A stretch of 64,000 bases of DNA. Source: Isoetes taiwanensis. Its lineage: Eukaryota > Streptophyta > Lycopodiopsida > Isoetales > Isoetaceae. The notes beneath the pieces are model-generated. The model was not told where the DNA came from, ran no database searches, and was given only the letters and a program-made list of their open reading frames with translations. The stretch is taken from NCBI GenBank assembly GCA_021234155.1, contig JAJEKV010000058.1, positions 1,605,060-1,669,059 of the forward strand. The letters run 5' to 3'. Shown piece by piece: positions 1 through 64,000 of this stretch. Positions within the stretch are counted from its first letter, which is position 1. Each line of letters starts with the position of its first letter. The translations under genes and the position numbers were made by a program.

Positions 1-651
1 TTGCAATGTTTGAATAGGAACTACTCAAATATGATATGTGGAAAAACAAAGTGAGCATTGTAAATAATGGTTCCATTCTTTTATCAAGAAGCTACAAGCT
101 TCCAGGTGAGCTTTGGGAGTTGAACCTTAGATTGTGGTTATGGCATATTACAATGTGGATCATTTTAAATTTTGGCTCAATTTGTAGAATGTTTAAGGTA
201 TTATTATAGATTTTGCTAACTTTTCAATTGCTATTTCCTTGCCCCTTGACCATTGTTAGTGCATTATTCCCTAGCCTCTCATGCACTGTTTGAAAATGCA
301 TACATAAAGTAAGTGGTAACCTCCGCGCAGTATCAAATTATGATTCAAAACAAGATTTAGATGATTCATCAATATGGGATAAAGACAAATTATGATTAAA
401 AACAAGATTTAGATGATTCATAAATATGGGATAAAGGACGTTCATCAATCCATAAGCACAGGATCAAAGTTTTCATTTAACGAATGAGCCAAGCAATCTG
501 ATGTAACAACAAAAAAACCAACCCAACAAAAATCCCAACTAGGAGGGCTATAAGTGAGCTGGAAGTGGCCCCCTAGACTTGACGTAAAATTGTAGGTGGT
601 ACGGGCTATGGCAAAGGGGGATGGGAAGAATTGAAGCTACAATAAATTATG
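1..651. repeat. Dispersed repeat family R1, copy 1
   Basis: Positions 1-477 recur almost unchanged at 5210-5687, and 299-651 recur at 3900-4252. Inside lies a roughly 52 bp unit present twice in tandem (about 331-435), built around AAGATTTAGATGATTCAT. No coding capacity is visible. The three copies start and stop at different points, so these are pieces of a longer repeat cut by later rearrangements. The class is not recognised. Confidence 0.85.
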
Positions 652-652
652 C

Positions 653-779
653 ACTTGTGTGGCTAGCCAGTCACTAGCCAGGAACTGCCCTGCAAAAAAC
701 ACAGCTTATGCCCTTGCAAATTAAGGCTATTAGGACCCTAAGACCGTTCGTGATAATCTCTACACATCTAAGCCTGTCG
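653..779 (-). pseudogene. ABCC transporter exon edge plus intron, inside repeat R2
   Basis: This segment recurs at 16224-16361. Read on the minus strand it has a pyrimidine-rich tract ending in TTTTTTGCAG, then coding sequence GQFLASDWLATQV. That resembles the start of an ABCC (MRP-type) transmembrane exon, where SDYWLA is typical. The longer copy at 16013-16250 continues into clear ABCC sequence, which supports the reading. Only about 13 codons are left here. It is a gene fragment spread as part of a repeat, not a functional gene. Confidence 0.45.
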
Positions 780-789
780 GGACTTTAAG

Positions 790-960
790 ACCGTCCAAGT
801 GCATATCTAGCATTATAACAGGGGTTTTTTTTTCTGTTTTTTTACTGTTTTCTCTAAGGTTTTCATATGATTTGGTGGCCGTATTCATCCAGGTGTACTA
901 AATAATATTTCTAGAGTGCACCCTTTTGTTAGCCGTTGATTTTAGAAAAGGGAACAAATC
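790..960. repeat. Dispersed repeat R3, fragment
   Basis: Similar sequence occurs at 6203-6330 and 31731-31865, where it begins the longer repeat R5. Shared blocks include AATAACAGGGGTTTTTT and CTAAGGTTTTC.ATGATTT. This copy stops after GCCGTTGATTTTAG. No gene content. Confidence 0.7.
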
Positions 961-1071
961 CTGTGGTGGATATCCTCCCATTATTTTTAGGGTTTTTTTA
1001 GGGTTCAACTTGTTAACTTGTTTCGAATTATCCGTTCTTTCCATCAAGGCCCGCACGGTGTTTAGGGTAGC

Positions 1072-1449
1072 TATGGCGGGCAAAAAAGAAAATGGTGTCG
1101 CCGCCCGTGCTTTGCTGAAGAAACTAAAGGCACCATGGCAGATCACGGGCCCTACCGGCGGCCCCTCGAATACAAAGAACCCATTCCAGATATTACACTC
1201 TACCGCACCTTCTCTCCTGCCACCGCTCCTAAGCCTGTTTCAGTCCCTCGATCTGAACCTGCGCATGTTTACGATATCAAATATTTTGCTAGATCTACCC
1301 GGCGCACGATATCTCAACAAGTCGTAAGAGAAATTGATCCTTCCAAGGATTCTGAGTTTGATGACCATTTGCCCCCTTCCCCTCCAATTTTTGTTCTTGC
1401 ACCTCAGTTGAAGTGTTCAGATATCCAAGGAGAGGGCTATCAAAAGTAA
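1072..1449 (+). pseudogene. Frameshifted intronless copy, complex I B14.5a (NDUFA7)-like
   Basis: Two overlapping frames together look like one small protein. The first, from ATG 1072, gives MAGKKENGVAARALLKKLKA then PWQITGP. The second covers about 1140-1449, with LEYKEP, YRTFSPATAP, VYDIKYFARSTRR, and it ends in GEGYQK and a stop. The frame changes near 1150-1160. The total of about 126 codons and the order TGP, EY, YR.F.PAT, VYDIKYF.R..RR fit plant homologues of the mitochondrial complex I subunit B14.5a (NDUFA7), as I remember the family. No intron is visible, so this may be a processed retrocopy, though I see no poly(A) tail. The family assignment is tentative; the frameshift is directly visible. 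Confidence 0.4.
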
Positions 1450-1510
1450 AAGATTTGTGGAAATGGAGGATAAACATTGAAGCTGGCTGCATGAATAGGA
1501 TGTTCACAGA

Positions 1511-1879
1511 ATGATGTTCACTGTTCATGTGTCCATGTGTTCATGTGATTTTGCACTTGAAGCTTTATCAGAAGTGCTTGCAGGGAATAATGATGAAGTA
1601 GAACAGGAAGACAGATTGCACAAGTTTCTAAGATATAACATCTTGCATATGGAGGATAACTTTGGCCCTTCATCCAATAAAGATGTTATCTCTTACAATT
1701 CTACTAGAGCACGGATTCAGCACATGGAAAAGCTTCTCTTAAGTTTAAACCCTCCGAATGTAAAGCATGCCATTATTTGGGTCGAAAAAAGAAGGGTTGA
1801 ATACTTGATAATCTTGGATATGCTTCTTTCTGATTCTTCCTATGGGGACAGCTTCCACAAAGATGAAGACTTGGCCTGA
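1511..1879 (+). CDS. Unrecognised ORF, possible gene fragment
   Basis: An open frame of 122 codons from ATG 1511. Its composition looks protein-like: mixed charged and hydrophobic helices, with EVEQEDRLHKFLRYNILHME and ARIQHMEKLLLSLNPPNVKH. I do not recognise the family. It lies 62 bases after the B14.5a-like pseudogene on the same strand, in a stretch that also holds other gene scraps (PABP, ABCC). A captured exon is therefore more likely than a living gene. No promoter or splice evidence was found. Confidence 0.2.
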   Translation: MMFTVHVSMCSCDFALEALSEVLAGNNDEVEQEDRLHKFLRYNILHMEDNFGPSSNKDVISYNSTRARIQHMEKLLLSLNPPNVKHAIIWVEKRRVEYLIILDMLLSDSSYGDSFHKDEDLA

Positions 1880-2336
1880 CAAGATATACAATCTCATGAA
1901 ACGATTTTTGGAGCTATCTGGATGGGCTTGGGTTCATGTGAAAACATGCCGAAACAGCTTGGGAAGTGTCGAATTGGGCATGGGAAGTCCTGATTCAGCA
2001 TGGGCAACTTCGAAATAATAAGATCGGGCTGGAATGCAGAGGTGTTGTGGCTATTGTGGTCTTCTAACTTGTTGATTTTTCTTTCTTGTCTCATTTCTGA
2101 TATAAGCATGTTGTTACCAAATTGGTAATTGGTAATGATATAATAATAGGTAAAGATAGAAGCCAAAGGGGAACAATGGAAGTGTAAGGGCTATGGTATG
2201 AATATAGATTAGCCAGTAGAGCAAGTAGAGCAGTTGCAGGATTTAACTGTTTGTTCATTATTAATAAATTTTATTATTACATCCATCATTAGAGTATTAG
2301 GTAATGTCTATATCTACACCCCTACACCATCCTTTA
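1880..2336. other. No gene seen
   Basis: AT-rich sequence. The stretch 1940-2030 has weak word similarity (CTTGGGAAGTG) to 17700-17760, hinting at a shared old repeat. No ORF, RNA gene or clear element is supported. Confidence 0.5.
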
Positions 2337-2730
2337 AGGCCCCGAAGGGGCCAAAAAAAATTTTAGTTAACACAAACCATTCACACAACTAACATTATTA
2401 ACACAAACCATTGCATTTGACACATTTAAATTAAAATCCCCCTTAAACCCCCTTTGGTTTGGGTGCATATTCACATGGGGGGTTACGTAGGGCAGCGAGA
2501 GCCTAAAAAAATTTACAATACATGTATAAAATTAACACCATTAAGTACATTCTCTCAAACCTTATAGTATTTTGCAAACCTTAATATACAGTATACAAAA
2601 ACTTGTACATGCATACCCCACAAACGAGGATCGCTATCTACGGTCCAGATCTTGGAATAAAGGGCAAATATGCCCGTCCGACATCTCTCGTTGCCCGAAG
2701 TAACCCCCCGTGTGAATATGCACCCAAACC
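2337..2730. mobile_element. Foldback MITE family, truncated copy
   Basis: The left arm (2337-2488) starts AAGGCCCCGAAGGGGCC, contains GGTTTGGGTGCATATTCAC and ends GGGGGGTTACG. An inverted counterpart, CGAAGTAACCCCCCGTGTG then AATATGCACCCAAACC, lies at about 2697-2730, where the copy is cut off. The loop (2500-2690) shares words such as CATACCCCACAAACGAGGA with the loop of the complete copy at 7106-7797. There is no coding capacity. The junction at 2731 runs into CACAGATCAATCATATGACT, which also occurs at 16371. Confidence 0.7.
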
Positions 2731-3345
2731 ACAGATCAATCATATGACTTTTAAGCGTTGTTTATTCCAGACTTGTGGGCTGCCGAAATCAGACATAAAA
2801 TTGTCTATGATGGTAGTGTTCTAGCCTCCTAGTGCCCCTGCTTCCATCGCTGCCTAAACTCTTACCTTTTAAATGCCCCCTTCGGATGTAGCATATGCAT
2901 CTGGGGTCAATTGAACCCAAATATTTTATTACTCGGCTTATTTATAGTCTTAAAAGGGTCGGATTGATACATTGCACGATGATTCACGTGAATTTTTGCA
3001 GGTTAAATATCGAGAAGAACAATTGAAGGAGTTTAGGAGCGAGGAACTGTCGGATTCTCCATGAGAATGCATCCCAAAGCCAGAACATTTGCCCAAAACT
3101 GTCAAGAAAAGACCAAAAGAAATGTTGCCATATTCCTCAATTTTGTTTGTCGTGACCAGTTTTGGTTGTTTAGCAAAAGGAGATTTGCTGCTATATATAG
3201 ATGGATCCTCTGCTATATATCAAAAGAGCAGAAGTGCATATCTCTGGCTCTAGATAAATGCAGATTTAATGGATGTTTTAATCGATCTTCCAAGACCATA
3301 AGTCTTAAATGGTTAGTATGGATGCAAAGAATTTTTGTACTGTAT
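2731..3345. other. No gene seen
   Basis: Unassigned AT-rich sequence. Part of a long plus-strand open frame (3061-3618) overlaps the poly(A)-binding-protein relic read on the other strand and looks like chance. Confidence 0.4.
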
Positions 3346-3657
3346 GTTGTCATCATCTATGTTGTCATCCAGATTTTTAAGATACAGATTAAGCACTTGA
3401 AACTTATCATCTTGTTCTTTTTGGTCTTGCCCAAATTTTGTTCTCAACTCAACCTCCCTTTCTTACTTCTTTTGATCTCACCCAATATACCATTCCTTAT
3501 CATCAAACTTTTTCCCGTTCAACTCGGTAGCATCTTCAGGATGCTCAAAATTCAACGCTTCTACTGCCGCGCTAGCATCTTCAGGATGCTCAAAATTCAC
3601 AAATCCGAAACATTTTGACTTTCCATATGCATGTGGAGGCAGATGACGGTCAGCATC
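3346..3657 (-). pseudogene. Poly(A)-binding protein relic (end of RRM3, linker, start of RRM4)
   Basis: Read on the minus strand, this gives YGKSKCFGFVNFEHPEDA, then AAVEALN, GKKFDDKEW, then a linker with EVELRTKFGQDQKEQ and NLYLKNLDDNIDDD. Those are hallmarks of cytoplasmic poly(A)-binding protein between RRM3 and RRM4. GFVNF is the RNP1-type core that contacts RNA. An in-frame direct duplication of about 46 bp (unit AGCATCTTCAGGATGCTCAA at 3531 and 3577) repeats FEHPEDA. There are stop codons after WYIG and after QKK. Intact plant PABPs are over 600 residues; only about 100 codons remain. It is non-functional, and its origin by capture or retroposition is unknown. Confidence 0.85.
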
Positions 3658-3899
3658 AGGAGCATCACAGGAATTAAAAATAGAGATAGGCGTAGAGAGG
3701 TGAAGTAAATTTTAGATTGCATGTATATGGGAGGGCTGGATTTGAGCATGGGGGCTCACGGTTTCAAGAATGAGCTCAAGCCGCCCAGCATCATAGCCCC
3801 ACACACTAGCAATGCAATGCACCCTCATGCTTTGGACTTTGATACCTTTCAATAGATTATCCGTCGTAAGCAATAGATGGTGCAGACTTTGATACCTTT

Positions 3900-4252
3900 C
3901 ATACATAAAGTAAGTGGTAACCTCCGTGCAATATCAAATTATGATTCAAAACAAGATTTAGAGGATTCATCAATATGGGATAAAGACAAATTATGATTGA
4001 AATCAAGATTTAGATGATTCATCAATATGGGATAAAAGACGTTCATCAATCCATAAGCACAGGATCAAAGTTTTCATTTAACGAATGAGCCAAGCAATCT
4101 GATGTAACAACAAAAAAACCAACCCAACAAAAATCCCAACTAGGAGGGCTATAAGTGAGCTGGAAGTGGCTCCCTCAACTTGACGTAAAATTGTAGGTGG
4201 TACGGGCTATGGCAAAGGGGGATGGGAAGAATTGAAGCTACAATAAATTATG
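3900..4252. repeat. Repeat R1, copy 2 (partial)
   Basis: Near-identical to 299-651, including the internal ~52 bp tandem unit. It starts inside R1 (CATACATAAAGTAAGTGG) and ends at AATAAATTATG, the same point where copy 1 gives way to R2. Confidence 0.85.
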
Positions 4253-5209
4253 GAAATCATGGATCATCTGGATGGGTGCGGAGTTCCTTTTTCTAGCTTT
4301 GAATGTTAAGCTGTCCGTAGTCAAACCTTGCAGAACATCCCACTCAGTGCTTTTTCTTTGCCACTCTTGGCTCTTAGGTTTAAAAAATATAAAAGAATTT
4401 CGTAAACAACTAAAAAAAAATTGCTTAGACATTGGACTTGAATACAAACTCTAATGAAGAGAGTTTGTATTTCATTAGAGTTTGGCAACTATGGAGGTTA
4501 GAATGCCAAGATTAAACATAATCAGTTAATTTTTGAATGTTTAGAACTGAAATCCTTTTGAATTAACATAAAACCCCTTTTCCAACAAGTTGGACAAAAG
4601 AAATGTTCGCACGGCCTTGGCCGCTGAGATAAATTTCTTGTACCACTAATCTTACCCGTTGAATGAGTAATAATTGCTCTAGAGGAATTTATGTACCCTA
4701 GTATTTTAAATTAAGTTCGTCTTATGTCGCACAATGTATTAAGAAAAGGTGTTGTCGCGCTATGGGGTGCCCTCATGAATTGATAGAAATGAATGGACTG
4801 AATTTGAATTATAAAGCATTAGATTGGGAGAATATACTTGTTGCTTTCGCTCCTAATTCTAGCAACATGTCTATGATCTTTTGAATTGTTGTTATGTCTT
4901 CTCATCTGTTTGATTTCCCCTACATCTTTAGTATTGGAATCTCCTACATAATATACAACATTCCTCCTGCTTAGCATGGACCTCCCTCCCCCCTTTTTGT
5001 GTAATTCTTACCATGTTGTCGAGCTTGCCCCCTATTAAAATATCCTACAACACAAATACCTCAACACGCATATCATAAAATGTCAGGTAATTCATTCAGC
5101 GCACTAGAATACCACAAGGTCATATCAAGACATTGGTAGATGGGTCTTTGAAAGGGATTTGGAAGCAGCGGCAAAGATTTTTGACCCGAATTATGGGATC
5201 AATGTTTCT
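4253..5209. other. No gene seen
   Basis: AT-rich sequence with short ORFs only. A small inverted repeat with AGAGTTTGTATT-like arms lies at 4440-4483 (CAAACTCTAATGAAGAGAGTTTG). Nothing else is supported. Confidence 0.5.
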
Positions 5210-5687
5210 TTGCAATGTTTGAATAGGAACTACTCAAATATGATATGTGGAAAAACAAAGTGAGTATTGTAAATAATAGTTCCATTCTTTTATCAAGAAG
5301 CTACAAGCTTCTAGGTGAGCTTTGGGAGTTGAATCTTAGATTGTGGTTATGGCATATTACAATGTGGATCATTTTAAATTTTGGCTCAATTTGTAGAATG
5401 TTTTAAGGTATTATTATAGATTTTGCTAACTTTTCAATTGCTATTTCCTTGCCCCTTGACCATTGTTAGTGCATTATTCCCTAGCCTCTCATGCATTGTT
5501 TGAAAATGCATACATAAAGTAAGTGGTAGCCTCCGTGCCGTATCAAATTATGATTGAAAACAAGATTTAGATGATTCATCAATATGGGATAAAGACAAAT
5601 TATGATTGAAAACAAGATTTAGATGATTCATCAATATGGGATAAAAGACGTTCATCAATCCATAAGCACAGGATCAAAGTTTTCATT
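5210..5687. repeat. Repeat R1, copy 3
   Basis: Matches 1-477 over its full length with few differences. It ends at TTTCATT, where the sequence switches abruptly to repeat R4 instead of continuing as copies 1 and 2 do. Confidence 0.9.
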
Positions 5688-5960
5688 CTCTAGTTCAGTC
5701 ACAACATCAACAACCAGTAACAGCTGCTGAGGCTCTGCTTCACCCATGGTTCCCTACAGATGTCATGAATAAACACATAGTATGTAACCATCTATTTCAC
5801 CCATGGTTCCCTACAGATGTCATGAATAAACACATAGTATGTAACCATCTATAAGAATGAAAAGTTAAGAAAATATTCAATCTTGTCTTGTCGAATCTCT
5901 GTCTTGTCGAATCTGTAGGTTTGTTAGCCTATTTACCTCCCTTTCAAGGTCTTCTCTCAA
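5688..5960. repeat. Repeat R4, copy 1, with internal 57 bp duplication
   Basis: Begins CTCTAGTTCAGTCACAACAT, as does 19831-20060. Here a 57 bp block (TTCACCCATGGTTCCCTACA onward, about 5739-5852) is present twice; the other copy has it once. Non-coding. Confidence 0.8.
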
Positions 5961-6202
5961 GAGGCGCTGTATTTCTGCTTTGTTAGCTTTTCCCACCTAA
6001 TAAAGTTTAACAGGGGACATGAGAAATTCGCATATGAGTATTTGAGAAAACAAGCTAGTTTTTCTTTCCTATACCTGATTTTCCAGTGCTCTAGAGTCCC
6101 TCCACAATTTGTTCTTAACATTTTATCATCCTTTCATTTCAGTCTGCTTGAATTTCACTATCTTTTGCGCACCGCAACATCAATAAGATTCCGATTCGGC
6201 GT

Positions 6203-7105
6203 AGCATAATAACAGGGGTTTTTTGTGTTTTTGACGCTTTTCACTAAGGTTTTCCTATGATTTCGATGTATTCAAATGGATGTACTAATGCGCATATCTA
6301 GAGTGCATCATTTCCGAGCCATTGATTTTAGCCTTTTTTTTTCCAATGGTCAACAACCAATGGCTCACAACAAAAGCCCTTTTTTTTGTGCGTGTGGTGC
6401 ATAATGGTCAACAACCAATGGCTCACAACAAAAGCTCTTTTTGTGTGTGTGGTGCATAATGGTCAACAACCAATGGCTCACAACAAAAGCCCTTTTTTTG
6501 TGTGTGTGGTGCATAATGGGCACATGAAGGGCGCATGTAGTGCGCTTCCCGCCGCAACACATTTCTTATCATAACTTTTGATCCGTAGCCCGCTTGAGAT
6601 GATTTTTATTGCGTTGGAAAGCTCTCTCCGAGATCTTTTGATAGTGTATGATATGGATATGTTTGGTTAAGTTATCTATGCTAAAACAGCAATTTTCCGG
6701 CCGGGTTTGGTAGGCTTTACATCCTACCAAATTTGATTAATACAGATTGCGCTTATTGGATATTGTTTTATGGCTCATTCCTAATGAAGCCTCGCAAAAA
6801 TTACCATGCATTTTTAGATTTTGAGGCTTCTAGATCCTTGTGCTAACAAGCGTAAAAAGTTTCTCACTTTGGTTTCTCACCACAAGAATCCATGGAGGCC
6901 AAAGGTTGTTTGTAAATTCCAAATTGAAAAATGTTTGTGTATGGGTGTTGCAAACTTTATGAGTTTCGAATAATGGGATCAATCATTTATCTTTATGGTA
7001 ACTTTTACTTATGTTCTATTTGTTTTATTGTGATGAAATTCAAAAGTTACAGTGATGAAAGCCTCAAATGAATTCTAGTTTTTTCCTCGTTTTGATTCTA
7101 AAAAT
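6203..7105. repeat. Repeat R5, copy 1, with 57 bp minisatellite
   Basis: Similar to 31731-32667 along about 900 bp. At 6356-6522 it carries three tandem units of about 56-57 bp, each starting ATGGTCAACAACCAATGGCT and containing a T-run followed by GTGTGGTGCATA. The other copy has fewer and differently spaced units. Later blocks include GCGTTGGAAAGCTCTCTCC and ACAGCAATT..TCGGCCGGG. At 7105 the copy is interrupted by the foldback element. No coding capacity. Confidence 0.8.
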
Positions 7106-7797
7106 TTTGTCTCACCGGGGAGGGGGTTCATGTCCTAAGGCCCTCAAGAGGCCAAAATTTTTTTGCAACACAAACCATTAACATCCAATATATAAAAATT
7201 AAACCCCCAACACATAACAACCATTGACATTAACAACCAACACATAACTACCATTGACATTAATTAACACAACCATTGGGTCCAACACATTTAAATTAAA
7301 AATCCCCCCTAAACCCCTTTGGTTTGGGTGCATATTCACGGGGTGACGAGGGCCGAGCCCTCATAATTGTATTTTGCACGTATGAAATCAACACTATATA
7401 GTATTCGCTTTGAAATCTTATAGTATTTTGCTAATCTTGTTATACAAGATAGCAAATTTTGTACTTGCATACCCCACAAACGAGGAACTTTACGTGACGT
7501 GTAGATTAAGGAATAAGGGGTGAATATGCCTATCCAACAGCTCTGTCTGAGTCACCCCCGCGGTGAATATGCACCCAAACCAAAGGGGGTTTAAGGGGGA
7601 TTTTAATTTAAATGTGTTGGACCCAATGGTTGTGTTAATTAATGTCAATGGTAGTTATGTGTTGGTTGTTAATGTCAATGGTTGTTATGTGTTGGGGGTT
7701 TAATTTTTATATGTTGATGTTAATGGTTTGTGTTGCAAGAAAATTTTGGTTCCTTCGCCTTAAGGACATCACAAAACCTCTCCCTCCCTGAGACAAA
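7106..7797. mobile_element. Complete foldback (MITE-like) element
   Basis: Two inverted arms, 7106-7347 and 7551-7797, face each other across a loop of about 200 bp. The arms are almost identical in their inner 225 bp (GGTTTGGGTGCATATTCAC against its complement). They diverge more near the tips, which read TTTGTCTCA and TGAGACAAA. There is no ORF. The left tip interrupts repeat R5, whose other copy (32640-32667) continues past this point, so the insertion point is visible. I could not define a target duplication. Related partial copies lie at 2337-2730 and 33185-33315. It is a non-autonomous DNA element; the mobilising transposase is unknown. Confidence 0.85.
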
Positions 7798-7942
7798 CCA
7801 CATGCATTATCTTTGGAAACGGATACTTACCTTGCGACCTTCTAGAGAAACCCATTTTGTGCTCTTCTATCATAGCCTTTGGGCCATTTCAAGCCGTTCA
7901 TTGGCTTAATTAGAAGTTTCACATGCAAATTTTTACTTCTTT

Positions 7943-8141
7943 TGAAACAATTTGAGCGCCAACACAGAAGCAAGAATTTGCAAAGAACCAGATACCCATC
8001 TCGTGGGATTCTCTTCTATTTATAGAGATCCTAGAATACAACAAGCCTAATTAAGACTCCACTAATTCTCAAGCATAACGCTTCATATCCTAACTCTAAA
8101 AGTTCTCATTATAACCGCATATCTGGGCTGCTTTTTTAACA
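7943..8141 (-). repeat. Copia 3' LTR
   Basis: Begins TGAAACAATTTGAGCGCC and ends in AACA on the plus strand, i.e. TGTTA...TTTCA on the element's strand. It pairs with 12558-12752. On the element strand a purine-rich tract (GAGTGGAG) directly precedes it, fitting a polypurine tract. Confidence 0.9.
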
Positions 8142-8174
8142 CTCCACTCATTATTATAATGACGGCCACCCCAA

Positions 8175-8666
8175 GAGTGCTTGAATGTAGCTTGAACTTT
8201 TCCCCATCAAAGGGCTTGGTTAGCACATCTCACAAGCATATCTTCATGAGATATGTACTCCATCCGTATAGATCAGTCCACCACTTTTTCTCTTGTAAAA
8301 TGATGATGAAATGGAGATGTGCTTTAATCTTCTATGATGGACTGGGTTCTCGTTAAGGGCTATAGTACTCTTGTTGTTGAAAATAATAGTTGGCTCTTTC
8401 TGTGAATACCCGAGTTCTCCCAAGAATTGCCTCAGCCACACGGTTTCTCTCACCACGGCTGATGTAGCCATATATTCTGCTTCACAAGAAGACAGTAACC
8501 GAGGTCCGCTTTTGAAGTAGTCCACGTGGATCGCTTTCCATGTAGCATGATGCAAAAACTCGTTGTTGACCTCCTCGTTATCTTGATATCCGCCCCAATC
8601 CGCATCAACAAATGACACTAGTTTTACCATGGGATCATTTGAATTAGGTCCATACCTTAATCCCAT
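8175..8666 (-). pseudogene. Copia RNase H relic
   Basis: Read on the minus strand: VSFVDADWGG (first catalytic Asp), LLSSCEAEYMA (catalytic Glu), WLRQFLGELG, NNKSTIALNENPVHH and LKHI. These are the ordered landmarks of Copia RNase H. The usual DN of the third site reads NN. Insertions and deletions disturb the GY.F segment. It sits directly inside the 3' LTR, as expected. Confidence 0.9.
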
Positions 8667-8823
8667 GTTTGATGTGCCCTCAAGATATCTGATAATTTGT
8701 TTTACTCAAGCAATCCAATGTCGCTGCCCTCGATTTTGCATGAACCTGCTCACTGCTCCTACCGCTTGTGCAATATCGTGTCTGGTACTAACCATGATAT
8801 GCATGAGACAACCTATCGTGATT

Positions 8824-9610
8824 TCAGGGAATACAATTCATTCTAACCCGCTCATCACTAGATCGTGGTTCCATCTCCTTGCTAAGTCCGATATGGATCT
8901 TCTTTGCTGAGTATCTTTGGGCAAACACGCTTTCATTCCATACCTGCTGCCTGATGAATGACAAGGTTCTCTTAGTTCTATCCCTTAGAACCTGGAGCCC
9001 CAAGCAGGTCTTGATTTCACCTAAATCCGTCATTCTGAATTCTGTGTGAAGTGCACGTTTCATGGATAGGACCACATCCATGCCTTTGCTTACTATAATT
9101 AGATCATCCACATATACAATCACAATCAAAAACGATTTTTCTCGCTTTTTACAAGAGACATTCCACTCGGTCTTGATCCGTAACTCCTAGATTTTGCAGA
9201 AATCCATCAATGCGATTATACCAGCTCCTAGGGCTTTGTTTCAGACCATACAAAGCCCGATTCAATCTGCACACCTTTCCCTTGATCTGTTCAAATCTCT
9301 CTGGCTGCCGCATGAAAATTTCCTCCTGCAGAAACCCATTCAATAAAGCTGTTTTGACGTCCATTTGGTGTATTACCATATCCTCTTGAGCTGCCAAGGC
9401 CAAAACCGGCCCTTATTGAGGTCATCTTTGCTATGGGTGAGAATGTTTCTTCAAAGTCTATTCCTCGCCACGAGAGAACCCCATGTACCCGGTCGTGTTT
9501 CTAAATCTCTCAATAGATCCGTCACAAGCCTGCTTAATCTTGAACACCCATCTGCACCCCACGGCTTTCCTTCCTTTTGGTAGATTTACCAAATCCCATG
9601 CTTGAGTTAG
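8824..9610 (-). pseudogene. Copia reverse transcriptase relic
   Basis: On the minus strand the order is GCRWVFKIK, IHQMDVKTALLNG, CRLNRALYGLKQSPRSWY and YVDDLIIVSKG. YVDD is the catalytic motif at about 9105-9116. This polymerase would copy element RNA into DNA in virus-like particles. The frame is interrupted several times: between GCRWVFKIK and QMDVK, and around 9130-9150 before YVDD. It cannot make active enzyme. Confidence 0.92.
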
Positions 9611-11394
9611 ATACATGGCATCCATCTCATCTTGCATAGCTTTCTGCCACTGCGCTGAATCAGGTCCAGACAAAGCTTCTGCTACAGACACTGGTTCCAG
9701 AAATTCTGCCTGGAAGCATTCCAATATACATTTCTCTTCTATGTCTGTATCCCACCAGTTTCCATGAGATTTCTCAAATAGTAATTCCTGTTGAAGACTC
9801 TCTGCCAGGGCCGCAGAGTACTTCTTGTTCTTCCATTCTAACCATCGTTGTGTAGGGTGATGCCCCCTAGCACTTCTTCTTACTTCATCATGAGCTGGCT
9901 TGTGGATCAAAACATGGACACTTCGAGCGTCATGTTCCTGTTCACTTGGAGCACTTGTTTCACTTGGAGCACTTGAAGCACTTGGTGCTGATTGCTGCTG
10001 CCCTTTTGCTTTTTCCCCACTATGACTGTTCTGTGTTTCATCATGAATTTCTAACCACAGATTGGTATGTTCTTGATGCAAATTACTGTTCTCAATTTCC
10101 TGTGACAATCTTTGAGCTGCCCCAAACTCATCAAACCTTACATTACTGCTCCGAATGATCTTTCTTGTCTCTAGATCCATCAACATGTATCCCTTTTACC
10201 CTCCCCGCAGATCCAACAAAGATACACTTCCTAGATTTATCTCGCCATCTTATCCTTCTCTTTTCTTTTGGAACAAAAGTAAAGCTGAGACCCAAATACC
10301 TTCAAATGTGCTAGATCCGTTTTAACACCGCCCGGACTTCCTCCTGTTTTTCCCGTAATCGCTACATTGGGTGCTCTTGGTTTGAAGATAGCATGCAGTA
10401 AGTATGGCTTCAGCCCAAAAAAATCGACACCTTGGCCCATTTCATCATACTTAGTGCGATTCCTTCAACGCTTTGATCTTTCGCCTCCGCCACCCCATTC
10501 TCCCATGATGCTCATAAGGATTAGACAAATGCCTTCTAATTCCGCCCCGCCGTAAGCATTTAGTGAACTCTCCGACATAAATGCTATCCCATTGTCATCA
10601 TGGATGGCTTCAATCGGATGTCCAAATCCTCCCTTTTCAACTTGTTTCATCCAAATCTTGAATGTGGCCAAAGACGCCACTTTTCTTGTGAATAATAAAT
10701 ACAAAGCTTTTCCTTGAGAAAACGCCCACAATCACAAGGAAGTATTGACCATTCCCAAACGAACTGATTGGCATTTTTCCACTCAAATTTGTGTGCACCA
10801 ACCCAAGTAAGAATTTTGTGGCTCTCGCATCTTTCCTCTTAGTCTTCTTTTTGAGTATGTTTACTCATAATGCAACCTTCACACATACCAAGATTGCCAA
10901 AGACAATCACACTCCATACCGCGGACCATGTTTCCATGTTGTAGCTTCGTGATTCGCTTCCGATTGATGTGGCCAAGTCTGCGATGCCAAAGATGCAAGT
11001 CTCCATCGGGTCCTCCAGCTGAAAAAGCGTACGATCCCTTGCATGATCCATGTTGCTGGAATTCAACTAGTTTGTATAAGAAGCCCACTCTCACACCTTT
11101 CCCCACAACTCGCTTAGAGTCATTAATCAAGAGCATCTCATTTTTCTGGAGACATGCTGTAATTCCCACATCCGCCAATCGGGCCAGAGAAATCAGATTT
11201 CGTGCAAGCCCCGGTACATACAGTACCTGTGTTATGTTTCTTAACTTATCCGCGAACTGAAAAGTTACAGTGCCTGTTCCTGCAATCTTCAGACCTGAGG
11301 CTATCCCACTCACACTGCGCTCCTGATCTTCTGCATTAAAATTATGTGGCCTCTCCCTATTGTTTGTCATTACATGGGTAGCAACTGAATCCAA
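9611..11394 (-). pseudogene. Copia protease end, GAG-pre-integrase and integrase relic
   Basis: The minus strand shows WILDSVATHVM at about 11370-11402 (protease active site DSG changed to DSV) and LWHRRLGHINRKRIT (GAG-pre-integrase). It then shows zinc-binding CEGCIMSKHTQ, IEAIHDDNGIAFMS of the catalytic core, DLAHLKVFGSQLYF and FDEFGAA toward the C-terminus. A long variable linker rich in Ser, Glu and Pro (9700-10100) joins integrase to reverse transcriptase, as in most Copia elements. Frameshifts separate the blocks. Confidence 0.88.
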
Positions 11395-11639
11395 GATCCA
11401 GACCTTTTCTTCAATTCCCGATCATCGCCAAAGCTTACGCCCGGATGCTTCAACTTCAGCCACCAACCCTTGTGGCATATTGCATGTTTCACCATCATCC
11501 ATGCTTGCTTCCTCATCACTATCTGATGTACTGTCTTCCCATCTTGTTTCAAGAAACCTCCTGTATTCTTGGGCAGAATTTCCCATTCCTTTGGGTTCAA
11601 AAAAGGCTACGTTTGCCTCAGCTTCACTGTCTACCTCCT

Positions 11640-12498
11640 TTTCAGATGGGCTGTCACTTTCGTCTGCGATATGAGCACTTCACGCACTTGAAGCACTCCC
11701 ATTGCTCCACTTTTTCTTGGAAGAGTACGGTCTTGTTTTCACCTCTTTCTCCTTTTTTTTTTCTTTTCCCCATCTTTCTTGGAATTGCGGTTCCTTGAAA
11801 TGTGACCTTTCTTCCCACACGCCCAAAGACTCAAAATCTTTCTTTGTAGACCGACTTTGGCTACAAATGTCGCCTCCTCCTCTTCTTTTTTTCTTCGAAC
11901 CGTGAGGCCTGCAACACTGCACTAGTCACAGCTTCACTTCTCAATGTACCACTTTGGCATCCCATGGCTTGTTTAATTGAAACATAAGAATTTGGCGGAT
12001 AAAAAATGGCCATAGCCAGATCTTCATCACTGATGTTATGCTTCAAGGCTCCTAACTGATCCGCCAAGCTCTCCTTGTTACTGATGTGGTCCACCGGATC
12101 ATCTCCATCTGCCATTTTTGCATTGAAAAACTTCTGCCATAAGAACCATTTTTGAGAGGTATTGTGAGTCTCAAATGTCTTCTTGAGACATTCCCAGCCC
12201 TCCTTAGCAGTTTCTTTGAGCCTCACCAGCGGAATCTGCCCATCCCGCAATTCAAACATCATGGACGTTTTTGCACGATTATCTTTCTTCTTCCATGCAG
12301 CGAAAAATGCCCTTTTTCTTCAACAACTTCTCCATTTTCGTCATTCACCTCTGGTGCTTGGGGTCTTGGTTCATCCCCACTCACCACATTCCAAACGTCT
12401 CTTTCTTCCAAGACTGCTTGCATCTTCCAAAACCATACAGTGGCATTGGATCGATCCAGTTTCTCAAGATTCTTGAGATCCATTTGAAGCTTGGCCAT
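11640..12498 (-). pseudogene. Copia gag relic
   Basis: Begins at ATG 12498 (MAKLQMDLKNLEKL), 48 bases inside the primer site, with AVLEERDVWNVV and GWECLKKTFETHNTSQKWFL typical of the UBN2-type gag core. Near 11800 a zinc knuckle survives in another frame as S..WACGKKGHISRNR. The first and last Cys of the CCHC box are lost. Several frameshifts are present. Confidence 0.85.
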
Positions 12499-12545
12499 CT
12501 CTAAAACTTCTCTCTTTCTACTTTGCACAACCTTCTCGTATCAAG

Positions 12546-12557
12546 GCTCTGATACCA
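12546..12557 (-). promoter_or_regulatory. Copia primer-binding site (initiator Met-tRNA)
   Basis: On the element strand the 12 bases directly after the 5' LTR read TGGTATCAGAGC, the complement of the plant initiator Met-tRNA 3' end. This fixes both the element's direction and the inner edge of the 5' LTR. Confidence 0.95.
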
Positions 12558-12752
12558 TGAAACAATTTGAGCGCCAACACAGAAGCAAGAATTTGCAAAG
12601 AACCAGATACCCATCTCGTGGGATTCTCTTCTATTTATAGAGATCCTAGAATGCAACAAGCCTAATCAAGGCTCCACTAATTCTGTTACAACGTTCATAT
12701 ACTAACTCTAAAAGTTCTCATTATAACCAGACATTCAGTTTCTGTTTTAACA
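12558..12752 (-). repeat. Copia 5' LTR
   Basis: Partner of 7943-8141, with the same TG...CA ends and the shared AGAACCAGATACCCATCTCG block. It differs from the partner by substitutions and small indels, mainly in the outer third. Confidence 0.9.
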
Positions 12753-13454
12753 TGCAGCTCCTTTTTACTTCTTTCCTTCTTCTACACAGACATTCTTCAG
12801 CACCCTCTTTGATTTTTATTTTGAAAAGATGTTAATTCAATTAGCCTCTCTCCAAGGCTATCCATAAGGTTGTCTTTATCCACTAACTTTCTTTTAAAAA
12901 GGCATTTTGTAGCTGCATAGCCTTGTTTTCCAAGAATCAGCAAAGCTTTTAACCTAAGCTTCAGCCCTTCCCTGACATTTCTTGAATGGCAAAATGGTGT
13001 CTTATCTGTACATATTTTGCTACTAGGTATGGCTGTACGAAAACTATTTTGCCATGGCTGTATGTTTCTACAACCATTCCGCGTCCTGTAAATCAGATGA
13101 ACTGTAAATTAGAATGGAGGACAGCAGAAATCCTGCTATATTCACCAAATGCGCCCTGATGCTATGAGAAAAGGCCTAAATAGCTTTCAGATTAAAAAAC
13201 CAAATGCCGAATGCAATTTCCTAGCACAAAATGCATCCTACTAGTCCTGATGCTATGAATGGAGGTCTAAAGAGCTTTCGGGGTGAAAAACCAATGCAAT
13301 ATAGGATTAATGAAATATCCCACCGGAATGGATTTTGGAGAATTTGAGCACATATAAGAAAGAACATTGCTTTACCTTGTAATTGGATGATGGATTGGAG
13401 CCGAGAAGGTCTTCCCGCGAGGCTGCAGAGCACACCTCGCTTGAGGCAAAGCCT
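12753..13454. other. No gene; imperfect tandem repeat
   Basis: Unassigned sequence. A unit of about 100 bp containing CTGATGCTATGA....GG.CTAAA.AGCTTTC occurs twice (13156-13200 and 13248-13300). Confidence 0.5.
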
Positions 13455-13761
13455 TGGGCGCCTACCTTGACGGTCCCCTCTTTTTATATCTCAAACGTTA
13501 TGCCCTAAGTAGATCCAAAACAATTTGATGATACACTATGGAGAATAGAATTGCACATTCAATTTGATGATACACTATGGAGAATAGAATTTCACATTCA
13601 ATTTGATGATGCACTTGTATTGTTTATAGTACCCTAAGTAGATCCATCGCATTGGTATAAGCATTCATTGTGCTACAATTTGATGGTCCAATCATGCTAC
13701 AAGCATATTGTTGATGCATTCCAACAAAGGAAAATATAGATTCAGTCCACATGTTCTGGCA
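13455..13761. repeat. Repeat R6, copy 1 (LTR-like)
   Basis: Shares blocks with 15295-15657 in the same orientation: GCCTACCTTGACGGTCCCC at the start, ACCCTAAGTAGATCCAT inside and ACATGTTCTGGCA at the end. TG...CA ends are possible. No primer site or target duplication is visible, so an LTR nature is only a guess. Confidence 0.6.
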
Positions 13762-15294
13762 TTTAGATCCTTAGTTAAGCTATTTATTTGTAACCATGGA
13801 ACATTTGGATGTATGTGTAATACAAGATTGAGTTTGGTCAAGAGAGCCATAAAAAGACTAAGGGGAAACTTCTAAGACATGGTGGCATTGCTGGGTTACA
13901 TATATGTCTAAGGTGTAAATGGAATTATTAACAAGAGAATGTAAGTTACCATAGGTAGTAGATTCAATAGAAATATAGTATGTGAACCTTATGGGGGGGA
14001 ATGTGCTTTGGATGGTAAGCATTCTATAGGCTCAATGAAGTTCATGTGTTGAAATTATCATTGTGACACAAGGCTTGAGACTTCCTCAACATGTTTGGAT
14101 TGGTATCATGGTCCTCATCACTAATATAAGCTACGTCAACATGGGTAATTTGTATGGACAACATCGGCAAGGTATGATCTAGGCACCTATGTATAGAAAA
14201 TATCGAACGAACTTCAATGTCTTGGTCTTTGCATTGTCCCATTGTTCTCTTGGTATTTGATGTCTATTGGATCCTCCGGGGTCGAGCTTCCAGGTTCGGT
14301 GGCCTGGGTTGCTCTGACATGATCATGTTCATCTGTGATTCTCTATGGTATCCTTGTACTCTGTGACACCGGACGTAGTTCTCTTGAGGAGGATGCTACG
14401 GCAACCAGTGATGACTTTATCATCCTCTAGCTGCTTCTAAACTATAGAAATGGTGGCGATTGTTTCCTATTTTTCCAACATTTTTATAGAAACGAATTTA
14501 GTAGAATTGGATGTTTTACCATAAAATTGAGTTTTTACTGTAAAATGTCCATTAATTTGGCGAATTTACTATAATTGTGATGCAATATTATCAAATTTTG
14601 GCGATTTTACGAAGTTCTTTAGCGTACGCATCCTAGTAAACCATCGAATCCAGATTTTAAAAAATGGTAAAATATAGCAACTTTACAAAGTTTCACACCT
14701 TAAAGTCACCACTGACGGCAACTCTTGGAACCCATAGTAAGAGGTCCTCCAGCACCAAATATGGGCTGTGGAAGGGTATGCACATACGAAGTTCACCCCA
14801 CCGCTCCTGCTATAGGGCTTGGAATATAAGCTGGTTGAGCATTTCTCTGCTAACAGGGCCTGCATGTAGGTTGGCTAAGCTAATTTGTGTTATTCTATCT
14901 ACAAACTAATGCCATGTGCATTTTTATGCGCGGCAACTAACAATCTAACTTAATCATGTTAGAAAATTATTATACACAATAATTACCATCTGTTGCAAAT
15001 CCTTAACTATGTTACATCTCATCAGGCACCGTCAAATGTTCCGCCTCAAGGAATTCCTCTTGTGCATGACAATCCCATAGTCATGTATGCTGCCATTATT
15101 TAAGAAATCAAAGACTCTACAGATATCACAACCAAGGATTGATGATGTGGTAGTCCCAGTTGCATGCCAAAGGTCACTAAAATTAGAGTGTATGTCCCTA
15201 GACTAGGTTGTGTCTTTTGACGTTATGTATGTACTTAAGGCCATATCCCAGGATGCTTGGGATAAATCAATATACAAATTATTTTCTTTAGCCC
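13762..15294. other. Sequence between R6 copies; no gene seen
   Basis: 1.5 kb without a convincing ORF. The stretch 14060-14160 has word similarity to 18510-18680 (GACTTCCTC.ACATGTTTG.ATTG), suggesting a shared decayed element. If the R6 copies are LTRs, this is the interior of a non-coding retroelement. Confidence 0.35.
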
Positions 15295-15657
15295 TGGGAG
15301 CCTACCTTGACGGTCCCCTAACGTTATACCCTAAGTAGATCCATACATCACAAGAAATCTCGTTATACCCTAAGTAGATCCATATATAAAACAAAATCTC
15401 GAGAACGTTATTACTTGATGATACACTAGGATCATTGATCGTACCCTAAGTAGGTCTAAAGATCATTGGTATAATCCAAAGATCATCGGTATAACCCTAC
15501 ATGACAAAATTGTTTATAGATCACACAGTCCGGATAATAGAATTGCATATACAATTTGATGTTGTGCTAGCTTCATTATGCTACAATTTGATGCTACAAG
15601 CATATTGTTGATGCATGCCAACAAAGGAAATATAGATTCATTTAACATGTTCTGGCA
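15295..15657. repeat. Repeat R6, copy 2 (LTR-like)
   Basis: Partner of 13455-13761, longer because the ACCCTAAGTAGATC unit is repeated several times between 15340 and 15490. Confidence 0.6.
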
Positions 15658-16012
15658 TCCATGTCCTTTTTTCTATCATGATAAGAGTCGTTGATCAGGA
15701 GTCCAAGAGGCCCTCGATAATATAAAGCCCTATAGAGCTGCTCAATCATTTTGTGAGGAGCAATAGAACCTAGAGCTGCTCAATCATTTTTGAGAAGCAA
15801 TACGATAGTTAAGTAGTTGAAACCTAGCAGGAGCAGATAAGAAAAGGTAGTAAACTTTAAAAATTTTCAGCAATGGAGTTTTGTCCTTACCTATTATATG
15901 TCTGCCAAGCTCCTCTAGTCCCCTCGTATTGTAGGAGGACGAATTTGGTTGTGTTGTTCCAATCAGTGGCTCGTAAAATTGTTGTGGATGTATATGATGA
16001 ATATATATATGA

Positions 16013-16250
16013 TCATACCCAAGTCAAAATTCTCCCAATTGGCGTTGTATCAAATACAGACATAGGTGCACTAAATAATGAAGTTATTAAACTCGTGAAA
16101 AGAGCCTTTGATGCCTTAAGATCGAGATAAATGTAAGACATGCTACAAACATGCATAATCGCTGCACTAAGTAATGAAATTGCTGCATAAACTCCTCCTG
16201 ACAGACTGGCTTTTACAATAGAGACTTGTGTGGCTAGCCAGTCACTAGCC
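16013..16250 (-). pseudogene. ABCC (MRP-type) transporter exon fragment
   Basis: The minus strand encodes ASDWLATQV, then GGVYAAISLLSAA, LDLKASKALFTSLITSLFSA, then PMSVFDTTPIGRIL. This is the membrane-domain segment of ABCC transporters, where LGLKASK.FF and APMSFFDSTPIGRIL are family landmarks. These proteins export conjugates and other substrates, often into the vacuole. The frame stops just after GRILTWV, where the family continues RASSDL. Only about 75 codons of a protein usually near 1500 residues remain. The 5' part of the exon belongs to repeat R2, present also at 653-779. Confidence 0.85.
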
Positions 16251-16361
16251 AGGCAAAAAACACAGCTTATACCCCTGCACATTAAGACTATCAGGACCCT
16301 AAGACAGTTCACGTGATAATCTCTACACATTTAAGCCTGTCAGGACTTTAAGACCGTCCAA
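16224..16361. repeat. Repeat R2, copy 2
   Basis: Matches 653-779 (ACTTGTGTGGCTAGCCAGTC to TTTAAGACCGTCCAAGTG), but lacks about 10 bases at the intron-exon border. The ABCC exon overlaps its start, so R2 is derived from that gene. Confidence 0.85.
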
Positions 16362-16734
16362 GTGATAATCCCACAGATCAATCATATGACTTTTTAGCGT
16401 TGTTTATTCCAGACTATCAGCAACACATACCCTTTTTTCGTTTTTATTTAAATTGCTTTTAAGCAATTTTTGACTCTTTGCCAAGATCTCAACCATTCAA
16501 TTCAACCCTAAGACTAGGAGTACTTCAAACTAGTTAGAAAAGAATTTCATGCTTAAAAAGGAATTTTAAGCTTATGCACTATATTAATCCCATCGATCTG
16601 AGCCATCGGATCGAGATTCTAGAGGGGGCGAGCATGCATGTCTCGCATGCATGCATTGCATGCTTTCTCTGGTTGGGAGATCGCTATTTTACACGAGGTT
16701 TTTCATCGACGTCTAATCGGCTTCCTCGTCTCTC

Positions 16735-17221
16735 TTAGCAGTACCTTATTCTCTTCGCTGATAACGGAGGCACTGGGGCTCACCTCCTAAACCAGATCGT
16801 CAGGCAGCTGATCTATCCTGACGATGTGGACCTCCTAGCACACATTCAGGCAGGCATGTAATGCCATCTCGATGACCTGGACATATTTTGCCAGGAGACT
16901 GACATACATGTCAACTTAGCCAAAACCAATGTGGTTCTCGTATCGTCCGCACGCCAGCCACAGCCTTCAATCCTCACTTATCGTGGCCAACATGTCGAAG
17001 TGGTGCCCGCTTACAAATATTTGGGGGTGGAATTCCCATCGGCCATGAACTGGGACAATTCCATCCGGTTGCAAGTCGCAGCAGGTTGGAAGGCACTCTA
17101 TGCAATGGAGAACAATAGTCACAAGGCAGAGCTGTATGATTGGACCCACCAATCGCACCTGCTCAAGGTGCTAGTAGAACCTGTGCTTTTTGTATGGGTT
17201 GTAACAGACCTGTGCACTTGA
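16735..17221 (+). pseudogene. LINE (non-LTR) reverse transcriptase relic
   Basis: The plus strand shows RQLIYPDDVDLLAHIQAGM, a stop, then HLDDLDIFCQETDIHVNLAK, then YKYLGVEF and LLKVLVEPVLF. This is the palm and thumb of a LINE reverse transcriptase; the usual YADD reads YPDD. The 5' part and everything after the thumb are missing. A fragment of what may be the same family lies at 45667-45905. The later part is one open frame (16931-17221), but the catalytic segment is broken. Confidence 0.85.
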
Positions 17222-18970
17222 TGGGCCAGTATATGTATTTATGTACGTATGTACACATGTATAACATGTAAAGCATCATATCTCAGCAACCCGAGATCCT
17301 TTTCAGGTGATTTTTCTTTTTCTGGCAAGATATTTAAGTAAGCCTTCTGGAATGGGTCTGATCAGGCCAAAACTCATCTGTATGCAAAAGTTATGACAGA
17401 AATAGTGATGTTGAGTTAGAATTGACTGCACTATGTATGTTCTTCTGCAGTTTGATTCTTGGAGTTAGAAGACGATCTTTGGAGGCGCAATCAATTGCAA
17501 GGGGTCCAGAGGTATATGAATGAAGAAATTATTAGGTGGGGTTTTTCAATCGATGAATTGAGATGCTATGAGTTGCCATGATTATTCTGTACGTGATTTC
17601 TGCATGCGAATATTTATGAATTTGTTGGAGGCTCATAAGGCTACGGAAGATAAGTGAGTAGAAACATATCTAGAAGGACTTATTCAGGGGCAAGAAGATC
17701 TGAAAATGCTTGGGAAGTGCCAATGTGGGCTTGAATCAATAGATTTGGCATGTCTTGAATCTTCTTTGTTGGACATCTACAAGTTTAGAACTAACCGGTC
17801 ATGTTTCATTTTCTGCTGTTTATATGTATTTACTGTTCTCTGTTGCTTTGGTTTAGTATTTGTTGCTATTCTAAGGAGTTAATCAAGAAATAAACCTTTT
17901 GGATGGCGCTCAGTTGCTTTGTATGTGGATGGAACCAGTGAAGACTGCCACAGATTGCTCAGAATAGTCACAAGAATAGTAACAGTAAGGAAATTTATTA
18001 CTTTGAATGATTGTAATCTAATTGATTTAATTGAACTTTAAAATGGTAAAGAACATGACAGATTGACCTATGAGATGGCTCTTAAGTAGATCGTCCTTGA
18101 TAGAAGTAAAGGAGAATATGAGCATCTGGGTAGCTAATCGGTGAGTTGAGCATGAAGCTCAAGAATTGTGCCATCTGTGTTGTTTTGACTCCTAAAGGTG
18201 GAGCTATGATTCAGGATAATGTGGCAAGGATTACATGCAGTTGCTTACATTGATTCTTAAGTGAAAGTGCTGGGTTTTGAGATTTTCCATTAGTTATGGA
18301 AAGTAGGCTTATAATAAAATGTATTAAAACCATAGCTCGTGATTGAATTATAGCTATTGAGATGGAACTTTGAAGGTAAGGCATGATGTGGGATTGAATA
18401 GTTTGGGAAGAGAAGTCATAGGAAGCTTATGGGGGCTTTTGAGTATGGCTATGGCATGGAGCAGTGTTGGCGTAACCGATGAAGTACATAGGTGTTGGAT
18501 TCACATCAATATGACAACCATGCTTGTGACTTCCTCGACATGTTTGTATTGTGATCATAGCACTCTTGATATGTTGGTAAGGTCATAGATCTGCTGCCAA
18601 AAGGGCAGGGTTCAGCATATGGTTGGATTGCTATCAAGGTCTTCATCGTGGAGTTGCTACTTTAACATGGTTTAGGAAGCATCTAGCAGTTTATGCTTGA
18701 TAGGCAAACAAGTCCTAACATATTCATACGAACTAGTGGTTGCCAAGGCTCAATTGTAGATTCCTTGAATGCCAATAGCTCCTGCAATTTGTATCCTCTG
18801 CCATCATTGCTTTACAGCAACCAGGGAAAGAGCCAGTGTATATGCACCGGAAGCTTGCGCGGCAACAGGGGAATGTCGCCCTATTTTTGGATGGGGAATA
18901 TCGCCATGTTCTAGGACAGTACTAGTAGGATATTAATTCAAACCCAGACAAAATAAACCTAAAAACACAG
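17222..18970. other. No gene recognised
   Basis: 1.7 kb of mixed sequence with short ORFs. It may be decayed retroelement DNA: weak similarity links 18510-18680 with 14060-14160 and 17700-17760 with 1940-2030. Nothing specific can be assigned. Confidence 0.4.
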
Positions 18971-19105
18971 AATCTCTACTTTCTGACTATTACTCTTAGC
19001 TTTCAAAGAACCTCGGCCATCAAAATCTACAACAGGCCAGAGATCTGCTTGCTGTAGATTTTGATGGTTGAGGTTCTTATCGTCTATATGGATGGTAGAG
19101 ATTTA
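18971..19105. repeat. Long imperfect hairpin
   Basis: 26 bp arms at 19006-19031 and 19053-19078 (AAGAACCTCGGCCATCAAAA against its complement, two mismatches) enclose a 21-base loop. Outside them AATCTCTAC (18971) pairs with GTAGAGATT (19097), extending the foldback to about 135 bp. It could be a tiny MITE or a precursor of small RNA. Confidence 0.6.
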
Positions 19106-19830
19106 CCATCCAAACAGAAGATTGTTATGAATATTTCAAAACCTCATATAGCGCCCCTAGTGTTTGCACTTCGGGCAAACCTAAAGGGATGATGAGCCTA
19201 CATTGGATAAACATGGCTCATTAATTTCATATTATATCTTAATCGTCCAATTTAGATAGTTATGAGTTCGTAGAATTATTTGGAACATGTATTTCCCAAG
19301 TTCATGCAAAAAAAGAGTACCGATCAGCAAAAAAAAAAGCGAAGAAAGTAAATTATCAATAAGAAAGGAAGACTAAAGATTTCGCCTGCGCCTTGGCGGA
19401 TAAATAGTTTAACGTCCACTAGATAGTGTCCACTGAGACCAAGTGAGGCCACAAAGGTTCATGGAATGATACAATGAATAGGGGCATAAAGTCCGAACCC
19501 AATAAAAGGACTATAGAAACTAGGGAACACAAAAATCAAAATTAAAATAGAAAGTTACAAAAATAGTACCATGTAGAACCTAATTCTTTGGTAGTTTTAG
19601 GACAAGATATATGTCTGTCACTTGCCATCCATCCATCCTGTGAAAATTCCGACGTCGTCCATGGTAAATTATTTTGTTGAATGTATAAGCTAGTAATATA
19701 CAAGCAAACAATTGGGAACCTAAATCTGCCGAAGTTCTAAAGAATGTATCTGTTACATGTCAAGCACCCTGTTAACGTAGAAAATCATGGTATGGAACAC
19801 CACCTGTTCATCTTTATCAGAGACTTCTTT
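19106..19830. other. No gene seen
   Basis: AT-rich sequence with no ORF of note and no repeat partner that I could find in the window. Confidence 0.45.
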
Positions 19831-20060
19831 CTCTAGTTCAGTCACAACATCAACAACCAGTAACAGCTGCCGAGGCTCTGCTTCACCCTACAGATGTCAT
19901 GAATAAACACATAGTATGTAACCATCTATAAGAATGAAAAGTTAAGAAAATATTCAGACCTCTTTTCATCTCTATCTCGTCCTCTTTTCATCTCTGTCTC
20001 GTCGAATCTGTAGGTTTGTTAGCCTATTTACCTCTCTTTCAAGGTCCTCTCTCAAGAGGC
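19831..20060. repeat. Repeat R4, copy 2
   Basis: Matches 5688-5960 with a single copy of the 57 bp block, plus a short local duplication of CCTCTTTTCATCTCT.TCTCG at 19968-20003. Confidence 0.8.
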
Positions 20061-20282
20061 AGGGACATGAGAAATTCGCATATGAGTATTTGAGAGCACC
20101 ATTACTTTCAAATCAAATGTTGTGGTGTGAATGCCCAATTTTCAAATCAAATGTTGTGGTGTGAATGCCCTATCTGCAATGCACACATTATCAACTTACC
20201 ACTCCTGTCATGAACAAGCACTAAAACAAGCAGTATAGTACACATAATCAACATAATAAATAACCACCTCATTCAAATGCTT

Positions 20283-20410
20283 GTTTGAAATGTGTACACA
20301 TAGTCAATATAATAAATAACCTCATTCAAATGCTTGTTTGAAATGTTGGGAGTTGTCATGTGCCAAAGTTTGAGCTTTGCCAATAATCGAGTCTACAACC
20401 TCATTCAAAT
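20283..20410. repeat. Dispersed repeat R7, copy 1
   Basis: CATTCAAATGCTTGTTTGAA, GAGCTTTGCCAATAAT.GAGT and neighbouring bases recur at 23840-23910. In both places the repeat sits next to a GGAAACCC-type element. The start is locally duplicated (ATAATAAATAACC.CATTCAAA at 20257 and 20310). Confidence 0.7.
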
Positions 20411-20905
20411 GATGGTTTTAAGTACGCTCGATTTGGGTTGGCCTCCCATGGAAACCCTTCCGGCTTCCCATGGAAACCCTTCCGGTTTTCCATGGAAATC
20501 CTTCCGGGTTTTAATGGAAACCCTTCCGGTTTTCAATAAAACCCGGAAGGGTTTCCATGGAAAGCCGGAAGGGTTTCCATATTGGAAAATCCGGAAGGGT
20601 TTCCATGGAAATCCGGAAGGGTTTCCACAAATTTTTTTTTTTTAAATATTTACACACGTGAGCCTTTATGGCTCACGCCTTTCCACACGGACGCCCGACA
20701 TTAAGGCGCACGTCCATCGAGCGCACCTCACTCAAAATTCAAATTTTGAGTGGAAACCCTTCCCGATTTCCATGCATGATGGAAATTGGGAAGGGTTTCC
20801 ACAGGAGGAGGAAAATAGGAAGGGTTTCCACAGGAGGAGGAAAACAGGTTAGGTTTCCACATGAGGAGGAAAATAGGTTAGGTTTCCACATGCAGTTAGA
20901 AACTC
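20411..20905. mobile_element. GGAAACCC hairpin element, long copy 1
   Basis: About 495 bp, matching 41570-42096 end to end. Part 1 (20450-20630) has four forward GGAAACCCTTCCGG-type motifs followed by four complementary ones, so the whole block folds back. Then come three perfect or near-perfect hairpins: 20657-20677 (8 bp stem), 20731-20750 (9 bp stem) and 20752-20800 (20 bp stem, one mismatch). The tail has four direct units around AGGTTTCCACA.GAGGAGGAAAA. The left end carries CGATTTGGGTTGG, whose complement ends the short copies at 23727 and 45486. There is no coding potential; apparent ORFs are repeats read as codons. I know no named family that fits. Confidence 0.75.
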
Positions 20906-21286
20906 CATGGGGTAAGATTAACTAAGAATTGAGACCAACATGATCTCAAAAATTCTGGCACGTAACACCCAACATAACATGGAACTCCTTTGGCTTAGCT
21001 CCACTCCAGAATGTTTTTTATCCTGATCTCTGGTTAAGATGTGGTTTAGTAACGTCCTAGACTGCACCATCGAATTGAAAGCCTTTAGGTTTAGCACGGG
21101 CCAAGATTGTGCCATGCAAAAAAAAGAAAGCAAACAAAGAATGCCTGGTATGAGTAACTACTAAACATAACTAGCAACCGGTACTTTTGAGTCTTTAGTT
21201 GGATGAGCTGTAAATTTAAATTTTAGGAGAAAACAGGACATACTTTTTCAAGAATGGTATATTATCATGTTCTTGCGAGTAATTAA
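20906..21286. other. No gene seen
   Basis: Sequence between the hairpin element and the PPR relic. This may include the lost 3' end of the PPR gene, but no motif can be read. Confidence 0.4.
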
Positions 21287-22560
21287 TTAGCAAAGATAAA
21301 CATTTGACAACAACACATAGGGTCGCAACACGGAGAATCTACATTGACAATTTCTTTGAAGCATTGACTCCCTAACTCTACATGGGGCATTTTCTTGACA
21401 AGCTCTGAGAAGAGATTTCCAGCCAATAATAGTCAGTGACATGGCATATTTCAGAAAACGTTCTATTTCTGTAACAAAGCCTGCACGGATAAAAAGATCA
21501 ACCATGCAATTGTAATGAATTACATCTGGTATTATTGCATGTGTCACTCTCGTAGAGTGAAAATACCAACAACCATCATCTACTAGACCCGCCGAACTGC
21601 ATGCATCAAGAATCCCAGTGAATATAAGCGCATTTGCTTGTACACCTGCATTTTGCATATTGGCAAATAAGTCCAATGCTAGTAAAACTTCACCATGTTC
21701 AAAGAAATCCAAAAAAGCATAGCACCCCACATTACCACATTTGTATTCGAAATTGTGTAAAAGTTTTCCACGCCTCATCTAAACTCCCACATTTAACATA
21801 CATATCCACAAGGGCACTACCCAAGGAAATGTGCAAGTCCCCACTCTCTATAATCTGGTTATGTATATGCCTTCCAAAATTCATGACTCCAATATTAGCA
21901 CATGCTTTCAAAATTCCTAAATACGTAACTCTATTCGGTTTAACAGATTTACGTATCATGTTTTCAAGGCATTCCAAGGCCATACACTCTCGACCATGTT
22001 GAGCATATCCCCGCAATCATAGTATTCCATGACACCATGTGCCGGTCCTATTCCCTCACCGCATGTAATCAAAGCATTCTTGGGCAAAGAAGATCTCACC
22101 ATTCCGCACATACCCTACCATCATTGTATTCCATAATACCACGCTCGGATTTGTGATGTGGCAAAGATCCTGTAGTGTGCCTCCTCCAAGCTCCCCGACT
22201 TAGCATACATATCCACCATTGCACTTTCTATGAAAACATCCGGGTTGAATATTGCTCATGAGCTCTCGAATGGATTAACCTACCCCGACACGCATTTGGA
22301 GCCATTGCACATGCTTTGAAAATAGCAACATATACATGAAGATTTCTCTTGACACCGAAAGTTCCATCATGCGGGATAATTCAAAGGCGACCGAGGTTGA
22401 TCATGATTAACATGAGATGAAAATATTGCATACCATGTATACACGCTTGGCTGTAAAATCCTACTAAATATTTGATTTGCTTCAACCATGCATTCGAAGG
22501 CGAATGAGATGATCCCCTAGGGCCGACTCATCGAATCCAAATCGCTTTCTGCGGCATTAG
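21287..22560 (-). pseudogene. PLS-class PPR protein pseudogene
   Basis: The minus strand gives, in order, QPSVYTWYAIFSS, WNTMMVGYVRNGEI, VSWNTMIAG, YAQHGRECMALECLENM, VTYLGILKACANIG, SALVDMYVKCGSLDEAWKTF, ALIFTGILDACSSAGLVDDG and MVDLFIRAGF. It ends in an E-motif-like YVLLSNVY. These are alternating P, L and S repeats of plant organelle RNA-binding proteins, usually RNA-editing factors. Several frameshifts are obvious: near 22010 within GYAQHG, near 21775 between the two longest frames, and upstream near 22060. The frame ends after the E motif, with no DYW domain seen. It is a dead paralogue, unrelated in class to the intact P-type gene at 37606. Confidence 0.88.
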
Positions 22561-23726
22561 AGACCGCAATCTCACCGCCATATTCAAAGTCCGTTCTTCT
22601 CAAAGATTCTATCAAGAGACAATGCGCATTGTTTCTAGATATTATATTATGCCTCTGTTCCAAAATATCTAATGCAGCCCTCGTTCCCAAATATCTAATA
22701 CAAAATATCTAATATTTTTTGACGACAGAGAATACGGAGAATCTAGGCAAGGCACCAATAACTTTGCTGAAGAACTTAGATACGGAATTGGTTTTTTTCT
22801 CTTTGTATGCAGACTACAAAAGGGCTCGGGATCATGCAAAAGAGCCCTTAATCATGTGAGAACAAAACCCGTCCAAAATGATATAGGACGGAAAGATCGG
22901 CCGGAGAATATGTATGCCTCTTGGGAGGCGGGGAACCTAAACAAAAACAGAGGCAACCAAAGCTGGCTCTACGAAACTAGACCCCTGGTCAAAAACATTT
23001 CCTTTGCATTGCCTCAACAACAAAGCTGGCTCTACCTTGCAACCAAGCGACCATTCAAATGACAGAGTTCAATAAGCGAACCGACCATGTTAAAACATCC
23101 ACTGCAGATTGTGCAATATGTGGTGGCGCATCCTAAGTTGGAAACATCCTAGATGGGAGACTGAGCTATGCTTGGGCTCTGAGGCGAGGCTCAAGAAAGA
23201 ATTCAAATGACCAAGATGAGCTCGAAAATACCTTGCTCCGATTCCTTTGGGCGCTGCCGCCATATATTGAAAAAGGGAAACAAATATTTTGAGTTTTGAA
23301 ATATTTTGAGTTTTGACCCAATCGTCTGTGGGTGCCCGACTCCAACCTAGGCCGGAATAGGTCGGGATTTGGGGCCCTATGATCGTAAGAGAAAAATCAA
23401 GGCTAGAGAAAAATCAAGACTCGCTAAAAATTACCTCAGTAGAAGCATCTTCAAATTATTAGTTTGTTCTTTTTCGATCCAAATCCATAGTGGTTGATCA
23501 TCACATGAGCATGCGTGGCGGCGACCTTCATTGTCCACAGTTCCTATCATGCATCGCCATAGCTATACGAATGAAGCAATTATACTCCGGTGTTTAGATA
23601 ACCGCCAAGCGGCCGGACGGACAGAAAACCTCATTCTCGAAAAAAAATCTCTTCCGAAACAGGCGAATGAATTAAATTATATAAATTAATTACTGCCGGA
23701 CCTCGCATCCAAATATTTTATTTTTT
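22561..23726. other. No gene; possible Stowaway-like remnant
   Basis: The stretch 22655-22745 (CTCTGTTCCAAAATATCTAA, then CGTTCCCAAATATCTAA) resembles terminal sequence of Stowaway-type MITEs but lacks a clear matching opposite end. The rest holds nothing I can name. Confidence 0.35.
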
Positions 23727-23838
23727 ATGGAAACCCTTCCGTGTTCAAGTGGAAACCCTTCCGGGTTTTGCGAAAATTCAGAAGGGTTTCCATGTTGCTA
23801 GGTTTTCCAACCCAAATCGGGTGGAGATAGTGTGAGCG
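23727..23838. mobile_element. GGAAACCC hairpin element, short copy
   Basis: Two GGAAACCCTTCCG motifs, one complementary GAAGGGTTTCC, then CCAACCCAAATCGGGTGGAG and AGATAGT.TGAGCG. It is organised like 45486-45598. The ACCCAAATCGGG end is the complement of the left end of the long copies. Confidence 0.7.
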
Positions 23839-23990
23839 TCATTCAAATGCTTGTTTGAAGTGTTGGAATTGTCATTTACCAAAATCTGAGCTTTGCCAAT
23901 AATTGAGTCTAAAGCATCACCTATTGTTATAGACGAGTGGTGGTGGCATCACCTACTGTTATAGACGAGTGGTGATGCTTGTGTTTGGAT
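23839..23990. repeat. Repeat R7, copy 2, and 30 bp tandem repeat
   Basis: 23840-23910 matches 20330-20395. It is followed by two units of GCATCACCTA.TGTTATAGAC in tandem (23917-23975). Confidence 0.7.
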
Positions 23991-25786
23991 AATGAAACAG
24001 GCATTTAGCACCTTTTCGATGGAAATGGGAACAAATATTGGTGATAGACTTATCTGTAAAAAAGAGAAAGGTTGGTTAATTTATTTGCAACATTGTTTGG
24101 CCTATGGAACTTGATTGGCGAATTTTCATGGGGATTTGGAGGATGCAATACTAGAGCAAAATACCACGCTAAATGATCTGCATGTTGCATTCATATTTGA
24201 TGGAGCTTTACAAGCAATAAACAAATATTGATTGCAAGGCATTGCAAAAACTTCCTCGAAACAGTGAAGTTGAACTATTTCATTAAAACTCCACGTTCTT
24301 CCCATACATCATTGGGATTTGGCACTAAGAATACTTAAGTTGATTCCTTTTTCTAGCAGAATCTAAAGGGCCTATAACCATGCAGAATCTAAAGGGCCTT
24401 TAACCATTTAGTGAAGAAGTTTAGCTGGAACAAATCACTTGATTTCAGAAACGTTGACGCTTATAGATATATACAAGAACATGGAGAATGTCAACTCCAT
24501 TCGGGCAACCCATTGCGAATGAAAAGTCATTTATGATGGTCGGTCATGTTTTCGGTATTGTTATGCTTAGACCAGGCTAGGGCCAGATAACTCGTGGAAG
24601 GGCCAGCAACAGCGTTTGAAATTTTTTGCTTATCAAACCCTATGACATAAACATGGCATTGATTCATTCAAGAAATCAGCATTGTCTATGGCATTGGTTT
24701 AATATATCAGCATTTTTTTTACTGCAAGTTCCGTTTTTTTTCACATGTTTTATAGGTCATCTACATATCATTCTTGGTCACATTTTCAGAAATGTTCGTG
24801 CATAGATCAGGTGACTGCAGGGGTTCAAACATCAGAATTTTTTTTTTTCAGAAGTCACAAAATACCTGACTACAACTCACTAATGGCTAACCTATTTGGA
24901 CTAGTAACTGGAATAAACCAATACTAGCAACAAAGTCAGGAGGACAACCAAAAAAAATATTTTAGATTTTAACCTTTTTATGAAACTTGGAGAAATGGCA
25001 CTCAGTGGAAGAAGAAGTCGTTTTTCTTGGATAGGAACATGGTGACAAAAGCCACCAATCTCCGCCATACCATCATCATAGTGCTCTTTTTAGTTAGTTG
25101 TGGATGCCCTCCGACGCAAACCAGAAATAAAAACTGGCCTACTTTAAAAGGCAACTAAAGTCGATTGAAGAAGGATAACTAAGCGACTTCAGGGTTTAAA
25201 TCACCAAAGCCACACTCTTTCCTTCAGAATGCAATCAAATTAAGAAAACTAACTGTAGGATCATAAGACAAGACATTCTTCATTGACAACTAGGACGTCT
25301 GTCATGTGAACCAGTTTAAATTTTGCACTGGTTCTTCAACAAGGATTAACAAATTCCGTCCTCGCTGCTTTTTTAGTGCTTTGATACTAAAACGTTTTGA
25401 AAGCTTGTAAATTGTCAAAAGTTCGATACTTACTTGAAGCCTGTTCGTCATGTTGTAATAGAACATAACAGAACGAAGATCTTGAGCCTTATGAAAACTA
25501 GAAACTGGGTAAAGACAAAACCTAACAGACATAAAATCTTCAATCAGATCTAAAATAATATATCGGCTCATCAAGGTTCAGAGGATTGACAGATTCAAGT
25601 GATCATCATAGCGAAGATCCAAAACAAAGTATGAGAAATGGTTCACTCAGTGCTTCTTAGAGGGTTGTGCCCACATATGGAAATCCATCAGGTCACAGTT
25701 ATATCATCATTGTGAACCACCAAAATCACAAATTTTCAGTAAAATAAAACAGGAAAAGAAAAAAAAAAGGCTTCGGTTATGCTGGC
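23991..25786. other. No gene recognised
   Basis: 1.8 kb of AT-rich sequence with short ORFs on both strands. A short tandem (AGAATCTAAAGGGCCT twice, 24359-24404) is the only repeat noted. Confidence 0.4.
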
Positions 25787-26344
25787 ATCAGATAGGAGCG
25801 AAAGACAAAGTAAGCAGAGTAATCAGAGCACAAAATGCTCATATGAACTATGCAAATCATCACTGCCAACAATATCCAAAACACTTTTCAACAATGGACC
25901 GATAAGCTCAGCTTAGTATATCCACACCACGTTGTAACGTGAATCAGGTTCAAATTTCTGCAAAAACATCCTAGCTTACCTCCTGAAGAGACTAAATTTC
26001 TGGTCTCAGATATCCAAGGAAGATTAAACCGCATCAGCACTCAAGCCTTGCAAGGCGAGAACTCTCGGGCGGCCACTGCGAATGTTTGAGAAACAAGCCT
26101 TAAGATTATCATCATAGACCGCAGATGAAACACACTATGAATAATACACGAAAATATAAGAGAAGAAGGGGATGGAAAAGACCATATCCGTCATTGGAGC
26201 TCTTCGTCCTGATATATGCATTTAGGTTTAGGGTTTTCATTTAGGGTTAGATGAGGGGAATCCGGCTCCGTTATCAGCCCCTGCTAACATCTTAGGTCAT
26301 CCTATCGAGATTGAACCGTTGTGGTTTCGCTTGCTTATTGAAAG

Positions 26345-26720
26345 TAGGGAAAAACTACAAAATACCCTTATGTTTTGACAAATTTTACCACATACCCCCG
26401 AGTTTTGATAATTTCTTGAGATGCTCTTGGTCCAAATGCAAAGTATTGTGTATCTTTTAAAATTATTCAAATGCCCTTAAGATTTACGTTAATTTCCCAA
26501 ATGCCCACGTTCTAGTTCTCAAAGGCGTCTTTGCTAAAAAGGCGCCATGAATATCTATTACAAAGGGGTATTCCATGAAATACGAAAAACTAGAGGGCAT
26601 TAGGTGAAGCTTAAAATTGTACAGAGAAATACACGTTGTCCAAGGTCATCTCAATAATTTACTTAAACTCAGGGGTATGTCGTGAAATTTGTCAAAACAA
26701 AGGGTATTTTGTAGTTTTTC
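26345..26720. repeat. MULE-type terminal repeats, two facing copies
   Basis: 26345-26520 and 26560-26720 are inverted copies of one another, sharing AAAAACTACAAAATACCCTT and TTTTGACAAATTT. A third copy, in the orientation of a right end, is at 37190-37445. The paired tips lie only about 40 bp apart in copy A. In copy B, 1.77 kb has been inserted between them (31725-33495). Long terminal inverted repeats of this kind are usual for Mutator-like elements. Confidence 0.65.
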
Positions 26721-27179
26721 TCTTGAAAGTATTCTTATATCCCCAAAAATCTCAAATTTTCATCCGTTGTACAAAACGCCCCTCATTTAAATTTTGGTTC
26801 GAGAAATTCCCTGGAAGTCTTTGTAGACTACTGGTTCAAATCCAAAACACTCGTGTTAACAAAAAAAGTTCCACGGATGTGTTCCCTCATAAAGTTTGAT
26901 GTTTTAAGAAAAGTACCTTTCCGAAAGAAACTGACGTAAATGCAACTTAGGTTGCATTCTGTCGTATCTGCCAATGGCACTGCGCCATCTGGCCCAGTTT
27001 CTTTTCCTAAACTTCTACCAAGCTCAACAGTGGCGGCAGTTCTTGAATTACCTTGCATCCTTGAGAATTTACCTTACATTCTGACCATTTACCTCTCATT
27101 TCGATGTTTCTAATACCCCTGATTCTGAAGTTTTTATCCCTGATTCTGAGCTCCAAGATGCAGAATGCAATCCAAGTTG

Positions 27180-28081
27180 CATTCACGTTAAGGGAATTGC
27201 AATCCAAGTTCAGGGGCAGTGTAAGCAACTTGACGGCAAATTGGTGGCCATTTACTTTTATCGCACACATTGAATCCTTTCCTGAATTTGAGATAATAGT
27301 ACACTTCTCCTTATTCAGGAGAACACCAGAAGCTTTACCAGTTCTTCAGGGGCAAAAATATAATTGTCCCCTTTATTTAGAAATATAAATGTATCATCAG
27401 CATCTTGCATTAGTGAAAAATTTCCAAGGTTGTCTGGGAGTTGCAAGTTGTTTATCAATCCCTTCTCTTGCATTTTTAGTGTAGTGCGAACATTTCTGCT
27501 ACAATCAGAAAAAGATAGGGGGCTAGTGGACAACTTTACCTTACCCCCCTCTTACATTCAAAAAAGGGGAAAGGAGCTAACAGAGCATCTTGTTGTGTTG
27601 AAGCCTACAATCTTATTAATCACTTTTCCTGAGAACCCCATCTATGCCATAGTTATACAGGAAATTCCAATCAATCGTGTCATATGCTCTTCAAAAGTCT
27701 GATTTTAGAAGCACGTAATTTTGTCTTGACACTTTACTCCAGTGCAATCCTTCATAGATCTAATGAAGTTGTCCAAGATGCTTCGCACTGGAAGAAAATG
27801 GATTGAATAGGATTTATCTCAATCTGGAGAATCTTGTTCATCCTATTAGCCAGGATTTTGGCTAAAATTTTGGAGGAGGTATTTGTCACAGATATGGATC
27901 CCCAATCCGAGAAATTGGTTGGCTTGTCCGCCTTGGAAACCAAAGTTATGAGCCCAACATTGATCGTAGGGTGCAACTTGTTTGCTTCCCAAGCACCCTG
28001 TATGACAGTGACTATATCCTTCCCAAGAGTCACATAAGCACTTGCATAGGTCAATTCGTCTCCCTGGACAATAAAATACAT
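27180..28081 (-). pseudogene. L1-like LINE reverse transcriptase relic (copy A)
   Basis: The minus strand shows NVGLITLVSKADKPTNFSDW, ILAKILANRMNKIL and INPIQSIF. It then shows KSDF, a stop, RAYDTIDWNFLYN, and GLINNLQLPDNLGNFSL with the catalytic region as QDADDTFIFLN, where FADD is usual. The order and spacing are those of L1 reverse transcriptase. Stops and frameshifts occur throughout. It was already in the unit before the tandem duplication, since copy B has the same relic. Confidence 0.88.
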
Positions 28082-28734
28082 TCTATATACTGCTCTCTCT
28101 TTTTTTGGGTCCCATAGGCCAATTGGTCTCCGTGGACGCTAAAAACCTATTCTATTCTATTCTATATATTCTATTCATTTCAATACAGTGCATGTTCCTA
28201 GTTACTCATTAGTCCAATCATTGACCTTTATCTTTGTAAGTGGCCAAGATCAAAGATCCATAATTTCGATTGTCATTTCTACTCTAGATTACAATTTAAC
28301 ACCATATGACCTCTAGGCATAGGTCATTTTGCTGCCCAGCAGTCGATTTTATTGCCAACGATTTTGTCACATGTAAAGTGTTGGGCAAAGATTCTTGGGC
28401 GTCTTGGGCAACAATTCTTTTGCTCACTATTATTTTTCAAAGAAGTCTTGGTTTGCAAGTAGGATATAGGCATTAATTCTCATTGTAGGAGTCTCTCGAA
28501 TCTACTACAAGTCATTTTTAGAGTTCTTTTCAACAATTTCATTTTTCATCAAAGAAACAAAGTTTTAAGATTAGTTTTCTTTTCTTTTCAAGGCATAATT
28601 CATTTGACAATGTTTGGTTTTGGATCTTTTATGAAAAAACTCTGTTTTGTTAATGAAATTTCTTCTACTTGCAGAACGTTGAGTAAATCCCTACATCTAT
28701 TAGCTTAGCTATGGAACTGCAACAATATTCAACC

Positions 28735-30941
28735 TTCACTTTATGAAGGAATTGAGACTAGCTGTAAAAGACCATGCAATACTGAACCATGTGGAATTGA
28801 AAGTGCTAAAGGTTGACAGGACAAGGTAATTTCATCATTCACTGCTCCATTTATGTGAATTTATTTTTTGCTTAATGCAATTGATCAATATGTTCTGTAT
28901 AATTCATGCAAAATCTAAATGCTTAATGCCAATGCTGAGAAATGTTTTGCTACAACTGAATTTGCTAGTTTATGATTCCTTGCAATTGTAGGTATATCGT
29001 GACTTGTGGTGCTAAGAATTGCAATTGGCCTCTCCATGCATCTGTTATAGATGATGGCCCCCAATGCGCAATTAAAGGGTTTCAAGCTATGCATAACTGT
29101 GCAGGAGCAGCTTTTCTAGGCAACAAAGAAGTTAGCATAGAGTGGCTCGCAAATCACACTATTGAAAGACTTCGAGAACAACTTAGTTTGTGGCCCAAAT
29201 ATCTCATTAGTTATATTAGAAGAGAACAAGGTATAACAATTTCTTATGGTCTTGCATGGAAGGCAAAAGAAACTGCACATTCCCAAATTTATGGTGATCA
29301 TAAAGAGGCCTATAAGAAATTGGAAGGATATTGTGAAGAAATCTTGAAGGAAAATTTAGGAAGCATAGCGTTTGTTCAAAAGTCTTGTGAGATGCCCTCT
29401 CTTGCAGGCTGCCTGGGATTGGGTTAGGGCTCTGTTTCAGGTGAGATTGACTAGCCAGCAGTTGCTGCTTCATGTGTATCCTGGTGCTTGGCCGCTCTTG
29501 CGGCAGCAAGCCTTGCATCTGTGCGTGGTTTGGTTGGTGTGGCTGATTTGGAAGCGGCGGTGGTTGTGGATCTTTCAGGGGATTCAGCAGCCTGCAGCCT
29601 CTCTGATTCCTCGACTCAGGTACAAGCTATTTCAAAGCTTTCTGGTGTTCCCAGGATTAGTAGAGCGGAAGTTTGCCATTTGGCGGGACTTCTTGGGTGT
29701 TGTAGATGGTGATGGTCGGTTTGTACAGCAGTAGAGTTGCAGTTTTTCTGTCAGTTTGTTGTAGGTATCGCTGTCTCTTGGGGCAGTTCTCCTTCCTCCT
29801 CACTTGCTTTGTAACATTACCATTCTTTTAATATATTGATGGCACAGTTCTTCAAAAAAAAAAAGGTCTTGTGAGGATCGTTTCCTTCCTTCCTTCCTTC
29901 TTGCATACTAGTAGTAGATTTGGTGGCACACATTTGAAGGGACAATATCTTGGTATATTTCTAACAGCCACAGCAATAGATCAAAACGTTAAATTGTTTT
30001 CAATTGCTTTTGCCATAGCGAATGCTCAAAATGATGATAATTGGGTATAGTTCCTTCAAAACTTAAAGAATTATATGCATCATATGCAAGAGGTTACCTT
30101 CATTTCATACAGACAGAAAGGCCTGATGGAAGACGTTGAGCTTATTTTTTGGCCACACGTCCTCCATGCTTATTGCATGTGTCATCTAGCTGACAGTCTT
30201 AGGAGGATCTTCAAGAGTACATCACTTGTTCATTTGCTATGGAATGAAGGACGTGCCAATACTATAGAGGGATATGATGAGATGATAAGTGAAACGCGTG
30301 CCGCTAATGCCCAGACCACCATTTAGATTCTTGTTGCAACTGATCCTGTTCATGGGGCAAACTCAAAATTCAAGGGACAGAGGTATGGTCATTTAACTTC
30401 TAACATTGCAGAATCTCAGAATTCTTGGTTTCATGAAACTAAGGAGTTGCCTATGCTAGCTATGTTGGAGTTAATTTGAGTATCTGACATGGTTCCTCGA
30501 CCATCGGCATGAAGCAGATTCATTCAAAGTAGAGGCAGGTTAGTATGCATATTTGGCATTAACCCCTGTGCTGAGCAAGATGTGAAGAAAGCATGTGACT
30601 GTGGATGCTTATTCCGTATTATTGCAGCATCAAAAATTGAGAATGAGATTTTGTCATCAAAATCTAGGATTGTTGGTTTGAGGATAAGAATGTGCTCCTA
30701 CAGTAGATGGCAACAGGAGGGTATTCCTTTTGCACATGCAGCATGTGCAATACTATACAAGAACGAGCGTGTCCAAAGCTATGCACATCACGCTTTTCTA
30801 CTCACTTCCTACTCTGCAACCTATGGGGAGATCATGCACCCTATTATTGTCCCTATTGTTCTAGATACGATGTTGCCTCCAGCAACAAGACAACCTCCAA
30901 GGTGCCCAATGATGAAGAGGATTTGTAGGGGTGAAGAATAA
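28735..30941 (+). pseudogene. MULE (Mutator-like) transposase relic, copy A
   Basis: Exon 1 (to 28825) reads KELRLAVKDHAILNHVELK then VDRTR. A GT-AG intron at 28826-28991 follows. Exon 2 gives YIVTCGAKNCNWPLHAS, then ISYGLAWKAKETAHSQIYG. After a LINE insertion come GGTHLKGQYLGIFLTATAID-type sequence, FISYRQKGLMEDVE and a SWIM-type zinc finger (CSYSRWQQEGIPFAHAACAI). Two expected catalytic Asp positions are changed (DGTHLKG to GGTHLKG; FISDR to FISYR). Two SWIM Cys are lost as well. It cannot be active. Confidence 0.9.
29392..29865 (+). mobile_element. 5'-truncated L1-like LINE insertion with poly(A) tail and target duplication
   Basis: 474 bp absent from copy B. It is flanked by GTCTTGTGAG (29382-29391 and 29866-29875) and ends in an A-run. 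The coding part (to a stop at 29734) is the end of ORF2 with the RVT zinc-binding region: CPLLQAAWDWVRALF and VVWLVWLIWKRRW. The tail carries AATATATTGATGGCACAG, typical of plant LINE 3' ends. It interrupts the MULE transposase. Confidence 0.93.
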
Positions 30942-31730
30942 GTGATGAAGAGGATTCGTAGGGGTGAAACATCAGATAGGAGCGAAAGACAAAGTAAGCA
31001 GAGTAATAAGAGCACAAAATGCTCATATGAACTATGCAAATCATCACTGCCAACAATATCCAAAACACTTTTCAACAATGGACCGATAAGCTCAGCTTAG
31101 TATATCCACACCACGTTGTAACGTGAATCAGGTTCAAATTTCTGCAAAAACATCATAGCTTACCTCCTGAAGAGACTAAAATTTCTGGTCTCAGATATCC
31201 AAGGAAGATTAAACCGCATCAGCACTCAAGCCTTGCAAGGCGAGAACTCTCGGGCGGCCACTGCGAATGTTTGAGAAACAAGCCTTAAGATTATCATCAT
31301 AGACCGCAATACACGAAAATATAAGAGAAGAAGGGGATGGAAAAGACCATATCCGTCATTGGAGCTCTTCATCCTGATATATGCATTTAGGTTTAGGGTT
31401 TTAATTTAGGGTTAGATGAGGGGAATCTGGCTCCATTATCAGCCTCTACTAATAGACTTTTGACATCTTAGGTCATATTTAGTCTATCGAGATTTAACCG
31501 TTGTGGTTTCGCTTATTCAAAGTAGGGAAAAACTATAAAATACTCTTATGTTTTGACAAATTTTACCACATATCTCTGAGTTTTGATAATTTCCTGAGAT
31601 GCCCTTGGTCAAAATGCAAAGTATTGTGTATCTTTTAAAATTATTCAAATGCCCTTAAGATTTATGTTAATTTCCCAAATGCCCTTAAATTTTTGTTGTT
31701 TTCCTAAATGCCTTTGAGAACTAATATCTA

Positions 31731-32667
31731 GCACAATAACAGGGGGTTTTTTTGTGTTTTGTACGCTTTTCACTAAGGTTTTCCTATGATTTTGTGATGC
31801 ATTCAAATGGATATATTAATGCGTACATCTAGAGTGCACCATTTCTGAGCCATTGATTTTAGCCTTTTTTTTTTCAATGGTCAACAACCAATGGCTCACA
31901 ACAAAAGCCCTTTTTTTGTGCGTGTGGTGCATAATGGGCACATGAAGGGCCATTAATTTTAGCCTTTTTTTTAATGGTCAACAACCAATGGCTCACAACA
32001 AAAGCCCTTTTTTTGTGTGTGTGGTGCATAATGGGCACATGAAGGGCTTGAAGGGCGCATGTAGTGCAATTTCCCTGTCGGCAACACATTTCTTATCATA
32101 ACTTTTGATCAAGAGCTCTGTTTGAGATGATTTTTATTGCGTTGGAAAGCTCTCTCCAAGATCTTTTTGATAGTGTATGATATGGATATAGATATATTTG
32201 GTTAAGTTATCTATGCTAAAACAGCAATTCTTCGGCCGGGTTTGGTAGGCTTTCACATCCTACCAGCTGATTAATACAGGATTGCGCTATTGGATATTGT
32301 TTTATGGCTCATTCCGAATGAAGCTTGCAAAAAATTACCATGCATTTTTAGATTTTGAGGCAGTTATTAAGCAAATTCCAAGGCTTCTAGATCCTTGTGC
32401 TAACAAGCATAAAAGTTTCCCACTTTGGTTTCTCACCACAAGAATCCATGGAGGCCAAAGGCTGCTGTTAAATTCCAGTTGAAAAATGTTTGTGTATGGG
32501 TGTTGTAAACTTTATGACTTTCAGAATAATGGGATCAATCTGCTCTATCTTTATGGTAACTTTTACTTGTGTTCTATTTGTTTTATTGTGATCAAATTCA
32601 AAAGCTACAGGTGATGAAAGCCTCAAATGAATTCTAGTTTTTTTCTGGTTTGAATTCTAAAATTTTT
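31731..32667. repeat. Repeat R5, copy 2
   Basis: Matches 6203-7105. Two ATGGTCAACAACCAATGGCT units are here (31877 and 31975), further apart than in copy 1. It continues past the point where copy 1 is cut by the foldback element. Confidence 0.8.
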
Positions 32668-32894
32668 GTTTGTGCCTCTTTATTTTCTGTCCTTTCACTA
32701 ATGCATCTCGCATTTGGATCTTAGTCATGACTTATCTGTTGGCCGCCTAATGTTTAGGGACTAGAATTGGCAAGAAAGCTTGAAATATATATAATTTGGC
32801 GTGTTGCAATGAGCAGGTTCACACTTTGCTTAAAGTTGTTTCAAATTAAATTCTTATTATCAAGCAAATGCTTAGTTTTATGTAGCTTCACATT

Positions 32895-33055
32895 CATTGA
32901 GTTTAAATGGTTGGACTCAAAGGCCTTAGTGCTAAAGCAAAACACATTTGCACTATTGAAACTTCATGTCATTAAGTTTAAATTGTTTGATTCAAAGTTG
33001 TTAGTGTTAAAATAAAGCACAAGGATATGTTGGGTTCAATCCCCATGACATGACC
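32895..33055 (+). repeat. 75 bp tandem ending in a tRNA-like (SINE) B box
   Basis: Two related units contain TTTAAAT.GTT.GA.TCAAAG and TTAGTG.TAAA. The second runs into TTGGGTTCAATCCCCATGAC, which matches the B box of an RNA polymerase III promoter. The upstream TTAGTGTTAAA could serve as a poor A box. A degenerate SINE head is a reasonable but unproven reading. Confidence 0.35.
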
Positions 33056-33184
33056 TAACGGCCATCTTCTTAACAAATGTTCTTTATTCCATTGATAACT
33101 CTTCTAAATTACTTTAATAACCTGTTGACCTTTTTTGAGGCTCCACAATTGCTATATATCATTTTTTGTTGTTATGTTGTCCAT

Positions 33185-33315
33185 CTCCAAGGCCCCGAAG
33201 GGGCAAAAAAAAAAATTTGACAACACAAACCATTACATAAAACACTTTTAAATTAAAATCTCCCTACAACCCCCTATGGTTTGGGTGCATATTCACACCG
33301 GGGGAGGGGGGGTGA
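33185..33315. mobile_element. Foldback MITE family, half copy
   Basis: AAGGCCCCGAAGGGG, then ACACAAACCATTACA and GGTTTGGGTGCATATTCAC, ending in a G-rich run. It corresponds to the left arm of 7106-7797 and 2337-2730. The loop and right arm are missing. Confidence 0.7.
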
Positions 33316-34019
33316 CTCCTACAAATCCTCTTTCTTGATTTTATTTGTGTACAATAAGTTTTTATTGTAAATTGGATCGAATTAGTGCTTTTGACATTGC
33401 AAATCGCTAGAGGAAATCGAGGGCTGAGAGCAAATCAATGGAGCAAAAATTAATTTGGTGTCTTGCCTTCCTTTAAGGTACTGAGAATGGAAATAGGCGT
33501 CTTTGCTAAAAAGGCGCCATGAATATCTGTTACAAAAGGGTATTCCATGAAATACAAAAAACTAGAGGGCATTAGGTGAAGCTTAAAATTGTACAGAGGA
33601 ATATACGTTGACCAAGGTCATCTCAACAATTTATTTAAACTCAGGGATATGTCGTGAAATTTGTCAAAACATAAGGGTATTTTGTAGTTTTTCCCTTGAA
33701 AGTATTCTATTTATATCCCCAAAAATCTCGAATTTTCATTCGTTGTACAAAACGCCCCTCATGTAAATTTTGGTTCGAGAAATTCCCTGGAAGTCTTTGT
33801 CGACTACTGGTTCAAATCCAAAACATTTGTGTTAACAAAAAAGTTCCATGGATGTGTTCCCTCATAAAGTTTGATGTTTTGAGAAAAGTACCTTTCCTGA
33901 AAGAAACTGGCGTAAATGCAATTTAGGTTGCATACTGTCGTATCTGCCAATGGCACTGCGCCATCTGGCCCATTTTCTTTTCCTGAACTTCTACTAAGCT
34001 CACGTTTTGCAATCCAAGT

Positions 34020-34902
34020 TCAGGGGCAGTGTAAGCAACTTGACGGCAAATTGGTGGCCATTTACTTTTATCGCACACATTGAATCCTTTCCTGAATTTG
34101 AGATAAAAGTACACTTCTCCTTATTCAGGAGAACACCAGAAGCTTTACCAAGTTCTTCATAGGCAAAAATATAATTGACAAGGCTATGTCCCGTTTATTT
34201 AGAAATATAAATGTATCATCATCATCTTGCATTGGTGAAAAATTTCCAAGGTTGTCTGGGAGTTGCAAGTTGTTTATCAATCCCTTCTCTTGCATTTTTA
34301 GTGTGGTGCAAACCATTTCTGCTACAATCAAAAAAAGATGGGGCTAGTGGACAACTTTATCTTACCCCCCTCTTACATTCAAAAAAGGGGAAGGAGCTAA
34401 CAGAGCATCTTGTTGTGTTGAAGCATGCAATCTTATTAATCACTTTTCCCGAGAACCCCATCTATGCCATAGTTATACAGGAAATTCCAATCAATCGTGT
34501 CATATGCTCTTCTAAAGTCTAATTTTAGAAGCACGTAATTTTGTCTTGACACTTTACTCCAGTGCAATCCTTCATAGACCTAATGAAGTTGTCCATGATG
34601 CTTCGCACTGGAAGAAAACGGATCGAACAGGATTTATCTTAATCTGGAGAATCTTGTTCATCCTATTAGCTAGGATTTTGGCTAAAATTTTGGAGGAGGT
34701 ATTTGTCACAGATATGGATCCCCAATCCGAGAAATTGGTTGGCTTGTCTGCCTTGGAAACCAAAGTTATGAGCCCAACATTGATTGTAGGGTGCAACTTG
34801 TTTGCTTCCCAAGCATCCTGTATGACAATGACTATATCCTTCCCAAGAGTCACATAAGCACTTGCATAGGTCAATTCGTCTTCGTGGACAATAAAAATAC
34901 AT
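34020..34902 (-). pseudogene. L1-like LINE reverse transcriptase relic (copy B)
   Basis: Duplicate of 27180-28081 with the same NVGLITLVSKADKPTNFSDW and ILAKILANRMNKIL. The catalytic segment reads QDDDDTFIFLN here, against QDADDT in copy A. It is also broken by stops. Differences from copy A measure time since the tandem duplication. Confidence 0.88.
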
Positions 34903-35498
34903 TCTATATACTATATATTCTATTCACTTCAATACAGTGCATGTTCCTAGTTACTCATTAGTCCAATCATTGACCTTTATCTTTGTAAGTGGCCAAGATC
35001 AAAGGTCCATAATTTCGATTGTCATTTCTACTCTAGATTACAATTTAACACCATATGACCTCTGGGCATAGGTCATTTTGATGCCCATTCTCTGGACAAG
35101 CAGTCGATTTTATTGCCAACGATTTCCGTCACATGTAAAGTGTTGGGAAAAGATTCTTGGGCGTCTTGGGCAACAATTCTTTTGCTCACTATTATTTTTC
35201 AAAAGGGTCTTGGTTTGCAAGTAGGATATAGGCATTAATTCTCATTGTAGGAGTCTCTCAAATCTACTACAAGTCATTTTTAGAGTTCTTTTCAACAATT
35301 TCATTTTTCATCAAAGAAACAAAGTTTTAAGGTTAGTTTTCTTTTCTTTTCAAGGCATGATTCATTTGACAATGCTTGGTTTTGGATCTTTTATGAAAAA
35401 ACTCTGTTTTGTTAATGAAATTTCTTCTACTTGCAGAACGTTGAGTGAATCCCTACATCTATTAGCTTAGCTATAGAACTGCAACAATATTCAACCTT

Positions 35499-37192
35499 CA
35501 CTTATGAAGGAATTGAGACTAGCCATAAAAGACCATGCAATACTGAACCATGTGGAATTGAAAGTGCTAAAGGTTGACAGGACAAGGTAATTTCATCATT
35601 CACTGCTCCATTTATGTGAAATTATTTTTTGCTTAATGCAATTGATCAGAATGTTCTGTATAATTCATGCAAAATCTAAATGCTTAATGCCAATGCTGAG
35701 AAATGTTTTGCTACAACTGAATTTGCTAGTTTATGATTCCTTGCAATTGTAGGTACATCGTGACTTGTGGTGCTAAGAATTGCAATTGGCCTCTCCATGC
35801 ATCTGTCATAGATGATGGTAGAGTGGCTCGCTAATCACACTATTGAAAGATTTCGAGAACAACCTAGTTTGTGGCCCAAAGATCTCATTAGTTATATTAG
35901 AAGAGAACAAGGTATAACAATTTCTTATGGTCTTGCATGGAAGGCAAAAGAAACTGCACATTCCCAAATTTATGGTGATCATAAAGAGTCCTATAAGAAA
36001 TTGGAAGGATATTGTGAAGAAACCTTGAAGGAAATTTTAGAAAGCATAGCGTTTGTTCAAAAGTCTTGTGAGGATCGTTTCCTTCGGATTTTTGTTGCTC
36101 ATAATGCTAGTTTTTGAAGGGCTTTGTTTCTTGCAGACTAGTAGTAGATTTGGTGGCACACATTTGAAGGGACAATATCTTGGTATATTTCTGAAAGCCA
36201 CAGCAATAGATCAAAACGATGGATTGTTTTCGATTGCTTTTGCCGTAGCGAATGCTCAAAATGATGATAATTGGGTATAGTTCCTTCAAAACTTAAAGAA
36301 TTATATATTTTTTTTTTTTGATGAACGTGGACCTTTATTACTCAAAAGAATACAAAGAGTACATGGGGGACTCAAAACCCAGTGGAGAAGATATAAAACT
36401 TAAAGAATTATATGCATCATATGCAAGAGGTTACCTTCATTTCATACAGACAGAAAGGCCTGATGGAAGACGTTGAGCTTATTTTTTGGCCACACGTCCT
36501 CCATGCTTATTGCATGTGTCATCTAGCTGACAATCTTAGGAGGATCTTCAAGAGTACATCACTTGTTCATTTGCTATGGAATGAAGGACGTGCCAATACT
36601 ATAGAGGGATATGATGAGATGATCAGTGAAATGCGTGCCGCTAATGCCCAGGCCACCATTTAGATTCTTGTTGCAACTGATCCTGTTCATGGGGCAAACT
36701 CAAAATTCAAGGGACAGAGGTATGGTCATTTAACTTCTAACATTGCAGAATCTCAGAATTCTTGGTTTCATGAAACTAAGGAGTTGCCTATGCTAGCTAT
36801 GTTGGAGTTAATCTGACATGGTTCCTTGACCGTCGGCGTGAAGCAGATTCATTCAAAATAGAGGCAGGTTAGTATGCATATTTGGCATTAACCCCTGTGC
36901 TGAGCAAGATGTGAAGAAAGCATGTGACTGTGGATGCTTATTCCGTATTATTGTAGCATCAAAAATTGAGTATGAGAGTTCGTCATCAAAATCTAGGATT
37001 GTTGGTTTGAGGATAAGAATGTGCTCCTACAGTAGATGGCAACGGGAGGGTATTCCTTTTGCACATGCAGCATGTGCAATACTATACAAGAACGAGCGTG
37101 TCCAGAGCTATGCACATCACACTTTTCTACTCACTTCCTACTCTGCAACCTATGGGGAGATCATGCACCCTGTTATTGTCCCTATTTTGTGA
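35499..37192 (+). pseudogene. MULE transposase relic, copy B
   Basis: Duplicate of 28735-30941 without the LINE insertion. The uninterrupted text shows SCEDRFLRIFVAHNASF, a stop, then FGGTHLKGQYLGIFLKATAI and AFAVANAQNDDNWV, the usual start of the DDE domain. About 80 bp encoding part of the N-terminal zinc region is deleted at 35819. A LINE tail interrupts it at 36307. The SWIM finger again lacks two Cys (S and F instead). Confidence 0.88.
36307..36394 (-). mobile_element. 88 bp LINE 3' tail insertion with 19 bp target duplication
   Basis: A T-run followed by GATGAACGTGGACCTTTATT. On the minus strand it reads as a LINE 3' end: AATAAAGGTCCACGTTCATC plus poly(A). It is flanked by AAAACTTAAAGAATTATAT at 36288-36306 and 36395-36413. 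Copy A has this 19-mer once at 30057, giving the empty site. Confidence 0.92.
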
Positions 37193-37445
37193 GTCTCGGA
37201 GCATTCACATTTGTAAAAATCTCACATTATGTTGCTCAAGAGCATTTCAATAATTTGGTTAAATCTTAAGGGCATTTTGTGAATTTTCAAGAAACATAAG
37301 GGCAAGAGAGGAATTAACGTAAATCTTAAAAGGGATTTGAATACTTCTCAAAAATACAAAATACATTGTAGTTGACCAAAGGCATTTGTGAAATGATAAA
37401 AACTCAGGTGCACTGATGAAATGCAACAAAAATAGTCGTAGTACT
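37190..37445. repeat. MULE-type terminal repeat, right-end orientation
   Basis: Its reverse complement aligns with 26345-26520 (ATTCAAAT.CC.TTTAAGATTT, ACGTTAATT), with clear divergence. It lies just downstream of copy B's transposase, where the element's right end should be, and 160 bp from the 3' end of the PPR gene. Confidence 0.6.
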
Positions 37446-37605
37446 TCCAAAATGACTGCAGTGAGGGATTCAAAAGGCTTGGGTTTACCAGGTAGGTGTA
37501 CATGACAATTAATCTACGCCACATAAAAATGCTTGAAAAACATTGGGAACCAGCCAACTGAATGCTACTTACACAATCAATGTGCAATTTGAAAGAATCA
37601 TCCTA

Positions 37606-40600
37606 TTACCTAGCCATAATATCCTGCTTCCATTTTGTTAGCCTTCCAGACATGGTACGATACACAGATCCACTATGAATGAGTCCTTTCTGCTGCATTA
37701 TTTCTAAAACCTGGGACGCCCCTTCAAAATTTCCTAGCTTGCATAGGCCATCAATAAGGATACCACATATTACAGTATTCTGTTTGCATCCTTTCTGAAC
37801 TGCTTTTTGGAACAGCCAAAGTGCTGGATCCTGCTTACCTATTGCAAGAAGGCCTTGAACAATGATTGCATAGTCATGCATATCTGGTTCATATCCATGT
37901 TCCACTATTTGCTGGAAGAGGGCATATGCTTTAAGGACACTTCCAGTGTTACAGAGTCTACCAAGGATTACATTTATAATTACAGAATCTGGATTGTACC
38001 CTTTATTACTCATTTCAATCAAAAAATTGCACGCTTCTTCCATCTTTTGTAATTTAAGAAGCCCCTGAAGGAAAGAATTATATGTAAACAAGTCTGGAAT
38101 GAAGCCTTCTATTACCATTTGCTTGAACAGAGTGCATGCTTCTTCTATGTGCCCAGTCTCACATAGGCCATCAAGAAGAGTAGTATATGTAACTTCGTTT
38201 GGATTGCATCCTATTACTGTCATCTGTTTTAATAGCTTTGAAGCTTCTAGGTGCCTTCCAGCTTTGCATAATCCATTAAGGAGTATACTGTAGCTGACAA
38301 CATTAGGTTTGCAACCTTTCTGGGGCATTAGTTCAATGATTTTCCATGCATCATCCCATGCCCATGCCTTACAAAGGCCATGAAGCAGTATATTATACGA
38401 ATTTACATCAGGGTCACATCCCCTGCATGGCATTGCCTCCAGGAGAGAACGAGATTGTTCTAAATCTCCCATTTTAATATACCCATCAAGAAGGGTATTA
38501 TAAGAGACGACGGTGGGAGTGCAGCCTCTACTGTGCATCTCATCAAGAAGCATAAGGGCCCTTTCCAAATACTTGGACTTGCAAAAGCCATCGAGGAGGA
38601 TGCTATACGATAACAGATTAGCTGGATAGCCCTTCTCAATGATTAGGTTGAAAATTTTGAGTGCTTCATTTACCTTATTTGTTTGACAAAGTCTCCTCAG
38701 AACATAATTCCACGCACTAAGATCTTGGTCACAAAGACTAGGATCCATTTCTTCAAGAAGCCTGTATGCATCTTCAACATGACCAGAATTACAAAGCATA
38801 TACACCATTTTCCTATATGTAATTGCATCAGGCTTAAATCCTTTTCCAATCATCTCAACAAACAGATCCCGAGCTTTATTGATTTGGTTTACTCTGCTAA
38901 ATGTGTCAATGGCAATATAATATGTGAAAAGGTTTGAAATGCCCAGCTGATCCATCATTTCTTCAAATGGCCTAAACATCTTAGTAAGCTTGACAGCTTT
39001 TCCAAGCTTTGACAGCAATGAATTATATACTTTCACATTTGGGAACGCTCCTTTGACAACCATAATAGAAAAGATATTACATGCACTTTTCACTTCGCCC
39101 AAGTCACAAAACTCACAAATAAGTATCTTGTAGACATCAGAAGTAACAACAGAACTAGTTGCCAAGATTTTATTAAAGAGCTGTAAAGCATTATCTACTT
39201 GTCCAGACTTACATAACTTTCCAAGCATTATACCGTACAGTGCAGGATCTGGAACCAATCCACAATGATGAATCCTATCAAGAATACTAAAAAGTTCGTG
39301 AAAGCTACCATTTGCAATCAAGCCATCAACCACAAGTCCAAAAGTTGCAACTTCGGGAATATATCCAAGCATAATCATTGCCTGAATAAGCTGGTGAGCT
39401 TCATTTAATTTTCCAACCTTGATACCAGCAGAAACCATGGGCGAGGGAACAAATCCCTCATGGAGGAGATTATGGAGCATATTATATGCTTCATCGACAT
39501 TTCCATATATGCTAAGTTGATCAAGGTCAGGAAATGCACCCTGGGGTGCCATGTTCTGGAAAACGTGATCGGCATCATCGGCAACACTATCTTTCCTGAC
39601 ACTATCATACAATGCTTTACCTCGAGCATTTTCGTATTTGCATGTTTCTAGAACAAGATTGCCATCAAGTTTACCGTCTAAGACAGTGGCAACTGTTCTA
39701 CCTTGAATGTTGGTTTTGTCTCCTAAGACAGCTTCCAGAACCCTGTATGCTTTGTTTAGCTTTCCAACTTTGCATAATTCATCAATCACTAAACCAGAAG
39801 TTACTGACTCGGGACTATATCCCTTATCAAGCATATGGGATAATGCATGATAAGCATTATCAACTTTGCCACATTTGCAAAGTGCGTTGACAAGTACATC
39901 ACATGCTCTTCTTTCTGGATATAATCCAAGAGTCTCTACTTTTTTGAAAAGGTCAAATGCTTCACTTACAGAACCAGATTTAGAAAGCCCAGTCAGGATA
40001 TTACTATAAGTGGCGGTATCTGGAAGAATATTTTTGTGAAGCATTGTAACCATTAGTTGGTAAGCCTCAATACACCTTCCTGGTTTGCAAAAGTAATTAA
40101 GCAACGGAATATAAGTGGCTGTGCTTGGGGAAGAGGTTGTATCATTTTTTGACGGAATTTCAAAAAGCATGTATGCCTCTTGCATCCTTCCAGTTTTCCT
40201 AAGCCCAACCAAAAGAGAGATGTGGGTAATTAAATCGGGAGCACTATCTTTCTGATGCATCTCTTCATACAATTTCCATGCATCGTCCACTTTACCAGCC
40301 CTGCTAAGACCATAGATTAGGGTATTATAAGTTGCAACCTTAGGTGTAACTCCTCTTTGTTTCATTTCTTCCCAAACACGGAGTGCTTGACTTACATGGT
40401 TCTTTCTGAATAAGCCGTTTAAAAAACAATTGTATGTAGATATATGTGGACGAGGACCACTTTCAATCATAGATTGTAGCAGTTGATTGGCCTGATCAGT
40501 TCTTCCAATTTTACAGAGACCATCTACAATGGAAGTGTATACAGAACATGTTGCTATTCTACTATCTTCCAATCCCATGATGAGTTTGTACGCCTCATCC

Positions 40601-41367
40601 ACATTCTGCACTTTGCAGAGGCTGTTGACAATGATAGATAAAGTGGCTCCATCAGGCTGGCAACCATCAATCAACATTTTCTGGTGGATTAATATGACTT
40701 GTTCATTGCAATTCTCATTGCTGAGCAATTTAAGGAGAGCATTATAAGTATCGGTAGTGTGCTTATAACTAGGATGTTGTCCAGACCAATGGAAAAATTC
40801 GAGTGCGATATTGATTTCTTTCAAATTTTTGAGAACCTGCACAATAAGTTGAGGACTCAGCCTAATATTCCATCCCACAAGGCAATCTGCCATACTTAAT
40901 CCATCCGCCTTGCATCTTAAGGCGTCCGCTATGCTATGTGCATCAGAGAGTATTCTATTCTGCCTCACAACCTGTGATCTTCTAGCTTTCCTAGTCATCT
41001 GCCGCTGAATTGGATATGTCTGCCCAACATCATCATCATCACAACTTTGCCTGTTTGACAATGGTTCATTCACTTTGGAGATCCATTCTATTTCATCCTC
41101 GGTCTTCCCAATTTCCCCATTATCCAAGCTTGCACTTTGCTTCATTGCCTCTAAGATAGCTTGCCTGTCTAAGGTAGCAGGCAAAACAACAGCTGGACTA
41201 TTGGAAACATCATCCACACTGTCAGCCTCTTCCGAATGTGAACTTTGTGAAGAAAATTGGTTGTTTGAATGTTTAGTTAGGGGAAGACATAACAAGAGAG
41301 GATGGTACCTGTGTGGCCTAATAAGGAACCAAGCCAAACCTCCGGCGGCCAGCTGTGTAGGCGCCAT
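37606..41367 (-). CDS. P-class pentatricopeptide-repeat protein, 1253 aa
   Basis: One uninterrupted, intronless frame. The first ATG after the in-frame stop near 41480 is at 41367 (MAPTQLAAGG); an upstream TTG at 41409 is not needed. Residues 1-50 are basic and hydroxylated, fitting an organelle targeting peptide. From about residue 200 to 1235 I count roughly 27 degenerate 35-residue PPR motifs of the P type (e.g. VATYNTLIYGLSRAGKVDDA, VVSYNTLLDGYIKMGDLEQS), interrupted by about 80 residues without a clear motif near 545-625. No E or DYW domain follows. P-class proteins bind single-stranded RNA, one motif per base, in mitochondria or chloroplasts, for stabilisation, splicing or cleavage. The target is unknown. 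It is the only clearly intact gene here. MULE debris lies downstream and a hairpin element upstream. Confidence 0.96.
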   Translation of the reverse strand: MAPTQLAAGGLAWFLIRPHRYHPLLLCLPLTKHSNNQFSSQSSHSEEADSVDDVSNSPAVVLPATLDRQAILEAMKQSASLDNGEIGKTEDEIEWISKVNEPLSNRQSCDDDDVGQTYPIQRQMTRKARRSQVVRQNRILSDAHSIADALRCKADGLSMADCLVGWNIRLSPQLIVQVLKNLKEINIALEFFHWSGQHPSYKHTTDTYNALLKLLSNENCNEQVILIHQKMLIDGCQPDGATLSIIVNSLCKVQNVDEAYKLIMGLEDSRIATCSVYTSIVDGLCKIGRTDQANQLLQSMIESGPRPHISTYNCFLNGLFRKNHVSQALRVWEEMKQRGVTPKVATYNTLIYGLSRAGKVDDAWKLYEEMHQKDSAPDLITHISLLVGLRKTGRMQEAYMLFEIPSKNDTTSSPSTATYIPLLNYFCKPGRCIEAYQLMVTMLHKNILPDTATYSNILTGLSKSGSVSEAFDLFKKVETLGLYPERRACDVLVNALCKCGKVDNAYHALSHMLDKGYSPESVTSGLVIDELCKVGKLNKAYRVLEAVLGDKTNIQGRTVATVLDGKLDGNLVLETCKYENARGKALYDSVRKDSVADDADHVFQNMAPQGAFPDLDQLSIYGNVDEAYNMLHNLLHEGFVPSPMVSAGIKVGKLNEAHQLIQAMIMLGYIPEVATFGLVVDGLIANGSFHELFSILDRIHHCGLVPDPALYGIMLGKLCKSGQVDNALQLFNKILATSSVVTSDVYKILICEFCDLGEVKSACNIFSIMVVKGAFPNVKVYNSLLSKLGKAVKLTKMFRPFEEMMDQLGISNLFTYYIAIDTFSRVNQINKARDLFVEMIGKGFKPDAITYRKMVYMLCNSGHVEDAYRLLEEMDPSLCDQDLSAWNYVLRRLCQTNKVNEALKIFNLIIEKGYPANLLSYSILLDGFCKSKYLERALMLLDEMHSRGCTPTVVSYNTLLDGYIKMGDLEQSRSLLEAMPCRGCDPDVNSYNILLHGLCKAWAWDDAWKIIELMPQKGCKPNVVSYSILLNGLCKAGRHLEASKLLKQMTVIGCNPNEVTYTTLLDGLCETGHIEEACTLFKQMVIEGFIPDLFTYNSFLQGLLKLQKMEEACNFLIEMSNKGYNPDSVIINVILGRLCNTGSVLKAYALFQQIVEHGYEPDMHDYAIIVQGLLAIGKQDPALWLFQKAVQKGCKQNTVICGILIDGLCKLGNFEGASQVLEIMQQKGLIHSGSVYRTMSGRLTKWKQDIMAR

Positions 41368-41569
41368 AGCCAAACAACCCACTTTACTTCGAGGGATGTC
41401 CTCCGGCAAAGATCTAGGCGAAACGCAGGGGTAACAACGTCCATTGTGAATCGAACTCTTCCGGTCCCTCGCAAATGTTCAAACACGAGGTAATTGATAC
41501 TACATGCCGCATGGTCCCATATGTACTACCCAGATCTATATCTCAAGTAGCATGCATGCCACTAGCTCC

Positions 41570-42096
41570 GATGGTTCTAAGTACGCCCGATTTGGGTTGG
41601 CCTCCCACGGAAACCCTTCCGGGTTTTAGTGGAAACCCTTCCGGTTTTCAATAAAACCCGGAAGGGTTTCCATAGAAACCCGGAAGGGTTTCCATAGAAA
41701 CCCTTCCGGTTTTCCAGAAATTGAAAACCCGGAAGGGTTTCCACTAAACCCGGAAGGGTTTCCATGGAAAGCCGGAAGGGTTTCCATATTGGAAAGCCGG
41801 AAGGGTTTCCGTGGAAAGCCGGAAGGGTTTCCACAAAATTATTTTTTTTTTTAAATATTTACACACGTGAGCCTTTATGGCTCACGCCTTTCCACACGGA
41901 CGCCCGACATTAAGGCGCACGTCCATCGAGCGCACGTCACTCAAAATTTGATCAAAATTCAAATTTTGAGTGGAAACCCTTCCCGATTTCCTTGCATGAT
42001 GGAAATTGGGAAGGGTTTCCACAGGAGGAGGAAAACAGGTTAGGTTTCCACATGAGGAGGAAAATAGGTTAGGTTTCCACATGCAGTTAGAAACTC
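41570..42096. mobile_element. GGAAACCC hairpin element, long copy 2
   Basis: Aligns with 20411-20905 from GATGGTT.TAAGTACGC to GTTAGAAACTC. It has three forward and about seven complementary GGAAACCCTTCCGG motifs, more than copy 1, so motif number varies. The CGTGAGCC hairpin and the 20 bp hairpin are kept. It lies about 200 bp upstream of the PPR start codon. Confidence 0.75.
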
Positions 42097-42859
42097 GATA
42101 GTGCATACGTGTGAAGTTGCACTCTATTATGTTGCATCATGGCACTATGCTCTACATAATCTCTATTGCATAACCTTTGTCTTTGTTAAATATTCTTCCG
42201 TCGTACATGCAAGAGACCAAAAGAAAAAAAGAAACAAACTTAAGTAAATGATAAATGTAACATGAAAGAACAAACTTAAGTATTTGATAAATGTAAGCAA
42301 ACTCAAGTACTTGATAAATGTGACAAGTGTTTTGATACATATGAGTCATAAACCCTTGGCCTTGTTATGAGAAAGCCACAGTGCATACAATAATGCAATA
42401 GCAGAGGAGAGGACTTGTCGCTCTCCTCGGATCTGCGAGGAAGGGTTAAACCAATTCCATCCAACCTATAAAAGAAAATCATATGAAGTGGTTAGTATGG
42501 ATACTTTCCAAGTCATGTGCAAAAAGAAGAAAAATTCAAGTGTCTAGGCCACTTGCCTATATATGTCCTACCCTAGATGATTGGAGCCAAGTTTCATGGC
42601 ATTCCAGAAGATTATATGAGGCAATGCATAGAAGTATGCGGGTGCGCCCCCGTCCGGCCCGAAGCCTACGAGGAGACAAGAGTTATTCAATTATGAGGAG
42701 ATAGTGCCATACCACTCCTTGGAAAGTCGAGTGGAGCAGTTACAAATAGATCACAAGGCTAGCAAGGAGTTTAAAGAGTAATTTGCTATCATGTAGGCTA
42801 AGAATAATTTCTATTGCAATGCATGTACAAATTTGCTTGCGTTTCTAACCATTGAGTCT
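42097..42859. other. No gene; short direct repeats
   Basis: Three units of AACTTAAGTA.TTGATAAATGT type at 42236-42325. Otherwise unassigned. Confidence 0.45.
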
Positions 42860-43100
42860 AATATCAGTGAGGATCTTGCAAATGCATAAATCAAGTGTTT
42901 GGGTTATATTGTAGAATCCAAAGTTGTGTCTATGCCATCATGGTTCATGTTCCCTTTAGTACAAGTCAGTATCTGAATGTTCTGGTTAACGCCTAATATC
43001 AGTGAGGATCTTGCAAATGCATAAATCAAGTGTTTGGGTTATATTGTAGAATCCAAAGTTGTGTCTATGCCATCATGGTTCATGTTCCCTTTAGTACAAG
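42860..43100. repeat. 131 bp tandem duplication
   Basis: CTAATATCAGTGAGGATCTT begins both 42860 and 42991. About 108 bases through CCCTTTAGTACAAGTCA are identical. The very high identity suggests a recent duplication. Confidence 0.9.
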
Positions 43101-43439
43101 TCAAGATTCTGCTCGTTAACAAATTCCTAGCTAATGCTTTTATCATTAACACCACTTTGCCCTATTGGAAGCCAATGCTGCACATCATTAACACCATTTT
43201 GCCAGTGGAAGCCACAGTTCGAATCTTGTTTGCATTCCTTTTATTCAAATATTAAGCTTTTATTCAATTATTAAAAAATGTGGCCAATCTTGAGTGCTTA
43301 AATTTATCTTGCCTTCTATTTAGACAACACATCAAATAAAATATAGAATTTTAACAAATAGTACCAGCAAGGTAACATCTTCTTACATGACATGTAGCAG
43401 CATTATTCAAATTGGCTGCAAGAATTTTATTCAACATAT

Positions 43440-43515
43440 TCATATTGAGGATTTGAACCCTCAAACATCCTTTAGACTTTTGTATATCACTTCAGATCTA
43501 AACGAACCTTAGCTT
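43440..43515 (-). repeat. tRNA-like SINE head (tentative)
   Basis: The minus strand has TTAGATCTGAAGTGA (A-box-like), then GAGGGTTCAAATCCTC (B box with its stem) about 35 bases later. This is the spacing of a tRNA-type polymerase III promoter. No cloverleaf can be completed, so a degenerate SINE is more likely than a tRNA gene. Confidence 0.4.
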
Positions 43516-43544
43516 GTGTGGTCATTCGTCAAGCAAAAAATTTG

Positions 43545-44285
43545 TATGCAGTGAAAGCAACATCATAGCTCTAAATAACGCATCATAGTTTCAGTCAAAT
43601 GTGAGAAATTTGGTAGTTTACCTGTAGTGACACCTCCAGGGATCCAACAATTAGTTACAAAATAATTTCCTCTTGTTGCAGATCTGCAACTACGCTTGGA
43701 CGTCCATAATAACCTCTTGTTGAATGCTCAACGTATTTGACACTGTGGACAAATTCATCCTTCAAATTTTCTGTATGAGATAACTCATTGCGGAGGAACT
43801 CAAGAAATTCGTAGCAAAAACTCCTTAGAGTATGTAAAGACTAACTTTCGTGGAGATTTTCAGATAAGGAGGCCATAAATGTTGGGCAATGCAATTGCTA
43901 AGGCCCCAACGAACATGAAAAAGTCCTAAATGCCAGAAGCTGTCAAGCAAAAAAATTGTATGCAGTGAAAGCAACATCAGAGCTTTAAATAACGCATCAT
44001 AGTTTCAGTCAAATGTGCAAAATGTGATAGTTTACCTGCAGTCACACCTCCAGGGATCCAACACAAAATACTTTCCTCTTGTTGCAGAACTGCAACTACA
44101 CTTGGACGTCCATAATAAGCTTTTGTTTACCTCTGAGACATTGTAGACAAATTCATCCTTCGGATTTTCTGCATGAGATAACTCATTGCAGAGGAACTCA
44201 AGAAACTGGCAGCAAAAACTCCTTGGAGTATGTAAAGATTAACTTTCCTGGAGATTTTCAGATAAAAGATACCAGATAAGTGTGG
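43545..44285 (-). pseudogene. Tandemly duplicated exon-like segment
   Basis: Two units, 43545-43880 and 43945-44285, about 80-85% alike by eye. On the minus strand the first gives EFLEFLRNELSHTENLKDEF, then VEHSTRGYYGRPSVVADLQQ. The second gives FLEFLCNELSHAENPKDEFV, then degenerates. Both are followed by a GTAAACT donor-like site. Coding similarity through ELSH.EN.KDEFV suggests a duplicated exon of a real gene. I do not recognise the protein, and the second unit is broken by a frameshift after the shared part. Confidence 0.4.
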
Positions 44286-45485
44286 CCTTGTGCAACTACA
44301 TCAACGAAGCTTGCATTTGCTAACATCTGCAAATAAACATTGCTCTTGAGAAAACATGACACACAGCTTTCAGACAAAATAACAAGAAGGGCAACAGTAA
44401 ACCTAGCTATATTTCTGAACATCATGAAGGCCATATCCGCGTTGCTTGATATAGGATTCAAACTCTTGATACAATTATCGCTTATGAGTATCCTACCACC
44501 CTGCTTTAGTCAGCCAAGAAAACCTTACAAATAGAGATTGTTTGTCCAGTACTAACAAAACCACTAAGCCACTAAGCCCTGCTTCAAAGATACTGCATCA
44601 ATAATATAACATCTGAATTAGAATTGTTTTATATTACATGATGAGACTACTTGTTAAGAAAATAATTCAAAATGGTCAATAAAACAGCTGCTAAATCATT
44701 ATTTCCTTCGAACACAAACTTACTAGCTAATAAATGACCACTGGTGCCTTCAAGTATCAAGTTATTCACCCGATTATCCAAATGAGTCCTTGTAGACAAT
44801 GAGGTGAGAAATATCTTTGTCTTGCCGATTTCAAAATAAAAATGGAAACATAATAGTAGGAGCAATATAAGAGAACCGCACCCAAAGTGAAGGCAATAGT
44901 ATTCAAGGATTAAAAGAAATTTGATTAAGGATCAAGGATTAATAGTAAACTAGGATAGACTAAAAGAAATTTGAGGCCTTAAGAAATTCATGTATCCGAA
45001 ATCGATGACATGCAATACGAGTAGACCCAAAACCGCACACCCAACAGATCAAAACGCTTACTAGGTTAAATCTGCGAGATGGTGCCATAGTCGGGCTATG
45101 TCTTCCGGTCCCATTCTTCGCTCTGCTTTGCCCACAACGAGTAACAATGGGGATTATGAGCGTAAAAAAATGCATGCGTTATCGATAATGGTAACCCAGG
45201 TTTCACATATTTCCAGATTGACGGATTGTAAGAAATGAGGCAAGGAGAGCGGATGATGCGCCCCGATTTCTTCGCCATACTTGTGCGCCACATTCCCGAT
45301 CTGATTGGGCCTTTGGAGGCGCGAACGCCCCATGCCGCGGATGGGCGGTGCGGATTGAGAAGATTTCTTGAAAACGGCAGTTCCCCAAATTGGGCGCATG
45401 CATTAAACGCCCAAATCGGGCCGCATGCATTAAACTTTATGAGTGACCGGACGTCCACTCCACCCAAGAAAAAAAAAATGCTAGC
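44286..45485. other. No gene recognised
   Basis: Short ORFs on both strands without family features. GC content rises after 45240. Nothing is supported. Confidence 0.4.
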
Positions 45486-45598
45486 GGAAACCCTTCCGGG
45501 CTTCAAATTTGGAAACCCTTCCGGGTTTGTTGGAAATTCGGAAGGGTTTCCAACTTTTTAAGAATTCTAACCCGAATCGGGTGGAGATAGTTTGAGCG
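45486..45598. mobile_element. GGAAACCC hairpin element, short copy
   Basis: Two GGAAACCCTTCCGGG motifs, one GGAAGGGTTTCC, then AACCCGAATCGGGTGGAGAT and AGT.TGAGCG, as at 23727-23838. Confidence 0.7.
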
Positions 45599-45666
45599 CA
45601 CTAGCTCTATTATATACACCAATACCATGAGGCTAGTTCTGAGTAGATGCCAATTACCGAACCATC

Positions 45667-45905
45667 ATGGTCAGCTCAGTGTTTGCCAAGCTGTGCGCGG
45701 GCATTCTCGAACAGCAGGTAACCAAATGGGCAGAGGCAGCGGAAGTCAGGGCACTTACCCAGGCAGGCTTCCGACCCCGACATTCGACCATTGATCACAT
45801 CTTCACACTCAGGGCCCTAGTTGAGGACAGCAGAAACCGTCGGGAGGACCTGTCTCAGAACGTCGACATTGCCCTGGGGACCAAGTTTCGTGGCCAGAAG
45901 ACCAT
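45667..45905 (+). pseudogene. LINE reverse transcriptase fragment
   Basis: The plus strand reads FAKLCAGILEQQV, then TQAGFRPRHSTIDHIFTLRA, then LVEDSRNRREDL, the N-terminal fingers block of a LINE reverse transcriptase. It then jumps to NVDIALGTKFRGQKT, which matches other fragments at 47600 and 61460 rather than the expected palm. It is probably a chimaera or deletion product. Confidence 0.82.
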
Positions 45906-45960
45906 CCCTCCTCCAAGAAGCGCCAAAGTAGCTCATGTCCAGCACACTCGTAGTCAATTG

Positions 45961-47517
45961 AATCATCATTCAATTATTTTGGGATTATGTCTATTCCAAA
46001 ATCGCGCCAAATAAGCGTTATTTTTAGAGCAAATAGTGTTTTTCAATTTTATTTCTTGCATTTAGAAAAGTGTAGTGTATGTTGCATATTTGGTTAATTA
46101 TTTGTATTTACATTAAATAAGGCACTGGAAGGACTTGTTTTCTTGAAATTACATCGATAGATCATATAGCAACAAATATACTTGAAATAACAATTTTTTT
46201 ATTGACATCACATAAGAAATAATCATTTACTTTATCGAAATCAAGCATATATAAACAATATGTAAAAATAAAATTGCTCCAAATATTCACATAATTTTAA
46301 CAATATTAAATTTGGAGTTATGACATTTTAGGCAAATAGAGCTGGATATCTATACAACTACTAAAGAAGACATCCTCTAAAATGCTTTGAAATAGAAAAG
46401 TGTAACAAAGTGAAATCGCACCAAGCGCGATTTCACAAGCTGTGGACAACAAATAAAGCTCCACTGCACGATTGGGCAGCTTCTTCCTAAACTTGGCTCC
46501 AATATCTTTGGCTGCAGATGTTTCTCGCTAGTTTCCATAGTTGCAACATCTGATTTTCATTTAATTATCAGCCAACATACTAGGCATGTGCTTTAGTTTA
46601 ATAACTCTACCAAGACCTTCCAAAGAACTAAAGCAGTAGCAGTTTACAATTTAGCATATCACAAAAAACATTTTGTCACAATTTAGCAACCATAGAGAAC
46701 ATTTTGTCATAATTCCTCCATGATAATCTACTCTAACCAGCAATTTAACTTTTGAAGAAACCTGTTGTAAAAGGGATTCACATCAAGGCCTCAGTCCTGT
46801 TATGCCCATCAAAAACTCCAAATAACTCCAAGGTTCTAATAAAAGAGAAGCTCCTTGCTGTTTCGATGCCTAATAAGCCAAATTCAATAACCTAGAAGTG
46901 AAAGCAACAATAAATCTTGTAGATAAGACCCAAAGAAAATGCATGCACAATAATTGATTCCCTTGCATCCAAAATAGGTAAGAACTGCTCTGTCTTTTGC
47001 ACCGAAATAGGATAGAGCTGCTTCTGTATCCTGCATCTGAAATAGGTGAGAGCTGCACAAGCCTCAGGAAGAAATTAAGCCACGAATCTATGGCTAAACA
47101 AGCCAACAAACAACATTTGGACCATCTCCTTTGTATCTTGCCTCAGTCGAAATGGGCTAACTAGGCGCCATAGCCTGAAGAGGTCGTAGCCTGAAGAACA
47201 GATGCCATAGCCTGAAGAAACGGCACCGTAGCTCGAAGGCGTCGTTGGACGAGGGGCAGGATGCAAAGAAAGAGAAGAAAATAAAACTGGAAAAAAAATC
47301 GGGCGTATAAAAAACTGAAAAAAAGGGAGTGTGAGGAAAAAGCAAAGGACGAAGAAGGGGGGAAAGTGAATAAATTAGGGGGAAAAGAAGGTGATGGGGG
47401 CGGACGGGAAGAGAAAAAAAGCGACGGAAGAAAAAAACGCCTAAAAGCGACGGAAGCTGCACGCAAAAAAAAACTCCCAAAATTAAGACATATTCTTAAA
47501 ATAATTGAATGATGGTT
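45961..47517. mobile_element. Candidate TIR element, 1.56 kb
   Basis: CATCATTCAATTATTTT and ATATGTCT-type bases at 45961-45992 are found inverted at 47486-47517. Between them is AT-rich, non-coding sequence with no transposase. The region 47160-47480 is low-complexity purine-rich DNA. No convincing target duplication is visible. Confidence 0.4.
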
Positions 47518-47519
47518 AT

Positions 47520-48060
47520 TGGCCTAAAATGTGGATGCTGGATACTGCCGTGCAGGGCGTGAGTGTTTCTTTCTTTTGCAAAACCGACCTTGTAAATTGC
47601 TCCTAGGGTAATTTCGCCATTCCAGACGACTTGGCGAAGTCGATTTGCCATTCCGGAGCCTTCCCAGTGGCCGAACGACAAAACACTCCGGTTTCTACAC
47701 GGTCGCCCTCAGGATGCTCTGCGATATGACAAGTTCCCCCGAACCGATCTAGGAATCTTTTGGACCTTCCCGAAGAAGGACACCTGAACAGAGGATCCAA
47801 CGATCGGATAGGGGAACCGGGCTCCGAGAGGGTGGTCATTAGCATACCGCCTACCATGGGAGCGCTGCCAGGAAAGGCTGCCTCGGGAACATTTTTGGAT
47901 CCCGCCTCCTGGGGTTCGGACTCTCCCCTCTTGTGAGGCATCCATGCAGTCCTGGCCTCGTTTGAATTGGGGAAGGGTGCCCGCTCGGTTGCCCGGAAAA
48001 AGGGAGACACCCTCCCTCAAAAACATTTTAAGTAAACGGGTGCCCGGCATTGCCGGGCTT
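47520..48060 (-). other. Retroelement-like fragment, GC-richer
   Basis: The stretch 47600-47700 aligns in reverse complement with 61380-61475: on the minus strand ANRLRQVVWNGEITLGAIYK against TNRLLHSVQTADNTLDTKFC. Further minus-strand ORFs (47603-48050) have no recognised domain. The segment ends at a small inverted repeat, TGCCCGGCATTGCCGGGC. Confidence 0.45.
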
Positions 48061-48728
48061 CAATAATGTACTTGAAACAAATTATGTCTACAATTTCAAA
48101 GCATATATATTTCAAAAAACCATTTTCTATTTCATGTTTTGTGACCATTAAAGACACCAATTTGTGAACATAAATCTTCAATAAACATGTGCCTGGCGTT
48201 GGCGCGCATAAGTAGCATCGTGAATTTGTATGAATTCATGAGGTACTGATCTACTAAACGTTCTACCCTATAGGACTATGGATTATCGTTATGTGTGCCA
48301 AGCATTTTGGAGATAAAACACTTGCACTTCTTATTCTTTATTTTTCAAATTTTTTGTATTTGATGAAAGCCCTAAAAACATCAGAAAATATAGTTTAGTT
48401 GTTTATTTTAATTGGAACGATTTGAGTAATTCGACCTCAAATTGGGACCCATGTCTATAAGCATTAGTTGGTGTCTATAAAATTGGTCTAAACAAATTTA
48501 AGTGTTTCCATGAGAGATCCTTCTTATATCTCAAGATTTGGCAACACACATGCATGATTCTTGTATGCAGCATCTTGAATTAGGACTTGCTTGCATTTTC
48601 TTTCCTTTTTTTTAACTATTTGGAACCCATCATGTGTGTGTCATGGTCATTGTATTTGTGCCATAACCACAATATAGATAAAGAACATAAATTATAAAAC
48701 AAATAGAGCTAAGTTGCCAATAATAATA
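48061..48728. other. No gene seen
   Basis: AT-rich sequence up to the proposed CACTA left end, without recognisable features. Confidence 0.5.
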
Positions 48729-49079
48729 ACTAAAAAAAAAAGGGTGTCGTCGTTATGGACGAACACGTCGTAATAGTCGTCGTTCAACGACGTCTCGATG
48801 TTGTTCAACGACGCTCTGTAACTTTTAACAGAAACAGGGCCGCTTTTTTTGCCGCCTACTTTTTTGTTTCTAAGCGGCTAGGGGGGCATTTTTGGAGGCG
48901 ATTTTTGGCGCAGATCATCCTTAGGGTCCTTTCCAAGCTTCAATCAAGCATCAAAGGTATGTGAATGGATCAATCAACTCTATTTTTGAATCTAGGCTTG
49001 TTATTTGATAGATTTAGGGCTTCTTGTTTTTTCTTCCATTCCATCCCATTTCAATCCTCCTCTTCTTTCTAATCCTCAA

Positions 49080-49260
49080 TCTTTTAATTTTTTCCTTCTA
49101 ATCTTCCGTTCTTCTTCTTCCAATCGTCTATTCCTTTTCTTCTTCTTCTTCCTCATTTTCTTCTTCTATTCAATCTCCTTTCTTTCCTATCCCCCCCTTC
49201 TTCTTTTTCTTCAATTTCTTCTTCTTCTTCTTCTTCTATCTTTTTTTCCCATGGAAGAAG
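49080..49260. repeat. CTT-rich low-complexity tract
   Basis: Runs of TTCTTCTTCTTC and T-rich DNA. The 89-codon frame over it consists of Phe, Leu and Ser and is not a gene. Confidence 0.9.
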
Positions 49261-49656
49261 ATGGACGTCATTGAAAGATGAGGCCCCTTTTTTTCCCTCT
49301 ATTTTTTATAGCAAGAAGGGGACGTCATTGAAAGACGAGGCCCCTTCTTTTTTTGTTCTTCCCTTTTTTGTTTTTGTTTTTAAATGTCAATGTCAATAGT
49401 TTTTTTTAATGATCAATGTAAATGGTTTTAATGTCAATGGTCTTTTTAATGTGAATGGTCTTTTTTTTTTCCTTTTATTTTATTTATGCTAAAGTTTTCT
49501 AATCATTGAATGCCCTTTTTTTTTTTGCATATACACTCGTAACAAAATGCGTTGCTCTTGAAAATCGATTTTCGCACCTGACATTCTAGGTAAGAATTTG
49601 AGTTTAAATAGGAGAATAAAATTTTAATGTTTTATTTAGGTTAAAAAACTTGGAGA

Positions 49657-50060
49657 GACTTGGGCAAGGGCGTGGTCGCCTCCACCTTGAGTGGAGGGGA
49701 CTAGGTGTTCCGGGCCCAAGCTCATCGTTTACTCTTGTAATTTTATTGATTAATGTATTTAGTCTAGAAAAAATTGGGGAGACTTGGACAAGGGCATGGT
49801 CGGCTCTGCCTTGAGTGGAGGGGACTAGGTGTTCCGGGTCCAAGCTCACGGCCTACTCTTGTTTATTTGTTTATTAATATGTTAATAAATAGGAATCTTT
49901 ACGGGATTAGATAAGGGCATGGTCGGCTCCACCTTGAGTGGAGAGGACTTGGTGTGCCGGGTCCATTCTCTATTTAATTTATTACCTTCACCAACGGCTT
50001 TGACAAGGACATGGTTGGCTCCACCTTGAGTGGAGAAGACCGGATGTACCGGGTCCATAG
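49657..50060. repeat. Four copies of a conserved ~60 bp core with variable spacers
   Basis: Cores start near 49657, 49781, 49905 and 50000. Each has the order ACAAGGGCATGGTCGGCTCC, then ACCTTGAGTGGAG, then GACTAGGTGT.CCGGGTCCA. Each contains a small hairpin TCCAC-CTTGA-GTGGA; in copy 2 the left half is changed. The spacers (about 35-65 bp) are AT-rich and unrelated, so the core is better conserved than its surroundings. The function is unknown. Confidence 0.85.
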
Positions 50061-50393
50061 CACCTCCTTTTTTTATATCTTGTTTGTTTCTTCAAATTTT
50101 AAATAAAAAGGAAAAATAAAAGGCTGAGTCAGTTAGGGTTTTGAAAAAATCGCATTATTGATTTTCGGGTTCCTAGTTAAGAATGTCATTTTTTAAAAAT
50201 GTTAGGGATGTCAAAAAACACTAATGTGGGGTGGTTAAGAGCAAGAAAAAATTTCAATAATTGGGTTTTTAAAAAAAAATTATGAGGGAAATTAATTATT
50301 AAGAAAGTACCAAAGATTCTAGGTAAAGATTCATAATGAAGGTTTGAAAAAAGTCACAAAGCAAGATTGATGAATCTAAATTGGTTTATAGGT

Positions 50394-51886
50394 ATGGCCC
50401 CCAATGTGAAGACACAAATGCTTAGTGAGATTAGACGCGTGCTCATAAATGAGATATGTGCTAACGAAAGTCCCGACCGAGAGATGCAAACTGGTCAACG
50501 TGTCGACCATTTTGTCAGACATGTCAAAAGGAGGTGCCAATTTGAGTTAGCACAAAAATGGCCAGGCCAGGAAGAAATGTTGACTTCTCTCCTTGACACA
50601 CATGTAAAGTCAATGATTGGAAACCCCATGGACGAACTGAAGACATGTTTGAAGCATTCAGTGCAGCTTAAAAGTCTCAATGCCGAGGCTCGTGTGAAGG
50701 AATGGGTAGCTTCATGGAATTCCACAAAGAAGCGATCACAAGAATACCATTGCGGATCTCAATGCATGTCAGTTGGAGGTAATAAAAAATGCTTTGCATC
50801 AGGGGGGAAGCTCTAGTGGAGCAGGGCCTAGCAAGCCCCACTTTTCTTTGGAGAATCACATGAACACATCAATCTTTGTTGATCCCATACCCATAGAGGC
50901 CGTGGATGTGATACGCCTTATTGAAGAGAAACCAACTCATCGCACGTATCAAATCAAGATCAACGGAACACAACACTTCCAAGATGATGAGCTATACAGT
51001 GGATGGATTTTCAAGGGCGGCAGAGACGTATGAGATGGCTCAAAGATACATACGCTTCAAGAGCCCGCATCCTGCTTTGGCTACATCCATTGGACTTGCA
51101 TATGAAGTTGCTAGCTCTAGTTGGGATACCATAGGGCCAATGGTGATTCTACCATTCATGAATGGAGAGACACTTGCACACTTGTTTGACTATTTACCTA
51201 ATAATCTGTCACGTTTTAGAAGATGGTCAAATGCAATTGCTAGAGCGCCAAGAAAAACTGACAAACACATAGGCGCTGAAGTTAGAAGAAAAATGCGAGT
51301 TGTATAACAATATGTTCCAGAGATAGCTCTTGCCCTAGCAGAAGGTGTCGTTGAGATCCACAAAGGCCACTTCACTCACACAAAGCTTAATTGCAAGAGA
51401 ATCAAATTACATTTTGACGATGAGTACCAAAATGTATGGGTGGCTATTGGTGATTGGGACAATGCAATTCATTTTTACGCTAAAGAGCGTCGTCCCTTGT
51501 TGAACTGTCGGTACTTACTCTCGGATGGACAAGCAAAATATCCATGGTTAGAGGAAAGTGCGTTTGAGAAATCAAAGGATGATGATCGTGTATGGGGACA
51601 CAAAATTCATGATGTCTTTGCATTGGGATATATTTATGAGATGCTTCTTGATTTTGTGCAAGCTATGCGACGAATGGAGTGGTTTAATAATAACAACAAT
51701 GCCCAATGGATTAATCCAACCCATATGTACCAACGACGTCTTGACAAGTTGGAGGAGCAAAAAATGAGAATGATGTGCCTACGTGAAGACTTATTCTCGA
51801 AACGACCCAAAGCTTCTAAAGTTGTTGAAGCCTTACAAAGTGTTGGAATATCTTCCACCATGGTTATGAGACAAGACGACACATGA
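50394..51886 (+). pseudogene. Kinase-fold (pseudokinase-like) gene inside the CACTA element
   Basis: Three frames join into about 495 codons. The first is MAPNVKTQMLSEIRRVLINE onward, with helical sequence to about 50730. After a frameshift come KNTIADLNACQLEVIKNALH, SSSGAGPSKPHF and IKINGTQHFQDDELYSGWIF. After a second shift near 51020 come YIRFKSPHPALATSIGLAYE and PMVILPFMNGETLAHLF, then a TAA at 51305, then IALALAEGVVEIHKGHFTHT, KLNCKRI, VAIGDWDNA, IHDVFALGYIYEML and KRPKASKVVEAL. From PMVILPF onward this follows a protein-kinase C-lobe. The HRD.K..N loop reads HTKLN (51377) with no Asp, and DFG reads GDW (51449). Even the ancestor may have been catalytically dead. I know no CACTA protein of this type. 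Confidence 0.6.
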
Positions 51887-52172
51887 AGTGCATGGATGCC
51901 TTGGAGATGCCAAAACTGTTGTTGTCACAACTCAAAGAATGAATAAAACATTGTATATCTTGCCATGTTTAAGAATGGTAATTTTTTTAATTGTCTAATG
52001 ACATATGTAAAGACACTTTTAATTATACAAATTCCAATGTTTTGAAACTTTTATTTTGTCATAAGTTTGTGTAATGAACTTCCCATGTTGCTAACATTTC
52101 TTGCTTTCCAAATATGTCATTCATCACACTCCATGTAAATAACTTACAAGTTTTTGCACATACCCAGCAATC

Positions 52173-53510
52173 ATGGACTATAGCGCGATGGCCTATGTTG
52201 GGTTTCCAACTCTATTTCTTTACTGGATTGGCAGCCTTATGGACGGCCCTAAACCTGCGAAGGCCATTAAGAGGCGAGGTTGGTTGTTCGGGTATAGCTA
52301 GCCACCACCGCCACCTCCACCATTGTGCGGATTTGGTATGGATTATTTTCTAGGATAAGATGTAAGTTAGCCATTTATTTTTAACGTTCTAATAAATGTT
52401 TTTAAATGTAGCGTGTAAATGCGGCATAGTCCTTTTTGTCATATGCGTGGTGTTCGTCCTTGTGGTTGTGGGCGGGTCTTCTTCTAGAAGAAGAAGAAAT
52501 CGTCCAGTCGACGAGCAAGATAAAGAGCAGGGAACTCCGAGATATCATCAAGGCGCCCACCCTGAAGATAGGTGGAATGAATTGCAAAGCACGATGACGC
52601 CCGAAGAATGGGATGTTGCGGAAAGGGCTGTTCAACTAAGTAGGATGAGATCGGACTACGAACCTGCTCGTCATAGCGCATACACTCCTTCGGAATATCT
52701 TAGGCCCGTTCCCGAGGAGGAGGAGATAGTACCTCGACGAAAGGGCACCGACCGTCGTTCACGTTCCCGTGGATGTCTTTCCTCTTCAAGCTCTATGAAA
52801 GATCGTGCACCACCTGCGCGTCAACATGTCTTTGAGTATAAGTGAGTTCATCTTGAATTATGCCATTTTTTGTTCACTAACACATATTCATATGTTAGTC
52901 GTATGTTGAGTGTAATCCTTTCACGAAGATGGCGTGCAAGACCACTGAAGATGGCAAGCTTTTTTGGACTTATGTTAATAATGTCACAAATAACATTTGC
53001 CAAAACGTCCACAAAGGTGATTGGAACTCGGAATGCTTTGATGCGGAAAAAGAGTTGATCAAAACGACGATAGAAGAACAATATCCTGAGCTCAAGTCAT
53101 GAGACATATCATGGAGGAAGGTTGTAAAACATTGTGGTCAGAATGTTAAAGCCACCAAGTATTAGGCTCCTTCGTTCTTCATGATGACCATCATCGTACT
53201 CATATTTGATTTATATTTTGCAGAAGTAATCAGAAGAAGCAACTGATAGAATTGGCAGAAGCTGCGGGAGTCTCGACAGACGCAGTAGCAAAACCTCTAG
53301 GGTGGACTGATGATGCATTTGAAGTACATCATCTCTCCTACGACTCGTATAATTAGATGACGCCACGTGGACTAAGACTGTTACAAAGCCAACATATTAT
53401 CAAAGAAAGGGGTAGATAGAACTGCGTCAGCTTTGAGGGCGAGGTATGACGAAGCAAGTGGCAGCTATAGTGCCAATAAGACTGGGTCTCACAAGGCCCC
53501 CAAAAAAAAA
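52173..53510 (+). pseudogene. Second CACTA gene, 5' exons (unrecognised family)
   Basis: Exon 1 (52173-52335) starts MDYSAMAYVGFPTLFLYWIG, has one in-frame TAG at 52299, and ends at donor TTTG|GTATGG. The next exon (to about 52840) is charged: RRRRNRPVDEQDKEQ, MTPEEWDVAERAVQLSRMRS and a basic Ser-Arg-rich end. It stops at donor TATAA|GTGAGT. Exon 3 (about 52905-53158) has GKLFWTYVNNVTNNICQNVH, IEEQYPELKS, a TGA, then WRKVVKHCGQNVKATK. Exon 4 holds LIELAEAAGVSTDAVAK and PLGWTDD. Exon 5 (to about 53510) has ALRARYDEASGSYSANKTGS then HKAPKKK. The layout (helical core, basic tail) might fit a DNA-binding TNP1-like protein, but that is speculation. Two stops suggest decay. Confidence 0.45.
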
Positions 53511-55225
53511 TTGTTATCATTTTTATGGGTTACTTTTTGTATTAAACCATCTAAATAAACTAATGTTACTAAGTGGGTTAATGTGTTGAATAACCGTAGC
53601 TAGTTAAATAGTGTGGTTTGCATTTAAGGTTTTCCAGCGTGGTATATCCATATCGTAAATATCTAAAGTTTTTCACTGTGGTTTATTGCAGTAGTTTTTA
53701 CTGTGGTTTGTTGCGGTAGTTTTTCACTGTGGTTCTTCCTTAGTTTGTTGCTATGTGACATGTGGACCAATTAATAATATATGTTATAAATCATTAGTGG
53801 CTTTAGCCTTAAAGCATTGTGCAACTCATAGTGGTATCTTAATCACCTCATGAATGTTTTGTCACATGAACCATTATTGTTGCATAGAATAAAGGCTTCA
53901 AGTTTCTCATTATAAGATTTAAAATTTACCCATCAAACTAGTGGTGGCTTAGTATCTTCGTAGTACTTTGTGCTGGAAACAAACTAAATCATATTTTGGA
54001 TTAAACCATCGATATTAGTTTTGTAAAGAAGTTAAGACATTTCATTTGTAAACCAATAGTAGCCTTAGCTTTAAGGAATTTGCAATTTGTGGTGGTTGTC
54101 CAATGAAACCATTGTTCTTCTACGGGATAAACGGTTCAAGTTTATTACCAAAATAGTGAACAAGCTTTCCATCAAAACAGATGTGGCTTTGTGTCTTTAA
54201 ACATATCTTGTGTTAGGAGGAAACCAATGGCTTATACTATACGATTTAGTGGTAAGTACTTTGTGTTTGAGACAACGCAATTATATTTTAGATCACAAAT
54301 TGATCTTAGTTTAGTAAAGAAACTAAGACATCTCATTTCTAAACCAATAATAGCTTTATAGCTTTAAAGGAATTTGGAGTGCACGGTGGTTACCCATTAA
54401 AACCATTGCGGTTCTATGGAATAGCTCGTTCTATGGACCATGTGATTTTTTATAATGGTTTTTGGTCTTTCCTCACATAAAGGCACGTAGTTCTATGTTG
54501 ATAGACAATGCAAAACAAAAACAACATGAAATAACTCTAGATAAAAAGTTTTTCCACCTTTATTGTTTTTATGCAAATTAAATTTTTTTTTTCTTTTTAA
54601 AGAGCCTTTTGGGAATCGAACCCAAATAAATTCAGGCATGATATTATGACAAACTTAAAATGCACAAAAACCTAACAATGTGAAAGGATATTTTTTCAGA
54701 ATCAAGTTATAGATAAAAGCTACTCATCCTCTCTTGCACTTGCAAACGTCTTGAAAAACAAGCAGAAAAAGCGATTGTCTTTACATGCAAAAGAGGAAAG
54801 GAAAAGACCAAAGCAAATTTAAGGCAAAAAGAGAAGATAATTTGTACATCTGTTAAAATCCTTGACAAGAAATTTGTACATAGTTGCAGAGTAAGCAGGG
54901 TAAGCGCCAGAGTTTTCAGCATGGATTACATAGCATGCTAGGGCTTTGAGCGTCAGGCAGCATGACAAAGAACGTGGTGCTCGATTAAGCAAGTAACAAA
55001 GGTTGCCGTTTCAGCTAGTAATCACCATCTCCAATGGTTCTGACAGATTGCCAAGCATAATTCTGATGCATTTTCATTGTGGTAACCACATTGTATTGTT
55101 GCTTGGCTATGGCATCATATATACTAAAATCCCACTGGCACCAAAGTTGCAAAGCAAAGACGTGTAACTTAGACCAAGAGTACTGAAGGTTCCTGAGAGA
55201 TTGAAGGCGACAAGCTACACAACCG

Positions 55226-55269
55226 AGGGAAGATAAGATAAGATAAGATAAGATAAGATAAGATAAGAT
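55226..55269. repeat. (GATAA)n microsatellite and adjoining retroposon tail
   Basis: About eight perfect GATAA units. It is followed by GATGAATTTTTACGTCCACG, which resembles ATTTTTTATCGTCCACTGAG at 63794 in the SINE near the right end. The microsatellite may therefore have grown from a SINE tail. Confidence 0.8.
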
Positions 55270-56327
55270 GAATTTTTACGTCCACGGGAACCCAACGGGT
55301 TATGGGACGGCACATGCAAGGGCAACAACCCATCTAAAACCTGGGGACTAGGCCCCATCACCAAACACAATAACCAAATATTAAAAGACTACCAAGAAGA
55401 AGATAATGCTAATGCTAGTGGTAATTTTATGCTAGTGGGAAGGCAAATCAGTCAATCAACACACAATAGATGGCTCTAATTGACCTTTATCCTATTACAC
55501 TTATATCAATATTGATATCAGAGACTGCATTTCACACATATCCAGCCTAAAACATGCAAACTGGTTTCAAGTGAGATATTTATGCGCATAGTACATTGGT
55601 GGATCTATATTCCATTGGAGAATGGAACAAACAAGATGGTAAGCAAGACCCGCTAGCAGCCACCAGGGAGCTCTGTTTGCACTCAAGAGGATTATACAAT
55701 GGCAATAAAGTGTGTCTTAGTCTTGCTTCCAGTACCCATTCAGAACCAAGTGGCTTATGCTAGTTCTTGAAGCTTATCTGGAACCTCTACAAGTTTGCTA
55801 GCTTTTAAAGATGCTGAAACAAGGAAATGAAATCGGCACAAGGCAATTCGTAGACAGATAAACACTATCAAAGCTAAATAAAGATCATGCCAGCTTTGCC
55901 ACAGTAAGACAGCAAATAAAGCATGTGACAAAAAGGGGGTGTCTTGACTGTGTCAGCCATAGAAGCGTTCCGACTAAGCAAATGATGGTTGGCTTTTACA
56001 TCCTCTATGCTTTGCAAGGAAGAGGAATATGCTGCAGAGGAGTGGGTTTACAATGGCAGAGAACTGTGACGGGAAAAAATTGATCAGTGATAATGATAAG
56101 GGCAAAGATTTTAGCAGAAAATGCAATGGATAGAATGCACAATAAAATACAATATAATAAATTGAATAGAATGCACAATAAAAGGCAATGAACAGAATAG
56201 AATGCTAATGGCTATTTGGTTAGTACTGTTAGCATGCAGGGATTTAAGCGCCAGATCAGGGACTCGATTTTTAACAATTGGAATGGCAGCGGTAGAGCAT
56301 ATCATTGCTTACTACTGAGGTTTTTGC

Positions 56328-56948
56328 TTACACTAGCATTTCCGGATAGGAAAACTTACAGGGTGCATGGCAGATGTATAGCAGATGCTGAAGAAAAATA
56401 ACAGAGTAACCTAGAGGCCAAAGCAAAGCACTCCTCTGAATCTGTCGATCCTTCTTGGCTACAGCCTGAAAAATACTCCAGCTCCTCCTTAATAAGAAAA
56501 AATGCGTTGAGTCAAACAAAAATCCAACAAGGCTAGAATTACATCGAAAAATACTGACATGCTGAGTGTCAGGTTTTGGAACATGAAATTCCTGCCTGTC
56601 CTGTTTGTCTCTCTCATATGCCATTGGTTACCCTTCATGGTTAAAACATTTATGCATTGAAGCAACCATCAACATTCTCAAAAGCAAATCGCTATTATAG
56701 AACTCCTGATGCTTATGAGAACCTTTCTGATTGCTAAAGCAAGTAAAACAGAGGCCAAATAGAGCCTTTGAATCCTTAACACGACATTCCTCACGCCAGA
56801 ATGTAGCACCCAAGATATCCGTAGTGGCCTCTACTTTGCTCATTTGCTCATGTTCTACAAGGCGCACAACCGGCGGCAAGGCGGCAACTCGACACACAAA
56901 AGCAAAAGCAAAATCCAAAATGAAAATCATAATGGCCGAAAAACACAA
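56328..56948 (-). other. Unassigned minus-strand ORFs
   Basis: 56628-56948 reads MCFSAIMIFILDFAFAFVCR then EHEQMSKVEATTDILGATFW, with a hydrophobic start followed by mixed sequence. A second frame (56328-56624) continues downstream. I recognise no domain and see no clear splice pattern. It could be a captured exon or chance. Confidence 0.15.
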
Positions 56949-58149
56949 TGGCGGGGATCACCCATAATTTCGACCGTTAATCTTAGAGCCAATAAAATCA
57001 TAGGACCAAGATCACGATCTCGATCGTTCATCTCACCCTGTGGATGCTATATTGTTTTTATCAGAGGTGTGTTTTCACGCTATATTTTTTATTTGATTCT
57101 CTCACATTCTATTCTTTTGATCAATATTTTATTTTGATATGCTTTTGACAAAATAATAGAATTACCTATGTGATTATGGTTTCTCAGTTGTTATTAGGGA
57201 TTCACGCCTTGTTGTTGCAACATTATTTTCATCCATCTAAAGGCAATTTTTATCTTAAATTTTGGCTAAAGCCCATTGGTCATTAGCAAAAAGGGACCCA
57301 ACCATCTAATTTGGTGGCTTCTCAACCTTCATACCGAAAGGTTAACGGCTTCTTCGATATCAATATCTATCACCCCTTCATGTTTTGCAATACCCATCAC
57401 TGAACTTTGGCACCTCACCATGCCTATGCCATGTTACCTCCCATAATTTAAAGCAAGTAATTTGGGCTAGTTGTGATACATGTGGTGACTGCATGGATAT
57501 CGCATCGTGAGTCGTGGGGATGAGTATAGATGATGACATAACGGTGATGATAGGGATAATGCATGAGAATCAAGACAAGAATATGGGGATGGTGGAGGTA
57601 AGAATTCCCCCATGTGGTCCTTCAAGTTTTGGTTTCATTGGTCTTTCATTGCATGGTATCACACCCTCAATGGTTAAAGGGCTAAGTCGAGGGATATGTC
57701 TCGAGGCTTCTTGATCAAAAGTTGATTCGATAAAGGTAAGGGAGTTTTCGAACTTATGACTCTTGTAATTATGTATTCCATAGTGGTATGAATCCCTTCA
57801 TGTGATGATTCTTATGGTGGTTATTATACTTGTGTTCCGAGGGGTATGCCACAAGGGCACATGGTCTATAGTGTTTAGGGCCTTTGTATTGAGTGCATGG
57901 TGGAGGTATGAGTTTTCCATGTATCGATGTGGACTAATGTAGGGTGGAGCAAGTTGACTTTATATAGAGGACCTCTATATATTGGTGGTTGAGTGCATGA
58001 TGGAGGTATATATTGACCTCCACTCTTGGATATACTTCCTCCTAATATATGGACACCATGCTACATGCCACAACCAAGACAGGTGGGCACCATGGTCATA
58101 TAGAAACGATACTAGCTAGCAGGCCTGCCTAGAACCCCCCTTACAACAA

Positions 58150-58745
58150 TTTCTTGAATTATTTAGCCTGTCCACGTGTCTGCCAGGTCAGCTGAATTTT
58201 GACGTGGTCTAATTGCAATTATAAGATTTCTTATTTTTTGATCATGCGGCCAGCGAAAATTTTCTACTAGGCTAGGTAGCTACTTAGGTTGATGGCTAGT
58301 GCTCAAGAGCATTGCTCTGATACCATTGTGAAGCTCCTTGCACTATATACGGTAGCCAAATTTTGATGTGGTCTAATTGCAATCTAGGATTTCTTATTTT
58401 TTTATCCTGCGGCCAGCGAAAATTTTCTACTGGGCTTCGTAGGATTTCTTATTTTTTGATCCTGCAGCCAGCGAAAATTTTCTACTAGGCTAGATAGCTA
58501 CTTAGGATGATTGCTAGTACTCAAAATCATTGCTCTGATACCATTGTGATGCTCCTTGCACTATATACAGTAGCTGAATTTTGACATGGTCTAATTACAA
58601 TCGTAGGATTTCTTATTTTTTGATCCTGTGGCCAGCTAAAAATTTTCTACTAAGCTAGGTAGCTACTTATGGTGATGGCTAGTGCTCAAGATCATTGCTT
58701 TGATACCATTGTGATGCTCCTTGCACTATATATAGTAGCCCCCCA
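58150..58745 (-). mobile_element. TRIM-like tandem array with three tRNA-iMet primer sites
   Basis: Three to four direct units share TTTTGA.GTGGTCTAATTGCA, GGCCAGCGAAAATTTTCTAC and TGTGATGCTCCTTGCACTAT. Each junction has GCTCTGATACCA (58314, 58532; GCTTTGATACCA at 58697), the plus-strand form of the initiator-Met-tRNA primer site. That site lies next to TGTGA, a possible LTR start. Short LTRs, a primer site and almost no interior are the definition of TRIM elements. Tandem arrays of them arise by LTR recombination. Confidence 0.65.
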
Positions 58746-58879
58746 TATACACAAGTAGCATCCAACTGGATATATAAACACACACCACACTACATTGCTC
58801 AATTGGCCTGTCCCAACCACTTTACATTGCATCTGTTGCATTTGATGCCCAACCATTCAGAGAAAGATTCTGGGCAGTC

Positions 58880-58950
58880 TCAAATTCGAGATCTGTAATT
58901 GCTAGAACTAGTGTGTTACCACTAGATCAAACACCCAGACTATAATGCAA
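58880..58950 (-). repeat. tRNA-derived SINE head
   Basis: The minus strand has GTTTGATCTAGTGGTAACAC (A box), then ATCTCGAATTTGAG (weak B box) about 30 bases later. Decayed. Confidence 0.45.
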
Positions 58951-59448
58951 TCTTCCTGCTTTCAGGTCTTGGATAAGGGCAAAAGAGGGTTCCAAGTAAT
59001 CCGGATATCTTAATATCACAAGAAGATGCTTTTTGAATTTGCCATCAAGGAGGGCATATTTTTATATATATCATTTGATATACTACCATCAAAAACTACA
59101 TATCACATGTGGGATTTGTAAAAAACGGGTCAGACTTATATTTCTCAATAAAAATGCATAAATTCTCCTAGTTTTTCTATTAAATACATTTTGTTCACAA
59201 TTGACACCAATAAATCAAGCGTTATATGACACATGCCATGCTATTGCATAAGTGTCAATAATTGACATTTTCTTCTACCTCCTGCAAAAGTGTCAATATA
59301 TTAGGATATTGACTACTCTTTTAAAGAATGTTAATCTCTTAAACAATCTTAATAAGAAAGGTCAATTCAAGAGGAGAAATTGACTACTATTATTTACAAA
59401 CTTAGTCGCCTCCAAATGATAAAAAGATACAGATTAAAAATATACACC

Positions 59449-60445
59449 CTAACACTAGAGTTGTCTCGGGGACTGTTTGGGTTCATCAACCCGTATGGGT
59501 CCCTCAATCCCTTCTCCATATTAGGGACTAGTTCTTCATGATACTTATGAGATTTTAAATATGAACACCTGAATTGTAAGATTAACTCGAAGTTGTACCA
59601 CCATATTTAATGGCAAAGTAAAATTCTTCACAAATTTGGTACAGTCGCATCTTGAAATACACTCAATTCAATGGTTTCGATGATATGATATAATCTCATG
59701 ACACTCAACATGGAATACAAATTTCAAGATAACATTAATTTTCTATGAACGTAGCCTAAAAATGCTACTCATCTTTTAAATTTCATGTGATTTTATAAAA
59801 ATTTGATGTATCAATGAGCAAATCATAATTTAAATCCTTGAGAGACCCAGTCAGGTCCCTAAGGAATTTCTGAAAAACAGACATCCAAGAACCATTTCAT
59901 ATCCATGATATTTGAAATAGAATAAGAATGTGCAGGTACTATTATTTTTCAATGGAAATAGATACTAAGTACTACACATCTTGCTAAATGGATTTCATTT
60001 TTTCAAAAGATGGAGTAGTACTATGCATTTTCAAAATTTTGACCCTCAGGGAACCTAACTGGGTCCATAAAGAACTTCTGAACTTCAAACTTTAAGGAAT
60101 TATTTCTCAAAAATTCTACCATAGATTTTTCTGATAGAATTCTCATATCATGATTTACAAGATGGAAGAATTAGAATTATTAGGAAAAATCATATTTGCA
60201 AAAATGTGAGAAATGTTAAAGACTTTGAGAATAAACTTTCCCTTTGCATTCGGCTCCACATTATGTTTGGTAATAGAAGCTTCCTATATTTTTCATACAT
60301 TTTTCCTTACATGTACACTCATGGAGGACAACATATTGTGAGTATGTAGACAAATTCTTTATCTCGGAGCTATAATAGAATTTCAAAAAAAGTGTACGAA
60401 TGAACCCATTTGGGTTCATCAAGGGACAATTCTAGTGCTAACATT
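59449..60445. mobile_element. Candidate TIR element, ~1 kb
   Basis: The left end, CTAACACTAGAGTTGTC, and GGGTTCATCAACCC mirror the right end, GGGTTCATCAAGGGACAATT then CTAGTGCTAAC. Flanking TAA could be a target duplication. The inside contains two direct copies of a GACCC.GTCAGGTCCCTAA..A-type block (59846, 60056) and no transposase. The superfamily is undecided (PIF/Harbinger-like or CACTA-like). Confidence 0.45.
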
Positions 60446-60789
60446 CATCTGCAAATTCAGAATATATTTAAGAATAAAATTTAGAATGAGATAGTTTGTA
60501 GTAAAATATATTTAATCTGCATAGTTGTAAATAGTTTGTAGTAAATATACTTAATCTTCCTAGTTGTAACTCCTATTGTGGTCATGAAAGGCACCAAACA
60601 CTAGCTGTAGATTAAGGCTATTATGCAGGTTAAAAATCATATAAAGAAAATATACATGTGACAGCACACCCCAAAACAACATCCTCCCCTTCTAATTTAA
60701 AACTAATAGGACCATCCGATCCCCTGCCCAAGCCTGCCCTACTATTAGTTATTATTTTTCCATTTAACATGGTGCCTAACTATCTTGGT

Positions 60790-60860
60790 TGTGGCGTGTA
60801 GCCAAGGGGCATTCCCCTAGACTAGATGGTTTAGGATTCAAATTCGGGGCATGTATTGTA
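60790..60860 (+). repeat. tRNA-derived SINE head
   Basis: TAGCCAAGGGG fits the polymerase III A box. TAGGATTCAAATTCGGGG, 33 bases later, fits a B box. It is followed by repetitive sequence rather than a tRNA 3' end. Confidence 0.45.
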
Positions 60861-60889
60861 CACTTTTTCGTGGTACGAGTCCCCCTATG

Positions 60890-61230
60890 TATGTGATGGT
60901 CCCCCATTGTACGAGCTCTCCCATGCCTACCTACTCCTAGTTTTGCCTACTCACTGCCAGGTCACCCTACCAGCCAATCTACGAGCCCTCCCATATGCCT
61001 ACCTACTCCTAGTTTTGCCTACTCACTGCCAAGCCACCCTGCCCTGCCAATCCCATAGTGCCAAGTGACCCTTATATGTGGTGAGGTGGAAGCATTAGCC
61101 CACTTTCATCCAAACTGAATCTATAAGGGGAAGCATGAGCCCACTCTCACCCATGAAACTGAATCTCTAACTGGACGCATGAGCCCACTCTCACCCATGA
61201 AACTGAATCTCTAAATGCCTGTCCATGAAA
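60890..61230. repeat. Two short tandem arrays
   Basis: First a ~70 bp unit twice (TACCTACTCCTAGTTTTGCC then TACTCACTGCCA at 60928 and 60999). Then a ~48 bp unit three times plus a fragment (GCATGAGCCCACTCTCACCC then ATGAAACTGAATCTCTAA). Confidence 0.85.
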
Positions 61231-61319
61231 CTAAATCCCTAAGCGCAGGCTGCCTTTCCAAATCCCCTTCACCCGAAAGGGGCTTAAGAGTCAATATATA
61301 TGAAAAGCAATGTACCTAC

Positions 61320-61775
61320 AATGTTCTGGGAAGATCTGACGGTTGGAAGTGCTCCACGTGCCTTGCAGACAAAAGGGCGAGAGCACTGGACGACCATTCT
61401 GGACACTTCGGCATGACAAACCGACTACTCCATAGTGTTCAGACTGCCGATAATACCCTAGATACCAAGTTTTGTGGTCTCATGATTCATCGGCACCTCC
61501 ATGTGTTCAACTGCCAGTTGAACATGTGACTTGATGCATTATTTGTGACTATTCTATTCTATTCTATTCTATTCTAGATTTTGGACTGGATTGCATCCCC
61601 ATTAGTCTCCCTTCTCCATTTTCCACAAAAATTGGTCCCTAGGGTAATACGATAGTTTGAACACCGTGACAAAGTCGGTTCATCATCCCGGAGTGTCAGA
61701 TATCGTCCGGTGTTGCCCCTTCCCCCCAATGGTGTGTTTGTAGCATTTCCAACCATCAGATGTTGCCTACGACCT
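61320..61775. mobile_element. Imperfect foldback with ~150 bp arms
   Basis: 61320-61475 and 61622-61775 are inverted, diverged copies: GATCTGACGGTTGGAAGTGC against GATGGTTGGAAATGCTAC, and AATACCCTAGATACCAAGTT against its counterpart. A related single arm is at 47600-47700. A (TATTC)n run (61551-61575) sits in the loop. Arms encode a recurring TNRLL...TLDTKFCG peptide. Confidence 0.6.
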
Positions 61776-62443
61776 ACCATTGTGCAAACTATAAACCATT
61801 ACACTTTGTTATTGCAAAAATTAGCAATTTGTGATTCTAAGCAATGCATAGCTATCTTGTGAAAAGTAATGGATTTTCCTCAGTAATGCCATTAAAAACC
61901 ATTACACCTTTTTATTGTAAAATTATGCAATTTTTTATTCTAAACAATGCATAGCTATCTTGTAAAAATTGATGCTTAATATAGCTAATGGACCATATTG
62001 TCATCCATGGTTCTTGAAGACAATGAATTAATCTTCAAATCATTCCATTATTTATTTAGAGATCTTGAAAAAACATTACTAGTGTTAATAAACCACTACT
62101 AATTTTAGTTTGTATTGAAATAGTCCCAAACTGCAACTAGTTTTTAGTAAACCACTATCTTATTAGTAACTGACATAAATAACCATGTTGTAAACCACTA
62201 TTCATTTTGACAAACCACTATAGCATGTGGTTTTCTGCTATCAAATAAATTATTGTATAAAAGACCATGTCTATCATGGTTTTTAGATTATCCGATACTA
62301 CTTTAACATGGCAGTTCATTTTTGGGTGCCTTGTGTCTGGCGGTTATGAGAGTACTAATAACCCATTTGTAAATATAAATTTGGTTTATAATTTAGGTTC
62401 TCACATTGAATACTAACATTAGTTTTGGTGCTCATTCAAGAGA
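61776..62443. other. No gene seen
   Basis: AT-rich DNA with recurrent AAACCACTA words, ending at a pyrimidine tract and a plausible splice acceptor (CTCATTCAAG) at 62443. Confidence 0.4.
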
Positions 62444-62638
62444 AATGTCGGTAAAGATGAACGCGAAAGGGCCTTCAAAAAAGGCAATCGTGCGGCCATC
62501 CAATACGCCACGGCGCGTGAACGGGGCGAAGTATGTATCATTCACTACATAATTATTTGCGACTACAACGACCTAATTGTTGCAATATACTTACAGGTAG
62601 ATGAAAGACTAAGACGAGGTCGATCGCTCGAGAAGTGA
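62444..62638 (+). CDS. Second CACTA gene, last two exons
   Basis: Exon 62444-62530 reads RNVGKDERERAFKKGNRAAI then QYATARERGE, ending at donor GAA|GTATGT. After a 66-base intron with acceptor ACTTACAG, exon 62597-62638 reads VDERLRRGRSLEK and stop. Both keep frame across the junction, are very basic, and lie on the same strand as 52173-53510. The upstream basic KTGSHKAPKKK end could continue into them. A poly-T/AT-rich 3' region and the CACTA end follow. Confidence 0.5.
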   Translation, partial: NVGKDERERAFKKGNRAAIQYATARERGEVCIIHYIIICDYNDLIVAIYLQVDERLRRGRSLEK

Positions 62639-63000
62639 GCACAGCAACAATTAAAGACTTTTTGTTGTAATATTTTTAAGTCTTTTAGTTTGTGGTGAAT
62701 TGACTCAATATATTTTGTAATGTGCAAATTATATTGTGAAATATATTAATTGAATTCAATGTAAATTTTTTATGCTTTGTTTTTATTATTTAGGATTTTT
62801 ATAATTAATTGATCTTCCTATGTTTATTTATTTTAAAATTTTTATGCTCAATTCTATTTTTTGATTCTTTGATTTATTTTATTAATATTTATATAATATT
62901 TAATATTTATTTAATATTTAATATGTAAATATTAAATAATAATGCTTATTTACTATTATACTGAATACTAATATTTAATTAGTATTTTTCTTTTATTTTT
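62639..63000. other. AT-rich 3' region
   Basis: Almost pure A/T from 62750 to 63000 (TATTTATATAATATTTAATA-like words). It is probably the 3' untranslated and flanking sequence of the second gene; no further feature is seen. Confidence 0.5.
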
Positions 63001-63613
63001 CTAATTTTGTTTTTCATAATTCGGGTAACGTCGTTTAACGGCGTTGCCACGTGTTAACGCCACGCTACTGGCATGGAACCTGCGTGGCATGGATGAAACT
63101 GAGGCCGGTAATCATGCGTCAATGCATCGCTTGAGCGTTTAGCAGCCTTGACCCGCGATGTCGAAGCCGCGTATGGCAGGCAGCGTATTTGTTGGAGCCA
63201 CATGTAAGTAGGCGTCGTTTAACTCGCGTTGCCCGGCGATGTGCTTACGCCATTGGTGGATGGAGCACGCCTGCGGGCAGCGACCCACGATAACCATCAA
63301 AAGCGTCGTTTTCGCGAACACTTGACGTCTTGCCCGCATGCATTGTGCGTCTTTGGCGGCCAGCGTCGCGTTGGGCCTTGCGGCGCATCGCGGCATGCGA
63401 TGTCGCCGCGCGTCGTTGAGCGGCAATTTGTAGATCGGATTTAACGATGTCGCCCGATTGCGACATGCATACACGCACGACAACGGGGACGAGCAACGGC
63501 GTGCGGGCGTCGTTATAGGCGTCGTTTATCGACTATTTGTCGACGTTTATCGACGACTAAACGACATCTGGACGTCGTTATAGACGTCGATATGAGGCAA
63601 TATTTTTGTAGTG
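63001..63613. repeat. CACTA right subterminal region and terminus
   Basis: Abruptly CG-rich, with many CGTCGTT, CGACG and GCGTTGCC words in both orientations. It ends ATATTTTTGTAGTG at 63613, the inverted CACTACAAAAATAT terminus. Dense short subterminal repeats are binding sites for CACTA proteins in known elements. ORFs here are by-products of CG richness. Confidence 0.75.
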
Positions 63614-63774
63614 GGTGTTGATCAATCCCCAAGATTTGACCACATTTACCTCTGGATGGGCAATAATTCATTAGGAATATAAATATAGAGGATGGCATGG
63701 CAAGAATGCTCAATCTGAATATTCAATAAATCAATTAAACCATACACTAAGGTTGTGACAGATGTGACATAGAC

Positions 63775-63905
63775 ACATTAAGAATGAGAATGATTTTTTA
63801 TCGTCCACTGAGGCCAATCGGCCAAATTTTTTATGTTATTGGGGGGATTCGAACCCTGGTCCTCAACCACCCAAACCCCCCACTCTAACCACTAGACCAA
63901 GCATT
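63775..63905 (-). mobile_element. tRNA-derived SINE
   Basis: The minus strand has TGGTCTAGTGGTTAGAGTGG (A box), then CAGGGTTCGAATCCCCCC (perfect B box). A short body follows, ending ...CGATAAAAAATCATTC. CATTAAG flanks both sides (63775 and 63901), a likely target duplication. It lies 160 bp outside the CACTA right tip. Confidence 0.75.
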
Positions 63906-64000
63906 AAGGAAAAATTGATAATGAAGGATCATGTTGGGTCCACATGGACAGATTGCCGTGGGACGGCTGAGTCCTTGCTGAACTTGAGCTGAGCCAGAAA

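Follow-up and report, generated by a model that had tools for sequence, protein, structure and literature searches.

The segment 48729..63613 of the analysed window (the whole 64-kb stretch of Isoetes taiwanensis DNA) is probably the 3' part of one decayed, broken and 5'-truncated copy of a giant, many-copy family of CACTA-type DNA transposons. The sequence-only reading described it as a large CACTA-type element without a visible TNP2. This holds for the window copy, in which no TNP2 is recognisable (tblastn with seven TNP2/SET pieces gave four weak matches, E 0.054 to 0.74), but not for the element type, as some other copies have a TNP2 upstream of them in the same orientation. A familiar superfamily had come to look like one lacking TNP2 because its 5' part is missing here and another element is nested in it, an error of annotation that is easily made and is thereby corrected. 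The features of the window copy are shown in Table 1.

Table 1. Features of the window copy and of the adjacent upstream DNA.
Feature	Position	Strand	Remark
Second array-related piece	45854..45960	+	
Piece homologous to a tandem array (~1.08-kb units) found in the TNP2/gene 1 interval near other copies	47531..47981	+	
A-rich segment ACCACAATATAG...AACTAAAAAAAAAA, 5' of the CG block in some copies	48664..48728	+	No CACTA tip
CG-rich block 5' of gene 1, CGTCGTT words in common with the right end	48729..48960	+	Read as internal, not as a terminus
Repeated leader units (~124 bp) 5' of gene 1	49633..50062	+	
Gene 1, kinase-like	50394..51886	+	Frame changes and one in-frame stop in the window copy
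5' exons of gene 2 (novel small protein, putative start)	52396..53489	+	
Nested CACTA-like element, 8,846 bp	53490..62335		TIR and TSD
Gene 2, last exons	62430..62640	+	Split off by the nested element
CG-rich region inward of the right end	63020..63419	+	Lower conservation
Right subterminal region, CG-rich, ending in a CACTA-type tip ...ATATTTTTGTAGTG	63420..63613	+	Recurs in other copies

The canonical right end that had been noticed in the sequence-only reading is confirmed, and its tip recurs genome-wide. The window contains CACTACAAAA only once, as CACTACAAAAATATTGCC at 63613 (minus strand), and the tip reads CACTACAAAAATGTTGCC inwards in many copies. The last ~100-170 nt of the right end match in most scored copies, GTAGTG stands at the match end in 18 of the 20 right-end loci examined (including that of the window), and the flanks of these loci differ, except in two pairs. 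An exact search for the TIR word gave 30 matches: 16 new loci, 11 that coincide with known right-end places and three placed by position only. Thirteen of the new loci continue like known right ends (similarity at least 0.77), and the other three, L107, L111 and L114, are less like them (0.58, 0.69 and 0.75, respectively); given this lower similarity, a left tip might be among them.

The CG-rich words reported near both limits are also borne out: CGTCGTT/AACGACG occurs 15 times in the 64 kb, four of them in 48729-48960 and seven in 63020-63613, and the count of either block was reached in none of 2000 first-order simulations. Subterminal-type repeat words are present in the block 5' of gene 1 as well as at the right end. 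The proposed left limit at 48729 did not survive, since CACTAC is absent from all 20 left-block loci and homology starts at 48664, or further left, in some copies. Both 48729 and 48664 were rejected as left tips, with no CACTA tip and no matching TSD at the boundary; matching 3-bp flanks were found there neither in the window nor in L014 and L017. For the outer element neither a left CACTA tip nor a TSD was found; the search for the tip covered the 20 left-block loci and the sequence read 5' of three TNP2 genes, including 4.2 kb 5' of TNP2 in C941. The size first proposed has to be reduced as well, because 8,846 bp of the span belong to the nested element. This element shows the TIR CACAAGGC[C/A]CCCAAAAA, with 16 of 17 positions matching, and a TCT target duplication (53487-53489 and 62336-62338). 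The AACCACTA words were dropped as a mark of both its ends, with four at one end and none at the other.

Between the CG-rich blocks there are two genes on the same strand, as had been proposed, and both recur genome-wide. A search with gene 1 gave 1,951 first-look candidates, of which 135 were scored; all 135 match, some of them without a stop in the match, and in L026, a relative with an open frame, the product is 520 aa long. Between-clade median dN/dS values are 0.15, 0.18 and 0.27, by which gene 1 is conserved between clades and appears to be kept by selection. A search of viral contigs gave three pattern matches and no relative. Gene 2 shows an in-frame stop in exon 52899-53162 of the window copy, has no Pfam match, and its scanned exons have no match to Transposase_24 (PF03004); it would encode a novel protein of small size and stand in the TNP1 position. 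The order and strand of the two genes and the right tip are shown by the listed pairs. A listed gene 1 lies within 6 kb of 62 of the 150 gene-2 places, upstream and on the same strand in all 62. The refuting case named in the sequence-only reading is not what is seen, for the right end accompanies gene 2 in other copies too: where a right end is found within 15 kb of gene 2, it is downstream on the same strand in 14 of the 14 listed pairs. Of the 23 pairs in which the left block and gene 1 are no more than 20 kb apart, the block is upstream on the same strand in 20 and downstream on the same strand in three.

The TNP2 search gave 2,311 candidates, of which 150 were scored, and the neighbour lists contain only the best-scored copies. 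SET lies beside TNP2 on one strand, 1.4-1.7 kb upstream in 6 of 6 listed pairs (within 10 kb), and both TNP2 loci scanned show SET (PF00856; 27.4 and 29.2 bits, with a Pfam cut-off of 22.4) together with Transposase_21 (PF02992). Of the 135 gene-1 copies, 15 have a listed TNP2 or SET place 8.7 to 60 kb upstream in the same orientation; the other three classes of side and strand contain one, one and two copies, and 0.54 are expected in each of the four, so that there is a same-strand upstream excess at gene 1. By position and strand, TNP2 is linked in other copies to gene 2 as well as to gene 1. Among the listed pairs within 60 kb, TNP2 is upstream of gene 1 on the same strand in ten, downstream on the same strand in one and on the opposite strand in three, and SET is upstream on the same strand in seven of seven. 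For the left block the pairs are fewer: TNP2 is upstream in two and downstream in one, all on the same strand, and SET is upstream on the same strand in three, downstream on the same strand in one and on the opposite strand in two. At 21 array places picked from 83 matches, the array is upstream of gene 1 on the same strand in five pairs and downstream on the same strand in one, and it is downstream of TNP2 on the same strand in two of two; no array place lies within 60 kb of any left-block place. In C1056 the array directly follows TNP2, and in C941 the complete order extends along a single strand for about 36.5 kb, of which about 29 kb are unread. In C1056 and C952 TNP2 is also found downstream of a gene 1, which is read as belonging to neighbouring elements. 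The order of C1056, with TNP2 directly downstream of gene 2, was set aside as that of the element itself, because the near-identical C1019 copy stops at the corresponding position with the usual right tip, and because the C1056 junction falls inside TNP2 exon 1.

The description of the first gene as a kinase-fold protein finds support in profile alignment with shuffle controls, but not in Pfam, NCBIfam or PDB sequence searches. The gene 1 profile aligned to kinases by hhalign gives a score of 44.3 (E 3.2e-5; best of 200 column shuffles 25.0), and the score exceeds all 200 column shuffles both for the whole gene 1 family and for clade B alone. The probability assigned by hhalign is 73% in local and 84% in global mode, with 9 of the 21 rows kept by its filter. 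The similarity spans the C-lobe and pairs H-T-K-L-N with HRDLKxxN, GDW with DFG, and DVYALGYIYEML with DVWSLGxxxxEM. In the 21-row alignment, inspected by eye, the catalytic Asp of HRD and the DFG motif are absent: HRD is replaced by HTK (HKK in L017, IHTK in L040) and DFG by GDW followed by D or E. These results give moderate support to gene 1 as a degenerate kinase fold. That it is instead an unrelated helical protein is rather unlikely, as this would leave the paired motifs and the shuffle controls unexplained; it would agree with the lack of any match to a curated kinase model in Pfam (21 of 21 alignment rows) or NCBIfam (two rows), and with the profile-to-PDB search, which found no kinase and gave a TPR protein as best match (E 0.023). 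A phmmer search of the PDB gave nothing meaningful, and single-sequence structure prediction gave no usable model (mean pLDDT 35).

Gene 1, gene 2 and their CG-rich flanks might form a separate, shorter element that tends to adjoin SET-TNP2 elements and is mobilised by them in trans; without the nested insert it would be about 6.1 kb long in the window copy. This arrangement is unlikely. A common boundary near ACCACAATATAG in several left-block copies and the words that the right end has in common with the CG block speak for it, as does the absence of listed TNP2 or SET places near most gene-1 copies and near all 59 listed right ends (no TNP2, SET or array place within 60 kb of any of them). 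However, that boundary shows neither a left tip nor a TSD, array DNA is found not only after TNP2 but also, in the same orientation, ahead of gene 1, and the bias of TNP2/SET in side and strand is strong. Of the two options left by the sequence-only reading, the one that fits is a CACTA-like lineage whose protein set is unfamiliar. The other, a non-autonomous CACTA element with captured host gene pieces, among them the kinase-like gene, is very improbable, even with a module resembling exon 1 of a plant transporter gene (presumably a nucleobase-ascorbate transporter) in four left-block loci. Capture of gene pieces by CACTA elements is known (PMC8978399), but the between-clade conservation of gene 1 (median dN/dS 0.15-0.27) makes this option a poor fit, and its joint recurrence with gene 2 in all 62 listed pairs also speaks against it.

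In the preferred reading, the giant CACTA-type family, all these parts would belong to one mobile unit in the order left tip, SET-containing TNP2 gene, tandem-repeat array, CG-rich block, gene 1, gene 2, CG-rich subterminal region and right tip. SET would sit between the Transpos_assoc segment and the catalytic core of TNP2, which would cut at the tips, and the CGTCGTT-type words might be read by the gene 2 protein, the SET-TNP2 protein or both. The kinase-like protein lacks the usual catalytic loop and could serve as a subunit with a binding or regulatory role rather than a catalytic one; the SET part may have the chromatin of the element as its target. It is possible, if doubtful, that a single mobile unit encodes both a conserved pseudokinase and a fusion of SET with the transposase, as a toolkit acting on host chromatin or signalling, for instance to counter silencing; if true, such a set of proteins would be of a new kind among DNA transposons.

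The literature, searched by title and opening of the abstract and mostly outside subscription papers, gave neither a kinase-like gene in a CACTA element nor a fusion of SET with TNP2, and no study of CACTA elements in lycophytes was found. A likeness in extra conserved domains is seen with the Jozin CACTA elements of Chenopodium, which gained Peptidase_C48 and Transposase_24 and also took up satellite arrays and pieces of genes (PMC8978399); the word 'kinase' occurs 0 times in that text. If the unit holds together, the quillwort family would be a plant DNA transposon that carries, next to its transposase, a domain of the histone-methyltransferase type, together with a kinase-like protein maintained by selection, and the action of a transposon on host chromatin from its own genes would become testable in lycophytes. 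Maize En/Spm, with TnpA and TnpD, is a member of the CACTA (EnSpm) superfamily, and some CACTA elements lack the second protein, TNP1 or Transposase_24. The quillwort family resembles this superfamily in its CACTACAAAAA-type right tip and its subterminal repeat words, and probably also in a TNP2 (Transposase_21) with a Transpos_assoc-like segment and a second gene downstream of the transposase. It differs in that neither left tip nor TSD was found, in a second gene without a Pfam match, in its long internal tandem array, in SET beside the TNP2 core and in the extra kinase-like gene. A SET domain is also joined to a DNA transposase in SETMAR of primates, where the transposase is of the mariner type and the fusion is a single domesticated host gene, whereas the SET-TNP2 arrangement predicted from the quillwort genome is multicopy and lies within a transposon family.

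The window carries the 3' portion of a decayed member of a giant CACTA-type family, one whose protein set is unfamiliar. The genome searched contains 1,658,258,908 bases in 1,110 contigs, and the places listed for each part are the best-scored fraction of a larger candidate set: 135 for gene 1 (kinase-like), 150 for gene 2 (a small spliced gene), 150 for TNP2 (the CACTA transposase, Transposase_21), 72 for the chromatin-enzyme domain SET, which include host genes, 40 for the left block and 59 for the right end. For gene 2, one exon gave 634 candidates genome-wide, of which the best 150 were scored.

Features of the window, with positions in nucleotides
Feature	Position	Strand	Description
Duplicated snoRNA pair	25780-26120 and 30964-31305	-	SNORD14 and snoZ15-type, within repeated window stretches
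MuDR-like transposase fragment	28969-29424	+	Under the Pfam cut-off
PPR protein gene	37606-41478	-	Long single frame, 1,290 residues, upstream of the CACTA-type element
Array-related pieces	45854-45960 and 47531-47981		Upstream of gene 1
Left block	48729-48960		CG-rich, upstream of gene 1
Gene 1	50394-51886	+	Broken: frame changes and one stop
Gene 2	52396-53489 and 62430-62640	+	5' exons and last exons, divided by the nested element
Nested CACTA-like element	53490-62335		8,846 bp; TIR CACAAGGC[C/A]CCCAAAAA, 16 of 17 bases identical between ends; TSD TCT
Right tip	63613	-	CACTACAAAA, sole occurrence of that word in the window

The right end proposed by the sequence-only reading is genuine. Its last 594 bases gave 408 first-look candidates, and the best 40 scored match mostly over the last ~100-170 nt. 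GTAGTG is at the match end in 18 of the 20 loci read, the window's own included, and is lacking in L052 and L063; the flanks of these loci differ, except in the pairs L048/L065 and L049/L060, each with common flanks. Genome-wide, an 18-base TIR word has 30 exact matches, against 0 for the reversed control. Sixteen of these places were newly read: 13 clearly continue like the right end, L107, L111 and L114 do so less, and L118/L119 share flanks, as do L121/L122. Of the other 14, 11 coincide with known right-end matches and three were assigned by position only.

The left block, taken by the sequence-only reading as one limit of the element, does not appear to be a terminus. Queried as 48664-48970, it gave 345 candidates, of which the best 40 were scored. 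CACTAC is absent from all 20 loci fetched, at least four different shared modules lie upstream of the block in them (by eye), and no matching 3-bp flanks were found at the boundary near 48664 in the window, L014 or L017. Four left-block copies (L087, L088, L098 and L102) show a common module upstream of the CG block, which reads MSGGGGKPDFQHPVQEQLPELDYCINDSPPLG in L098 and L102. The sequence resembles the first exon of a plant nucleobase-ascorbate transporter gene, and the module is possibly a gene capture.

Homology of the window copy to other copies ends at 53489 and restarts near 62332, around the nested element; L017, L018 and L020 show the insertion site intact, without it. The segment from 48664 to 63613 minus this insert is ~6.1 kb. 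A tblastn scan of the window, nested element included, with seven TNP2/SET pieces as queries gave only four weak hits (E 0.054 to 0.74).

At 62 of the 150 gene-2 places a listed gene 1 lies within 6 kb, each time upstream and on the same strand; all 14 pairs of gene 2 with a listed right end within 15 kb have that end downstream, again on the same strand. Gene 1 paired with the right end within 40 kb gives 10 same-strand downstream, one same-strand upstream and one opposite, and where the left block and gene 1 are at most 20 kb apart they share a strand, with the block upstream in 20 pairs and downstream in three.

The sequence-only reading saw no TNP2 in the element. In 15 of the 135 listed gene-1 copies, each counted once per class, a listed TNP2 or SET place lies within 60 kb upstream on the same strand; the other classes contain one copy (same-strand downstream), one (opposite, upstream) and two (opposite, downstream). 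Uniform placement predicts 0.54 per class, an expectation that does not include transposon clustering, and clustering alone would give no side or strand bias. By pairs of listed places within 60 kb, TNP2 is same-strand upstream of gene 1 in 10, same-strand downstream in one and opposite in three, and SET is same-strand upstream in seven of seven; within 10 kb, SET lies 1.4-1.7 kb upstream of TNP2 on the same strand in six of six. TNP2 is same-strand upstream of gene 2 in nine of 12 listed pairs and opposite in three. Against this link, among listed places, the left block gives two same-strand upstream pairs and one same-strand downstream with TNP2, and three same-strand upstream, one same-strand downstream and two opposite with SET; none of the 59 listed right ends has TNP2, SET or the array within 60 kb. 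The TNP2 locus L124 shows on one strand, in order, a Transpos_assoc-like segment (26.3 bits, below its cut-off of 27.7), SET (27.4 bits) and Transposase_21 (173 bits), and at L123 SET reaches 29.2 bits and Transposase_21 201; both SET scores exceed that model's cut-off of 22.4. The giant CACTA-type family is probably not TNP2-less.

At C1056, TNP2 is followed by an array of ~1.08-kb tandem units, a stretch in which a 289-base repeat is the only one that Tandem Repeats Finder detects. Using 21 array places hand-picked from 83 matches, the array within 60 kb of gene 1 is same-strand upstream in five pairs (gene-1 copies at C1056, twice, C1019 and C1099) and same-strand downstream in one, and it is same-strand downstream of TNP2 in two of two (C1035 and C1078). 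An array-related piece (~66% identity) is also upstream of gene 1 in L017. C941 shows on one strand, from 14429521 to ~14465993, SET, TNP2, an array piece, the CG block, gene 1, gene 2 and the right tip; SET and TNP2 are known there as search matches, 14429501-14458851 (~29 kb) being unread. The C1056 and C1019 copies show 96% identity across 5.7 kb. The C1019 copy ends in ...GGCTCAACATTTTTGTAGTG, and at this point C1056 switches into exon 1 of the following TNP2 gene, an exon with a longer form in C941. This junction (L085 near 1254, C1056 ~11806191), where the right end of one element meets exon 1 of the next TNP2 gene at a shared CAACA, is read as two neighbouring elements fused by deletion. 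Movement of all parts as one unit is only likely, because neither the left tip nor the TSD of the outer element was found.

Gene 1 is an open frame of 520 residues, counted from the first Met, in L026. Its core is highly conserved across 21 aligned copies, the second clade having 47-56% identity to L026 over aligned rows. On the conserved core (20 rows out of 21, chosen for their open frames; non-independent pairs that share 120 codons or more), median dN/dS is 0.56 (54 pairs) and 0.62 (21) within clades, and 0.15 (77), 0.18 (14) and 0.27 (22) between clades, dS near 2 making the 0.15 and 0.18 sets saturated. The gene 2 exons scanned show no credible Pfam match.

The kinase fold suggested for gene 1 is favoured by one kind of comparison and not by the others. 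Across the 21 members no Pfam kinase model matches, five families appearing at chance level with E 0.036 as the best value; NCBIfam kinase models do not match the two members scanned, and a profile search of PDB gave no kinase. Profile-profile comparison with four kinases scores 44.3 (E 3.2e-5, probability 73%), against a maximum of 25.0 in 200 column shuffles, and 32.7-43.2 with one kinase dropped each time; clade B alone scores 38.5 (200 shuffles, maximum 25.9) and the other clade reaches 36.0, a value with no shuffle control. In the alignment, HTKLN, GDW and DVYALGYIYEML replace the kinase motifs HRDLKxxN, DFG and DVWSLG, so the gene 1 product, if it has a kinase fold, would probably be inactive.
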